64,000 bases of DNA from Heterostelium album PN500. Its lineage: Eukaryota > Evosea > Eumycetozoa > Acytosteliales > Acytosteliaceae. The notes under the pieces were generated by a model. That model searched no databases and had not been told where the DNA came from. It saw only the letters and a list, made by a program, of their open reading frames with translations. Positions 1 through 64,000 of this stretch are shown one piece after another (positions within the stretch are counted from its first letter, which is position 1; every line of letters begins with the position of its first letter). Made by a program: the position numbers and the translations under genes. The stretch is taken from positions 2,108,001 to 2,172,000 of the forward strand of contig NW_008805071.1 in NCBI RefSeq assembly GCF_000004825.1, in the 5' to 3' direction.

Positions 1-44
1 GATCACAAAAAGTTAGAAAGTAAAATATTAAGTTTTCAAAAATT

Positions 45-417
45 TATCTAAGCTTACTATGTAATTAAATACATAGTTAAAGCTATAATATTAATGTGTT
101 GGCCATTTTGAAGTCTATTGATTGCAATGTGGTATTCTTGATTGTCATAACAAACCGGTGGGTAGCTACGGTTTATTCATTCAATCACCAACAAATAATA
201 AACCTTTTTTCTGATAACAAAAATAAAAAACAATTTATTTAATATCTTTTTGAGAAAATAAATTGTTTATCATGATATTCACAAGATGGTGATATCAAAG
301 ATATCTTAAAAATAATATCTAATAGTTGTTATTTCAATTTTCATTGTATTAATGAATGAAACATTTCCTAATATTATAGCTTCAACAATGTATTTAATTA
401 CATAGTAATCTTAGATA
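45..417. repeat. Short element with ~48 bp inverted ends (MITE-like)
   Basis: Bases 45-94 and 370-417 are imperfect reverse complements of each other over about 48 bp, sharing the core TTACTATGTAATTAAATACA followed by an A/G-rich step and AGCTATAATATT. The 275 bp between them have no open frame of note, and contain a second, inner palindrome near 229-265 built on AAACAATTTATTT and its complement. The size, end structure and lack of coding capacity fit a non-autonomous DNA element. I see no clear target-site duplication, and no transposase is present. It could also be a structured 3' region of the neighbouring gene. Confidence 0.45.
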
Positions 418-450
418 CAAAAAAAATTTATTGAAACTTTTTTTTGTTTC

Positions 451-1933
451 TTAAATGGTCGAAAGTGTTTTGTCTTTTTGGGTAGACTTCTTCTTAAAGA
501 TTGTATTTATCTTTCTATAGACTTCTTGGAAACCAACAACACCGGGGTTGATTGAATTAAGAAGGAAACAACTATGCTGAATTAAACATAGTATTATAAG
601 ATCATAAAGATCTTTGGCAAAACATGAAAGTGTTGGATCACTTTCCAGTGAGTCTAGTTGTTGTAGGAGAACCACCATGACCTCGGAACGATTACGATTT
701 TGGGCAACCACCTTTGACCCAACATTGAAACTATCGTAGAAGAAATCCAATGAAGAGACTGACCTCGCATCATTCAGTAGTGCAACTAATGACTCTTTTT
801 CCAGTAAATTGGCTTCATACCAATTTATAACAAGGTGAATGCTAAACTCCAAATCATCAACTCCTTTTTTTAAATTAACCATCAAACTGGTTCATATATG
901 GGTCTGGATTGAATGGTTCTATATATCTATTCTCACGTCGGGAGTATCTTGCCAAGTCATCAATCTTGCTGGCCACCATTGAGATGATAAACCTATTCTC
1001 GGTTTTATATTCATTGTTTTTAGCCATGTCAAAGTGTCCCTGTGAAAATTGATAATCTCCTTTTGGTTGGCTCTGCCACTCTTCAATGTTTGTATTATAC
1101 ACCTGCCTCATTGCTTGTACAGTTATAACCTCGTGATAAAGTGGAGTAAATTGTTGAAGGTTATCCAAAACATCAAATATATTACGAGAGATGTTTTTCT
1201 TTGTAGCTTTAATTTTGCGCTGGCTCTTTCGTTTGTGAAGGATAGAGGTAGTAGATGATTTGGAGTGCTTGTTTCGTTTAAGATTTTTGTTTGATGAACT
1301 CCGACCTTGCTTTAGTGATTTTTCAGCACTTGATGAATCACTTGTTGACAGTGGAATACATTTACCAGTCAAGATATCAAATTTGTCGATACGGTCCATG
1401 GTAATATTGTTCTGAATACCACCGATAAGGTAGATGTATCGACCGTTATCGTAGTAGCAGGCAAGTGAGGAACCACCTTTCGTTGGGATACTGTCGAGAC
1501 AATCCCATTTTCTGGTGTTGATGTTGAAACGTTCGAATGTATTCAACGTGTCATTTCCACCGAGCTGGGCGATATACTTCTCGAGAATAGTTACCAATTG
1601 TTGCCTACTCTCCAGTACCGGCTTCGCCAATCTATGCTCTTCCACTATCAGTTGCTCGTGATATGTCTTGAACAGTTTATTAATATTTTTGGTGACTTCA
1701 TCATGTGACTTTATCTTTTTGGCCAATTTATGTGCTTTGTCAAAGTTAAATTCAAACGGAACATTTAACTTTTCAACCTGCTGTGAAGGTAAGTTGGGTG
1801 GCTTCACAAATGCATGGCCTCTGTGGCCAGGTAATGTAATACAATCACCACACACCAATATATTGCACTCCTCACATAGAAACTTAACCTTCTTCTGAGG
1901 ATGAGATTGACATTTTTCTGCTTTTGCTGACAT
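451..1933 (-). pseudogene. Chimeric B-box/Kelch gene fused to a second family, frame broken
   Basis: Reads leftwards from an ATG at 1933. Residues 1-124 or so are a B-box zinc finger (C8, H11, C20, C23, C28, C31, H37, H40) plus coiled coil, nearly identical to the B-box/Kelch gene at 6785-8688. At 1563/1564 the sequence jumps in frame over 774 bp of that gene into one Kelch repeat (FGGNDTLNTF-like). At about 1353/1354 it switches to a diverged relative of the protein encoded at 2434-3777. The first frame ends at 875, just after EPFNPDPYMNQF, and the homologous continuation (SEVMVVLL, LYDLIILCL) lies in the next frame at 451-885. The paralogue shows one extra base near 877-880 in this copy. 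The upstream 60-90 bp also resemble those of the parent gene. It is probably a recent fusion that is now a pseudogene, although the two frames could still be expressed separately. Confidence 0.75.
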
Positions 1934-2433
1934 GGTTATATTAGATGTGGACTAAACATTGTTTAAATAATATAATAATAAAAATATTGTATGCTTGAGT
2001 TAGAAATAATGTTTTTATAATGTATTACTAATAAGTAAAAATTGCAGAAAACAGTGTTGAAACTTGGTTTAAGCACGATTATGAGATTGCTTCTATTTTA
2101 CTTTATTTTATTTGATTATTAGAATATTACAAAACTCTTAAATGGGTTGTTACAAATAAAATGATGATTCTTTTTCTTTTAAAGAGTGTGACTTAAAAAA
2201 AATAACTTTACAATAAATTGCAATCAAACCTCAAAATTGATCTTCAAACCAAAATTTTTTATCAAAATAAAAAAAGAAAAATTAATATCTGATATTATTT
2301 TCTTTTAAAATATTTTAAAATGATTTTTTTTTATTTATACTTACTTGTAATAATAAGAGTTTAAATATTTCTTATTAATTTGCTAGTGTGCTTGTTAGGA
2401 ATTAAATGTCTATTAATTTATTTTTATTTATTT
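1934..2433. other. Intergenic, A+T rich
   Basis: About 500 bp with no supported gene. The bases just upstream of the chimeric gene (1934-1990, containing GTGGACTAAACATT) match those upstream of the intact B-box/Kelch gene (8690-8750), so the duplication carried some promoter sequence. The rest is homopolymer-rich and I see nothing else in it. Confidence 0.6.
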
Positions 2434-3777
2434 TTAAAATGCAATGTTAATGATCGAAAATGTACAGTCATCTTGGATCGATTTTAACTTCAAGATTGTA
2501 TCTATCTTGTCATTGACTTTATGGAAACCGACAAAACGGGAGTTGATCGAATTAAGAAGCAAACAACTGTGCTGAACTAAACTTAGTATCATTAGTTCAT
2601 AAAGCTCTTTGGCAAAGGGTGAAAGAATGGGATCGTTTTGAAGTAAGTTTATTTGATGTAGGAGCACCACCATGACTTCAGAGCGCTGATAATTCTGGCC
2701 AACCATCTTTGATCCAACATTGAAATTACTGAAAAAGAACTCCAATGAATGAGTTGAACTTGCATATTCCACTAGTTCAGACCACCTACACGTATCCAAG
2801 GAATTGAGTTCATAGGTATTCAAAACATAGAGAATGTTGAACTCCAAGGAAGAACTACCATCTTTTAAATAAACATTAAACTGGCTCTCTCCTGGATTCG
2901 GGTTGAATGGTTCCAACACTCTATTTCGACCACGAAAGTATGTTACAAAATTATTGATAATGGTGGCTATTATTTTGTTGATATTCATATTCCTCGTTTC
3001 AAATTCAATATTTATATCGATGTTAAACTTTCCATCTCGTAAGAGACTTTCTATTTTCGGATGGCATATGCTCTCCCACTTTTCGGTGATCGTATTATAT
3101 CTTTCTTTGTGATAATATTGAGGCGTTACATTTGACTGAGAAATTGGATCTTTCTTTACTAGGTCGGTATCATAGAAACACTTGGACTTGGACAGAACAT
3201 GCTCATACGCCTCGCTCACTCCTTGAACAGTGACAACCTCAGACTGGGATGGTGATGGTAGTGGTCTGTAGGCGTGAAAGCTATCGGAAACACCTATACT
3301 GCCATGGTAGTATGTCTTTTTATCTTGTTTGCTGGTGTGTTGGCGTTGGTGTTTTTGTTTGGCAAGCTTCCTAGCCACAAAATTGAATTCAACGTGGTCT
3401 TTGTTGGTCAACTTTTGTTTACTTGACTGATCTTTAAGTAGATTTGGATGACCTATGGTATATATAAACTCTTCGTTATCGGAGTTTGGCAAAGAGGATG
3501 AACAAGGAGTAGAGATAGTAGATGATTTGGAGTCTACAGGTACACCAATGTGATTGCTTTTGATCTTTTTCACATTGTTTCGTCTGACCTTTTTAATTAA
3601 TGAACTACGAACATGTTTTGGTGGTTCTTCAGAAACTGATGGACCACTTGTTGACGAACAATTACCTTCGATCTCCTCTGTTTTGGCGAGATCGATCTTT
3701 ACCTCTTTGGAAACTTGCTTACTGATAACTAAAAATATTAAAATAAAAAATAATGCTATAGCTATGAAATAAAACAT
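2434..3777 (-). CDS. Predicted one-TM protein, family unknown
   Basis: A single 447-codon exon. The N-terminus has a clear hydrophobic segment (about residues 2-20, IAIALFFILIFLVI) followed by Lys-rich sequence, fitting a signal anchor or an N-terminal membrane helix. Residues 40-150 are Ser/Lys rich and probably disordered. The last ~200 residues look globular, with motifs EPFNPNPGESQF, SEVMVVLLHQI and AKELYELMILSL. The last two motifs recur in the downstream frame of the chimeric gene at 451-1933, so this is a gene family with at least two local members. I do not recognise the family and assign no function. Its place between the chimera and thyX says nothing about its role. The start is the first Met, directly before the hydrophobic stretch. 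Confidence 0.7.
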   Translation of the reverse strand: MFYFIAIALFFILIFLVISKQVSKEVKIDLAKTEEIEGNCSSTSGPSVSEEPPKHVRSSLIKKVRRNNVKKIKSNHIGVPVDSKSSTISTPCSSSLPNSDNEEFIYTIGHPNLLKDQSSKQKLTNKDHVEFNFVARKLAKQKHQRQHTSKQDKKTYYHGSIGVSDSFHAYRPLPSPSQSEVVTVQGVSEAYEHVLSKSKCFYDTDLVKKDPISQSNVTPQYYHKERYNTITEKWESICHPKIESLLRDGKFNIDINIEFETRNMNINKIIATIINNFVTYFRGRNRVLEPFNPNPGESQFNVYLKDGSSSLEFNILYVLNTYELNSLDTCRWSELVEYASSTHSLEFFFSNFNVGSKMVGQNYQRSEVMVVLLHQINLLQNDPILSPFAKELYELMILSLVQHSCLLLNSINSRFVGFHKVNDKIDTILKLKSIQDDCTFSIINIAF

Positions 3778-4774
3778 TTATAAAAAAAAATTAAATAACT
3801 TAATCATATTATTTTTATAAAATATAATTTAGTAAACATTTTGTTATTACAAAAAATAAATCACATAATAATTAATATCATATGTGTGTAGTGGATTGAG
3901 ATGAGATGGATGGTCATATTGTTAGATGAAAGTGAAAACAAACTCATAAGATATTGTAATATTCTCTCAACAAAAAAAGATATCACATTTGTGGAACGCT
4001 CTCTCTGTCATTATGTATCATTCATCTTCCACATACCAAAAACAAATAAAGAACAACAAAAACAACAACATCTAATTCAGTAACAATAAACTCTTTTTTT
4101 TTTAAGAGTTACTTCTTAAAATATATATTTTACTGTGGTGGATAGTTTAATGATACAAAAAATGAAGAATATTGTTGAATATAATATTCTGTTTGTGATA
4201 ATGTTCGTAGTAGTAGTAGTGTAGTGTTGTGTTGTGTGATTTGTGTTTAGTGTTTTGTGCTTTGCTTAATTAATTTTGTATCATTTCCTTATTTGGTGGA
4301 ATATTACTCTATCATAAATCTTATATTTTAATTATGATAATGAAAAAATTTATCAAAAAAAAAAAAAAAAGAATAATAAAAACTATATTTGAACTTCAAA
4401 ATTAATAAAAACTTTAATTTTTTACCGTTATATGTTCCCACAATAAAAAATGAAATTAAAAAAATAACAAAAAAAAAACAATACCGCCAATTTTCAGATT
4501 TTTCAAATTTTTTTATTTTAATTCGGTTAATTAAATGATTCAATAATGATAATGATTCGATTGGTGTCAATCTTTTCTAGTTATTACAATTTTTTCCAGT
4601 AAATCAACAAATTTCACACACACATAACATACAATTACGTGTATATTTATATAAATAATCTAGATTTATTATCAATCATAAACATTTAGATCTATATACA
4701 AAAACAAAATCATTTTCTAAAGAAAATTTATATATCATTCATTTTTCATTTGATTAAACAAAGATAGCTTAAAG
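3778..4774. other. Intergenic between divergent genes
   Basis: About 1 kb separating the minus-strand membrane-protein gene from plus-strand thyX, so it should hold both promoters. It contains poly-A/T runs, a GTAGTAGTAGTAG / GTTGTGTTGTGTG tract near 4206-4240, and no coding sequence I can support. The small frame at 3901-4083 has no recognisable features and reads as chance. Confidence 0.6.
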
Positions 4775-5884
4775 ATGGACTCATTGGGTATCGATCAAAT
4801 TCAAATCAACAAAGTACCAGCCGATACTGAGTACTACGATGTCATGAACGGTAGTCATCGTTGGGAAGTAAAGGTACACGATCATGGAAAGTATGTACTT
4901 TATTTTCATCAGGTCTAAAAAAATAAAAATAACAAGAAACTAAACATAACTTATGATTATTATTAACAATAAAAAAAAAAGAGTTGCATTGGTTGATTCT
5001 ATGCCAAGACTTGCACCAGTTGGTCAAACTGCTGATTTCGCCATCGTTCAAGCCGCTCGTGTATCCTATGGTGCCGGTACCAAGAAAGTAACTGAAGACA
5101 AAGGTCTTATCCGTTATCTCTATAGACATCAACATACTTGTATGTAAACTAAACAAATATTAAAAATCAAAAGTTATTAATTATCTTTAATTTTATTAAT
5201 AATAATAATAATATAGCACCATTCGAGATGATTGAATTCAAATTCCATTGTGTGATGCCAGTTTTCATTGCTAGACAATGGATTAGACATAGAACAGCCA
5301 ATGTCAACGAGTACAGTGCCAGATACTCGGTTATGCCAGACAAGTTCTACCATCCATCGGCCGAAGACGTCAGAAAGCAATCGACTTCCAATCGTCAGGG
5401 TGGTGAGGATGCCACCGACACCAAGACCGCACAGGAGTTCCTCGACTATCTCGACCAGGTCGAAGCCAACTACAAGACCTACTCAGAGTTGCTCGACAAG
5501 GGTGTCTCTCGTGAGTTGGCACGTATCGGTTTGCCAGTCTCTGTGTACACCGAGTGGTACTGGAAGATCGACTTGCACAACCTCTTCCACTTCCTCCGTC
5601 TCAGAATGGATTCACACTCGCAAAAGGAGATTCGTGACTATGCCAACACCATCTTTGCTCTGATCAGACCGATTGTACCGGTTGCCTGTGAGGCATTCAT
5701 CGACTATGCTTTCGAGTCGATCAAACTCACACGTCTCGAGATCGAAGCAATCCGTTCCGGTAAGCCATTGAACACCGCCAACAAACGTGAGACCGAAGAG
5801 TGGGAAGCCAAACGTAAACAACTAGGATTACCAGAGCCAGTCAAAGTCGAACAAACACAACCATCATCAACTGAACAAGCATAA
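4775..5884 (+). CDS. thyX: Flavin-dependent thymidylate synthase (ThyX family)
   Basis: Converts dUMP to dTMP using FAD, NADPH and methylene-tetrahydrofolate. Three exons: 4775-4890, 4982-5139 and 5217-5884, giving 313 residues with all phases consistent. The diagnostic ThyX motif RHRX7S is seen as [11 protein letters not shown] in exon 3, next to ARYS. Other conserved blocks are [34 protein letters not shown] and [17 protein letters not shown]. The exon 1/2 acceptor was placed at 4981 because the alternative AG two bases later gives an immediate stop. Dictyostelids are known to rely on this enzyme (named thyA in D. discoideum), which is otherwise mostly bacterial. An AATAAA lies shortly after the stop. 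Exon 3 is clearly richer in G+C than the introns and flanks. Confidence 0.96.
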
Positions 5885-6784
5885 TAAGTTTAAGTACCAT
5901 TTATGTAATTCCAAATAAAAATAAATTTTATTTTTAACACCATTTTGATTAATTTTTTGATTAATTTTTAATATTTTTATATTTTTTGGGTTGAAAAAAC
6001 ACACCTCAATAGTAAAATTCATTGTGGCCAATAGCAAAGTTATATAACGAAAAGAAAATCTATATTTATATATATATATATTATTAAAAAAAAAAAGTTA
6101 TTATTTATTTAGATTTGAATTTATAACTTTTTTTTTTTTTTTTATCAATCTATTTATTTTTATTTCTACTTAACATTCAATCACTCCAAACATAAGTTTA
6201 TTTACTTAATAAATGAAATAAATAATTTATACATAATTTATCACATTTATTATTTAATTATTAGCATTTTTTTTTCTTCTTCTCAAAAAAGTGATAAATT
6301 CAATTTAACATTTATTAAAAAGTCTTTTTAATTTTTTATAGTCACAACTTCTCGCATTCAATTTCACTCCACACCAAACATCCGAAATTTACTCAATCAA
6401 TGAAATAAGTATTTATACATTTATAACACAAAAGTCTTTAATTTTATTTACATTTAGTTTTTTTTTAAAAGATTATTTAGCAAGGAGTGGAGAGGAATGG
6501 ATTGATTGATGGAGGGAGGGAAGAGAGGTAAGGGGAAGTTAGATGATGGCAAGTATTATTTAAGATTAGAACTAATCTTTTATTTAAATAAACTCATCGA
6601 AACCATTTTACAGTCTCGACATCAAATTTGAGAGATCACCTTCATTGTTGGATATACACGCAATAATTTCCGAAGTGTAGGTACCAACCATACAGATTGG
6701 ATGAGAAGGTGAATGTGTGTGTTGTGGTAACCGTTTCAATACCTTTCGGATACCTCCACTGGTGTGTTGGCTGCAATTTTATAC
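5885..6784. other. Intergenic between convergent genes
   Basis: 900 bp between the 3' ends of thyX and the B-box/Kelch gene. It holds poly-T tracts, two similar stretches built on ATTCAATCACTCCAAACAT / TTCAATTTCACTCCACACC (about 6176 and 6358, each followed by a TTTACT...AATGAAATAA block, so a diverged direct repeat of roughly 60-70 bp), and a purine-rich GGAGGGAGGGAAGAGAGG tract near 6510-6530. No gene is seen. Confidence 0.5.
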
Positions 6785-8688
6785 TTATTTGACTGCAACA
6801 GCACCGTGGAAGTATGTATACTTTCCTTTTCTCTTAAAGGCAGACCAAGTCTGCTTGGTGATAGAGTAGGTGTACTGGTTTTCTTCCTTACCTCCCAGCA
6901 GGAAGATTCTAAAATCATTATCGAAATAACCAAAAACCTAAATAATAATAAACATTAACTGTTAGTTTCATATTCTTAAAAAATATAAAAATAAAATAAA
7001 ACACATACCATTGCCAGACCAAACTTTCCTTCTTGCAACGGCGGGTTCGCCAGTTTCTCAATCGTGTTCGTAAATATTGAGAATTTACAAAATACATTGC
7101 ACGTGATGAAGTATATGAACTCTCGCTTGTCAAAGGTGCAAGCTTCGACACGTTCATTGCCTCCAAAGTTGAGTAGAATATTGGAGGTTGAATCTTTGGT
7201 GTTGTACGACTCTATGCTATTGACTAGAGTGTATGGTGCGGACGCCTCCTTGTGCGTTCCACCTACTGTGTAGATGATATCTTCGTGGAAGCAGCAGTAG
7301 GTGTAGTAACGTGCTTTTTTCAAGTGTCCAACTTGAATACATTTACCAGTCAAGATATCAAATTTGTCGATACGGTCCATGGTAATATTGTTCTGAATAC
7401 CACCGACAAGGTAAATGTATCTACCGTTGTCGTAGCAGCAGGCAAGTGAGGAACCACCTTTCGTTGGGATACTGTCGAGACAATCCCATTTTCTGGTGTT
7501 GATGTTGAAACGTTCGAATGTATTCAACGTGTCATTTCCACCGAAAATGAAAATGTGCTCGTTGGTGCACGCTACTGATGCAGACGAACAAGCACGTTTC
7601 ATTCTGGTGGGTTCGACAATTCCCCATCGGTCGTTTTTAAGGTCGCACACCTCGACCGTGGACAAATGCTGAGTCGCCTCCATACCGCAAAGCACATAGA
7701 TGTAGAAGATAGCGCAATCTTCTTTGTACTTTTTCATGTAACCACCGAGACTGGTAATTGCGGTTTCTTTTTGTGGACCTTCGCCTGTTGCCGGTGTGCC
7801 GTCGGGATTGGTAGTGGCGGTGGTCGTCTCTGTCATGGAGGGCGTCAGCTTCACCAGATTGTAGCCATCTTTAATCTCTGAAATTGATCTTGAAACCTTG
7901 GCTTTGTTGACAGTAAAGTCGTATGACACCTCGATTGGGTCGATTTTCATTTGCGCGAGCATGTTATTCACTTCCTTGTCCAATGTGTCTTGATCTTCCA
8001 GAATAAGTGCAATACTTCGGACTAGCTCTTCTGTATTCATTTTTGTTTGAGGTTTCTCAAAGATATCGTTATTTTTCAGCAGGTCGGCAGGCTTCTCGCA
8101 GTCGTCGGTTAGCAACACCAGCATCTCTTCGGTCTCCAAATCTTTCATGAACGTATATTGATTTTGCTTGATATTTTCGTACTTTGGATTCTCCAAAGTC
8201 TTTTCGGTGGTTCCGGTTACATCGTTGATCATTTCCAAACTCGGTTTAAACTCGCCACTGCCATTGCTCGACATCATCGATTCTTCGACCGCTTTGAAGA
8301 TGGTGTACTGTGACTTTAGCTGGGCGGTATACTTCTCGAGAATAGTTACCAATTGTTGCCTACTCTCCAGTACCGGCTTCGCCAATCTATGCTCTTCCAC
8401 TATCAGTTGCTCGTGATATGTCTTGAACAGTTTGTTAATATTTCTGGTCACTTCATCATGTGACTTTATCTTTTTGGCCAATTTCTGTGCTTTGTCAAAG
8501 TTAAATTCAAACGGAACATTTAACTTTTCAACCTGCTGTGAAGGTAAGTTGGGTGGTTTCACAAATGCATGGCCTCTGTGGACAGGTAATGTAATACAAT
8601 CACCACACACCAATATATTGCACTCCTCACACAGAAACTTAACCTTCTTCTGAGGATGAAATTGACATTTTTCTGCTGCTGCTGACAT
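6785..8688 (-). CDS. B-box zinc finger, coiled-coil and Kelch-repeat protein
   Basis: Two exons: 7009-8688 (560 codons) and 6937-6785 (50 codons and stop), 610 residues in all. If exon 1 is read through it ends in a hydrophobic nonsense tail (VCVLFYFYIF). Splicing at ATG|GTATGT (7008) to TTTAG|GTTTTTGG (6938) continues in phase 0 and adds FGYFDNDFRIFLLGGKEENQ, a typical Kelch strand with its GG pair. Order of domains: B-box (C8, H11, C20, C23, C28, C31, H37, H40), coiled coil about 60-140, an acidic linker, then at least five Kelch-like repeats from about residue 320 (FIFGGNDT, IYLVGGIQNN, IYTVGGTHKE). B-box/Kelch proteins act as scaffolds or ubiquitin-ligase parts, but no RING or BTB is visible here, so the role is open. 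It is one parent of the chimera at 451-1933. Confidence 0.85.
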
Positions 8689-9929
8689 GATTATTCTTTA
8701 ATTTGTGGACTAAACATTTTTAAATAATAATAATAATAATTTGTAGTAATAATAATATCTTAGTTAGCGATATGGTTCTTATAATGTGACTACATCAAGC
8801 TTAAGCTTTTTATGTGTTATAAATCTATATAGATAACCTGCCTAAGTTTATTTATTATTTGTTGTTAGATATGTTATCTTAAGTGTTCTGTTAAGTACAG
8901 GTGTCCTTAAATAATAATAAATGAGAGCAAGTTTTATTTTTTTTAATAAATAAACTTCCTGTGTTATTCTTCTCATTCATTGTACAATGAGCATTTTAAA
9001 TAAAAATAAATAAAATTCAAATAAAATAGTTAGAAATCATTTAATTTAATCTACATTCTTTTAATGCACATAGTTTTCTTTCTCTTTTAACTTACAGTTA
9101 TATATTGTTATAAATTTGGGGAAAAAAAAATTGAAATGTTTATCAAAAAATTCTTTATAATATTAACGTTCAAACCTAAATTCAAAAGTTTGACAATAAA
9201 AAATGATTTAATTTTTTTTTTTTTTTTTGTTTTTTTTTTTTTTTTTTTGTATACAGTTGGTCAAATTTGAACTTTTTCAACATATGTTTAAGTATTATGA
9301 AAGATTATCTGACTGAAAATGATCATGGTGAGTCAAACGACTCATTAAATACTTAGAAAAAATACATTTTTTTTCATTTAAAAGAATAAACTTGAGTTTT
9401 TAGTTTTGGACCTACAGTTTTGAGAATAAATTAAAAATATAAGATGACAAGAATTAAAAAAACACTTAAAAAATTAGGAAATTAATTAATTTAGTCTAAT
9501 CTTCAACAAAGTCAGGAAATTAGTATTGAAGGAAAACTATATGTTTGAATATGATCATTGTAAATCGATCATTCAATACATGCCAAATGTAAGTTATATA
9601 GTAATCTGTATAACTAGAGTTATAGATAAATTGATAAATATATAATATAGATAGTTATAGATAATGATGTACAAAGATATAGTAGATAAATAAAGTGTAG
9701 AATACAAGTTAGTTGGGAGTAGATTAAGTTCCCAATTGAATAATTGATTGATAATAAACTTGATAATAATGAAGATAAATTCATTCAAGCATCATTATAT
9801 CATCTCAAATCTATGTGTTTATTATTTCGATATTTTAGTGTGTTAATTAAATATCGGTTAATAGATTAGTCGCTTATTATTATATTCATATTTTCTATCT
9901 CGATTATAATGAAACAATAAGCGAATTTC
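8689..9929. other. Intergenic, A+T rich
   Basis: About 1.2 kb. Bases 8690-8760 are the promoter-proximal part shared with the chimera at 1934-1990. Long poly-T occurs at 9210-9250. A short perfect hairpin, GAGTC-AAAC-GACTC, lies near 9331-9344. No coding region is supported; the frame at 9594-9788 is low-complexity sequence. Confidence 0.5.
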
Positions 9930-10545
9930 TGTATGATTTCTAATATCAATCTTTATTAGATTGATACAATCACTTACATTACCATCGATGGCAATTAGCC
10001 TTGACAACAAGAACATATTCCAATTGTTAAAAGAGATTCCTTTACTGACATCGCTTGACTTGTCACACACTGGTTTCCGCTTCGAATTCTCATTGGAAAT
10101 GATAACAGGTTCTATTCAGAGACTGAAACTACCAGTGATACAAGATAATTTCACACTATCTTACAACCATCAAATTAAAACATTAGAGTTAGCTAGATTA
10201 CATTCCAATTTGAAACACCTCAGTTCAATCAAATCACAAGACTTATAATGAATTGTGTATATGGAAAAAGTATCTTCACCAGATTGTAAAATTCACACTT
10301 TTTATACCAGGTATAATAATATGTGGACCAGTAGAGTGCTTGGCAAGAATCAATCAATCACAATACTCGATATCAAAAGTAATTTTCAAACTACTTTAAA
10401 TATTTCATCAACAATGCCATCAATCAAACGATTCCTTTACGATGATACAAGTGATCCTCTTTATGAAAAAACTGGACACACCACAGGGAATGCACACATA
10501 AAATCAAAGTATCGATTTCAAAAAAACTATGCCGAATACCAATAA
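9930..10545 (+). pseudogene. Leucine-rich-repeat-like gene remnant
   Basis: Two adjacent open stretches, 9961-10248 and 10255-10545, read like consecutive leucine-rich repeats of the dictyostelid F-box/LRR type: LTSLDLSHTGF, IQRLKLPVIQ, IKTLELARL, then in other frames CVYGKSIF, ITILDIKSNF and IKRFLYDD. The frame is interrupted several times between and within them (for example after KSQDL at 10248, where the next frame continues as TLIMNCVYG-like sequence). There is no credible start codon or F-box in front. It is best read as a decayed, 5'-truncated gene. The family assignment rests only on the spacing of Leu/Ile residues. Confidence 0.5.
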
Positions 10546-10654
10546 AAATGAAGCAGTGGAAGCTACCTATCCTCACCTTTTTTATAATGCCAATAAAACA
10601 GAAATAAAAAAATACTTTATTTTTTTGATCACAAAAAAAAAAACATAACAAAAC

Positions 10655-11011
10655 ATGAGTGACAAAAATCAAGACTACAGTGTTGGCAATCTTTTAGAGA
10701 ATGTACCGTTGGTAAGAAGTGACGGTGATGAAGTATTCGAAACATTGATCAGTAAGGAAGGTGTAAAGATTGAGAGAATCATTTCTAATGGTCAGTCTTC
10801 ACCACCCGACTTTTGGTATGACCAAGACCAAGAGGAATGGGTGTTTGTCTTACAAGGATCTGCCACCCTAGAGATGAAAAACACTGATGACTCAAGCAGA
10901 CTAATCGATCTAGTAGCCGGTTCCTATGTTCAAATTCCAGCACACCAAAAACATCGTGTTGCCAAGACAGACACCACACAACAAACCATTTGGCTAGCTT
11001 TATTCTTTTGA
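10655..11011 (+). CDS. Small single-domain cupin protein
   Basis: A single-exon, 118-residue protein. Both cupin signatures are visible: PPDFWYDQDQEEWVFVLQG (motif 1; the Asp/Glu and Trp positions are typical of a bacterial-type subfamily with few His ligands) and VQIPAHQKHRV (motif 2, with PAH..HR). The fold is a small beta-barrel that binds a metal or small ligand; the substrate cannot be told. The length matches free-standing bacterial cupins, and bacterial origin by transfer is possible but not shown. The start Met at 10655 follows an A-rich leader, as expected for a dictyostelid gene. There is no signal peptide, so it is probably cytosolic. Confidence 0.85.
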   Translation: MSDKNQDYSVGNLLENVPLVRSDGDEVFETLISKEGVKIERIISNGQSSPPDFWYDQDQEEWVFVLQGSATLEMKNTDDSSRLIDLVAGSYVQIPAHQKHRVAKTDTTQQTIWLALFF

Positions 11012-11099
11012 TATTATAAATAAAAAAACATAGAAACATTATCATCATCATCAATTCTCTTTTTGTAAAATAAATAACAATAAACATTAAAATTTAATT

Positions 11100-11261
11100 G
11101 CTCCATTTATCAAGTTATATTGGAAAGGTCAACATATTATCTCTGTTACACCAAAGGCTATAGAAGAACACTTAAAGATATATGCAAAGCAATCATCTAG
11201 AATCGATCCTAAATGTATACATTGGGCACCGATGAACCCTTTACCAAACAAAAAGAGATAA
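11100..11261 (+). pseudogene. Orphan C-terminus of a MYST (MOF/KAT8-like) histone acetyltransferase
   Basis: An open stretch of 53 codons ending in TAA at 11259-11261 reads [16 protein letters not shown], then [25 protein letters not shown] and NPLPNKKR. This matches the C-terminal tail of the MYST catalytic domain, and best recalls KAT8/MOF (KYWKGQHVICVTP, VEEHLKS, WAPP). The frame is closed by a TAA at 11094, there is no splice acceptor in front, and none of the acetyl-CoA site or zinc finger is nearby; upstream is the cupin gene. It is therefore a 5'-truncated fragment. Its open frame and good conservation suggest a recent event. Confidence 0.75.
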
Positions 11262-11758
11262 AAGAAATAATGTATATTTACAAGGAGTTTAAACTTTAAC
11301 CAATAATGGATATTATAAAGTATAATAAATAATAATGATAAATAAAATCTTGTTTTTATCACTTTATTATATAAAGTACAGTAGTTTTATACCTTTTTTG
11401 AGGAAGTTGATTGATAGAATAAATGAAGATTTAGAAAGAAGTGTTTTTTTTCATTCAAAAAAAAATAAAATAAGAAAAGAACTAGCTATCAAATATCTAA
11501 TGCTCTATTATATATGTTAAATAATGTTGTAATTAAATGATCGTAATCAAAAAAAAAAAAAAAAAAACTTACAAGATTATTTTTTTTGTTTTTTTTTTTT
11601 TGTGATCAAAAAGCTGTTTTTTATGTGTATCTATTTTCCGCATTATCAACAATGATTGATTGACAAAATTTTATTTTTGATAATATTTTTAGCTTTTGTC
11701 AATCAATAAATTTTAATTAATTTATATTTATTTATTATTTATATATTTTTTTAGAAAG
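11262..11758. other. Intergenic, A+T rich
   Basis: About 500 bp leading to the eight-exon gene. It has poly-A at 11550-11566 and poly-T at 11580-11601. A pair of short complementary blocks, TTGATTGACAAAA (11655) and TTTTGTCAATCAA (11694), could form a hairpin of about 13 bp in the promoter. No gene is supported. Confidence 0.5.
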
Positions 11759-14700
11759 ATGGAGAAAGAAAAAAGCTTTTCTAATAGATTCAAAGTTGAT
11801 ATTACATCTTGGGGATATGGAGAGTTAAAAAATCCTAATATTATTCTTATTTTTGATAGTTTTTTGAATCTTGTAGAGAAAATAACTTTAAATAACAAGA
11901 TTATTTTGTTTGGAAATCAGTCTACATTAAAACAACAGACTTTAAAAACTATTATTGATCACAGAGTTAAAAATGTAATAATTTATCAAAAATAAATATA
12001 GAATAAAATATTAAAATCTTATAATTCTTTCAATTAATAGGTAGATCAAAGACAATCTATTTTTACAGCAATTGAAATTCTAAATATATTCATATCAACT
12101 GTTGATTCCGGAAATGTTGCAACAAAGAGATGCCATTTAATGATAAATATCAACAATAATAAAGTTAAATTTGATATTTTTGGTTATGAAGATGTAAGTA
12201 TCAATTAATAGTTTTATTTTAAAAAAAATAAAAAATAATTAACTAATTCTATCTAAAAAACAATAAAATAAAATAAAAAGAATTCCTTTTTTGAAATAGA
12301 AAATGAATTTCAATCAATAGCACTTTTGGGTGATAATCATTTTTTAGTAAGTTTTGTCAAACAACCACTACCATCAGAAAAACAATCACAGATTTAATAA
12401 TCTTAAATGTAACTTTTTATATCTATATCTAATTATATAATCTATATACAGGGTTTAATTAAAAAAGTAATTAAAAGTGAAGATGTTGATTTAATATTAT
12501 CGACATTGCAGGCAATTGCAATATTGACCAGTATGGCTGATAGCAAACCAATTCAAGCAATAGAAAGTGCTAAACGCTTCATTCATTTCGAACTTTCAAT
12601 TGATCCTAATAACATTGAAGTGGATTTACAATCGAAATTAGTAAAACTGTTAGCATCTGGTATGTATTGTAGTATTTTTTAATATCTTTTTAATTACATT
12701 ATATATATTTATAGTTTATTAATATTAATAATTATCAATAATAATAATAATTTCTAGAAATCTATCATTCATTAATATATTTTGTATTGGCGTGTATTAA
12801 TGATTTCAATAATAATAATGATGATGTTAATAATGTTGATACCTATCAGCACTATCAATATCAGATTGTAGACTACTCAATGTCTGCTCATGAGAGTGTT
12901 GTCAACCCTAATATCAGTATTATGGTAAAGATGCTTCTACATGAATACATAATGTATTACTTGGCATGCTATCACGATTTCCCAAGTGAGCCAAACCAAC
13001 TTGCACTGAAACATCTCACCTTTGCTTGGCACGTTCGAAAGCCAGATAGTCATCGAGTAGATCTATCCTATTCATACAAGAGTGTAAAGTATTATTAAAA
13101 CAATCAATTGATATTATTTAACTAAGTATAGTTAATAATCTAACAAACTAATTACTAACCTTCATTTAATTTAATAGTTTGAATTCGATTTAGAGTGTTG
13201 GAATTTGTTTGAATATGATCGACATCTATTAATTCAATCTATTGGTTATCCATTACGTGATTTCCATAGAGAGAGATGGCTACATTTCCACCATGAAGAT
13301 CATCGTATCATGTCTGCATTGGTTGAAGACAACGATGACCTACAATTCATAACATGTGTTGACTTACCTATTCAGTCTGCAATGTACACCGTGCAAGATA
13401 AATACCAAATGCTTGAAAAAGAGATGTTTAATCTTGGTTTAGAATCGTTTATCTTAAAAGAACAATCAATAACAACAACACCCGACAACAACAACAACAA
13501 CAATAACAATAACAACATCTATAATCATAATAAGCAAACTACAACAGCATTACCACTACCATTACAACCACCCAGTTATGAAGAGAGTACAAGTAGTGAT
13601 GGTCATTATCAAACATCCAATACTGATAATTGTCCATTAGATATACTCTATACTGATATTCGTCAGAGATATGCTAGCAGACTACCATTTATAAAAGTAT
13701 GTAAAGTTTAAAAGCAAACATATATAAATATAACTTAATTTATTAATAATAATCTATATTTATTGATTATAGGATATTGTTATAAGATTCTTTAATCTAT
13801 TTAGTAATTCTATTGATAGGTATATCAGTAAGATGGAATGGTCAGGTGATATATTGAAGCTATTGGATGGGCTAGAGTATATACTCGTAGATGGTGGATA
13901 TCAATACATCGGTGATATTGTTAATTTCAATATAGATATCATAATTGGTAATCAAATCAAACGATTGAGATTCTACAAGGATAAGAATAAGAGTAGAAGA
14001 GTAATAGAGGTTCAGATGTTTAGAATCATACAGATGATCTTGTACCAACTGTCTACTCATCCAAAGACCCACTTCAGTAGAATACAGTCCAACCTTTCAT
14101 TGACATCACACAGCTATGCCAGACTTTCCGACTGTGAAGCGATACGTTACCTCTCAAAGTTTGTCATCAACATGGTCGATCCGAAAATAGAAAATAGATC
14201 TATAATATTAACTGTAAGTAAAGTATAATATTTATAATAATATAATATTATAATACAGATATACTTATTATTATTATTATTATTATATGTTTTTATTAAT
14301 AATAATATTTTATTAGAAATATCTTATTCAAGAGATCGTAAATTGTTTGGATGCGAATGACTATCAAAAGTCGATGACTGTTGTGCATATCATGTTGATG
14401 CTTGACTACCAGGGTATTGTAAAGACAAGTACTATCACAGATATGTTTGATAGTTACTCTAATAGTAAAGAATTGGGTGATCTTTACTATGACTTTCGTA
14501 AAAACAAGAAAAAGAGTATTCTAAAAGCACTACTGAATGCTTTTATTACCAGTAGCCAAGTAGTAGATAGAGATGATGAACATCAATCACTGCACGTCAA
14601 TCTTCAAGTATCAACTAACTCTGATATCATTACCGACCTAAGTTCAACCTATAATTATAACAATAGCAATAATATCGAAAATCATGATTATAGTGGTGAT

Positions 14701-15018
14701 GAAGAAGATGAAGATGACTACTACTATGATGCAAAAGAGTATGAAGATGACGAATACTACGACTATGACGACGACGAAGAAGAAGAAGAAGATGATGATC
14801 AATATTCTGATGCTACAGTCGATAAATATCAATATGGAGAGTATGACCAAAAATATGATCAAAGTTTTGGTGAAGATTACCAAAATGAAGAATATGAAGA
14901 AGACTATCAAGATTATGAAGATTATGAAGTTGAATATAATCGAAGTTTCATTGAATATGTTGGTGACTTTGATGATGATACTGATAACAAATATGGTTAT
15001 ATCACCCAAAGAGTCTAA
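11759..15018 (+). CDS. Large helical protein with acidic tail, function unknown
   Basis: Eight exons with fully consistent phases: 11759-11974, 12041-12193, 12281-12346, 12452-12659, 12758-13083, 13178-13696, 13773-14213 and 14317-15018, for 876 residues. The sequence up to about residue 760 is rich in amphipathic helices of the HEAT/armadillo type (for example ILSTLQAIAILTSM, IQMILYQLSTHP, ALLNAFITSSQ), broken by Asn-rich inserts. The last ~80 residues are a strongly acidic tail of Asp, Glu and Tyr (DDDEEEEEDDDQYSD). There is no signal peptide or membrane segment. I do not recognise a family. The next gene but one (17155-20450) has a similar helical N-terminal half, but I could not show that the two are related. 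Exon 3 is only 66 bp. Confidence 0.75.
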
Positions 15019-15200
15019 TTCAAACAATTAATCAATCTTTTTTTTTAAAAAAATTTTAATAAAGTTAATCACTACAAATAAAGATATCTATTTATAATAA
15101 TGTTTAAAAAATAACTATAAATACAATGGTTAAAACAATTGTTACAATGCAATTATATTATATTTATATATTGAACATACAAATAAAATATAAAAAAAAC

Positions 15201-15857
15201 ATGTTAAAATATAAAATATTATTTATTTCATTAGTATTACTATTGATTTCAATGAACATGGCTCATTGTGACGAAAGTTCATCTGGATCTGAAAGTTTTG
15301 GTTCGGAGTATGTCACCTCAGAATCATTGTCTTATTTCTCTGAGGATAGCTGGAGTGATTCAAACTCACAACCCGGTGCAGCAAGTAAAATCGTGGTAGC
15401 TGAAGAGTCGACTCAGAAAGCGGCAGAGGTTTCATCTGGTGGTGGATATACTTCTGACACGGCCAGCAACACTGGAGCATCTGAGAGCACTGGAACAACA
15501 CACTATTTATCTTATACAACAACTGGTGTACCACACACTACATTGGCTGATGATACAGCAGTCTCATCTGGTGGTGGATTTACTTCTGACATGGCCAGCA
15601 CAACCGGAACATCTGAAAGTACTTCGGGTGCTAGCCCAACTGAAGATACCACTTCATCCACAACATCTATGACAACAAGTGATTCATCTTCAATGTCGAG
15701 TGAATCTTCTAGTTCTGAATCTACTGTTACAACAACAACAGATTCAACATCAACAACAGATGCAACAACTACAACAGATGCAACAACAACTACCACAACA
15801 GATGAAACAACTACGTCAACGACTGGAAACACATGGTTTTCAACTACATTCTGGTAA
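15201..15857 (+). CDS. Secreted Ser/Thr-rich mucin-like protein
   Basis: 218 residues from the Met at 15201; an in-frame Met at 15126 exists, but only the later one puts a good signal peptide (LFISLVLLLISMNMAHC, about residues 6-23) at the start. The mature part is almost entirely Ser, Thr, Gly, Ala and Glu, as in heavily O-glycosylated coat or matrix proteins. Two copies of a ~20-residue unit are seen: VSSGGGYTSDTASNTGASES and VSSGGGFTSDMASTTGTSES. The C-terminal third is a T/D-A-T/T repeat that may grow and shrink by slippage. There is no clear GPI-signal tail, so it is probably soluble or wall-associated. The exact role is unknown. Confidence 0.7.
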   Translation: MLKYKILFISLVLLLISMNMAHCDESSSGSESFGSEYVTSESLSYFSEDSWSDSNSQPGAASKIVVAEESTQKAAEVSSGGGYTSDTASNTGASESTGTTHYLSYTTTGVPHTTLADDTAVSSGGGFTSDMASTTGTSESTSGASPTEDTTSSTTSMTTSDSSSMSSESSSSESTVTTTTDSTSTTDATTTTDATTTTTTDETTTSTTGNTWFSTTFW

Positions 15858-17154
15858 AAATGAAAAATATTTAATATTGTTATTCTCTCATTATTATTAT
15901 TATTTAGTTGAAAAAATAAAATAAATATATATTGTTTTTGTTTGGTATTTTTTTTTTGTTGAAAATAGGATCACAATACAATATTATTGTACATTTAAAT
16001 TTATTATAAAGTTTACACTTACCAAAATAATTATATTTTATTTATAATTTTTTAATTAGATTGGTACTGAATATTTAAATTTAAATCCAAATGTAAATAT
16101 ATATGGATTGGATTTGTTGGTGAAAAATTAAATATATATGTGAATTACAACCATATTTGTGTGTTTATCTTAAAAATGGTTGAGCGGCCAATTTCAAGTC
16201 ATCTCTTATAGTAGTGATAATTGGATTCTATATATATTTCATAAATAAAATTAAATAAATATTTTTTTTTAAACTATAATTTCATTTTTCTGAACATACT
16301 TTTGGTCTGCAAAAGGGATTTGAGTTTTTTTGTACATTATTATTGTTATGATATCCTAAATTTTTCAAAGTTAATAAGATGAATGCTATATATTGTTAAC
16401 AATTATAAATATTTACCCATTTTTTTTTCTTTTAAAATCCAAGTTTAGTCTAACAATGATCGATTTTAAATATTGATTAGGTTTTTTTTAGTATTTATGT
16501 ACAAATATAATTAAAATCAAAAAAAGTTAACTGATTATTTGTTGTTTAATAAAAGAAAGATGTATCAAATATATATAAACAATTAAAAATAAAAAAATAG
16601 TATTTTACAAATTTTTAACAATGAACTAAAAAATATATTTTTGACACTTCTTTTTTCTGTTTAGCAAAATCATCAAAGCTTTAGATTATTTATTTTTTGG
16701 AAATTTTGATCAGATCGGCGGGTGGGTCATCACAACCCACCACCCATTTAGATTTTTGTAAATTTAGGGTTCTAATAGGAGAGTTTTCGATATTTTTTTT
16801 TTGGTCTTTGACATCACCTGTTTTTGATGACATCAAAATGCAGTAATTAATAAGCGAGAAAAAAAAAAAAAAAAAAAAACCATGGTTTTTACAACTATGT
16901 GATCTTTTTGTTTTTTGTCTTTCACAAAAAAAACAAAAAAGAAAAGAATCTAGATTCCACACATTTTGTGATCTATCTACAAAAAAAAAACAATATATAA
17001 TATCTATATATCTATCTATTTTATTACTAGTTTTGTCGGATGTACATTCCAAATAGCTTCCACCAATAATTTTACGTTTGTCTAATCAAAGAATTTGAAA
17101 GAATCTTGCCACCACCACTACTTTCTCGCTTGCATTTGCAAATTCGCACAACAC
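15858..17154. other. Intergenic with one GC-rich hairpin
   Basis: 1.3 kb without a supported gene. The one non-AT feature is a G/C-rich hairpin at 16722-16740, GTGGGT-CATCACAA-CCCAC, inside GCGGGTGGGTCATCACAACC. Long poly-A runs follow near 16860-16880. The minus-strand frame at 16690-17052 is made of homopolymer codons and is not believable as a protein. Confidence 0.5.
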
Positions 17155-20100
17155 ATGACCAACATATCGTTTCAAAATGGAGAAAGAGACTTTCCACCAC
17201 TACCACCAACATCGCAAAATTTGAATATCAAATTAATTTTGAATGAGATACTCTCTTCATCGAGTTCACCCACCTTAATTAATGTCACAGCAGGTAGTAG
17301 CAATAACAGTAACTTCAATCAACATCATCATCATCATCTTAAAAATAGTACAAATACGACTAATATTAACATAACAATAAACAACAATCATGATATTATT
17401 CAAAGATTAATAAATGAAATACCAAACTTGGATGATGAAGTAATATTAGATAGTGTTCACCTAACACTCAAAGTATTAAAGGTAATAAATAAATATTATT
17501 CTCAAAATATTTTAATTTATTATTATTAATCATAATATGGTTTTTAATAATCTTTATACTAGTATTATCAATCGTATGGCAATGAAGATCTTAAACAAGC
17601 GATATGTTCATTGTCAACATCGTCCTCTTCGACTATGAGACTTAGTTGCTGTGATGACATCGATAGGAGTAGAGTGTCATGCAGTGATCTGAAGAGTGTA
17701 TTGCGCGTCTTTTTGAAGTACGTTATGAAAGTGGTCGGCAAATCGAGTACGATCGTATTGGAATTCTACGATTGCTATCAACAGTTGATGAGTCGTGACG
17801 ATGCACCCAAGTATCTGAATACACTGATCACTCTTGCAGATAATCATAGTGATAGTCTAGTGATACTGAGGTATTTCCATCATTGGTGTCGGTCAGAGGG
17901 AATCGTCGATCATAGAACGATAGCACAACACTACCTTAATCTTTGCCAACACTTTAACAATCATGTACAGTCTCAATGTATCGATTGGATCAACAACGAT
18001 ACCACCATATCCAACAAAATAAGAGCGAGTCTAATCATTCAAATATTAGACAGTAACATAATATCAAACAAACCATTACAAATTTCACAATATCATATAT
18101 ATCATCAATGTATATTTGAGTAAGTATAGGTACATTAATATTCATTTCAATAATCTAATATTGTTATTGTTATTGTTATAGTTTAATTATAGATGATATA
18201 GATATTATAAAGAATTGTATATCAGAGAGGAATTTAGAGATTTATCAATATTTTAGTGATAGATTCGAAAGGAGTGAACGAAATCAACGGTTGGTACAAT
18301 CAAAGATATCGATTAATAGTAATCATCTCGATATCTATTATATGATATTCTATCGTTTTCTTTCACCTGTCGATACGGTTAAGCATTCTTTTTCACTACT
18401 TGGTGCAGTTTCAAAGTATTATTTATATTTGGAGATGGAAGACCGCTTGCTACTCTCTAGTGATATGATAGAGTTAATCATTCACCATCTAAATCTACCA
18501 CCGCTGACCATCGATAGTCTGATGTTACTATGTGTATTCCATCGTCGTTCAATCGCATTGCCAACACGACTGTACAATCATATCCTAATGCTGATAACAG
18601 AGACCACTCACACCAGAATAGCCGTAGTGAAACCACTGGAGATGATCAACAGATTCGAAGGAATCGAGCAGTTGATTGCCGATGCCGTTCTCAGTCTGTA
18701 TCACGCCAACCGCAATGAGCTAAAGATACTGGAACTCCTCTTCCACCTACTCTATGCAGTGTATAATTTCATTCCGACTGGATATACTGCGTCGATCATC
18801 AACGATCATCGAGCAGAGTTCAGACAGCTGATGCTGGATAGCCAGGTATTCCTTACCAAACACAAAAAGTTTAATTACTGGATTGACAATGCCATGCATT
18901 TCTCGGAGCACAACATCCAGCAGTTTATCAATCATTTCGGTAGTGTCAGTACGTTGATATTCAAAGTTCGATACTCGGCATTACTAGTGGATTTCATCGA
19001 TAATACACCATCTCCAAATGACTCTATCAAGCATTACATCAAACTTTTGTGTACAGATCTACAGAAGTTGAGCGAAGAGAAATATCAAGAGATACTACAG
19101 TGGAAGAATATCGATAATCTCAAATACTTTTTGATAGAATTCTTCCACTCTTGCTATCCTTTGATATTGGTCGAAGTGGTAGCAAGAGATTCCGTCACCT
19201 ATCGATACATCTTAATGATGTTGGATAAAGTAAATAACAATAATAATAATATAAGCAACAGTAATAATAGTGGTAGATATTTTATATCATCTCTAATCGA
19301 ACAAATTAAATCATATCAAACAACTACAATCATTTTTAAATATAAAATAACATTCAAAGAGTTTCTGAAATACTTTAATAACAATAACAATAACAATAAT
19401 AATAATAATAATAATAATATTAATAATAATAACAATAGCAATAATAATAACAAACAACAATCAAATAATACAAATTTACCAAATCTAAGTAGATTAATAA
19501 TTGGTGAAATTGTTAAATTACTTTTAATTGGTAATGATCAAATGTCAATGAAATCAATTGTAGAATTATCAACAACATCAACACAATTTCACAAGATATG
19601 CTCAACTGTTTTATCGAATTATCCGTTGAAAACGATTAGACTTTACAGTAAATTGAATTACATTGGTTCAAAGTATTGCCTATTTCAGACACCTCCGTTA
19701 CATCTATTCGATAAGGATATTCTTAACCTACCGAATGACGGTACTCTCGAGAGATGTTTAAACAATCTACAGACGATCACTCATTCCATGCAAATGAAAC
19801 ATACTCATCTACATACAATACCACTACCCAGCAGTAGAAAAGTTCAATCTTTGGTTTTGGCGTTACACGACAGTTTCAATTCGAAAGTACATTGTAGAGT
19901 TTGGAATCAACTAGTCAAAGATAGTACCACTCAGGAAAAGAAACATTTCCTTCAGCACTATCTAGATAATTATATGACAACAGGTGGTGATGACGACCAC
20001 CAACTAAAATCTATCAGAGTATTTATAGATTTTAATCCAAAGAATAGGTATAGAGAATGTCCAGTGATGAAAGGCTGTCTTTCGATTCTTAGAGATCTCA

Positions 20101-20450
20101 GAGTGACACGACCAACAATGGAAATTAGTGTTACTGCCAACATCATCAGTCCAAACATTCTAACTGGGTGCGTAGGTCTCGATGACCTCTCAGTATTAAG
20201 TGAAATTACTGTATATACGAGTTCTCTTCCGTCCAACGATGAAATCAATGCAATGTCCAATCTAAACTCACTGAAAGTAATACACAACACCGAGGATGCT
20301 TTTGACCATACGCTATTGGATTCATTAATAACCAAAGTCACTCTTAAACATGTCAGCTTCCAAACTCACTATCGATCACTCATTCCTAAAGTATTGATGT
20401 ATACACTTTATAAAGAGTGGTTAACTTTTAACATTGAAGAATTCCAATAA
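17155..20450 (+). CDS. Helical-repeat protein with F-box-like and LRR-like C-terminal half
   Basis: Three exons: 17155-17481, 17563-18119 and 18182-20450, 1,050 residues; phases agree. The start is taken at 17155 (MTNISFQNGERDFPPLPP) because the upstream Met at 17095 adds a Cys/His-rich stretch with no support. Residues about 90-690 are helical and resemble HEAT/armadillo repeats. A long Asn linker follows (coded near 19376-19460). After it, PNLSRLIIGEIVKLLL ... IVELSTTSTQFHKICST has the spacing of an F-box, followed by LRR-like blocks (LRDLRVTRPTMEI, CVGLDDLSVLSEI, MSNLNSLKVI). F-box proteins hand substrates to SCF ubiquitin ligases. The combination with a long helical front half is not one I know, and the F-box call is tentative. 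Confidence 0.7.
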
Positions 20451-20845
20451 TAAATAAAATAAAATAAAATTGTTGGTAAATTCATTTTAAATAAGCTTAT
20501 AATACTGACTTGCCAAAACATTTTTAAATTGTTATAATAATTGTAAATAAAAAACATATGATTTCATTTTAAAAAACTCATTTATACTTGATATTTTAAA
20601 AGTTATAATGTTTAATCATTTTAAACTTTATCCTTTCTTCGAGTTGTGTTTTTTTAATGTTTATAATAGTTTTCTTAAAAGAACTTTTATATAAAGAAAT
20701 AAATACCATCAGATTCTTAAATTTTTACATTTCATTACTAGAACAAACAAACTAATAATAAGCACATTTTTACGAATCCATTGATTTATTGAATAAAAAA
20801 GATATATTTCTCATTTCGAGATGAATTTAATCAAAGGATATAAAT
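20451..20845. other. Intergenic between convergent genes
   Basis: 395 bp of A+T-rich sequence between the ends of the F-box-like gene and the first profilin. It probably contains both polyadenylation regions. Nothing else is seen. Confidence 0.5.
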
Positions 20846-21294
20846 TTAAAAACCGTTTTCAAGGAGGTAATCAACAAGTTTTTCTACATGGAGAGCAGGA
20901 TTACCTCCTTGTTGTTTGTAAATTCCAATGACAATACATTGACCAGTTTTGGCACAAGCAAAACAGTCTCCACCTTGTCTACCATAGATACTTCTGCCAT
21001 CGGCCTTAGTACCCGAGTATGTCACACCATCAACGGTTATACCAGAATTAAAAACATTTTGTGGTGATCTGAATAGGTTAGCAAGCTTTTGGCCTTCACC
21101 AGGTCTTAAAAAGTTTATTGGACTACATGCCCATACACCACCATCTAAACCAATGATAGCTCCCATTTCAATTTGATTCGAACCAATCAATTGTTCATCA
21201 ACATAATTCTAATTTTAAAGTTTAAAAGGGAAAGATAATAATTAGAAAACCATTTTTCATTATAGGGACCTTTATAACTTACTTGCCAAGACAT
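20846..21294 (-). CDS. Profilin, tandem copy 1
   Basis: An actin-monomer-binding protein that promotes nucleotide exchange and feeds actin to formins. Two exons: a 12-base first exon (21294-21283) coding only MSWQ, then 21208-20846 starting NYVDEQLIGSNQI; 124 residues, the usual profilin size. The N-terminal MSWQ.YVD is the classic profilin start, whose Trp and Tyr line the poly-proline groove. Other hallmarks are AIIGLDGGVWA, DGRSIYGRQGGDCFACAKTG and VEKLVDYLLENGF. The first exon is too short for ordinary gene finders, which would start at MIGSNQI and lose the proline-binding Trp. The neighbouring copy (21804-22269) has the same structure, so this is a tandem duplication. Confidence 0.95.
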
Positions 21295-21803
21295 ATTTAT
21301 TTTTTAAAATTAATTATTTTGAAAAAAGCACAGTTTACTAATTTTTTCCTGTTCTTTTTAAAAAGAATTTGACACTTTGATTCTCTTTAAATTAATTAAT
21401 TAAATAAATTATTTAAATTATAGTTTAAAATGGTTTGTAAACTGTTTTTTACTTTTTTTTCTTTTTTTAGTCTGTTCAATACAAAAATGGCTCCAAAACC
21501 ACTTCAAAAATGCTAAATTTGGACTAATAAACCTTATTTGATTAATTTTCTCAATGATAGTGGGGTAATACTAAAATTATAATTCGAAATAAGGAACATT
21601 ATATTTACAATCATTTTATATAAATTATTTGTTTGTCAAAAATAAATTTATATTTTCTCACACACAAACATAATTTTGTTTATTAGCAGAATTTAAAAGA
21701 AAATCAGAGGAGAAATGTAAAAAACTTTCTACAAATTTCTATTGATTTATTTTGATTTTAAACTAGAAGAAAGAAATTTATATTTCTCATTTCGAGAAGA
21801 ATT
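21295..21803. other. Intergenic between the two profilins
   Basis: About 510 bp holding the promoter of profilin copy 1 and the 3' end of copy 2. Homopolymer rich; no other feature seen. Confidence 0.5.
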
Positions 21804-22269
21804 TTAATAACCGTTATCAATGAGGTAGTCAGCAAGTTTTTCTACACAGAGAGCCGCATTGCCTGGTTGTTGTTTTTCGTTGTAATATCCAATGATAATA
21901 CATTGATTGGTTTTGGCACAAGCAACACCGGTTGCACCCTTTTTACCATAGAGACTTCTTTCGTCTGCCTTGATACCCATGTATTTCACACCACCAATGA
22001 CAATACCTTTACTAAACGCATTAGATGGGCTTTTATAGAGTTCAACAATATTGGCACCCTCACCAGACTTTATAAAGTCGGATGGTTTTACTCCCCATAC
22101 ACTACCGTCGGCAACACTAAGGATCGCTGCATTTTCGAGGAGACCAGTTCCTATCAATTGTTCATCAACATAACCCTATAATATAGAAAATTTAAATGGT
22201 TTAGAAAGAGTAATACAAATAGAATAATATTATCAAAGATTAAATAAAATATCTTACTTGCCAAGACAT
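21804..22269 (-). CDS. Profilin, tandem copy 2
   Basis: The same layout as copy 1: a 12-base exon at 22269-22258 coding MSWQ, then 22175-21804 starting GYVDEQLIGTGLL; 127 residues. Key blocks are AAILSVADGSVWGVKPSDF, DERSLYGKKGATGVACAKTN and VEKLADYLIDNGY. It is three residues longer than copy 1 and differs at many surface positions, so the duplication is not new. The different charge near the central strands (RSPQN against KSPSN, GRQGGD against GKKGAT) suggests different ligand preference, as between the D. discoideum profilins, but that is inference. Both copies run on the minus strand with separate promoters. Confidence 0.95.
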
Positions 22270-22882
22270 AATTATATATTGTTATATATTTGTTATAAAA
22301 TTGTATTAATAATAATGAAGAACTCCTTTTTAATTTCTTATTAATAATCAATCATTTGGTTTAATTTAATCATTTTTAACTATTGGTTAAAAGTTTTGTA
22401 AAATGACAAATTATTTTTGTGTTTAAACAAAAATGCTCCCAAATCTCACACAAAACCAGACTTAATTTAGAATATTTATTAACAAAGTCATTTTAAACTA
22501 CTTTCTTTTGGTTGTTGCATCGCTGTAAAAAAATAAATTCATTGATATTAAATTCGACTTTAGCACACAATAAGTATTAACTACCAATCTCTTTTCAGTT
22601 CTGTCTGACTCATTCTTTGTGATTGGCACTCATGTGGAAAATCAACTAGCTAGTTCATCTTGCCAATCTTTGAAATTAATTAAATTAAACAACACAAAGA
22701 AAATAGCACAACTATTATTATTATTATTATTTGATTCTTTTTTATTTATATGATAAATACTTTTTGTTAATTTTTACATAAAAAAAAAATGTTGCAAAAA
22801 TAGGTTGGTGTGAACATTTTGTGTTGGAAAAAGTTGTGTTAATCATTTGTGTGCGACATCGAATCATATTATTGTTCCGAAA
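22270..22882. other. Divergent promoter region
   Basis: About 610 bp between profilin copy 2 (minus) and the methyltransferase (plus). It holds a possible 17-codon spliced frame on the minus strand near 22498-22613, too small to support. Long A/T runs dominate. Confidence 0.5.
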
Positions 22883-23793
22883 ATGTCGAGTGAAGGTGAA
22901 GATGATGTTGGAGTTTTTGATTTATTTCCACCAAGTGAAGATATAGAGATTTATAAATATAATTTTGGTGATTTAGAATTGAGTATTCGAGGTCAAGAGT
23001 AGGTAAGATTTGTCTAAGAACATATGTTGTTTAGTACTAAAGAATTAGATACTAACCTAAGGTGTATTGATCAATCACACATACACACACTCTAAAGACT
23101 ACAGAATCAGAATATACAACCATCAACAGGTCTTTTGCCTTGGCCAGCAGCATCCATTATGTCATCTTTCATCGCGAAGCATAATGAACTCTTTGTCGAT
23201 AAGAACGTGTTGGAGTTGGGTACTGGTGTCGGTATATGTGGTTTGATTGCGTCGCGATACGCTCGATCAGTATTGCTCAGTGATGGTGATACAGCAACTT
23301 TTGACCAACTCAACAAGAATATCGAGCTGAATTCACATTTATACAATGTAAATGGTCCATCGTCGTCATCGTTGTCACAATCAAAGAAACCTAAAGCTAT
23401 CAAACTGCGTTGGGGTAAAGATGAAACACTGGAGCAATTGAAATCGGATTTATGTTTTCAACCATACGATATCATCATTGGATCTGATCTTATCTATCAA
23501 GATTCAAGCATTGAACCACTTTTCTATACGGTCAACCAACTTCTTGCAGAAACGTCGGATGCTACCTTTTATTTATCGTTTTTAGATAGAAAGAATCATT
23601 TACCAACAGTCGAAAGAGTATCTAAACAATTTGGATTCAATGTAAGTTGCAATTAACATTTATTAAAGTTATTACTAAACTATTATTAACATATTATATT
23701 ATTTATCCATCCCAGCTTATATCAATACCGGTAGATAGTTTTTATAAAGAAAATACATCAATTTCAGGAAAGATGTTTATATTTAAAAAATAA
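22883..23793 (+). CDS. METTL21-like (family 16) protein-lysine methyltransferase
   Basis: Three exons: 22883-22998, 23098-23641 and 23716-23793, for 245 residues. The first intron uses a GTAGGT donor and the AG at 23096-23097, chosen because it joins YNFGDLELSIRGQE to LQNQNIQPSTGLLPWPAA without a stop; other AGs nearby break the frame. The SAM-binding motif I is VLELGTGVGICGLIA, and the post-motif segment IIGSDLIYQDSSIEPL corresponds to the family's D-x-x-Y signature region. The pattern of an N-terminal beta strand (FGDLELSI), then TG..PWPAA, is typical of METTL21/FAM86-type enzymes, which methylate lysines on chaperones and elongation factors. The substrate here is not known. It lies tail to tail with the giant gene, 123 bp apart. 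Confidence 0.85.
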
Positions 23794-23916
23794 AGTTAAG
23801 TTATTTGTTCAAACAAATACTCTCAAATAATAATAAAGTTATTCTTTTAAAAATCGTATTTTAATTTTAATTTCAGGTATTTATTTTATATATATATTTT
23901 TTAAATTATGTTATTT

Positions 23917-26900
23917 CTACATGTCGAAGAGAAGTTTACTTTTTTGTGATTGAAGATCTATACTGTTGTTTTGATTATTGTTGCTTTGATCATCATCACT
24001 GTCGTCCATAACTGATGTCGATTGAGGGGCAAAGCTAAAAACATGTTGTTTACCACCTCCACTATTAATTGAGTGATTATTATTATTACTATTACTTTCT
24101 TCGTCAGAGTCGTAAAGTCCTGGGAATCTTGATCCCTGACCGTCGTCTTCAATTTCAAACTTGGGGAGCATCTTGTATCTGGCGACTCCCGATCTATAAC
24201 GATGACGGATGTACCATGCAGCCAAACCAATGACAAGAGCGGCGGCAACTAAACCGGCGATAACCTCGAGTGCAACGATTGCTGATGATCCATTCTTCTT
24301 ACAGTCACCTCCGCTGTAGCCTGGCGCACAGTTCTGGCAGTTCTCACCTTCGTAGTTCGATGGACAGACACAGATACCTTGGGTATGATCGCACGATCCC
24401 TTACCACAACCACCTTCGCAGTTAAAGTTTGGTGTGCAGTATGGGAAGTTCTTGTAACCGACGTTACAGGTCTGACAACGGTTACCAGAGTATGCCTTGT
24501 TGCAGTGACAGATGGCATTACCAGTGTCGTCAGCAGAGCATGCTCCGATTGGAGTACAGTTGGTACCGGCAGTTCCTGGCAAGCAACCGCAAATGTCGTA
24601 CGATGTGCATGGATTCTTGATACAGATGACTTGTCCAGCCTTATTCTTCTCCATGTAACCTTGGTCACAAATGTTACAGGTAGTTCCGACGTAACCGAGC
24701 TTGCATTGACAGGATGGATCGACGAATGCACCGTTTCCAGAGCAGGTTGTGTCGATGGTTGAATATTGGTGGAGTGGTGGGAGGACGGTGTTGGCACCAG
24801 AGTCATCAAAGAGATAACCTGGCATCAGTCCGAGGAGGTAGTTCTTTGAGGAACCAAAAGCAGAACTAAAGGTGAGAGTCCATGTGAGGGCGTCGTCCGT
24901 TGTGCAGACAACATTGGTTGGGTAGAAAGTTGGTGTAATTTGGTTGTCACTCAAATAGAATGCCTTCTTGAGCAAGGAGGTACCGTTGTTGCAACCAATC
25001 AATGCCTTGTTCGAGTTGTACAATGGTTCAGAGAATGTGATCGACAATGGCAATGCTTTGTTTGGTGACAAATTGACGGCACTTGCTGGCACGACCGATC
25101 CAATGTAGACGGTCTTGACGTCGAGGATAGTCAACGAGTAGAGGAATGGGAAACAGAGATCACCATAGATGGAAGCATTGACAATTTGTTGTGCCAATGG
25201 TGGATGGTTGATAACCAACACGTAGTCTCCTGGTCTCAAACGTGGATTGATAAGAGTCTGGGTGAGTGTGGTGAGACCGGTGGTGTATTGCGATGACCAA
25301 TCACCAACTCCGATTTGACTGAGCGATGTGACATTGTTCTTATCGGTAACCTTTTGGTAGATAAAGAGGAGGAAGTTGCTGGCATCAGAGTAGTAACTGA
25401 ACATGGCTTCGACGTGCGAGTAACGAGTGATTGAGAAACTGACATTGTAACGGAATCCAGAGGCATATGTATTTCTTGCGAGATAGTCACCAGAGAAGAA
25501 GGAATTGACATACTCGGTGGCCGATCCGTATTTGTCTGGCACGATGACAGACGATGGCATTGGGTTGGCAGTTTGTGGACAAGCGAGATCACCATAGATA
25601 CGAGCCATTGGTTTAATAACGACTTGCATCTCGTACGATGGACACATGTCACGGACACGACCATTGTATTGCATGTTCAAAGTGTATGGTATTCCTCCAT
25701 CGGTACGATCGATTGGACCGGCCATGAACAAAGCGGAACGTTGATTGTTGTTACGACTACCAGTGTTGTAGACAATCGATTGCATGTTTTGGTTGTTGTC
25801 ATAGACATCGTAGTCAATGGTGACAACGGTATTCTCCTTGGTGTAGACGTTGATGAGTGATTGCTCCTTGAGTAACATGGCAATGTTGAGGGTGGAACGA
25901 GTCTGTGGAATGAGGAAAGTGTTACCAAACATGTTGAGAGTTCCAGAACCATCGATTGGACCACCGAATGGCTTGCTACCACCGTCTAAGCTACTCAAAT
26001 CCCATGGAGTCAAGTCAAAGAGTGAACAATCGGTGTGGGTGCTGCTGGAGGCATCGTTGATAATCAAAGTGAGATGGTATGGAGTGCAATGAGCCTTGAA
26101 AGCACCGGATGGGAACGAAGAAACAGTCGAGATGAGCAAGGTGTAGTCACCTGGTTGAATCATTGCATTGATCTCAACGACGTTACGGTTGCTCTTACCA
26201 TAAATGACTTGGCTTGGATTGTCGTTTCTCTGGAATTCCATATTGAGATCGGCCAACAAGAATTGGAATCCGATTTGAGCGTAGAATAAGCTTGGTACTT
26301 GAATGGAGAATGGAATGCTAATGATGTTTCCGTCCTTGGCCATGTCTTCAGCAGAGATAGTTTGAATGTCGTTGAACATGTAAGAGTTGGTGTTGGATAG
26401 GACTGGTGCTGGTGAGAGTGTGTTACAATCGACAGAGTAGGGGATGGAATCAATCTCTTTGGCGACTTGATCGAATGGTTGAATGACGAGTTCAAGATCG
26501 ACGGCAGTGGCATTGTTGAATTTTGTAAGGGCTGGTTGTCCAATGGCAAGAATGTACTGAGTTCCAGCTCCGGATGGAGTGAGAACGGCTGTCATAGCAC
26601 CGTAACTTGATTGTTGAGTGGTAAGGGTGATGGCTGGTACCATAACAGTGTTATAGGTATCGGATTCATCCACTGGAAGAATAGATGCTTGTACTCTTAC
26701 CAATGACTTGGTAGTAAGAGTAAAGGTAAGTTGATTATGACTTGGAACACCGTCGTACATTTGATATTCTCCTTGGAGATGAATACGGTTGTTGTATTTG
26801 AGAAGTGCATAGGTATCGAGAGTTGGTGGTAAGATATGGAGGAATCCATCGGCTTGATCGATAGAACCGGCTTGTTCAATCAAGATCTCAAAGTTAAAGA

Positions 26901-29900
26901 AGGAACAACCCATGATTGATTTCAACGATTGGTAGGATTCATAGATGTAGAGAGTGTATTGTCCTGGAGCTAAACCGACGATATCCAACATGTTACGATT
27001 GGGTCTGACGACACCATAGGTAGTCTTTTGTCCGGCAACCTTTGGAACCAATTTCAATGAGAGATCACCAGTCAAGAAATCGTATCCGACTTGAGCGTGG
27101 AAGTTAGAGGTCTTGGTGACAGTAAATGTCATGGCGTGAGATGCAAGACCAGAGGTTTCTTGTTGGTAGAACAAGTTGTTGTTGGAATCGATAGAGTTGT
27201 AGTAGAAGGACGCTGGGAGAGTAGATGGAAGATCAGGTGGCCAGAAATCTTGACCAGCTCCTGGACAAACATCATCCAATGGAGTGGCTGGAGCAATTGC
27301 AATTTCCATGTTAAAGTTATTGCAAGTTGGGACATTCTTACCCCAACGCCAGTATTGAATGACAAACAAGTATGGATAGTTCTTTTGGAGGCTGGTAATG
27401 AACGATTCCTCAGAGTTGATACCGTTGCTACCGGAAACAACAACTTGGTTGGTAGATGGATCGACAATCTTGATATCGACATCAACGAGATTTGGTGAGG
27501 TGTAGACTCTCATGATAGAGGGAACTGGTACTTGGAATGGAATCTCTGATTTCGAGAACATGTTACCGGTGTATGGAACGACAAAGTTGCTTGATTCATA
27601 GTGCATTCTACCTTCCACACCGAGGAAACGGATCGAATTCAAAGAGAGTGGGACGTGTTCACCTGGACAGAGTTGAGCCATTGCCAATGGGAGAACATTG
27701 AGCTCATATTCGAATGGAACACAATCGAGACCGGTCACAGTACGTGGAGTTGAGATACGCTCGATCTTGATGATGTAGGTACCTGGGTCGAGGTTGACAT
27801 TGATCGAGTTGTAGTTGTAGTCGTGGAAACCGCTGACAAACAACTTGGATACACCCTTGGTGGTTCTGTAGAGATTGACACGGAGGTCACCACGAAGGAA
27901 GTCACTGGCGACAGCTGTGTAGAGATTGAGTATTTGTGTGGTGGTCAAAGAGTACATAGCAATCACTTGTTTGGTTCCGAAAGAGTAGTAGGTACCCTTG
28001 GTCGTTGTAGCATTCTCAAAGATGTATGGAATACGAATGTTGATTTGTGGGAGAACGTCTTGGTTGTTCGATGGACAGTTTGGTGGGTATGTTGGAATCA
28101 AGTTGGTAGCTGGCTCGATGGCAATCTCAAGATTCATGAGTGGACAGAATTTGGTGGAAGTGGCAACGTAGTCAGTGTCAATCTCCAACTGGTAGTTACC
28201 GGCAACAACCTTTTCAAAGATGGTGCTGGCACTTTGGATATTGATCTTTTGGTCGAGGTTGTAGAGAGTGATATTGATGGTTGCCTTGTCTTGCTCAGCA
28301 ACGATACGGATTACACTGTCGTATCTGAGGGTGAAGTTCATGGTGTTGTGTTGAGTGTTCATGAGATAGGTGTCTTGGATGTGGAGGTAGTCATTGTTGA
28401 TAAATTCTGATGAGTCGAGACTGGCTGGGAGAATATCACCGTCGCAGTTGAAGAACGACTCGTCGTCGTAGACAAAGTTGATATCAATGAACAAGTCAAA
28501 GAGTGCACACTGCATGTTGTACATTTGATCTGGAGCATAGACAAACAATGTGTAGTTTCCTGGTTGAAGAGTGGCGTGAAGAAGATTACGATTGACTTCA
28601 TTGTCACCGAATACACAACCTGTGATACCGGTTTGGTCACCTCCCTTGCATTTTGGATCACCGAATCCTGTTTGCAAAACGAGTGAGAGATCACCTTGGA
28701 GGAATTGGTATCCCATGATAGCATCAAAGATGGCAACTTGACCGGGCTTTGCGGACTTGACTGTGAATGTAGTGTTCCAGAGGTAGACTGCATCCTTGCT
28801 AGTGGTGTATGGGATAGAGTAGAGAGTTCCTGGGTCAGAGTAGGTGTAGTCATCGGTGACAACCGATGGGATGGTGTTGGCGGGTGGCAAGCTTGCTTTT
28901 CCACATGGCCAGTTGGTCATATCGTTGGCGAGGTTGGCAGTGGTATCAATCGAAAGTTCAAGGTTGAAAGTTTCACAGTCCAACTTGATGTTCTTGTCCC
29001 ACAAGTAATACTTGAATTGGAGAACGTATGGACCGGCTTCCAATGTCTTGAAGATTACTTCTTCGTGTCCAAAGGTGATGGAACGATCGATCAATTCCAA
29101 TGGCTTACCGTCATCACCGACACTGTAGAGCCACAAGTCGATATCGGCACGATGTGGTTCAGTGTAGACACGCAATACCGATTGTTCTTTCAATAAGAAG
29201 AGAGTGCTGTGTGATCCAGTGTTGATGTCCAAGTAGTAGTTGTCTTGAATGTGTACACGGTTGTTAAAGGCGAGATACTCGGTGGAGTTGAGGTCGACTG
29301 GGAGGAGTGGTGCGATACAAAGAGTACCACGATCGTCGTCACTCATTGTACAGTTTGGATAACCGGTGTATCCATAGTCACAGGAGCTACACATTGAACC
29401 GATGTCGGTGGTAGTGTAACCGGTGGTACATTGACACTCTGGATAACCTTCGTCGGCATTACATCTTCCGTGTCCGTTACAGTCAGCGTTGTTTGGAGCG
29501 CATGGAACGTTGACGGCACAGCTATTTCCAACACCGTGGTAACCGGCCTTACACTTGGAACAGTCTTTTCCGGTCCATGGATCGTTACACTGACAGACAA
29601 AGTCACCCTTTGGAGTGGCCAAGCAGTCACCGTGGTTCGAACATTGACAGACAAACATATTGTAGAGATGTACAGCGGTGGTGTTCTCGTCTGAGAACTT
29701 CTCATTGTCGGTAGTTACAAAGTCAGAGGCGTCAACTGACAACTTCCAGGCGGACGATGCATTGACTGGGAAGAAACTGACAACAAGAGTGGTCTTGTCG
29801 TTACGCTTCAAGGCGGCACTGCTTGGTGTGATAGTGAGACCGGTGGTAGTGGTCGATGTCAACAGCACAGTACGCTTGCTGGTGATGTAATCCAACAAAG

Positions 29901-32900
29901 ATTGAGTACCATTGTAAAAGACTTGCTCAGAGAAACGAACGTTTACAGTGATTGGAAGATTTGGATTCAAGTTCCAACCGCCTGGTGGCAAGACACCCAA
30001 GACTCTTGGTGGCATTCCGGTAGCGAACGATTGTCCGACAAGGTGGAAACTGAAGAAATGACAGGCATTGGTGATGTTGAATGAATTGATCTTCATATTC
30101 TCTGTGATATCGAGGAAGTAGTTACCGGTTGTCAAATTGTATTGAATGATGTTGAGGAAGTTGTAGGCAGTGTCGGTGGTACGTGGCAATGTGTTGGTAC
30201 CGGTTGAGAGCTGAGTGGTCGAACCATCTTGGTTTCTCGAGTACAAGATCATATCCATGTCGTTGTCGAGGAAGTCGAATCCGACTTCGGCGTAGATCAT
30301 GGTGGTCGATGGAACTTCGAGAGACATACGATAACGGAAGATGTCGTTCTTGACGTTACCGTTGATACGAGCGGAACTAAAGAGATAACCGTCGGAACCA
30401 ATGTTAACATCCTTTCCATATTGGAACTCGATGGTGTCTGGTGGAACTTGGTCGACTTCGTTTGGCATTGGCGATGGACACAACATGTCGTCTTGCAAGT
30501 GCTTGACGGTTTCGATTGCCCATTCAAAGTGGAGAGTGTTACAGGTCTGCTTGTTGTTGATTCTCATAAAGTTGACGTCGAGGGTGTATGGTGTGGCTTG
30601 TGGTTCGATACGCCAGAGGGTCGATTCGACGTTGGAGCTAGAGTAGGACGAGTAGATGAGTGATGCTGGATCACTGGCGTTCTTGTAGACAAAGAAGTCG
30701 ATATCGTTGTTTGGCGATGTCTCGGCGTAGAGACGCATGTATACCGGTTCAGTTGGAACCATGAAAGCAATACGGTTGTGTTTGTACATTGGATCCTTGG
30801 AGAGGAAGAAACGTGAACCTCTAAAGACAATCTCACCGGCTGCGTTTTGTGGACCACCGTATGGAAGACTTCCACCCTTGGTGCTGAAGAGATCCACTGG
30901 GAGGAGGTTGGTGGTATCACATGGAGTGACATCTGGAGTGGTGGTGTTCAAGTAGTAGCTGAGTTGGTAGCTGGAACAAACGAGACCGAGGATTGGATTC
31001 TTTGCTCCGGACTTGTCGTACACTGTCAATTGGTAGGTACCGGCTGCGAGAAGCTCACTAAACAATGCTTGTCCACCTTGGTAGAGTGGATAGAGAGTCT
31101 TTACGACTGGCTTACCATTGATGGTGGTTGTCGAGTTGAGTTTCATCATCATCGATGTCACCAAATCGTTGTATTGCAACGAAACATTGAGATAGGCAGC
31201 ACCAGTAATGCTAAAGGTCATTGGCATTGGTTGGAGTGGGAATTGGGTAGCACGATAGAACACTTGTGAGTAGTTTTGGTTTCCAACGATTTGTGTTGGA
31301 AGTGTAGCAGTGTTGGGGCAAGCGGTAGTGATCGATGGAATAGCGAGGAGATTGTCGACCTTCTCAATGGAGATGAAAGCAGTGATGTAGGTGCAGTCCT
31401 CAACTTGTGGAAGTGGTCCATTTTGTCCGTAGTATGTAAACTTGATGATGTAGTTGCCGGCTGCCAATTGGTCGTAGATGAGCTCCTCACCGCTACCACG
31501 AGCGTAGTCGATTGGAGTCTTACCACCTTCGACTGTGAGAGTAAAGTCGACGTCTACAGTTGGGTGGAATGGTACGTAGATACGGAGAAGCGATGGCTTG
31601 GCGAGGGTGAACTTGACAATGTCGTTACCGGCCAACACGTCAACGAGAACCTTTTGTTGGAATGACAATCCACCGTCGGTAAGAGCCGACATGTATCCGA
31701 TCGAGTTGAAGGTTTGTGGGAAGAGCAAACTGTCACAAACGATTGTGTCTTGGTTGACTTGAGTGTCGTCGACCATCTGAATCGCAACGTCCAATGTAAA
31801 GTCGACACAGTTGTTCAAGACAACAGCAGAGTTGGCGTTGGTTGCCATTGGCTCGTAGACAGTGAGAATGTAGTCACCCGGTGTCAAAGCTCTCGGGAGG
31901 ATATCGGCACGGTTGTAACCGAGCGACGAGTAAGTGATGACGGTTTGGTCGGATTTCTTCAAGGCGATGGCCATGTCGTTCCAGACAAAGTCGTAGTTCA
32001 AGATGGCACGGAACAAGGCAGTGTTTCCATTCTTGGTGGTTGGCACGCTGAATGCAATGTCCTGTGAGAATGTCTGGTTGACTTGGGTGAATCTGAAGGT
32101 ACCGTTGACACGGACTGGCTCCAATGATGCGTCGGGGATAAAGTTGGCTGGTGGCAAGATGCTGGTGCACTTGTCCTTTGGATTCTCAGTGGTTGGGGTG
32201 ATGGAGAGTGCAGCTTGGTAGGTGTAGCAAGCTTGGTTGTCAGTGACGAATGGCCAGTGGTAGAAAGAGGTTTGCAAACGATATTGTTTGTCTGGCTGTA
32301 CGACGTACTCGAGTGATTCCTCACCGTTGAAGTTGTTACTCCAGGCGACCTTTGTCTTTCCTTCGTAGAGGGTGATGTCAATATCGATGGAGGCATCCTC
32401 AACGAATGCACGGAAGATCGATGGGATGGTGACGGTGAATGCTGTGTTTTGTGAGGCGGTAATCAAGGTGATGGGTGGCACCAAGAACTCATCGGTCAAA
32501 TGGATCGATGTTGAGGTGAGCAGATAACCTGGGGTGTTCAAATTAGTGGGGAATGGGAGATTGCCAAAGCATGGGTCGCTCTTGTAGGTGAGTGAGACCT
32601 TCAAGGAGTAGAGGATGCATGGTGGCAGGAAAGTTGGATTCTTTGAGGTGAGTCCGGTCATGATGGCGAGCGTGTAGGTACCGTTCTCGAGTTGCACAAA
32701 CAGGTGGTGAGAGTTACGCGAGTGGTCACCCAAGATCAAGGTTGGCTCGACGTTGTCGTCATCTGGATCGGGTACGGAAACAATGGCGATACGCATATCA
32801 CCGAGGATAAAGTTGGAATCCATCTCGACATACAAATAGCTGGTTTTTGAGACGGTGAATGTCTGGTTGGTAACGGTGGCCTGTGAGGATTGACCGTTGA

Positions 32901-34825
32901 ACATGAATTGGTAGGTTACTGGTGACGCTGTATTGAGGTTGTACACCTTGTTGGCATCGATGGCATCTTGAATTCCAGAGAGATCCGGTGAGATATTAGT
33001 GGTGATACCGTCGCAGTAGTTAAGCTCAGTGTAGTCTGTGACTGGAGCAATGGCAAACTCCAAACTAAAAGTATCACAAAAGACATCGATATTCTTTCCA
33101 AAGAATAATACCTTGAAATTGTAAGTACCTGCTTCCAATAAACCTGTAATCTCTTCTTCTCCACCCCATTTAAATGATGACATGACAACTATTGATTTTA
33201 TAAATGAAAAATGTAAATTAATATGACATTTTTCTTCATAAAAAAAAACACTTACTTCCTGTGGAATTTGAGATTTGAACATCAATATCTACTCTATGTG
33301 ATGGGATATATACTCTAGCATAACTTTGTTGTTTAATTGTAAACTAATATATATATACAAAAAGAAAGTTAGTTATGTTATGTTATGTTTGATATTGGAT
33401 GTTTGTTTGTTTGTTTGATAGTTACGCTAACATTGTCGGAACCAGTTACCAAGTCTAAGAAGACATCTTCATCATAATAGAGATATCCTAGATCGTCGAT
33501 ATAACCTGGTGCGTTGAATGAATCTGGAAGGGTTTGAGCGTTACAGTTCAAGATGGTTTCGGTTTCGTGTGCCGATTCAATGTCGATTTGCAATGAGAAT
33601 GGTGTGCATGGTGGCATGATCGATGCATCCTTCTCTTGAGTTTGATCGTACAAGTAGAGAATGTAGTCACCCGGTGTGACAACAGTCTTCAAAGTCGAGT
33701 GATCCTTTGTTGTGTGAACACCAATAGTACAGTTTCCTGCTTTAATACATGCGAATGATGTCGGTGCTGGTGTCTCTGCATCTTGAATCAATAAACTAAA
33801 TAAGTGAGTGAGTTTAAAAAGTTAGTTAACTTGCTTGTTTCTTCATCATCATCATCATCATTGTTATTCTCTTCATTTCTCAGTTCAGTCTTACCCTAAT
33901 GAACCACCAGTTAAAAAGTGGAATCCCATTGTTATTTCGATACCCCATTTGTCGGTGGAGATGACACCCTTTGGCAAGGTGAATGGGTATTGTTGGAAGA
34001 AGGTAATATTGTTTCTTCCTGGTGCGATGGTGTCGATGACATTAAACAATGTACCAGCTTCGTCAACATCGGAATCATATCTGAATGTTCCCTTATCGAA
34101 ATTGAATTGAGGATTTGGGAATGTTGATTTTGCTGGACAATTTAAATTTCCTGTTCTACTTTTAATAGTATCCTAAAAATAACGAAAACAACAACAATAA
34201 CAGTTAATAACTTTGACAATCAACCATTTGTAAATCAATCAGAATACATACGGTTGGTGTAATTGCAGCTTCAATTGTTAAAGTTGGACAATCTAAATTC
34301 TTTGCTTTGATAACAGAGAAGAAGAGTAATCTGACTTTATAATCACCTGCTGGTAGATCTGCGTAGATAACTTCATCTGCACCTGGTGTTGCATCTGCTG
34401 AATGCTAGTAGTAATATGAATAATAATAATGATAATATCATTGTTAGATTTATTTGTTATTTATAAATAGATTTGTATGTATGTATGTATGTTGGTGTTA
34501 TACTTACGGTAATTGGTGCTTTATTGGCACCACTGTTTGGGTATAACCAAATGTCGACGTCGACAACGTGTGGAGCGACGTAGAATCTAAAGGCAGATGG
34601 AGTATCGAGTGTGAAGTACATGTCTTTGGTGAATGATTTGAAATCATAGTAAAATGTATTTAAGAAATGCATCTCCTGGTTGAAATCCAGGTAGGTGATC
34701 GAATTAAAGTTGAGAGGCAGCGGTTGGTATGGACATGACTCGTCGGATGTCAATGTTTGTGATCTATTGGCAGATACTAATACCGCTAGAATCAAAAACA
34801 AGGTAACGAACATTCCTCTCACCAT
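23917..34825 (-). CDS. Giant type I membrane protein with A-B modules, Ig-like and EGF blocks
   Basis: Six exons: 34825-34508, 34404-34252, 34172-33895, 33795-33426, 33343-33256 and 33188-23917. The phases agree and sum to 3,492 residues. The start at 34825 (MVRGMFVTLFLILAVLVSA) gives a good signal peptide; the earlier Met at 34861 does not. The extracellular part is made of ~135-residue beta-rich modules in two alternating types. A has YLxFNxRxH, RVYxxPHxxDIDxxLY, EE..L.AG.Y.L.F.Y and C..F.LEIAI. B has CP..LPP, GYDFLxGDLSLxL, NRN.L...L.PGxYTLxIY and C.FF.F.I. There are about ten A-B pairs. After pair 5 (residues ~1455-1685) and pair 10 (~3100-3365) come an Ig-like, SbsA/Big_5-type domain (ITVNVRFSEQV, LSITFSEPLY) and Cys-rich EGF repeats. 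A membrane helix (about 3369-3393, VIAGLVAAALVIGLAAWYI) and a ~95-residue acidic, Asn/Ser-rich tail follow. It is probably a cell-surface adhesion or recognition protein; no ligand is known. Confidence 0.9.
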
Positions 34826-37800
34826 TTTGAAATCTGTTGACGATGAGGGTTTATTGTTCATAAACCTGTGTAGTTTTTTTTAAAAAATTATAATTATTAT
34901 TTATTAATATTAAATTATATTACAATTTTATAATATTATTGTTTGTTTGTTGTTGTTGTTGTTGCTTATTATTATTAATATTTCAAGTCAAACATCAATA
35001 ACTATCTAAATCTATCTGTTAATCTTATCTAAATCTATCTATCTATTATTATTATTCTAACTCTATATTATCTATCTATCTATCTAACAATCTTATTTTA
35101 TCAAAGTCGACTTTGATGAATGAAAATATGATATTACAGGACAAACAAACAAACAAACAGGTTCAGGTCGATGTTAATGATAATTTTTTTAAAAATAAAA
35201 AAAATTTTAAAAATTAAAAAATTATTAAGGTGTGAATTGACTAACGAATTGACAAAGTAAAGCGTGTGAATTGTCTTATTTTTGTTTACAACAAACACAA
35301 CACGAAAACAAAGAAAAACAGGGAATGAATGAAAGGAAAGATAAAAGGAAACAGAGTACTGGTAATATCAACAGTACAGTAAAGTTCTTCGTTCTTTTGT
35401 TTTAATTAATTTTTTTGTACTGACTTTATAAGTGTGTTTGTTGGATTTCAATTATTATTATTATTCGGTGGAAATGTTCGACCTCTGACTTTGAGTGGAA
35501 CAAGCAAGATCTATTTTTTTTTTAATAATAATGAGAGCTTTGTACTTTATAAAAGTGTGGTGGTGTGTGGGGAGGTGTTTATTTCGAAAATGGATACCCT
35601 CTTTAAAAAAAAATTTTTTTTTTTTTTTTTTTTTAGGTTTTCAAGATATGCAAGGTGGTTGGTTGTTTATAACAATAATAATTATAAAAATACAATCTCT
35701 CGATTTTAGAGTTACAAATATGATAATTAAAAAGAGTTGTTGATTGAGAATCGATATTTTTTTTTTTTTTTGAAATGAATTCAATTGATTGGGCTATGAT
35801 ATGATTAATTAAAATTAAGAGATCCAATATCCTGTAATATTTATTACTCTCTCTCTCTCACTGGTCAATATTAATTAACCAACTGAATCAAAATTAAAAC
35901 AAATAATAATTATATTTATATATTTATAGACTCTGTATCATTATTTTAATTCCCTGGTATTGAAATTTCCAAATAGTTTTCATCCAAACTTTAAAAAAAA
36001 AATCAAAATATTTCGAAAACTGACTTTTAATTCTGTGTATCAGTCTGTTTTTTTTTTTTATCGATTTTTGCTGGTTTTGTGTTATATTAAGTCTATCTAA
36101 TCTACTATACTGTTTTGATTTGATGTTTGTTTGATTGAACTGATTGTTTTTATTGTTGGTTGTTATTTTATAGGTATCTAAATTCTTACCTCATTGTATT
36201 TATAAAAGTAGTATATAAATACTATAATTATAATATCTAGCTAGAAAATAATAATTATTAATGATAAATATATACTACTAAATATATAATATAATGATAT
36301 ATCTTTATTTATTACAATAAAGTACAATGAAAATAATGAAAAGTAAATAGAGAATTGAAAAAACCTATCTAATTATTTTTAAAGTACTATTATTATTATT
36401 TCAATAAAATAACTGAAAAAAAAAAAAAAAAAAAAAAGAATATTTGAATTGAAGTTTTTGTGAGTGTTGGTTTTAAGGGGGTGGTGAGGACTTTGGTCTT
36501 GCATGTTAGATGCACTGCAGTTTGTGAAGAGCCCGCCTATGAGTGTGAGGTGCACCACCACATGAAAGAGCTCAAAAAACAAAAATAAAAAACAATTTCA
36601 AAAACAAAAAAATTAAAAATAAAAATAATTTTTTCAAAAACAGAGTTTTGACCAAAGACTTTGTATGGCATGTCGTTTTTTTCGTTAGAATTTTCTTCAC
36701 CCACCCAATTATCAATTGATTCACACAACACAGTTTACCATCCACAATAATTGAAGTTAACTGATTAACATAAAACTCATTTTATTTTGTTTAGACTCTC
36801 ATTATGCTCAGATTTTTTTCAAAAGTCTTGCTTGATATTAAAAACGATATTTATTTTAAATATTTAAGTGGTCTATGATATCATTTATTTGCAACGTTTT
36901 ATATGTTCACGAAATTAATGGACTAACTAACCATTCACAAATAAAGAGATTTTAAATCATTAATTACTATTCATATGAGAGATATATTAATTAAATAGAT
37001 AATAGTATTTTAATTTCAATTTTGGATAAACATGATTTACAAATATCTATTTTTATTTTATTCTACGGCTACCAGATACTAGATATTTTTGAAAAAGAGA
37101 ATGCTTCAATTATAAATGGGCCAAATACTTTATCATCTGGGGTGGGTGTAACAGTAAACTTAACGAGAAAGAAGTAAGCAATTAATTGGTGATTGCCCAA
37201 TCAACAAAATTCCGGTTACCAACAAAAAGTTTGCAAAAAAAATATCTAAATATCTAATTTATGTAGTTGATTGAATTAAAGTAGTATTATTATTACTTTT
37301 TTATTTAATTACTTTATTTTTTAGCTGGATAAGAACATCCAAACAAGAGATTTTAGCTTAAATATATGATATTTTTAGATAAATAAACATTAATACAATA
37401 TGAATATATATAAAATCAATATATTTATAAAGAGAGACAAAAACAAACATTATTTTAAAAAGTTAACTTTTCTATAATTTGTATTATTATTATTATTTAT
37501 GTTTGTAATAAGTCTTTGTTCTTTAATTTTTATGCTTCTTTTTCTTCATGAAAACGGGCATTTATTTTTGAATGAATTTTTTTTAAAATTTAAATTTTCA
37601 TTGTTTTGGGAGTGTGTTTAGTGATCAGCAGAAACTCCACTCGAAACTAAGTAATTTTTCATAATTTATATTGTTGATCAATAATATCACACCTAACACA
37701 ATCAGTATCAATTCAATTTAAGATATAATATTATATATTTAATCGTAGATTAGCAATAGATCTGATTTACTAGTGATTTTATTTATTGAAAATCTAAATT

Positions 37801-37884
37801 GTATAATAGAAAGATAGAAAGTTAGAATATATAGTTTTGTGTTAGCTTTGATTCTATAAAGACAGAGTTGATAATAAAGTAATC
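34826..37884. other. 3 kb divergent intergenic region
   Basis: Lies between the giant gene (minus) and ndufv1 (plus), so it must hold both promoters, and is by far the longest gap in the window. It contains TATC/ATCT and CAAA micro-repeats (34985-35160), poly-T near 35611-35633, and one G+C-rich island at about 36455-36570 with local hairpins (GCAT-GTTAG-ATGC, and GGTGGTG pairing with CACCACC about 70 bases on). The island is unlike its surroundings but gives no convincing protein on either strand. No gene is called. Confidence 0.5.
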
Positions 37885-39959
37885 ATGTTATCGACTTCAT
37901 CAACAACCTTAAAGAATGTTTGTAAATTAGTATCAAGTAACAATGGTAATAGATCGTTTCCGATAAAATCAAAATCAAATCAATCATTCAATCAATCAAT
38001 AAATCGATAATTCGATAACTCGATAACTCGATCTATCAGTAAATCTATCAACAATATGCTATTATAGCAATATTATTTATAATAATATTGTTATAATATA
38101 TAATGGATTACATTATACAATAGTATTATAATGAACATAATAATATTAGATGTTATAATAGTAATAGAAACTACATGTAAATTCATGAATCTACATAATA
38201 ATTGTTGTTTTATGAAAAAGTGTTCATATAGATTATTATTATTATTGACTCTGATGATAGATATATCAATAATATAATTTAATATAAAAGTAAAAGTAAG
38301 AAATATAATACTAATTGTTGTTTATTTTTTAGTAGTAGTTGGTAGTGCATTGGTTAATTATACAACAGCAGCAGCAGGTGGACCAACTCCACAACAACAA
38401 GTTCAAAATGCATCAATTAAAACATATGGTGGATTGAAAGATCAAGATCGTATCTTTACAAATCTCTATGGTGAGCACGACGTCTATTTGAAAGGTGCTG
38501 AGAAAAGAGTAAGTTAAAAAATCAATCAAATTAGAATTAAAAAGAAATATGAAATTAATAAATTGATTGATTATTATTATATTTTTTTTAGGGAGATTGG
38601 TATAGAACAAAAGATATTATAGGTAAAGGTAAAGATTGGATTTTGAAAGAGATGATGGCATCTGGTCTTAGAGGTCGTGGTGGTGCAGGTTTCCCATCGG
38701 GTTTGAAGTGGTCTTTTATGCCAAAGCAATCGACTGGTCGTCCACAATACCTGGTGATCAACGCTGACGAGGGTGAGCCTGGTACCTGTAAAGATCGTGA
38801 GATCATGCGTCACGACCCACACAAGTTGATCGAGGGTTGTTTGATTGCTGGTTTCGCCATGCGTGCATGCGCCGCCTATATCTATATCCGTGGTGAGTTC
38901 CATCACGAAGCCAAGGTCCTCGAGAAGGCCATCGACGAGGCCTACAAGGCCGGCTACCTCGGGGCCAACGCCTGTGGAACTGGCTACCACTTTGATGTCT
39001 ACGTGCATCGTGGTGCCGGTGCCTACATCTGTGGTGAGGAGACCGCGCTGATCGAGTCGCTCGAGGGCAAACAAGGAAAGCCACGTTTAAAGCCACCCTT
39101 CCCAGCGATGTCCGGTCTCTACGGTTGTCCAACCACCGTCACCAACGTCGAGACAGTCGCCGTTGCACCGACCATCTTGAGACGTGGTGGTTCGTGGTTC
39201 GCCGGTTTCGGTCGTCCAAAGAACAGCGGAACCAAGCTCTACTGTATCTCAGGTCACGTCAACAACCCATGCACCGTCGAGGAGGAAATGTCGATTCCAT
39301 TGCGTGAGTTGATCGACAAGCACTGCGGTGGTGTCATCGGAGGTTGGGACAACTTGCTCGGTGTCATTCCAGGTGGAAGTTCCGTCCCTGTCATTCCAAA
39401 GGACATCTGTGACGACGTTCTCATGGATTTCGACGATTTGAGACGTGTTCGTTCCGGTCTTGGAACTGCCGCCGTCATCGTCATGGACAAGTCGACCGAC
39501 ATTATCGCTGCTATCGCACGTCTCTCGAAATTCTATAAGCACGAATCGTGTGGACAATGTTCACCATGTCGTGAAGGTACCGGTTGGCTATGGGATATCA
39601 CCGAACGTCTCGTAACTGGTGACGCTAAGCTCGATGAAGTAGATATGCTTGAAGAAATCTCACGTCAAATTGAAGGTAACATTATCACTTAATATAAGAT
39701 TTATATGAATTTTGAATAATTATTTTCTGACACATTCTCATTATAGGTCACACCATTTGTGCACTCGGAGATGCTGCTGCTTGGCCTGTACAGGTAATTA
39801 TCAATCAAAAAACCACCATAACTTTTCAAATTTTCATTTTTTCATAATATTAACTTTTTTTTTTTAAACATATTACAGGGTTTGATTAGACATTATCGTC
39901 CAGAGATTGAACAACGTATCCAAGACTTCCAAGCAAATAAGAAACAATCACCATTCTAA
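37885..39959 (+). CDS. ndufv1: NADH dehydrogenase flavoprotein 1 (complex I 51 kDa subunit)
   Basis: Binds NADH, FMN and one 4Fe-4S cluster at the tip of the mitochondrial complex I arm. Five exons: 37885-37945, 38333-38508, 38592-39675, 39747-39793 and 39879-39959; 482 residues with consistent phases. The first ~40 residues ([20 protein letters not shown], then [13 protein letters not shown]) look like a mitochondrial presequence. Seen motifs: FMN/NADH glycine loop [47 protein letters not shown], and the cluster-binding [14 protein letters not shown], with the fourth Cys in [14 protein letters not shown] (exon 4). Intron 1 is long for this window (387 bp). The central exon is much richer in G+C than the rest, as expected for a highly expressed gene. 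Confidence 0.97.
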
Positions 39960-40839
39960 ACTACACATATAATATTATCAAATCATTTTAAAAATCAAAC
40001 TTTATATACAAAATACCATACAAACATAATAAATTCTTGAAATTTTAAAAACTTAATTACTTTATTATAACAAAAAAAAAAAACCCCTATTAATTGATTC
40101 ATTTCATTTTTGATTGGTATTTTGTGATTTCTCGAATTTGGAAGTATTTATAGTTTTAATAAATCAAATATTTTTTACTTAATAGGAAATTACCTTGTAA
40201 AAAATAGGTTTTAAAAAGTGATTGATAATATCTTCTTTAGAATGTGACGATAAATACCAATTTACTAGTAAAGTTTTTGAGGTGATTCCTTTCTAACCAA
40301 ATCTAGGATTTCATCCTATTTCAGAAATTTCATGAATCGAATCTTAAGAGTTGATTGTGTTGAAATGAATATGAACTTTGACGTTGATATTTTTATTATA
40401 GCACCATTAATGTTTTTTTATAAGCAAATCTATTTTTATGAATCGTTATCAAACTAACTTTACAACTTTTAATGTTTCTATGTTCCCCATCACTCAATCA
40501 TATATGATTCAAAATTAGAATCCTCTTTCCCAGATTTCCTATTTGGAATTGTTTTTTTACTTTTATAAGCAAAATCTGTATATTGATTAATAAATTACTT
40601 TATCTATTTTGAAAATGAATGACATAATAATTTAGTATTTATTTCTAAACTCACAAATTTTCATCAATGAAAAAATAAACCCGAAATTTTGCAAAGAGTC
40701 TTCCAGATATTTTATTTTTATTGTAACCCCAAAAGATTGGCAAATGATCAAAATATTCTTATAAAATGCTGTTTATTTTTAAATTTCTATTTATATCAAT
40801 GTTCAATACAAATAATCAGAATAATAATAATAAATATAA
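39960..40839. other. Intergenic, A+T rich
   Basis: 880 bp between the 3' end of ndufv1 and the ABCG gene. The promoter of the ABCG gene should be in the right half. No coding region or RNA gene is visible. Confidence 0.5.
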
Positions 40840-43026
40840 ATGGAAATTGAAATGAATGAGAATAGTGATCATCACGATCCTATTGGTAAAACGATTGGTA
40901 CTAATGAATCGACCAACTTTGCAAATCGAATCGATTATACCTTTAAATCAATCAACCACTACGTAAATGTGGTCGAGAAACGTGAAGGTAAAAATGTAAA
41001 GACCACCAAACAGATCTTACATGATATCAATGGAACAGTGAAGGCAGGTGAGATGCTTGCAATTATGGGTCCTTCAGGAGGTATGTAAACTCAATTTCAA
41101 AAAAAAGTATTCTTATCATTTCACTCTAAACAAACTCAATTATATTTAATAATAGCTGGTAAGACAACACTTTTGGATATCTTGGCTCATAGATTGGTAA
41201 TCAACGGAACCGGAAAATTAATGATGAATTCCACTGCCACTCCTTACAAGGTATTCAAAAAGTTGAGTGGTTATGTCACACAATCTGATACTCTCACAGC
41301 CGCCATGACCGTTAGAGAAACACTAAGTTTCTATGCTCAACTTAAAATGTCAAGAGATATCTGTATGTATTTGTTTTTCTTTGTTTTAGTAATGATTTGA
41401 AATTAATTTGAAAAGATAAACTATAGCATATGAAGATAAAATGAAAAAGGTTGAAAGTGTTATTAGTGAAATGGGTTTGAAAAGATGTGCCAACACTCTG
41501 GTCGGAAATGATAAAATCCGTGGAATTTCAGGTGGTGAAAGAAGAAGAGTAACCATCGCTATTGAGTTGCTTACTGGTCCAAGTGTTTTGTTCCTCGATG
41601 AACCGACGTCGGGTTTGGATGCCTCTACTTCCTACAGTGTCATCAAAGCCATTAGAAAGCTTGCCAATTCCGGTAGAACTGTTATCTGTACTATCCATCA
41701 ACCTAGATTGAATATCTACGAGCTTTTCGACAAACTATTGTTGTTGGGAGAAGGTGCCACCATCTACAATGGCGATGCTAGAACCGCTGTTAATTACTTT
41801 AACGAACTCGGTTATGAATGTAATGCAAAAACCAATCCTGCAGACTTTTTCATGGATTTAATCAATACACAAATTGAGGATGACGACGAAGATGATACTA
41901 TTTCCAATATGGAAAGTAATAGTCAGAGAGCAAAGAAATTAACACCGGAGGAGATTATCAGACTTAAGAAAGTTTATTCAGAGAGTGCTGATTGTCAACA
42001 CTTGAAACAGTCAATCGAAGAATTGGAGAGACATCCTCAGAAGGAGATCACCTACACCAAAACCAAGAAAGCAACTATGTTTGAACAATACAAGTTATTA
42101 ATGGTTAGAGAGTTGTTAAACCTCAAACGTAATCCAATGTCTCAGAGAATTCAGATCATGTCGTCTATCTTCCAAGGTTTACTCTGTGGATTGGTGTATT
42201 ATCAATTGGGAAACGGTCAAACATCGATCCAATCTAGAACTGGTGTTTTAGCATTCGTTATTATGGGTATAGGTTTTCCATCTGTTATGCTAACTGTTCA
42301 AGTTTGTAAGTATTTAATACAAGTAATTATTAATCAAAATATCATTTACTTATAAATATTATTTTAAAGTTCCAGAAATTATTTCAATTTTCTTAAAAGA
42401 TAGAGCATCTGGTGTTTATTCAACTTTACCTTTCTTTTTAGTCGAAATCAACACTCGATTGTCTGGTTGGTATGTTCTCTGCAATAATAATGGGTACTAT
42501 GGTTTATTGGATGTCGAACCAGAGAATCTATCCATTCTATGCGGCTGCACCATTCTTTAAATTCCTTTTGATTCTTGTCATGGTCAGTCAAGTCGCTCTT
42601 TCAATGGGAGTATTGATTAGTAGTTCCGTACCGAATGTTGCTGTTGGAACGTCGTTGGCACCTCCATTCATTATCTTGTTCTTCTTGTTCAGTGGATTCT
42701 TTATTAATTTAAACGATGTACCAAGAGGATGGATCTTTATGCCTTACCTATCGTTCTTCAAGTATGTCATTGAAGCAGCGGTTGTCAATGCTTTCACAGG
42801 AATCGAATTCAGCTGCCATGATAATGAGAGAATTGGAGGTCGTTGCCCAACTCAAACCGGTGAGCAGGTCATCGCAAGAATGGACTATGACATCAACAGT
42901 TACTGGAGAAATGTATGGATTTTAGTTTTATTTATTGTAGGATTCCGTTGTTTAGCATATGGAGTTCTTTCATTTAAGAGTCGTCCAATTAAATTTAAAA
43001 CAAAAAAAGCACAAATCAATAATTAA
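40840..43026 (+). CDS. ABCG-family half transporter, one-base frame break
   Basis: An ATP-driven exporter of the White/ABCG type: nucleotide-binding domain first, then six membrane helices. Four exons: 40840-41080, 41156-41362, 41427-42305 and 42370-43026, about 660 residues. Walker A (GPSGGAGKTT) is split by intron 1. Signature ISGGERRRV, Walker B VLFLDEPTSGLD and H-loop CTIHQP are intact. Exon 4 begins FPEIISIFLKDRASGVYSTL in one frame and must change to the next to give SKSTLDCLVG and IIMGTMVYWMSNQRI. Removing the G at 42441 restores the frame and the expected spacing (LPFFLSKST). No intron can explain it. It is either a sequence error or a true lesion in a membrane helix; the rest of the protein is fully conserved. 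The membrane part ends with the usual large extracellular loop (CHDNERIGGRCP) and last helix. Confidence 0.9.
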
Positions 43027-43091
43027 ATAAATAATTGATAACTCTGTGATTATCTCTTAATTATAATAATCTTTGTCAGTTTTTATTATTA

Positions 43092-45129
43092 TTAATTTGC
43101 TTTTCTCTTTTTGATTAAACCTTGTCTGGCCAACATTTCATAGGTCTTCTTATTCATAACCTCACCATTTTCATCTTCGTACTCTTCGTCTTTGTCAGAT
43201 TTGAATGAAACTGATGCATTGATTTCCTTGATCTTCTTGTTCAACTCCATAGCATCCTTAATCTTTGTAATATGGTGGAAATGAAGTGTATTTGGAATAC
43301 CAATACACGACATACCATATGAATGTCTTGGTTCCTAATAGTTTATGAATAGATCAAAAGTTTGTTTGTTTGTTAGTTAGTTAATTAGTTCTCTTAATAT
43401 TTAATTAACTATTGATATTAATATTGTGAATTACTTACTTGGAAATGTTTTTCGTATGCTTTTCTTCCCCAGTATGATTGATTACCACATATCTCACATT
43501 TATATTCAACACCGAGTTCATGGAACTTGTAGACCCAATATGGAATCGGCTTACCACTCCAATCTACTGGATAGTTTGCAATTCTAAGTTTGATTGGTTC
43601 ATCATCAATCTCGATATCATCGATTTCATTTTCAATTGTATTCATATCATCCTAGTAGTAGTAGTAATAATAATATTAGTTAATATTCATATTTTAAAAA
43701 TAGGTATCTTTTTTTTAAAAACAAAGATACTTACTTCAATTTCCTTAATACTTCTAGATTGTTTCTTAATGACACTTTCTTTGGTTTCTTGTACTTGATC
43801 ATCGAGTAACTCACCTAGTTTTGATATTTGGTATTCCAAGAGTGAAGTTGGTTTTCTTGATTTATGATTGAATGCCACCATGTCGATGACCAATCCTCCG
43901 TTCTCTGATTGACTCTTTTGTAATAGTTCCTCCAACTTGATATGTTTCTTTCCTTTCAGATGACCATTATATACATTTTCCGATGCAAATAGTTTTTTAC
44001 ATGCTTTACAATAGAGTGGTGATGACGTATCATCTGTTGTTGCTGTTGCTGTTGCTGTTGCTGCTGTTGTTGTTTCTTTAGTATCCATTGATTCATCAGC
44101 TGTAGTTTCCTCATTTTTGTTATCATTATTATTACTATTATTATTGTTGTTGTTGTTATGACCGTTTGAATCACTCTTATTATTATTATTATTATCAGCA
44201 CTTGGATCAAACTCTTTATTATTCCATTTATCTTCAAATTCCTTCTCGTTTGATTCATTCATTGATTTCATATCAAACATTGGTTGTGATCTCTCCATAA
44301 ACGATGCTAAATACTGATACAGTTTATCTAAATATCTAAAATAGATAACATTCATTATATAATAGTAACAATTAGTAATCTGTTGTTTGAGATTTATTGA
44401 ATCTATTCTATTCTAAACTTAATTTATAATTTACATACTGTTTATATTTAGCATTCTTAAATCTAGAGATATCGTTATAATTGAATTTGCTAAACAATGA
44501 TAGATAGGTGATATAATCGATATTCTTTTGAACGAATGGCAAGTTCAAATATAATTCAAACATTTCATTTAAATCTAAAAATCTACCGTATGCTTCATTA
44601 CCAGAGAATGAAAGTGTTGCTATAATATCGATAATAGATAATCACATATTATAAAAGTTAGAAGTTAGTAAATATTTAATAACTCTTATTAAATTGTTAT
44701 CATACGTGTATAATTTAAAACGGAACCTATTCTCTCTATTTCTAGAGTAGGATACTTTCTATGATAGTCTTTCAACTCTCTTAGTTTATCATAAAAGTTA
44801 CTAAAGATAGCAGGGCCTTGACCTGAAATCGCTGATAGATCTGCTTTTCTTTGACTAAATTGTTATATATATTTTTAGAATTATTAATGATCATTCAATT
44901 TGTTATGTATATCGATATAACTAACTTACCCATCTTCATCTTGATATATCTTTTTCAAATCGTTGGCACATTTTATCGATTGTTCCAAGTAGTGATTAAC
45001 ACAGTGACTCTGGATTACACTGTCTTTTTGAGTCTTTGGTTCCTCTGATTGTTCAGCGACAATCATCAATTCATATCTCTCTATAGATTCATGAAGTTCT
45101 CTTGTTCTCTCCAACAGTGTTGATGACAT
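43092..45129 (-). CDS. sf3a3: Splicing factor 3A subunit 3 (SF3a60/Prp9)
   Basis: Part of the SF3a complex of the U2 snRNP, needed for branch-site recognition. Six exons: 45129-44930, 44854-44706, 44619-44439, 44335-43735, 43651-43439 and 43334-43092, with agreeing phases; 528 residues, near the animal length of about 500. Landmarks: N-terminal LLERTRELHESIERYE, AISGQGPAIFSNFYDKLREL, FLDLNEMF, YITYLSLFSKF, a first C2H2 finger (YCKACKKLFASENVYNGHL), and the C-terminal block DWSGKPIPYWVYKFHELGVE, CEICGNQSYWGRKAYEKHF, RHSYGMSCIGIPNT and NKKTYEMLARQGL. An Asn- and Thr-rich insert in exon 4 is typical of dictyostelids. It ends 65 bp from the ABCG gene on the opposite strand. Confidence 0.95.
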
Positions 45130-45400
45130 CTGATAATGATATTGCTATAACAATCTAAATATATTATAAAAACTTAACTAATCGGTGATTAATTATTGTT
45201 GTTCTAAATTAAAAACATCTCATTTTCAAAAACCATTGACGAAATTACAATAAATTGGTATATTATAATTTTATTAATATAAATAAAAGTACAAAATGAA
45301 TCAAATTATTTTAAAGACACACATTAAAAGTAGGTCAAAAAAAAAACAATCAATACAAAAAAAAATCAAATACTTAAAAATAAAAATTGAAAACATGACA

Positions 45401-45473
45401 GGGCTTGTAGCTCAGATGGTAGAGCGCTCGCTTAGCATGCGAGAGGTAAAGGGATCGATACCCTTCTAGTCCA
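45401..45473 (+). tRNA. tRNA-Ala (AGC)
   Basis: 73 bases fold as a full cloverleaf: acceptor GGGCTTG/CTAGTCC, D stem GCTC/GAGC, anticodon stem CTCGC/GCGAG with loop TTAGCAT (anticodon AGC), variable loop AGGTA, T stem AAGGG/CCCTT with loop ATCGATA, and discriminator A. The third acceptor pair is G3-U70, the identity element of alanine tRNAs. The sixth acceptor pair is a U-U mismatch. There is no intron. Confidence 0.95.
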
Positions 45474-45572
45474 TATAAAATCCCTTTCCTTGAAAAGGGG
45501 CAGGATGCGCGCATATTTTCAAACAAAGATTGTTGAAGGTGTCTCCAAAGATTGTTTAAATTTCCAAACAAA

Positions 45573-47117
45573 AATTTTTTGATGTGTTCTATGTGCACAC
45601 CAAAACACACAGGTCATTCTTTCGATCATATCAATAATATTAAATTAGATTTTAATCACTCTGATAATAATAACGAAATAGATAATGACAATGAAATAAA
45701 TAATAATAATAATGATACATGTAGTATTGGTTATTAATAGAATTAAAGATATTCAAACAAATATTCAAACAACATGCGATTCTTTGAAATTAAAAGTTGT
45801 GGAATATAAACAATTACAACAAACAGAACAAGAGATCGAAAGTAAATTCAAAGAGTTACATGAATTCCTTGTTGTTGAAGAACATAGATTAAAGATTCCA
45901 ATCATCGATAGTAAACAACAATTAGAACAACAAATCGATAAACAAGTCATGACTTGTACAAAATAATGAAATCATTGAATTCAATCAATAATATCATTAA
46001 ATCAAATTATAATGATAACAATGATCAATCTGATTCACAATCAATAATATAAACAGATACAACAGATAACTACCAAATAACAACAATAATTCGATCGATT
46101 TCACAATGTTCGGATCACAATGAATTCATTTCATCAAACAATAATATATTGTTCTATTTCGATGATCTAAACAACAATGATGATCATTCACTTTTAGATA
46201 AAATACTTGAACACAACAAAACTATTAAATTATATAATTTTGATGATCAACAATCAACATCACAACAATATCATTTAACTTTCAAAAACGAAACAAATCA
46301 ATCAAATCAAGAATCAAATTCAATCATCATTTGTCCAATGTATCTCATCAGCACAAACAATCCTATATATTCTCAACTGATAGAAATAATAAAATATCAA
46401 TCATCAATATTACAGATCGAAACAACATTCATTTCGAACACTACAATATAATAGGTAAAACAATGGATCTTTATTATCATATTTACAACTCAATTGTCAA
46501 AGTTGGTGACTATATGTTTGGTGGTAATACAGACCAATTAACCAAATATTCCTAGTATTCAATCAGCACGAAAACATTTGTAATCAATGAAATGATTGGT
46601 GTTGATGAATATTCTTTCATGTCAGCTTGTTATGATAGTCAAGATCATATCTATTTATTTGATGGGCATGGAAAAAATAGAGTTTATATCTACCGATACA
46701 ATATCAACAATTCCACATTCGAAAGATACACAACAATAGATATCACCACTTATTCCCACCATATTACATTCCTCCTCAAAGGTTATTTCTATAGTTTCAC
46801 ACCAGAAACAAAAAAGATTGTAAAGTTTGATATAAACAGCAAGACAACAGTTAGTTTGCCAATTTAAATTCCCAATTACTTTACAAGAGGAGCATGTACA
46901 GATGGCAATGGCAATTTCTATATTCAATCGGAATTGGGATTACATCGAATCAATGTTGAAACCAAATAATTTATCATCAGTTTATTTACTCAATTCAAGG
47001 AAAAGATAGAAATTTCATTTATTCGATAGAAAACAACAAGAATTGACTCCCATTTGTTGTTTTCTCGATGATCAATCTAACAGATCTTCATGTGCCAACA
47101 TATTGTATAATAAATAA
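45573..47117 (+). pseudogene. B-box protein pseudogene
   Basis: Begins abruptly about 100 bp after the tRNA-Ala, inside the B-box (LMCSMCTPKHTGHSFDHI from Met at about 45570). It can be followed through the coiled coil (FKELHEFLVVEEHRLKIPII), the Asn-rich middle and the C-terminal repeats (HITFLLKGYFYSF) to a stop at 47115-47117. It is closest to the gene at 62385-64000 on the other strand. The first zinc ligands are missing, and there are at least six frame changes or stops between 45735 and 46975, plus short deletions near the 3' end (45 or so residues lost around 46960-46980). Not functional as a whole. Confidence 0.85.
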
Positions 47118-47295
47118 ATAATATTTCATTACTCTTAGCTTATTTACTTGTTGTATTACTATTATTTCACTCTAACTATCATCATCTATGTCTATGAATG
47201 AAAATTTATAAATTTCACATCCAACACTTTAATTAAATAGGCTGACTATTAAAATTAAACAGATTTTTAGATTTTGTTCATGTTTACTAAAACAT

Positions 47296-47510
47296 TCGAA
47301 TTCATTTTTTATGATTGTAATGTTTTAATCAACATAGACTTCATTTACTCGATCATATCGATGGAATAAAATCGGGAATACCAGATTTTATCAGGTTTCA
47401 ATATTGAAACCCACGAATTTAAACAATTCAATAGATTGAATCAATATTACAAAATGACCAAGCTGATAGAATAAATTGTGGACATCATATATTTCAAAAG
47501 TAGGCTTATC
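47296..47510 (+). pseudogene. Short, internally deleted B-box gene fragment
   Basis: About 215 bp that align with the two ends of the gene at 47813-49528: the B-box region (ATGATTGTAATGTTTTAATC, then CATAGACTTCATTTACTCGA and GGAATAAAATCGG) runs directly into the 3' coding end (GAAACCCACGAATTTAAACA, AAATGACCAAGCTGATAGA, GGACATCATATATTTC). About 1.4 kb is missing between. A small gap also removes the zinc ligands after CNVL. It sits 300 bp upstream of its intact relative, so it looks like the leftover of unequal recombination within the array. Confidence 0.8.
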
Positions 47511-47812
47511 ATATCTTTAAACAATTCAACACAATGCTATTAATAAAATTAAAAAAAAGGAAATTGGTTCCGCTTATCTTGTTTTGAAACATTTAAACCT
47601 GTTGATATTTTTACAAAAAAAAGATTTTATCCGCTACTGATTGGCTGTGGGTTACATCTAAGTTTATTTTTTTTTTGAACTTAAATGATCATTTTAAAAA
47701 AAAAAACATGAATCCTTTTTGATAGAGCATAAGATTCATTTGTAATAAAAAAGTAACATCTTGATTTTTATTATTATCATTTCATAGTTAGTTTAAAAAT
47801 AAACAAGTAAAA

Positions 47813-49528
47813 ATGAATAGTTGTTCAAATCATAATAATAGAATATTTGAATTCATTTGTTATGATTGCAATGTTTTGATGTGTTCTGCATGTGTACCAC
47901 AACATAGACTTCATTTATTCGATCATATCGACGGAATAAAATCGGAAATTAACAATCATATCAATAATAATAACAATGATAGTAATAGCAATAACAATAT
48001 CAATAATAATAGCAACATACCATCATTTCTCGATATTCAGTCAAAGATTAAAATAACATTCGATTCACTAAAGTCAGCAGTCAAAGAATATCAACAACTA
48101 CAACAAACAGAAGATGAGATATCGAGTAGATTCAAAGAGCTACATGAATTCCTTGTTGTTGAAGAACACAAACTAAAGAAACCGATCATCGATAACAAAC
48201 AACAATTGGAACAACACGTAGAAAGTCAAATCACAGTCATGAAATCATTGAATTTAATGAATCATCAATTAAACCAATTCATTGCTGACTCTAATACTGA
48301 TAATATTCAACCAACAACAACAACAGCAACAACAACAACATCATCATCATCAGCAGCAACAGACACAACAGATAGTTACCAAACATCTACAATAATAACA
48401 TCAATATCACAATGTTCTGACCACAAAGAATTTATTCAAAACAATAACAATACATTGTTCAGTTTTAATGATCATCTTCATAATCATTATTCTAACAAGA
48501 CTAAAAAAGATGACCATTCATTATTAAACCTTATACTTGAACACAACAATACATTGAAATCGAACAATCATATTGATGTAAAACACAACAAACTACAACA
48601 ATACCAACTGATTATCAAAGATCAACAACTACATCAAATCAAAAATCAACTTCAATCCACTTTTAAACTTGTAATACAACAACATCAACCACGACAACAA
48701 CTACAGGATTCATATATTTTATCAACCGATGTCGATGGTAAAATATCAGTTATCGATATAACAGATCAGAATAATATTTATTTCGTACAACAAGGATATG
48801 CCACTATTGATGCAAAGCTTGGTTTTTACTCTTCTGTTGTTGTTGGTAACCATTTCTATAGATTTGGAGATGAAGCGAAAGCTCGGAAGTATTTCAGATT
48901 TTCAATCCACAACCAAATATATAATGAAATTGAAATGAATGGTATAGAGGAGTGCGGTTATGTGTCGGTTTGTTATGATGGTAAAGATCATATCTATTTA
49001 TTGGACGGTTGCATGAAACCTAAACTACATATCTACAGATTCAACATCAACAATTTAACATTCGAGGAATATTCAACTGCCGAAAATACAAATCCACATT
49101 ACCACCATTTAACTTTTCACCGAAACAACTGCATTTATAGCTATATACCAGAGGCCAACAAGATTATCAAATTCGATATTAGCACCAAAGTAACAGTTGA
49201 ATTACCAATTGAATTGCCCAATAAACAACAAAAAGCAGCATGTACCGATGGCAATGGTAGTTTGTTTGTTCTAACTAATACCGGATTTCACCAGATCAAT
49301 ATCGAAACCCACGAATTTAAACAATTGGATAAATCAATAGCTAATATGAATATAAACAACCATAATTTGATTTACCATCAAGCAAACGATCAAAAGAGAT
49401 ATATCTACTCACTTCAAGGAAAGAGTCATAACTATAGATATTCATTTGAACACAATCAATGGAAATCAATACTGGAAAATGACCAAGCTAATAGATTATA
49501 TTGTGGACATCATCTATTTCATAAATAA
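47813..49528 (+). CDS. B-box zinc finger protein, array copy A
   Basis: A single exon of 571 codons. Zinc ligands C4, H7, C16, C19, C24, C27, H31 and H34/H38 form a B-box. An Asn-rich spacer is followed by a coiled coil (about 85-150, QQTEDEISSRFKELHEFLVV, EHKLKKPIIDNKQQLEQH), a Thr/Ser-rich stretch, and a C-terminal half (from about 300) of repeated beta-strand units (SYILSTDVDGKISVIDIT, YDGKDHIYLLDG, IIKFDISTKVTVELP, ATCTDGNGSLFVLTN-like) that suggest a propeller. Such B-box plus propeller proteins are a large dictyostelid family; the cellular role is unknown. It ends NRLYCGHHLFHK. It is intact and close to copy B (50531-52243), so both may be used. Confidence 0.85.
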   Translation: MNSCSNHNNRIFEFICYDCNVLMCSACVPQHRLHLFDHIDGIKSEINNHINNNNNDSNSNNNINNNSNIPSFLDIQSKIKITFDSLKSAVKEYQQLQQTEDEISSRFKELHEFLVVEEHKLKKPIIDNKQQLEQHVESQITVMKSLNLMNHQLNQFIADSNTDNIQPTTTTATTTTSSSSAATDTTDSYQTSTIITSISQCSDHKEFIQNNNNTLFSFNDHLHNHYSNKTKKDDHSLLNLILEHNNTLKSNNHIDVKHNKLQQYQLIIKDQQLHQIKNQLQSTFKLVIQQHQPRQQLQDSYILSTDVDGKISVIDITDQNNIYFVQQGYATIDAKLGFYSSVVVGNHFYRFGDEAKARKYFRFSIHNQIYNEIEMNGIEECGYVSVCYDGKDHIYLLDGCMKPKLHIYRFNINNLTFEEYSTAENTNPHYHHLTFHRNNCIYSYIPEANKIIKFDISTKVTVELPIELPNKQQKAACTDGNGSLFVLTNTGFHQINIETHEFKQLDKSIANMNINNHNLIYHQANDQKRYIYSLQGKSHNYRYSFEHNQWKSILENDQANRLYCGHHLFHK

Positions 49529-50530
49529 GCTTACACTCTTATCATATCATATCATAACTTTAAAACAACTCGACTCTCTTCTATGAATAAAGTTGAATAG
49601 TCACCAATAAAATTTACAAATTTAAAAAATTTAAAAAATTTAGGTTTTTTTTTTTTTAACTTAAATCATCACTTTCAAGATATTATGATCGACATGTTGT
49701 TTAAATCTTATTTTCATATAGTTAATTCATCTTCTCTCAACAATAATATCTTTTTATTTGTGTTCTTTTCATTGGGGTTCCCTAGGGAACTTTAACAATT
49801 TCAGAATTAGAAATAAAATCAAAAACAAATAAAATGAAGAATAAAAAAAAATTGTTTTCAAAAGATCATACTTCTCTAATATTTATTCAAATTTTTACTT
49901 TTATTTTTTAAGAAAATACTTTATTGTTTGTTTTTTTTTATATAATCATTAGATACTTTTAATTTTAATTTACACAGTTAATGGTTATCTTTATAAATTA
50001 TTTGGAAGTTGTTTTCTGAAAGTTTCTAAAGTATGTTAGGAAAAAATAAAAACATTTTAACAGTTATGATTATCATTATTCAAAAAATAAAATTTGATTT
50101 GCTTCAAGTTTGAAAAGATATGTCAAAAAAATTTGTTCCTAACCTTTTCCTAAGATTTTATATTGAACACTATATAAAATGTAGCGAAATTGGAGCTAAC
50201 ATTAGTTAGGAACTCCTAATTAGGAATCCCCCATATATGTGTCCAATAGTCAAATTTTTATTCAAATTTTTTATTTAATACACTATAGATTGTAATTCAT
50301 AAGTTTAGTCGGGTAAAGTTCAACAATCATCTTTAGAATTTTATTTTTTATTTATTTTTTTGGAAACCAACCATTTTTTTTTTCTTTTTTTGGAAGCTCC
50401 AAATTTAATGAATTGGGAACATAAAATTTTACTTTTTGTAGAACAAAAAATAAGAATTTTTGTTTTTTTTTTTTTTAATATTGTTTCTATCTTTTTATCC
50501 TTATTCGATTTAACAATCAACAAGTAAAAA
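49529..50530. other. Intergenic between array copies
   Basis: 1 kb with a perfect 14-base palindrome GTTCCCTAGGGAAC near 49778-49791, and a loosely similar inverted block near 50205-50232 (TAGGAACTCCTAATTAGGAA) that could be the ends of an old ~460 bp element. Poly-T and poly-A runs surround them. The first ~50 bp continue the 3' UTR of copy A. Confidence 0.45.
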
Positions 50531-52243
50531 ATGAATAGTTGTTCAAATCATAATAAATTCTTCGAATTAATATGCAATGATTGCAATGTTTTGATGTGTT
50601 CTGCATGTGCACCACAACACAAACTTCATTCATTCGAGCATATCGATGCAATAAAATCAGAAATAAATAATCATAACAATATCAATAATAATAGCAACAT
50701 ACCATCATTTCTCGATATTCAGTCAAAGATTAAAATAACATTCGATTCACTAAAGTCAGCAGTCAAAGAATATGAACAATTACAACAAACAGAAGATGAG
50801 ATATCGAGTAGATTCAAAGAGCTACATGAATTCCTTGTTGTTGAAGAACACAAACTAAAGAAACCGATCATCGACAACAAACAACAATTGCAACAATACG
50901 TAGAAAGTCAAATCACAGTCATGAAATCATTGAATTTAATGAATCATCAATTAAACCAATTCATTGCTGACTCTGATACTGATAATATTCAACCAAATCT
51001 ACCAACAACAGCAACAACAGCGACATCTTTATCATCATCATCATTATCACCAGATACAACGGAAAGTTATCAAACTTCGACAATAATAAAATCAATATCA
51101 CAATGTTCTGACCACAAAGAATTTATTCAAAACAATAACAATACATTGTTCGATTTGACTTATCATCTTCAGAATTTTTCTGATAAAACTAAAAAAGATG
51201 ACTATTCTTTATTAAACCTTATTGTCGAGCACAACAATAAATTGAAATCGAACAATCACAATAATGTAAAACCCAACCAACTACAAAAATATCAACTAAT
51301 TCCCAATGATCAACAACTTCATCTAATCAAAAATCAACTTCAATCCACTTTCAAACTTGCATTCCAACTACCACAGTCATGTATTTTATCAACCGATGTC
51401 AATGGTAAAATATCAGTCATAGATATAACAGATCAGAATAATATACATTTTATACAAAAAGACATTTCCACCAACGGTTCAAAGATTACATATTTCTCTT
51501 GTGTTGTTGTTGGTAACCATTTCTATAAATTTGGAAGTGGAGTTAGCACTAAAAATGTTCGAAAATATTTCAGATATTCAATCGACAACCAAACATATGA
51601 TGAAATTGAAATGAAAGGGATCGAAGAATTAAATTTGGTGTCAGTTTGTTATGATGGTAAAGATCATATCTATTTTTTGGATGTTCACAGCAAAACAATA
51701 GTTAATATCTACAGGTTCAATATCAACAATTCAACATTTGAAAAATATTCAACTGCCTATATATCAAGTTCAACTTTCCATCATTTAGCTTTCCACTACA
51801 ACAACTGCATTTATAGTTATATTCCAGCAGATAAAAAGATTATTAAATTCGATATAAACATCAGAGCAACAGTTGAATTACCAGTTGAATTGCCAATTTT
51901 CCAACAAAAAGCAACATGTACCGATGGCAAAGGTAATTTATTTGTTCTAACAAATACCGGATTTCACCAGATCAATATTGAAACCAATGAATTTAAACAA
52001 TTGGATAACTCGACAGCTAATATGAATATAAACACCCATAATTTGATTTACCATCAAGGAAATGATCAAAAGAGATATATCTACTCACTTCAAGGAAAGA
52101 GTCAAAATTATAGATATTCATTTGAACACAATCTATGGGAATCAATACTGTACGATGACCAAGCTGGTAGATTATATTTCACTTCCAGAAAGTCGTACCC
52201 CACTTATTTCAGTTTTTACAAATTTCGGAAAAATAAAAAATGA
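50531..52243 (+). CDS. B-box zinc finger protein, array copy B with replaced C-terminus
   Basis: 570 codons in a single exon, very similar to copy A throughout: B-box (C4, H7, C15, C18, C23, C26, H30, H33/H37), coiled coil and C-terminal propeller-like repeats. The last shared residues are DDQAGRLY (copy A: NDQANRLY). After that, copy A has CGHHLFHK and stops, while this copy runs on as FTSRKSYPTYFSFYKFRKNKK in unrelated sequence. The lost end is found again about 1.29 kb further on (53465-53560), so DNA was inserted inside the last codons. The change costs only the last ~8 residues, so the protein may still work. Transcript end and stability may differ from copy A. Confidence 0.85.
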   Translation: MNSCSNHNKFFELICNDCNVLMCSACAPQHKLHSFEHIDAIKSEINNHNNINNNSNIPSFLDIQSKIKITFDSLKSAVKEYEQLQQTEDEISSRFKELHEFLVVEEHKLKKPIIDNKQQLQQYVESQITVMKSLNLMNHQLNQFIADSDTDNIQPNLPTTATTATSLSSSSLSPDTTESYQTSTIIKSISQCSDHKEFIQNNNNTLFDLTYHLQNFSDKTKKDDYSLLNLIVEHNNKLKSNNHNNVKPNQLQKYQLIPNDQQLHLIKNQLQSTFKLAFQLPQSCILSTDVNGKISVIDITDQNNIHFIQKDISTNGSKITYFSCVVVGNHFYKFGSGVSTKNVRKYFRYSIDNQTYDEIEMKGIEELNLVSVCYDGKDHIYFLDVHSKTIVNIYRFNINNSTFEKYSTAYISSSTFHHLAFHYNNCIYSYIPADKKIIKFDINIRATVELPVELPIFQQKATCTDGKGNLFVLTNTGFHQINIETNEFKQLDNSTANMNINTHNLIYHQGNDQKRYIYSLQGKSQNYRYSFEHNLWESILYDDQAGRLYFTSRKSYPTYFSFYKFRKNKK

Positions 52244-53464
52244 AAAAAATTTGAAAAAAATTTGAAAAAAAATTTGAAAAAAAAATTTTCATCACATTAA
52301 CATCTATTTTGAAATCAAATAATGATCAAAAATGAATGATAATGATAGAAGTAGTAGTAATAATGTATTAAATGAATTAGATTATAAATTAAACATCAAT
52401 AGTAATAGTAATAATAATGATTTTGGTTTAGTTAGTAATCAGAATGATGGTAGTGTTGATGAAGATGATGATTTAGTACCTGATCATACACTTGCAGGTG
52501 ACTATACAACTTAATATCAAGATGACGATTCATCGGTATTGGATATAGATGTATCGACACTCTCGTTGCTCACCACAACAAAGATGGTAAACCATACACC
52601 TCGCTGAACGACTTGATGTTTGACATCGAACAACATCCACACCATGCACTGAAGATGTCGAATGCAATCGATCAAGATTTACAATCATTGCCATCTGGGT
52701 GTTATTAATACATGTATTTAGTTTTATCTATTCAATTCTATTCTCTTTAGCTATACTAACTAATATTATATTATAGATCTTAGTCAAGCAGAAGAACTTG
52801 TAAATTTACATAAGGTTATTGAATCGAATGATTTGATTTTATCAGAGATTGGAGATGTCTTTAAATCATTCGATGACGAACTACAGAATCTAATTAGATT
52901 AAAGATATGCCAGAAACTCATATCACTACACAACAACTATCAAAAGCACTATAGTAAATAGAATGTTAGACAAAGATTCAATATCAAAAGTTTTTAAAAG
53001 ATATTGATACCACCTGATCTTATTAGGTAAATATAAATAGGAATTTTAATGAATACTATCTATCTGATTAAACTAACAATCTATATCGATTATCATTAGT
53101 GGTATTAATAAAGATGATATAAATGAAGATTATATCAATTATATAGAAGCATTAGAGTATAGAATTGAATCATTAGATGACTTTATGTCGAGTGAAGCTA
53201 TGTTTGCTCAAGATATGGCAATTAAAAAAAAAAAAAAATTAAAAAAAAAAAAAAAAAATTAAAAAAAAAATTGTGGGTGGCCACGCAACTGCCAATTTTT
53301 TTTTGTTTTTCAGTGAGGATGAGAATCTTGCTGGGGGTTCAAAATTAACTACGTACGATTACCAAATTTAGGTGCTTTATTTTCAATTATTTTTATAAAA
53401 AACATGCCAACAATGTGTGAGATAGGGGTTTAAATCATTTTTTTAGAAGTACGAGTCCCCGGAG
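52180..53464 (+). other. 1.29 kb insertion carrying a decayed multi-exon gene
   Basis: Interrupts the 3' end of B-box copy B. It starts in sequence with several TTTGAAAAAAA units (52240-52285). Next is a 60-codon frame (52332-52514, MNDNDRSSSNNVLNELDY, then ending in GDYTT). Protein-like islands in shifting frames follow: NKDGKPYTSLNDLMFDIEQH, MSNAIDQDLQSLPSG, a spliced continuation from an AG near 52778 (DLSQAEELVNLHKVIESND, LIRLKICQKLISLHNNYQ), and INKDDINEDYINYIEALEYR near 53103. Splice-like GT/AG sites lie between the islands, so the source was an intron-bearing gene, now broken by stops. It ends in A-runs and a G+C-rich stretch (TGGGTGGCCACGCAACTGCC, 53272). I do not recognise the protein. 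No transposase or inverted ends are visible. Confidence 0.65.
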
Positions 53465-53560
53465 TGGTGGAAATTCTCTATTTCATAACCAAACTTAAAA
53501 TCTTATCATATCTAACATAACTTTAAAATCTACTCTGTTCTAATTCCCTACAAAATATCA
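53465..53560 (+). other. Displaced 3' end of B-box copy B
   Basis: GTGGAAATTCTCTATTTCAT followed by AAAATCTTATCATATC and AACATAACTTTAAAATC closely follows the final codons and 3' UTR of copy A (from 49502: GTGGACATCATCTATTTCAT, then CTCTTATCATATC and CATAACTTTAAAAC). This marks the right edge of the insertion. Confidence 0.75.
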
Positions 53561-53667
53561 TTGATTTTAACATTTAATTCCAAAGATTAAATAAATGATA
53601 TATACAGTACATGTACCACCCACTAAGAAGCATTTTTTTTTTTTTTTTTTTTTTTTTGCAAAAAAAG

Positions 53668-53696
53668 ATTTGTTGACTCATGATCAGTCAACAAAT
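53668..53696. other. Perfect 11-bp hairpin
   Basis: ATTTGTTGACT - CATGATC - AGTCAACAAAT, directly after a 27-base poly-T and 163 bp from the tRNA-Asp. It could form a stable stem-loop in RNA or DNA. Its purpose is unknown; no coding frame is involved. Confidence 0.6.
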
Positions 53697-53858
53697 TGCA
53701 GGTATTGATATTATCCTAATATTAGGTTAATGAAGCAAATCTACGACCACCTATGGATCATCAAAAATGGCATTCCACCACTAACTGTTTTTTTAATAAA
53801 CAATTTTAATTTCCGCATGCGTAACACTAACTGTTTTTTTATTGTGTTATAAAATATT

Positions 53859-53930
53859 CTCCCCTTCCGGGAATTGAACCCGGGCCTTTCGCGTGACAGG
53901 CGAAAATCCTCACCACTAGACCAAAAGGGA
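53859..53930 (-). tRNA. tRNA-Asp (GTC)
   Basis: 72 bases, read leftwards: acceptor TCCCTTT paired with AAGGGGA, discriminator G, D arm GGTCTAGTGGTGAGGAT, anticodon loop CTGTCAC (anticodon GTC), T arm CCGGG-TTCAATT-CCCGG. There is no intron. The strong T stem and B-box-like GGTTCAATTCC support a working gene. It marks the right side of the B-box array, whose left side is bounded by tRNA-Ala. Confidence 0.95.
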
Positions 53931-54124
53931 GTTGATGTTTTTTAAATCGTCCAATTATTTTTTTAACATAAATGTTCTTTTTCAAGTGACCTAGTTCAAC
54001 TTGATTTTTTTTAAATTGAAAAAATTAAATCTTTTAAAAATTAATTATCTAGAATAAGGTTACTATATTTGAATACAAGAGTGGTTACACATTCTTTTTT
54101 TTATTTAACCATATCACATATAGA

Positions 54125-54309
54125 ATGAAGATACCACAAAGGTGAGTTATCTATCAACCACTCACCAACACCATCAAAAACAAACAAAACCTAATAATAA
54201 TAATTATTCCATACTCTACAGTGTTAATGATTTGCAATATGAAAGATTGAACAACAGTGATTATTCAAATTCTAATAGATTTTTACAATTCCCTAATAAA
54301 TTTCGATAA
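54125..54309 (+). CDS. Possible very small spliced gene
   Basis: Reading ATG at 54125 with donor AG|GTGAGT (54142) and acceptor CTCTACAG (54221) gives 34 residues, MKIPQSVNDLQYERLNNS, then DYSNSNRFLQFPNKFR and a stop at 54309. Both splice sites are good and the phase fits. I find no family, and the composition is biased to Asn and Ser. It may be a gene remnant or chance. Confidence 0.25.
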
Positions 54310-54609
54310 ATTATTAAAGAGTATCTTTAAAAAAGAAAAATCACTTTGAATCAAATACTCAACTTCAGTATTTAACTTTACATTGCAAACAAAGTATTAG
54401 TGAATGATGTGTTATTTTCTTTGGTGCCTTACTTTCTACCTTTGATAATCATTCCATCGGAAAAAAAAACAACATAATCCTATTTTTTAAATCCTATAAT
54501 ATATTTAAATATATTTCTGGTTTAATTTATGCTGTATTAAAGTTTTCGATTATTATTACTGTTGATGATAAAGTTTCTCTATTAAAAACAGATATATTTA
54601 TAATATTTA

Positions 54610-55387
54610 ATGTCAATCCCAAGAGACTCGAATATAGTTACATTAGCTGTAATAGGAACAGGTTTGTTTAAAAAAATTTATTTAATAATTCAATATTAAT
54701 TATTATTAATTCAAACTATAGCAGGTAGAGATCCAAACAAACAGCTAACAAAGGATCATTTTAAATATATGTGTGATACTTTTGATGAATTTATCGAATC
54801 TCACCATCTTTTAGAAGGTGATAAACAACTTGTTGTTGTAAGTGGAGGTTCTGCATGGGCAGGTAAATATTAATTTTATAAAAACAAAAACAACAAAAAA
54901 AGATTTTAATTGATTTTGATCTATTTTGAATTTAGATCATGTAGTTGTGGATAGATTTTTAAATGATCCAAATAGATTTAAATTGATTTTATACTTGCCA
55001 TGTCCGATTGTAGATACAGAAATCGATGATGACGATGATGATGTTTGTTATAAAAGGAGATATCAATACCTTGATACTGGAAGTATAGATTGGTATAAGA
55101 ATCCAGGAAGAATATCAAATATGTATCATGATCAATTCGAATCTATTATGTGTGTCGACCCAATTGGCCAGATCATCCAAGCTAAAGAAAAAGGTGCAAT
55201 ATTAGATACATCATCCAATGGTTTCCACAACAGGAATACTAAAATTTCGAAATCAGATTTGATTGTAGCATTTACATTTGGTGAGGATCAACCTGAAATT
55301 GGTACGGGTACTCATGAAACATGGAAACAAAGTCTATCCAAAAAGAAATATCATTATTCATTATCAAAAATAACAACAAGATCATAA
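54610..55387 (+). CDS. SLOG-superfamily (DprA/DUF2493-like) Rossmannoid protein
   Basis: Three exons, 54610-54661, 54722-54862 and 54936-55387; 214 residues. An N-terminal strand with glycines, LAVIGTAGRDPNKQLT, is followed by QLVVVSGGSAWADHVVVDRF, which is the VSGG..GAD-type nucleotide-binding signature of the SLOG fold (seen in DprA, LOG and DUF2493 proteins). A third block, FKLILYLPCPI, fits the next strand. SLOG domains bind nucleotides or nucleotide-derived ligands; family members act in DNA uptake, cytokinin release or nucleotide-signal defence. The actual role here is not known. The signature residues are split by introns, so single-exon searches would miss the domain. It might be of bacterial or phage origin, now with introns. 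Confidence 0.6.
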
Positions 55388-55833
55388 TTAAATGTTAAAT
55401 ATTTTAATTGTTAATAAAAAAATAAAATATGATATCACCTGACATTTATTTGTTTACAAAAGAAAAACTATTTTAATCTAATCTCTTTGAGATGTGATTG
55501 AATAAAATCAAATAATCAAGGTGTGAGTGTGTTATTATCGATAAAAAAAAACATTCTCTAAAAAAAGATTTAAGGTGTGGTCACTTTTTTTCTAAATTAA
55601 CCTCTTTTTTTAACCTATATCTGTTAAGAATTTGATCGATTTGGCTATTATTAAAGATTAATCAATAATTAAATTATGTTAATGAATGGTTATTATTTAA
55701 AAAAAAACTAAACTTGGAAAGGAAGTTGAGTAATAAATTAGAAGAAGGTCAGGTTGTAAGTAGTTAATTTTATTCTGAAATTGATTGTATTAGTTAGTAT
55801 TAATAAGAAATAAGAATTTATTCAAATAAAAAA
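55388..55833. other. Intergenic, A+T rich
   Basis: 446 bp between the SLOG-like gene and the SPRL-repeat gene. It holds the 3' end of one and the promoter of the other; nothing else is seen. Confidence 0.5.
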
Positions 55834-57338
55834 ATGGAACCTATTATTAAAAATAAAACTATAAATAATATTAAAATTCATTATCCACCTTCACCTAGAC
55901 TCTCTTCTGGTAATCCACAGTTACCAGCTTCACCAAAGTTGATGCCGCACCCAGTATCACCTAGATTAAACTCTCAGTTTCCTGCATCGCCAAGACTAGG
56001 TTCACAGTTTCCAGCATCACCAAGACTAGGTTCGCAGTTTCCTTCGTCACCAAGAGTTCATCATCCACAGCATCAACTCTTACTACACCACCAGAATCCA
56101 GCTTCTCCAAGACTATCGTCGCAACACGTTCAGCCATCACCAAGACTGAATTCACAGCATATTATTCATTCTCCAAGACTAACATCACAATTCCCAGTCT
56201 CACCTAGATTGAGTTCACAACATCCTCCCTCTCCTAAACTTCATCCACAGTTCTTGTCGCCACCAAAACCACATCTTCAACACTCACCTCTGTTAAAATC
56301 ACAACCAATTCAACAATCAAAATCATCGTCGAATCTTCAAATTCAAAGTGAAGAGTTGGCCAATCAAATAGCAACTGCAGTAAAATATCAAGAATTTCAA
56401 GAGGACTTTCCAAATTCTTTGAAAAGAACTCTATGGAATTCTGTACAATTTGCCCATAGACATAAATTAATTGAAAGATCAGCATATCAAGTAAGTATAT
56501 TGTTGTTTAATTATATTGAAATTAATGTTTATTTTATTAATACTTCTGTTATTTAAAGGAAAGATTAATTATACCATTAGCAAAAACAGCAGTATTTGAT
56601 ATTTACAACCAATACCTAGCATCTAGAGTTTATGATGGTGCTCAATTTGAAAGATCAGTAGATTTAAAGTTGTTGGCATTCAATCATAAATGTCTTTACT
56701 ATAAATATGCTTTGGATGTTATTTTAGATTGTAAAGAGTTAATTTCAGTTGGTGGAAACAAGTTTGAATGTCCACATTTGATGGGTGATCCAGCTTTCGG
56801 TATGATGGAGCTTACCAAAGCACTGCTGAAACAACCATTACCATTGGAATCAGAAGGCCCACCTCAACCAATGATCATCGGAAACAAGTTCTTTGAGATT
56901 GATAATCTCAATTGGTTGTTTTACCGTCGTAGCTATTTGAAGATTAGAAATCTAAAGAAACTAATAGAGGCACCTCGAGGTGGAAAGGTCTTCTCGATTG
57001 CCGAGGCATCCGATCAAGCTCTTACCGAAATGATTCATCGTGTTGGAATGTGGGCGACTGGTGCAGCGACTGCATTCATCGAATGGAATGTATTCTCAAA
57101 GCTATTGGAGAGATACAATCAATTTGTTTATCCTATCCCACGTTTGATTTTCTTGGATGCCATGGTCAAGATTCACAGTGATTTGGGATGGATGATATCC
57201 AATCGTTTGATTCAAGATCAATTCGGTGTATCTATTCCTTTTATGATTAGTGATATCTGTCAGATGTTGGCACCCGTCTCCATTGCCATCATTAAAACCT
57301 ACAATATTAAACCAACTTCAATTCAACAACAACCTTAA
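55834..57338 (+). CDS. SPRL-repeat protein with conserved C-terminal domain, unknown
   Basis: Two exons, 55834-56490 and 56559-57338; 478 residues. Residues 15-160 hold about eleven copies of a ~9-14 residue unit, consensus SPRLxSQFPA (SPRLNSQFPA, SPRLGSQFPA, SPKLHPQFLS). Each unit has an SP-[RK] site of the kind phosphorylated by CDK/MAPK-type kinases. The rest (from about 170) is a compact, helical domain without repeats: LKRTLWNSVQFAHRHKLIER, MGDPAFGMMELTKALL, FYRRSYLKIRNLKKLI, MWATGAATAFIEWNVF. I do not recognise this domain. There is no signal peptide or membrane segment. The repeat is well preserved at DNA level, so it may have expanded recently. Confidence 0.75.
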
Positions 57339-57642
57339 ACTATCTATCTGTAAAATTGTGAAATAAATAAAATTTTTATTTAGTTTTTAAAATTATATAA
57401 ATATAAATATTTCCAAAGTTTATTAGTATCATTGGAGCTATTGGTTGGTTTGATTTGCATTGTTATTATTATTTATCCGTAAGAGAATGTTCATGTTTGT
57501 TTGGTGCTTGATTTTCTTTTGGAGAAAATCAAAATTATACAAAAATTATTGATAGAAGAGACAGGTGTGTGAAACTGTTTGATAAGAATGATGATGGTAT
57601 TGTATGGTGGTGAATATGTAGATAAATGTGATTGATTCGTTT

Positions 57643-60083
57643 CTATATCTCTTCATTCATAATTAAATCTTCATTATCATATTGATAGTGACAGACGATG
57701 GATTGGTCGTGATTAAATAAAGGTTGTTGTAATAGCGAAGCTGGAAGTTTTGGTAAAGATGAGGATGTTGTTGTAGTTTTTGAGGATGTTGTGGATTTTG
57801 GTTTGTTCAACAATGTTGATTTGACGGATGTTGTGGATGACGTTGTCTTTGTATTCTTCAATGGTGACGATGCCAATTGTTTCTTTCTAAGAAGATTATT
57901 GGCTGCGGCCGAGCTGGTGGAACCACCGGTGACAACCACTGGATTCGTTTGAATGGTGACTATCTTTTTCTTTACGACATGTCCATTCTCACTGATATTA
58001 CCTCCAGCACTCATGCCATTCAGCTGATTGGAGATTGGCGAGAGTGGAGCACGTTTCTTTCCGATTCTCTCTACGAATGGCGACTGTACCATCGATGATT
58101 CCTCCGAGTGGCCATTGTTTCCGGTTTGCGAGGAAGTCGATTGTTGTGCTTGCAACTGTTGTTTCTTGATAAACAATGAACTGACGTTTCTTGGTGTCGA
58201 TGGAGTGGTTGGACCGCCTACAACTCCCACTGTTTTGGAGGCGGCAGTCGAAGCAGCGCTAGATTTAACAGGTGTCTTGGCAACGGTATTAAGCTTCTTG
58301 GCGGCAGTACTATTGGCACCACCATTTCCAGCTCCATTTCCACCGAGCTTGTGTGAATCGTCGTTCAGTTTCGATTGCTTCTCTTTGTCTTTTCTCATTT
58401 TTTCGAGGTCACGCTTGATTCTGTCGTTGTCGGCTTGCTGATCCATCAGATCGAGATAGTCGAATCCATCGTAGGCAAACGGTTCACCGTGTGTCTTTTG
58501 CCACTCTACCAACTCCTTTCTCAGCTTCTCCTCGACGGCTGGCAACTTTTGAATGGCTTTTCTCAGTTTCTCCTCCTGAATGAATCTTCCACGATCAAAC
58601 TTCTTCGAGAGCAATCGCTCTTTGTCACCGAGAACCGTCTGCTCGTATTCAATCTTTGAATTTCTAATCTCCTCACGCTTCTCGATCAGCGTAATCAACG
58701 GCTTTGAAATCTCGTAGACTTGACGCGCACGATCCTCCTCGGCTTCCAACAACTCCAGGTGCTCCTCACTGCCATCGAGTGTATCCTCCACCAACTCATC
58801 GATTCTCTCCAACGGCCAATGAATAATAGAGTAAATCTCTACAATATTAGCTTTACATCTCTCTATCAACTCTGATAAACTTGCTCTTCTCAATTCTTCG
58901 ACTCTATATAATTCTTCTTGACACTAAATATAATATTATAATTAATTTAGTTAGCTATTTCATTATATTAATAATAACTAAAAACTTACGGCTTCAACAA
59001 CATCCATTCCTAAACCAGCTGTTTTAGCAAAGAATGATTCACGTTCATCTTCGGGTACTTCGAGTTTATCCCAGAGTATAGTGATCTTTTGTGCATATTC
59101 AGTGACCATCGCTTCGTTTTCTTTCTTGATGATTTGTAACTTGTCAATCTTTTGTGAGAGTACGGTGATCGTTGCCAAACACAGTGAAATAGGTGATGAC
59201 TTTCCTTCGTTGGTATCGGACATCTTTACGATCGACAATTCAAATTCGGTATCTGGTGCAATTCTCAATTCTGTCCACAATTCGACGATTACCAAACATA
59301 ATTGTTTAACTTTAATAAATGCTTCATTCTATAGAATTATAGTATTGTTTGGATATATTAATAAACATCAATCAATTAAAAACAATATTATTTTTTTATA
59401 CATACACGTTGAACTTGTAATTTCTTTAATTTCTTTTGAAGTGAAGAAATCTTCTCCATTGAATAATCATTTCCATTGATGTCACTCTCATTCATATGCG
59501 ATTGATTCAAGTCTTTCAATTCCAATTCCTTTGAGATATCTTCAATTGTTGCTTCTAGATCTTCAATGAGAGCAACTCTATCTTCTGTTCTCTATATATA
59601 TATATATATGTTTAGTTAGTAAGGTTTTTAATATACTAATATCTATTAGTAGTTATTATTGATTAATAAATATACCTTTCTTAAAGTACTAAGTTGAGAT
59701 TCAATATAAGAAGATCTCTGTAATAGATTCATATTGGCCAATGGTTTGTTGGTATCCTTTACAGTCTCACCCAACTCTGTGGACATTGAACAAATCGATT
59801 CCAATCCAGCCAAGATCTCTTTGATTACATCATCTTTATATTTCTCTTCTTTCTTTAAAAGATTGTTATAGAGATTTATGACTTGTTGTGATGCTCTATA
59901 TTATATTATAAGATTGACGAGATTAAATATTAATAATCATTAGAAAGTTCATTACAATATTGATTTTTATTATAATACATACTGATCACATTGTTGTACT
60001 CTATAGTTATTTTCAACACCAAGTTCATCCCATACTTTGACAATCTTTTTCAATATATCTTTTACTCCGTCTTCAATTGTCAT
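57643..60083 (-). CDS. Ase1/PRC1/MAP65 antiparallel-microtubule bundling protein
   Basis: Five exons: 60083-59983, 59895-59676, 59591-59406, 59328-58990 and 58923-57643; 708 residues with agreeing phases. Exons 1-4 are coiled coil (MTIEDGVKDILKKIVKVWDE, SICSMSTELGETVKD). The spectrin-like microtubule-binding core is seen as ITILWDKLEVPEDERESFF, CKANIVEIYSIIHWPLERID, EAEEDRARQVYEISKPLITL, FDRGRFIQEEKLRKAIQKLP and LVEWQKTHGEPFAYDG, the most conserved part of the family. The last ~230 residues are Ser/Thr/Lys rich and disordered, with KRAPLSP and several SP/TP sites, as in PRC1 tails regulated by mitotic kinases. Members cross-link antiparallel microtubules in the spindle midzone and during cytokinesis. 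It shares a 435 bp divergent promoter region with dbr1. Confidence 0.92.
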
Positions 60084-60518
60084 AATTATAATTATTTATT
60101 AATTTATTAACTAATCAACATCTAATTATGAAATAAACAACTAACTAATTATATTTGATAATAACTTTAAACAATTTACTAATTATTATTATTAAAACTT
60201 AAGTAAATATTTCAATATTACTTTTTTAAACTATTATTATTATTATTTTACTATTTTATTTATTTATTTTTTAAAAATCTTTAATTATTTTTAAAATCTT
60301 TATTATTTTGTAGATAATATAACATCAATAGTTGATCATCATTCCAACACATTTAATTATTAATAAAGGATTGCTTTGAGACAAAAAGGCGCCAAACCAA
60401 AAAAATTTGAATTTCTTTTTGCCGGTAAAAAAATTTAAACTTTTTTTAAAAAAAAAAATAGATTAAATAATTTAATTTAATTTATTGTTATTATTATAAT
60501 AATAAAGAATAAAGAAAA
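60084..60518. other. Divergent promoter region
   Basis: 435 bp between the Ase1/PRC1 gene (minus) and dbr1 (plus). Strongly A+T rich apart from AAAAAGGCGCCAAACC at 60385-60400, whose GGCGCCAAA resembles an E2F-type site (TTTGGCGCC on the other strand). Such a site would suit S-phase or mitotic genes, but this is inference. Confidence 0.5.
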
Positions 60519-62346
60519 ATGAAGGTATATTGCTTTAAAATTGAATTGTATTTAATAAAGTAAAGTTATTAATAATATTTTATATAAATTTTATTGTTTT
60601 GTATTGTTTTGTTTGGTTCTGTGTTTGATTTGATCGGTTTGTTTAGATTGCAATTGAAGGTTGTTGTCATGGTGATATAGAGATTATTTATAATTCATTG
60701 TTGAATATTGAGAAACAGACCGGTGAAAAGATCGATTTTGTTGATTTGCTGTGGCGACTATGAAGCATTGAGAAATCTAAATGATCTACAATCGTTGGCG
60801 GTGCCAGAGAAGTTCAAGCATATGGGATCGTTTCATCATTATTACAGTGGTAGACTGGTTGCACCCATCTTAACGTTGGTCATCGGTGGCAATCACGAAT
60901 CATCGAACTACTTTAGCGAGTTGCCAAACGGTGGTTGGCTATGTCCGAACATCTACTACATGGGACGCTCCGGAGTAGTCCAATTCGGTGGACTAAGAAT
61001 CGGTGCACTCTCTGGTATCTACAAGCCACACGACTACCAAAAAGGTCACTACGAGCAACTACCGCTAAACGACAGTACAATGCGATCGATCTATCATACT
61101 CGTGAGTTGGATGTCTTCAAATTGCTTGCTTTGAATAGCGGTGGTAACAATGCTAATGGTGAGGCGAGGCAGAAAGAGAAGAATAGACTTGATATTGTAT
61201 TCTCTCACGATTGGCCACAAGGTATTGTTAACTATGGTGATAAGAACAAGTTGTATCAAGTGAAGAATCATCTGGCGCAGGATGGTGACGATCTTGGTTC
61301 GCCAGCGGGAATGTTGGTGCTTAGGGAGTTGAAACCTAGATACTGGTTCTCGGCACATCTACACGTTAAGTATGCTGCTATATATCCACACCCTGACAAT
61401 ACGACTACCAAGTTTTTAGCATTGGATAAAGTATTGCCGAATAGAGATTTCCTACAGATATTGGATTTTGAAGTACAACCTAATCGTCAACAACAACAAC
61501 CACAACAAGAGCAGCAACAACAACAACAACAGAATCAACAATTAAAACTTCAATATGATGTAGAATGGTTATCTATTTTATATAATACCAAATCTATAAC
61601 AGATAATCATAAGAATCACTATAATACACCACTTTCAAGAGATCTATTTAAAAAGTAAGTTACAACAATTTTTAAATACCTCTAACATTACAATTTCTAA
61701 CATATATTTGTTAAATATGCTAATAGTTTATATACAGATGAAGATTTAAAGAATATTGACAATAGATTTATTGAAATCAATAAGTTAAGACAATCAATAG
61801 ATGATAAAAATCATGATAATAGTGAAAATAATGAAAGTGTAGAGAATATAAGTAATCATCATTTAGAGATACCATTTAATTTCATTGAAAATACACATGC
61901 ATATGATCCTTCGAATCCAAATAGAATGGATTTAAACTTTATCTATCCATCAAGTATGTATTAAGAATCATTTGGTTATTTATTTTAATCAATTCACATT
62001 AATCTAATCAATCTTATCAAAAATAGCATATGAGAATCCACAAAACATTGTATTAAATAATCTATTGGATGTAGTTTGCAGTAAAGAATCGATTCCTATT
62101 AACATTGATACTCTTACCAAATTGGATACAGAAACCTATCGAAAAGATTTACAAGATCACACAACTCCTAATCAACAACAACAATCTTTTAATAATAATA
62201 ATAATAATGAAACAACTACCACAACAAATGAAGAAGAACAAGCAAATCAACAAGTGGCAAAGATACAAAAAACAGGATTGAATGAAAATTTAAAGATTTA
62301 TAAAGATCAGTCCGAAATTGATATAGACAACTTTGAAAATGAATAA
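60519..62346 (+). CDS. dbr1: RNA lariat debranching enzyme, one-base frame break
   Basis: Cleaves the 2'-5' bond of excised intron lariats; a metallophosphoesterase. Four exons: 60519-60524 (only Met-Lys), 60647-61654, 61727-61953 and 62027-62346; about 519 residues. Metal-site motifs are IAIEGCCHGD, ICCGDYEALRNLNDL, IGGNHESSNY, FSHDWPQGI and FSAHLHVKYAA, with GLRIGALSGIYKPHDY in between. The frame MKIAIEGCCHG...GEKIDF must change to LLICCGD at the run of four T (60736-60739); three T would restore KIDLLICCGD exactly. This is most simply a homopolymer sequence error, since the enzyme is conserved on both sides, but a true lesion is not excluded. The C-terminus has poly-Gln and Asn tracts. The six-base first exon would be lost by most gene finders. 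Confidence 0.9.
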
Positions 62347-62384
62347 AGAATGTTAATTGTTAGATATATTTATTAAAAATCTAT

Positions 62385-64000
62385 TTATTGATAAAATATG
62401 TTTGCACATGATGATCTGTCAGATTGATCATTCTGAAGAATAGATTCCCATTTGTTGTTTCCAAGAGAGAACACGAAATTTCTATCTTTTCCTTGTACCG
62501 AGTAGATATAACTTTGACCATCATTTGATTTAAGGAAGATAAGATTATAGTCATTATTTATGTTGATTTTACTATTGTCTAATGATTTGATTTCATTGGT
62601 TTCAATATTGATTCGTTGTAACTCTGTTTTTGAATATATATATATATTGCCATTGCCATCGGTACAGGCTGCTGATGGATAAGAGATTTTTGATACTTCG
62701 ATTGGTAGTTCAATTGTTTTTTTGGTATGTATGTCAAACTTTAAAATCTTTTTAGTAAATGGAGCGAAACTATAGATATAATCTTTGTAGAGGAATGTGG
62801 GATGATGATAATTTGTATCGATTTCGATTGTTGAGTATCTTTCGAATGTTGAATCGTGGATGTTGTATCTGTAGATAACGGGTTTTGGTTTGCCATTTCC
62901 ATCGAATAAATAGATATGATCTTGACCATCATAGCAAGCTGATAAATATTGGCATGGATCAACACCTTTCATTTCATTGATAACTACTGTTTTGGTGTTG
63001 ATTGAATACCTGATGAATTTGTTGCAGCTTGCTGTATTACCACCAAATAGATAGATAAAGTCACCAGCTTTGACAATTGAGTTGAATGCTGTTGAATATC
63101 GGTTCATTTCCATACCTAAATCTATATCTTGTTGTTCAAAATAAATGTTGTTTCGATCTGTAATATTGATGATTGATATCTTATTCTTTCTATCAGTTGA
63201 GAATATATATGATTGTTTGTTTTGATTTTGTTGGGATGGATTTGATATTAATTTGAATGATGATTGGATTTGATTCTTGATTTGATTGATTTGTTCATTA
63301 TTGATGATTAATTGATATTGTTGTGATTTCGATTGTTGATTGTCATGATGATTATTGATTTTAATTGATTTATTGTGTTCAAGTAATAAATTTAAAAGTG
63401 AATGATTATCGATCATTGACTTGTTGGATTTATCCAAATAGAACAATGTATTGTTGTTTGATGAAATGAATTCATTGTGATCTGTTGATTGTGAAATCGA
63501 TCGAATTATTGTTGTTATTTGGTAGTTATCTGTTGTATCTGCTGTTGATATAGTTTCTGATTGTGAATCTGATCGGTTGGTGATATTAATATGATTATTA
63601 ATTGAATTCAATGATTTCACGATTTTGATTTGTTTATCGATTTGTTGTTCTAATTGTTCTTTATTGTCGATGATTGGTTTCTTTAATCTATGTTCTTCAA
63701 CAACAAGGAATTCATGTAACTCTTTGAATTTACTTTCGATCTCTTGCTCTGTTTGTTGTAATTGTTCATATTCAGCAACTTTTAATTTCAAAGAATCGAA
63801 TGTCGTTTTAATACTCGTTTGAATATCATTCATTCCTCTAACACTATTATTACTTTTGTTATTTATTTCATTGTCATCTGTATAAATGTTTGAATGATCC
63901 TCTTTGTTGTTATTCTTATTTGATTTAATATTTTCAATATGATCGTATGAATGACCTGTATGTTTTGGTGAACAGAGAGTGCACATCAAAACATTACAAT
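62385..64000 (-). CDS. B-box zinc finger protein, cut by window edge
   Basis: The frame is open from the right edge (CNVLMCTLCSPKHTGHSYDH) to a stop at 62385. The first zinc ligands and start lie beyond the window. 534 residues from the internal Met at 63989. The coiled coil (FKELHEFLVVEEHRLKKPII) and C-terminal repeat units (SYIFSTDRKNKISIINITD, YDGQDHIYLFDGNGKP, YIYSFAPFTKKILKFDI) are as in the array at 45-53 kb, and it is the nearest relative of the pseudogene at 45573-47117. No lesion is seen in the visible part. It lies tail to tail with dbr1, 38 bp apart. Confidence 0.85.
   Translation of the reverse strand, partial: CNVLMCTLCSPKHTGHSYDHIENIKSNKNNNKEDHSNIYTDDNEINNKSNNSVRGMNDIQTSIKTTFDSLKLKVAEYEQLQQTEQEIESKFKELHEFLVVEEHRLKKPIIDNKEQLEQQIDKQIKIVKSLNSINNHINITNRSDSQSETISTADTTDNYQITTIIRSISQSTDHNEFISSNNNTLFYLDKSNKSMIDNHSLLNLLLEHNKSIKINNHHDNQQSKSQQYQLIINNEQINQIKNQIQSSFKLISNPSQQNQNKQSYIFSTDRKNKISIINITDRNNIYFEQQDIDLGMEMNRYSTAFNSIVKAGDFIYLFGGNTASCNKFIRYSINTKTVVINEMKGVDPCQYLSACYDGQDHIYLFDGNGKPKPVIYRYNIHDSTFERYSTIEIDTNYHHPTFLYKDYIYSFAPFTKKILKFDIHTKKTIELPIEVSKISYPSAACTDGNGNIYIYSKTELQRINIETNEIKSLDNSKININNDYNLIFLKSNDGQSYIYSVQGKDRNFVFSLGNNKWESILQNDQSDRSSCANIFYQ

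Follow-up and report, generated by a model that had tools for sequence, protein, structure and literature searches.

A giant single-anchor surface protein of an aggregating amoeba, built from twenty alternating, possibly PPC-like modules

Introduction

A gene of Heterostelium album PN500 encodes a predicted giant type I membrane protein, in which ten pairs of alternating A and B modules, together with two Ig-like and two EGF blocks, precede a single transmembrane helix. The reading that we favour, with a probability of about 0.5, is that of a long-reach adhesion or matrix receptor, with a stalk of PPC-like, disulfide-closed A and B modules that arose from the doubling of a super-unit. As far as searched, the gene is single-copy in this aggregating, dictyostelid-like amoeba. 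Here we describe the gene within its window (the whole stretch of 64,000 nucleotides that was analysed), the kinship of its modules and the history of its two halves, and weigh its possible functions.

Gene model and domain architecture

The gene lies where the initial annotation had placed it, on the minus strand, with its ATG at 34825 and its stop ending at 23917, and comprises six exons. Splice sites were picked by reading frame and GT..AG, in a sequence-only model. The donor of the first intron is GTATAA, because GTAAGT five bases upstream breaks the frame. The product length of 3,492 given earlier includes the stop, and the protein has 3,491 residues. The features are as follows.

23917..34825, minus strand: whole gene, six exons, 3,491 aa (spliced open frame, GT..AG introns)
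34825-34504, 34397-34252, 34172-33895, 33795-33426, 33343-33256 and 33188-23917, minus strand: exons (frame and GT..AG)
Between these exons, minus strand: five introns of 106, 79, 99, 82 and 67 bases (GT..AG)
34739..34825, minus strand: predicted signal peptide region, residues 1-29 (hydrophobic 19-mers, Kyte-Doolittle 2.27)
30031..34738, minus strand: pairs A1-B1 to A5-B5, residues 30-1454 (module alignment and boundaries)
33558-34169, minus strand: B1, with an intron within and a loop cysteine pair in common with B6
30499..30924, minus strand: A5, with the special start GGSLPYGGP (best partner A10, Smith-Waterman z about 19-22)
29656..30030, minus strand: Ig-like domain I1, residues 1455-1579 (match to I2)
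29317..29655, minus strand: EGF block E1, residues 1580-1692 (PF00008, E 1.1e-7, above cut-off)
25123..29316, minus strand: pairs A6-B6 to A10-B10, residues 1693-3090 (module alignment and boundaries)
28459..28941, minus strand: B6, with an additional loop cysteine pair as in B1 (cysteine map)
25597..26037, minus strand: A10, with the special start GGSKPFGGP
24748..25122, minus strand: Ig-like domain I2, residues 3091-3215 (PF19078 Big_12, E 0.019, below cut-off)
24289..24747, minus strand: EGF block E2, residues 3216-3368 (PF00053 EGF_laminin, E 5.4e-12, above cut-off)
23920..24288, minus strand: transmembrane helix and cytoplasmic tail (19-mers starting at residues 3367-3378, hydropathy 2.64)

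From the hydrophobic N-terminus to the tail, the twenty modules alternate strictly, with an Ig-like and an EGF block after pairs 5 and 10, the second cassette adjoining the membrane. The initial annotation had described ten A-B pairs on one membrane anchor in two halves of close to 1,670 residues, with special starts at pairs 5 and 10, each followed by an Ig-like domain and an EGF block. This layout is borne out by module alignment (ten pairs), by hydropathy (one transmembrane helix), by the starts of A5 and A10 and the blocks that follow, and by equally laid out halves of 1,662 residues (30-1691) and 1,677 residues (1692-3368). The second half begins at C1692, which ends E1 but is assigned to A6, lining up with the first of the cysteines in A modules.

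I1 and I2 match each other with a Smith-Waterman z of 5.6 (30% identity over 79 positions). I1 has no Pfam matches at E up to 10, and I2 scores 15.6 bits against Big_12, where the cut-off is 27, which leaves it outside the Big (bacterial Ig-like) families. The EGF blocks belong to the EGF and laminin-EGF families (PF00008 with 32.5 bits in E1, PF00053 with 46.1 bits in E2). The cytoplasmic tail, of about 98 residues, is acidic and Asn-rich, and inspection of its sequence found no NPxY. An enrichment of N-glycosylation sequons in the ectodomain was considered and rejected (35 sequons, against a shuffle mean of 39).

The share of NNY codons ending in C is 0.64 in this gene and 0.65 in the NuoF gene, against 0.31-0.53 in nine other frames of the window; it is 0.65 in a colossin-like open frame of the same genome. 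Codon usage like that of a respiratory housekeeping gene implies that the protein is probably made in quantity.

The A and B modules

The two alternating module types of the initial annotation are real as classes. A and B split cleanly in the module tree (support 100/98), a separation into two clusters that had been set beforehand as a check on the proposal. Smith-Waterman z values against shuffled copies average 11.3 for A-A (32 of 45 above 4), 6.7 for B-B (29 of 45) and 1.2 for A-B (3 of 100); within A, A5 and A10 are reciprocal best matches. By hhalign, A and B are nevertheless homologous (95.9%), and the two types are better described as a single cysteine-paired domain in two diverged versions. 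The motifs quoted for them describe the consensus only: DID..LY is missing from A9, and B1, B2, B3, B4, B7 and B10 deviate from GYDFL.GDLSL.

A trait that the initial annotation did not mention is a cysteine near the start and another near the end in 19 of the 20 modules, A9 having neither, which suggests that each module is closed by one disulfide joining its two ends. The extra loop cysteine pair common to B1 and B6 occurs in no other B module.

Similarity to PPC domains

Of the seven PDB matches of the B profile with an E of 10 or less, five bear the name collagenase (best E 0.0019, over 44 columns), as do all six of the core-B profile (best E 0.012), these chains seemingly being copies of one or two domains; the reversed core-B profile has none. 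The match spans only 31-44 profile columns, at the module end, where the closing motif L.PG.Y.L..Y is similar in both, and the matched chains are presumably the collagen-binding domains. PPC domains of M9B collagenases are described as collagen-binding in part of PMC6168687.

For A, the consensus matches PF04151 with E 1.3e-4 and 23.2 bits, against a cut-off of 25.9 bits; when reversed, or in three shuffled versions, it matches no Pfam family. A profiles have no significant PDB match, the sole match of the all-A profile being an uncharacterized protein (E 0.54). Tested singly, the ten A modules have CBM_X2 as their best Pfam match (E 0.012), with PPC at E 0.13 in one of the ten. Nine B modules tested in the same way have DUF5444 (E 0.011) and no PPC match, B1 being covered by the scan of the N-terminal 450 aa. 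With the B consensus, Pfam gives no match; reversed as a control, it picks up two families weakly and by chance (E 0.05 and 0.073). PF04151 finds nothing at E up to 10 in the exon-6 protein (3,089 aa) or the N-terminal 450 aa, and a search of the genome with its profile does not detect the gene.

No A or B module reaches the curated PF04151 cut-off, and by score they stand outside the PPC family. The suggested search against PPC families shows similarity in both classes, all of it below the Pfam cut-off, and the remark that A-B is not a named domain pair holds, no Pfam or NCBIfam family scoring above cut-off for A or B. The modules differ from the PPC domain in being longer than the 70-position Pfam model, in carrying one cysteine pair each and in being repeated twenty times on a eukaryotic protein with a single anchor. 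From the profiles we infer that a single PPC-like beta-sandwich has diverged into the two forms A and B. It is possible, and for now a tentative proposal, that they form a eukaryotic domain family not yet described, which descends from a bacterial PPC domain, acquired one disulfide, was split into two forms that must alternate and was multiplied twenty-fold to build a giant surface receptor.

History of the two halves

Aligned with each other, the two halves show their strongest diagonal at offset 1,661 (1,731 columns, E 1.6e-97), close to the 1,670 residues at which an off-diagonal had been looked for, with weaker diagonals at offsets 1,359 and 2,211. The claim that a five-pair super-unit was duplicated in tandem is upheld in part. 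The five-pair register, which joins i with i+5, ranks 1/120 for A, by a narrow margin, and 1/120 for the joined A+B pairs, with a hub-corrected z in A of 6.9, where no other shift exceeds 1.8, and the marks shared at pairs 1/6 and 5/10 also favour it. In the B modules the same register ranks only 45/120 and is rejected by the AU test (p 0.022), the strongest B-B match is B3-B6, and A7+A9 (95/94), B7+B10 (91/86) and P2+P4 (82/79) group contrary to it.

These off-register signals would be accommodated if the halves had grown by repeated duplications of single pairs and small blocks, only the pair-Ig-EGF cassette being copied as a block. We consider such a history quite possible, at slightly below even odds: it has to contend with the first rank of the register for A and for pairs and with the cysteine pair confined to B1 and B6, and several of the contrary joins are long branches flagged as unsafe by the tree program. 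An ancient super-unit duplication is likely, though not proven. In the most likely course of events, a PPC-like domain was duplicated to give an A-B pair, which was multiplied to five; these five pairs, together with an Ig and EGF cassette, would then have been doubled long ago, followed by exchange among repeats.

Copy number and relatives

Paralogues were sought in the organism's own genome (33-Mb) with three long slices of the protein and a joint A+B consensus. Matches fell in the present gene in 4/4, 2/2 and 7/8 cases for the slices and 12/12 for the consensus, the sole outside match involving the EGF region and lying in a Sib-like frame on C14. No paralogue was found at this depth, A1, B1 and A2, which the slices left out, being covered via the consensus only; the searches used single sequences, read exons separately and scored the best candidates only, so that distant paralogues could escape. 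PF04151 has two matches in this genome, both below cut-off and neither in the present gene: a 3,667-residue open frame, colossin-like by its repeats, and an IPT/E-set-looking frame (labels by eye and recall). A/B modules are absent from both (best A or B profile score 3.7 bits). Pairs 6-8 had no relatives in the bacterial and archaeal genomes and viral contigs searched, nor did the A consensus among plasmids. In the part of the dictyostelid literature surveyed, no PPC-like, giant or EGF surface protein of such build is named, by which absence from print is not claimed.

Comparison with known dictyostelid proteins

Colossin A is likewise a dictyostelid protein of many bacterial-type domain copies, as described in part of PMC3188802, and the colossin-like frame here has the same codon bias. 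Its repeats, by the same part of that source, are however Cna_B, and neither A nor B matches Cna_B or SdrD_B in Pfam at E up to 10, which sets the protein apart from colossins. Sib proteins (similar to integrin beta) are type I with a single transmembrane helix, according to part of PMC9197732, and EGF-looking repeats also occur in this genome's Sib-like frame (by eye). The Pfam scan found no von Willebrand A domain, and with its NPxY-less tail the protein does not qualify as a Sib. Tgr (TIGER) proteins are transmembrane with a repeated Ig-like ectodomain and number 37 in D. discoideum, as given in part of PMC3188802, whereas no paralogues were found here; no IPT/TIG domain was matched at E up to 10 (above about 0.1, most matches are lost to HMMER's filters), which separates the protein from this family too.

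Possible functions

In the favoured reading, the repeated domains would make up an extended stalk that offers numerous weak contact surfaces to carbohydrate, matrix or a partner cell, the EGF cassettes would serve as hinge and membrane-proximal spacer, and the protein would be a receptor of long reach for adhesion or matrix. The adhesion role is one that we infer. An alternative reading, a feeding or substrate-adhesion receptor capturing bacteria or soil matrix, as reported for Sib and SadA in Dictyostelium, draws on the substrate adhesion by SibA and SadA (three EGF-like repeats) described in part of PMC9197732 and on the collagen binding of PPC-type domains of bacterial collagenases (part of PMC6168687). 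We think it rather unlikely, as the tail lacks NPxY, whereas the Sib-like frame of the same genome has two NPLY motifs.

The repeats may instead serve structure alone, as an abundant element of a coat or matrix like that proposed for colossin, and not as a receptor for a defined partner. Codon usage equal to that of the colossin-like frame (0.64 against 0.65) and repeats with a cysteine pair fit such a mechanical element, but the clear transmembrane helix and tail would keep it cell-anchored unless cleaved, and we hold this unlikely. Kin recognition, which the initial annotation had offered beside adhesion, is not supported. A large surface protein in an aggregating amoeba could be a kin or allorecognition receptor, and Dictyostelium uses the surface proteins TgrB1 and TgrC1 to this end (part of PMC4404348), but with no paralogue detected in the genome and no IPT/TIG match in the Pfam scan this appears very improbable.

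Significance

Should A and B prove to be PPC-like domains with a disulfide pair, the gene could be classified, a proper profile would allow a search for relatives, and it could be tested whether another large amoebal surface protein has its origin in a bacterial domain. If the PPC derivation is true, colossin would be joined by another giant amoebal surface or matrix protein made from a bacterial-type domain, the second such case.

Gene model and protein layout

The giant surface protein is encoded in the window as follows:

23917-34825, minus strand: giant surface protein gene, start at 34825, six exons, five short GT..AG introns

All five introns are clustered toward the 5' end, at splice sites picked by reading frame rather than from transcripts, and the spliced frame comprises 10,476 bases, encoding 3,491 residues plus the stop, with 9,272 bases in the last exon. 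From N to C terminus, the product contains a hydrophobic stretch, ten pairs (P1-P10) of alternating A and B modules, one transmembrane helix (hydrophobic 19-mers beginning at positions 3367-3378) and a ~98-residue tail. An Ig-like domain and an EGF block are present behind pair 5 (I1, E1) and again behind pair 10 (I2, E2), and the two halves span 1,662 and 1,677 residues. This layout, with its A-B alternation and one membrane anchor, had been correctly read from the sequence in the initial annotation. No second copy of the gene was found at the depth searched. Third-position GC within the last exon is higher in the first half (0.576, 29317-33186) than in the second half plus tail (0.505, 23920-29316), and an ATCT simple repeat array (35010-35086) lies ~200 bases upstream of the start codon.

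Two related module types with a conserved cysteine pair

Modules were compared by all-against-all Smith-Waterman alignment, with every score set against shuffled copies. Mean z is 11.3 for A-A, 6.7 for B-B and 1.2 for A-B comparisons (z >4 in 32/45, 29/45 and 3/100, respectively), and in a tree built jointly from all 20 modules, A and B part at 100/98. The separation into two clusters, set beforehand as a test, is therefore borne out. Though separate clusters, A and B are still related, judging from a single comparison of their profiles (95.9% probability, E 6e-9, 90 columns) and from a profile of A modules alone, which weakly detects some B positions (best 16 bits).

A cysteine pair occupies equivalent places near the start and near the end of 19 of the 20 modules (counting for A6 its first cysteine, C1692, just outside the drawn module boundary), A9 being the sole module that lacks any cysteine. 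The pair matches what a putative domain-closing disulfide would give. These cysteines are a trait absent from the initial account. A further pair within one loop is common to B1 and B6 alone, which stand five pairs apart.

Resemblance to PPC domains

A Pfam scan of the protein detects EGF-type families only, with EGF_laminin above its cut-off; an NCBIfam scan of the exon-6 part returns no family, and the best phmmer match of the whole protein in the PDB has E 0.18. Among single modules, the bacterial PPC domain (PF04151) is matched by 1/10 A modules at E 0.13, behind CBM_X2 at E 0.012 in another A module, and is absent from the nine B modules scanned, which hit seven scattered Pfam families (best DUF5444, 0.011). 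With the A consensus as query, PPC is hit at E 1.3e-4 (23.2 bits, below the cut-off of 25.9, and read with the caveat that consensus sequences outscore real ones), while its reversed form and three shuffles match nothing in Pfam. For the B consensus, Pfam yields no match and NCBIfam a single family, DVUA0089, below cut-off (E 0.029).

Against the PDB, the profile built from nine B modules hits seven chains at E <=10, five of them named collagenase (best E 0.0019). With six core B modules the profile hits six chains, each bearing the name collagenase (best E 0.012); the reversed core-B profile has no match. We take these chains to be collagen-binding domains. Their names and lengths suggest one or two domains present several times over, so they count as one or two matches, with the alignment confined to the terminal YG..N.N...L.PG.Y.L..Y stretch (31-44 columns). 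The sole match of the all-A profile is an uncharacterized protein (E 0.54). The core-A profile matches two subtilisin-like proteases (E ~2, not significant) over 84 collinear columns, presumably their PPC domain; its match to a ribosomal protein (E 0.25) is regarded as chance. For M9B collagenases, the PPC domains are described as those that bind collagen (PMC6168687). Given these profile and consensus matches and the below-cut-off scores, we call the A and B modules PPC-like, but outside PF04151 membership.

Probable duplication of the five-pair super-unit

The initial annotation proposed that a unit of five pairs, Ig-like domain and EGF block had been doubled. Half 1 and half 2 align along a diagonal at offset 1,661 (1,731 columns, 23% identity, E 1.6e-97), so the off-diagonal sought near 1,670 residues is found; weaker diagonals at offsets 1,359 (E 1.2e-44) and 2,211 (E 3.4e-17) mean that other registers align too. 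For A modules, mean z is highest at shift five (17.3; second-highest 12.6), which alone stands out once the influence of modules similar to all others is corrected for (6.9 vs <=1.8). For B modules, shift five is best only marginally (1.7 vs 1.6 for shift three).

Trees were forced to join five cross-half pairs, and their likelihoods were compared over all 120 possible pairings, using a single alignment and LG+G4. Here the register 1-6, 2-7, 3-8, 4-9, 5-10 ranks 1/120 for A, leading by 0.006 log units, 1/120 for joined A-B pairs, leading by 0.37, and 45/120 for B; with 5-10 kept fixed, the ranks are 1/24, 1/24 and 13/24. In AU tests against the free tree, B alone rejects it (p 0.022), the values for A and joined pairs being p 0.074 and 0.167. 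Ranked by mean identity it is 8/120 for A and 66/120 for B, and by mean z 2/120 and 25/120. Two groupings fit the register, A5+A10 (A tree 92/89, joint tree 95/91) and P5+P10 (95/90), and three contradict it, A7+A9 (95/94, in the joint tree only), B7+B10 (91/86) and P2+P4 (82/79, with P8 beside at 81/89); A5+A10, P5+P10 and B7+B10 were flagged by the tree program as long-branch joins, and the remaining forks are mostly unresolved. Also consistent with the register are the additional loop cysteines of B1 and B6, the special starts shared by A5 and A10, and the two kinds of cassette, Ig (I1-I2 z 5.6) and EGF (E1-E2 z 7.2). An old super-unit duplication thus appears the better reading; it is plausible though unproven, the inner pairs being too diverged to confirm it. 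Later exchange among the repeats is likely.

Known systems, expression and proposed function

The following frames were compared or noted:

C30:174431-185431 (stretches L018 1432 to L019 2531, own genome): colossin-like frame, 3,667 residues, repeated SdrD/Cna_B-looking domains, by eye
Contig C14, stretch L015 321-5426, own genome, minus strand: Sib-like frame by eye, 1,701 residues
Window 38643-39692: NuoF-type complex I 51-kDa subunit gene, open-frame GC 0.53
Window 47813-49528 and 50531-52243: two adjacent B-box protein genes

The B-box proteins share 74% identity, a tandem duplication, and have a distant relative in a B-box/Kelch protein at 6976-8688. The Sib-like frame has one helix, a stretch resembling von Willebrand A and repeats that look like EGF.

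In dictyostelids, C-ending codon bias accompanies high expression. The C-ending fraction at NNY sites is 0.64 in the giant gene, 0.65 in NuoF, 0.65 in the colossin-like frame, 0.37 in the Sib-like frame and 0.31-0.53 in nine other window frames. The giant gene thus resembles NuoF and the colossin-like frame and exceeds the others, and the protein is probably abundant.

Among dictyostelid surface proteins, those that carry repeated EGF or Ig-like domains form an established class (PMC3188802), and for Polysphondylium pallidum one count of EGF-like domain proteins gives 25 (PMC4931340). Colossin A is described as a slug structural protein made of bacterial Cna_B domain repeats (PMC3188802). The giant protein belongs to the broad class of repeat-domain surface proteins, but the tests for Sib, Tgr and colossin features place it with none of these three. 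Whereas the Sib-like frame carries two NPLY motifs in its tail, the tail of the giant protein contains no NPxY motif, so it is not expected to link to talin as Sib proteins do. Its gene may already be databased under a generic EGF name; what is new is the paired A-B domain and its probable PPC link.

The suggested role in kin recognition finds no support. Disulfide-closed sandwiches would most likely build a long stalk, held off the cell by the EGF cassettes, and many weak sites along it would bind matrix, prey or neighbouring cells.
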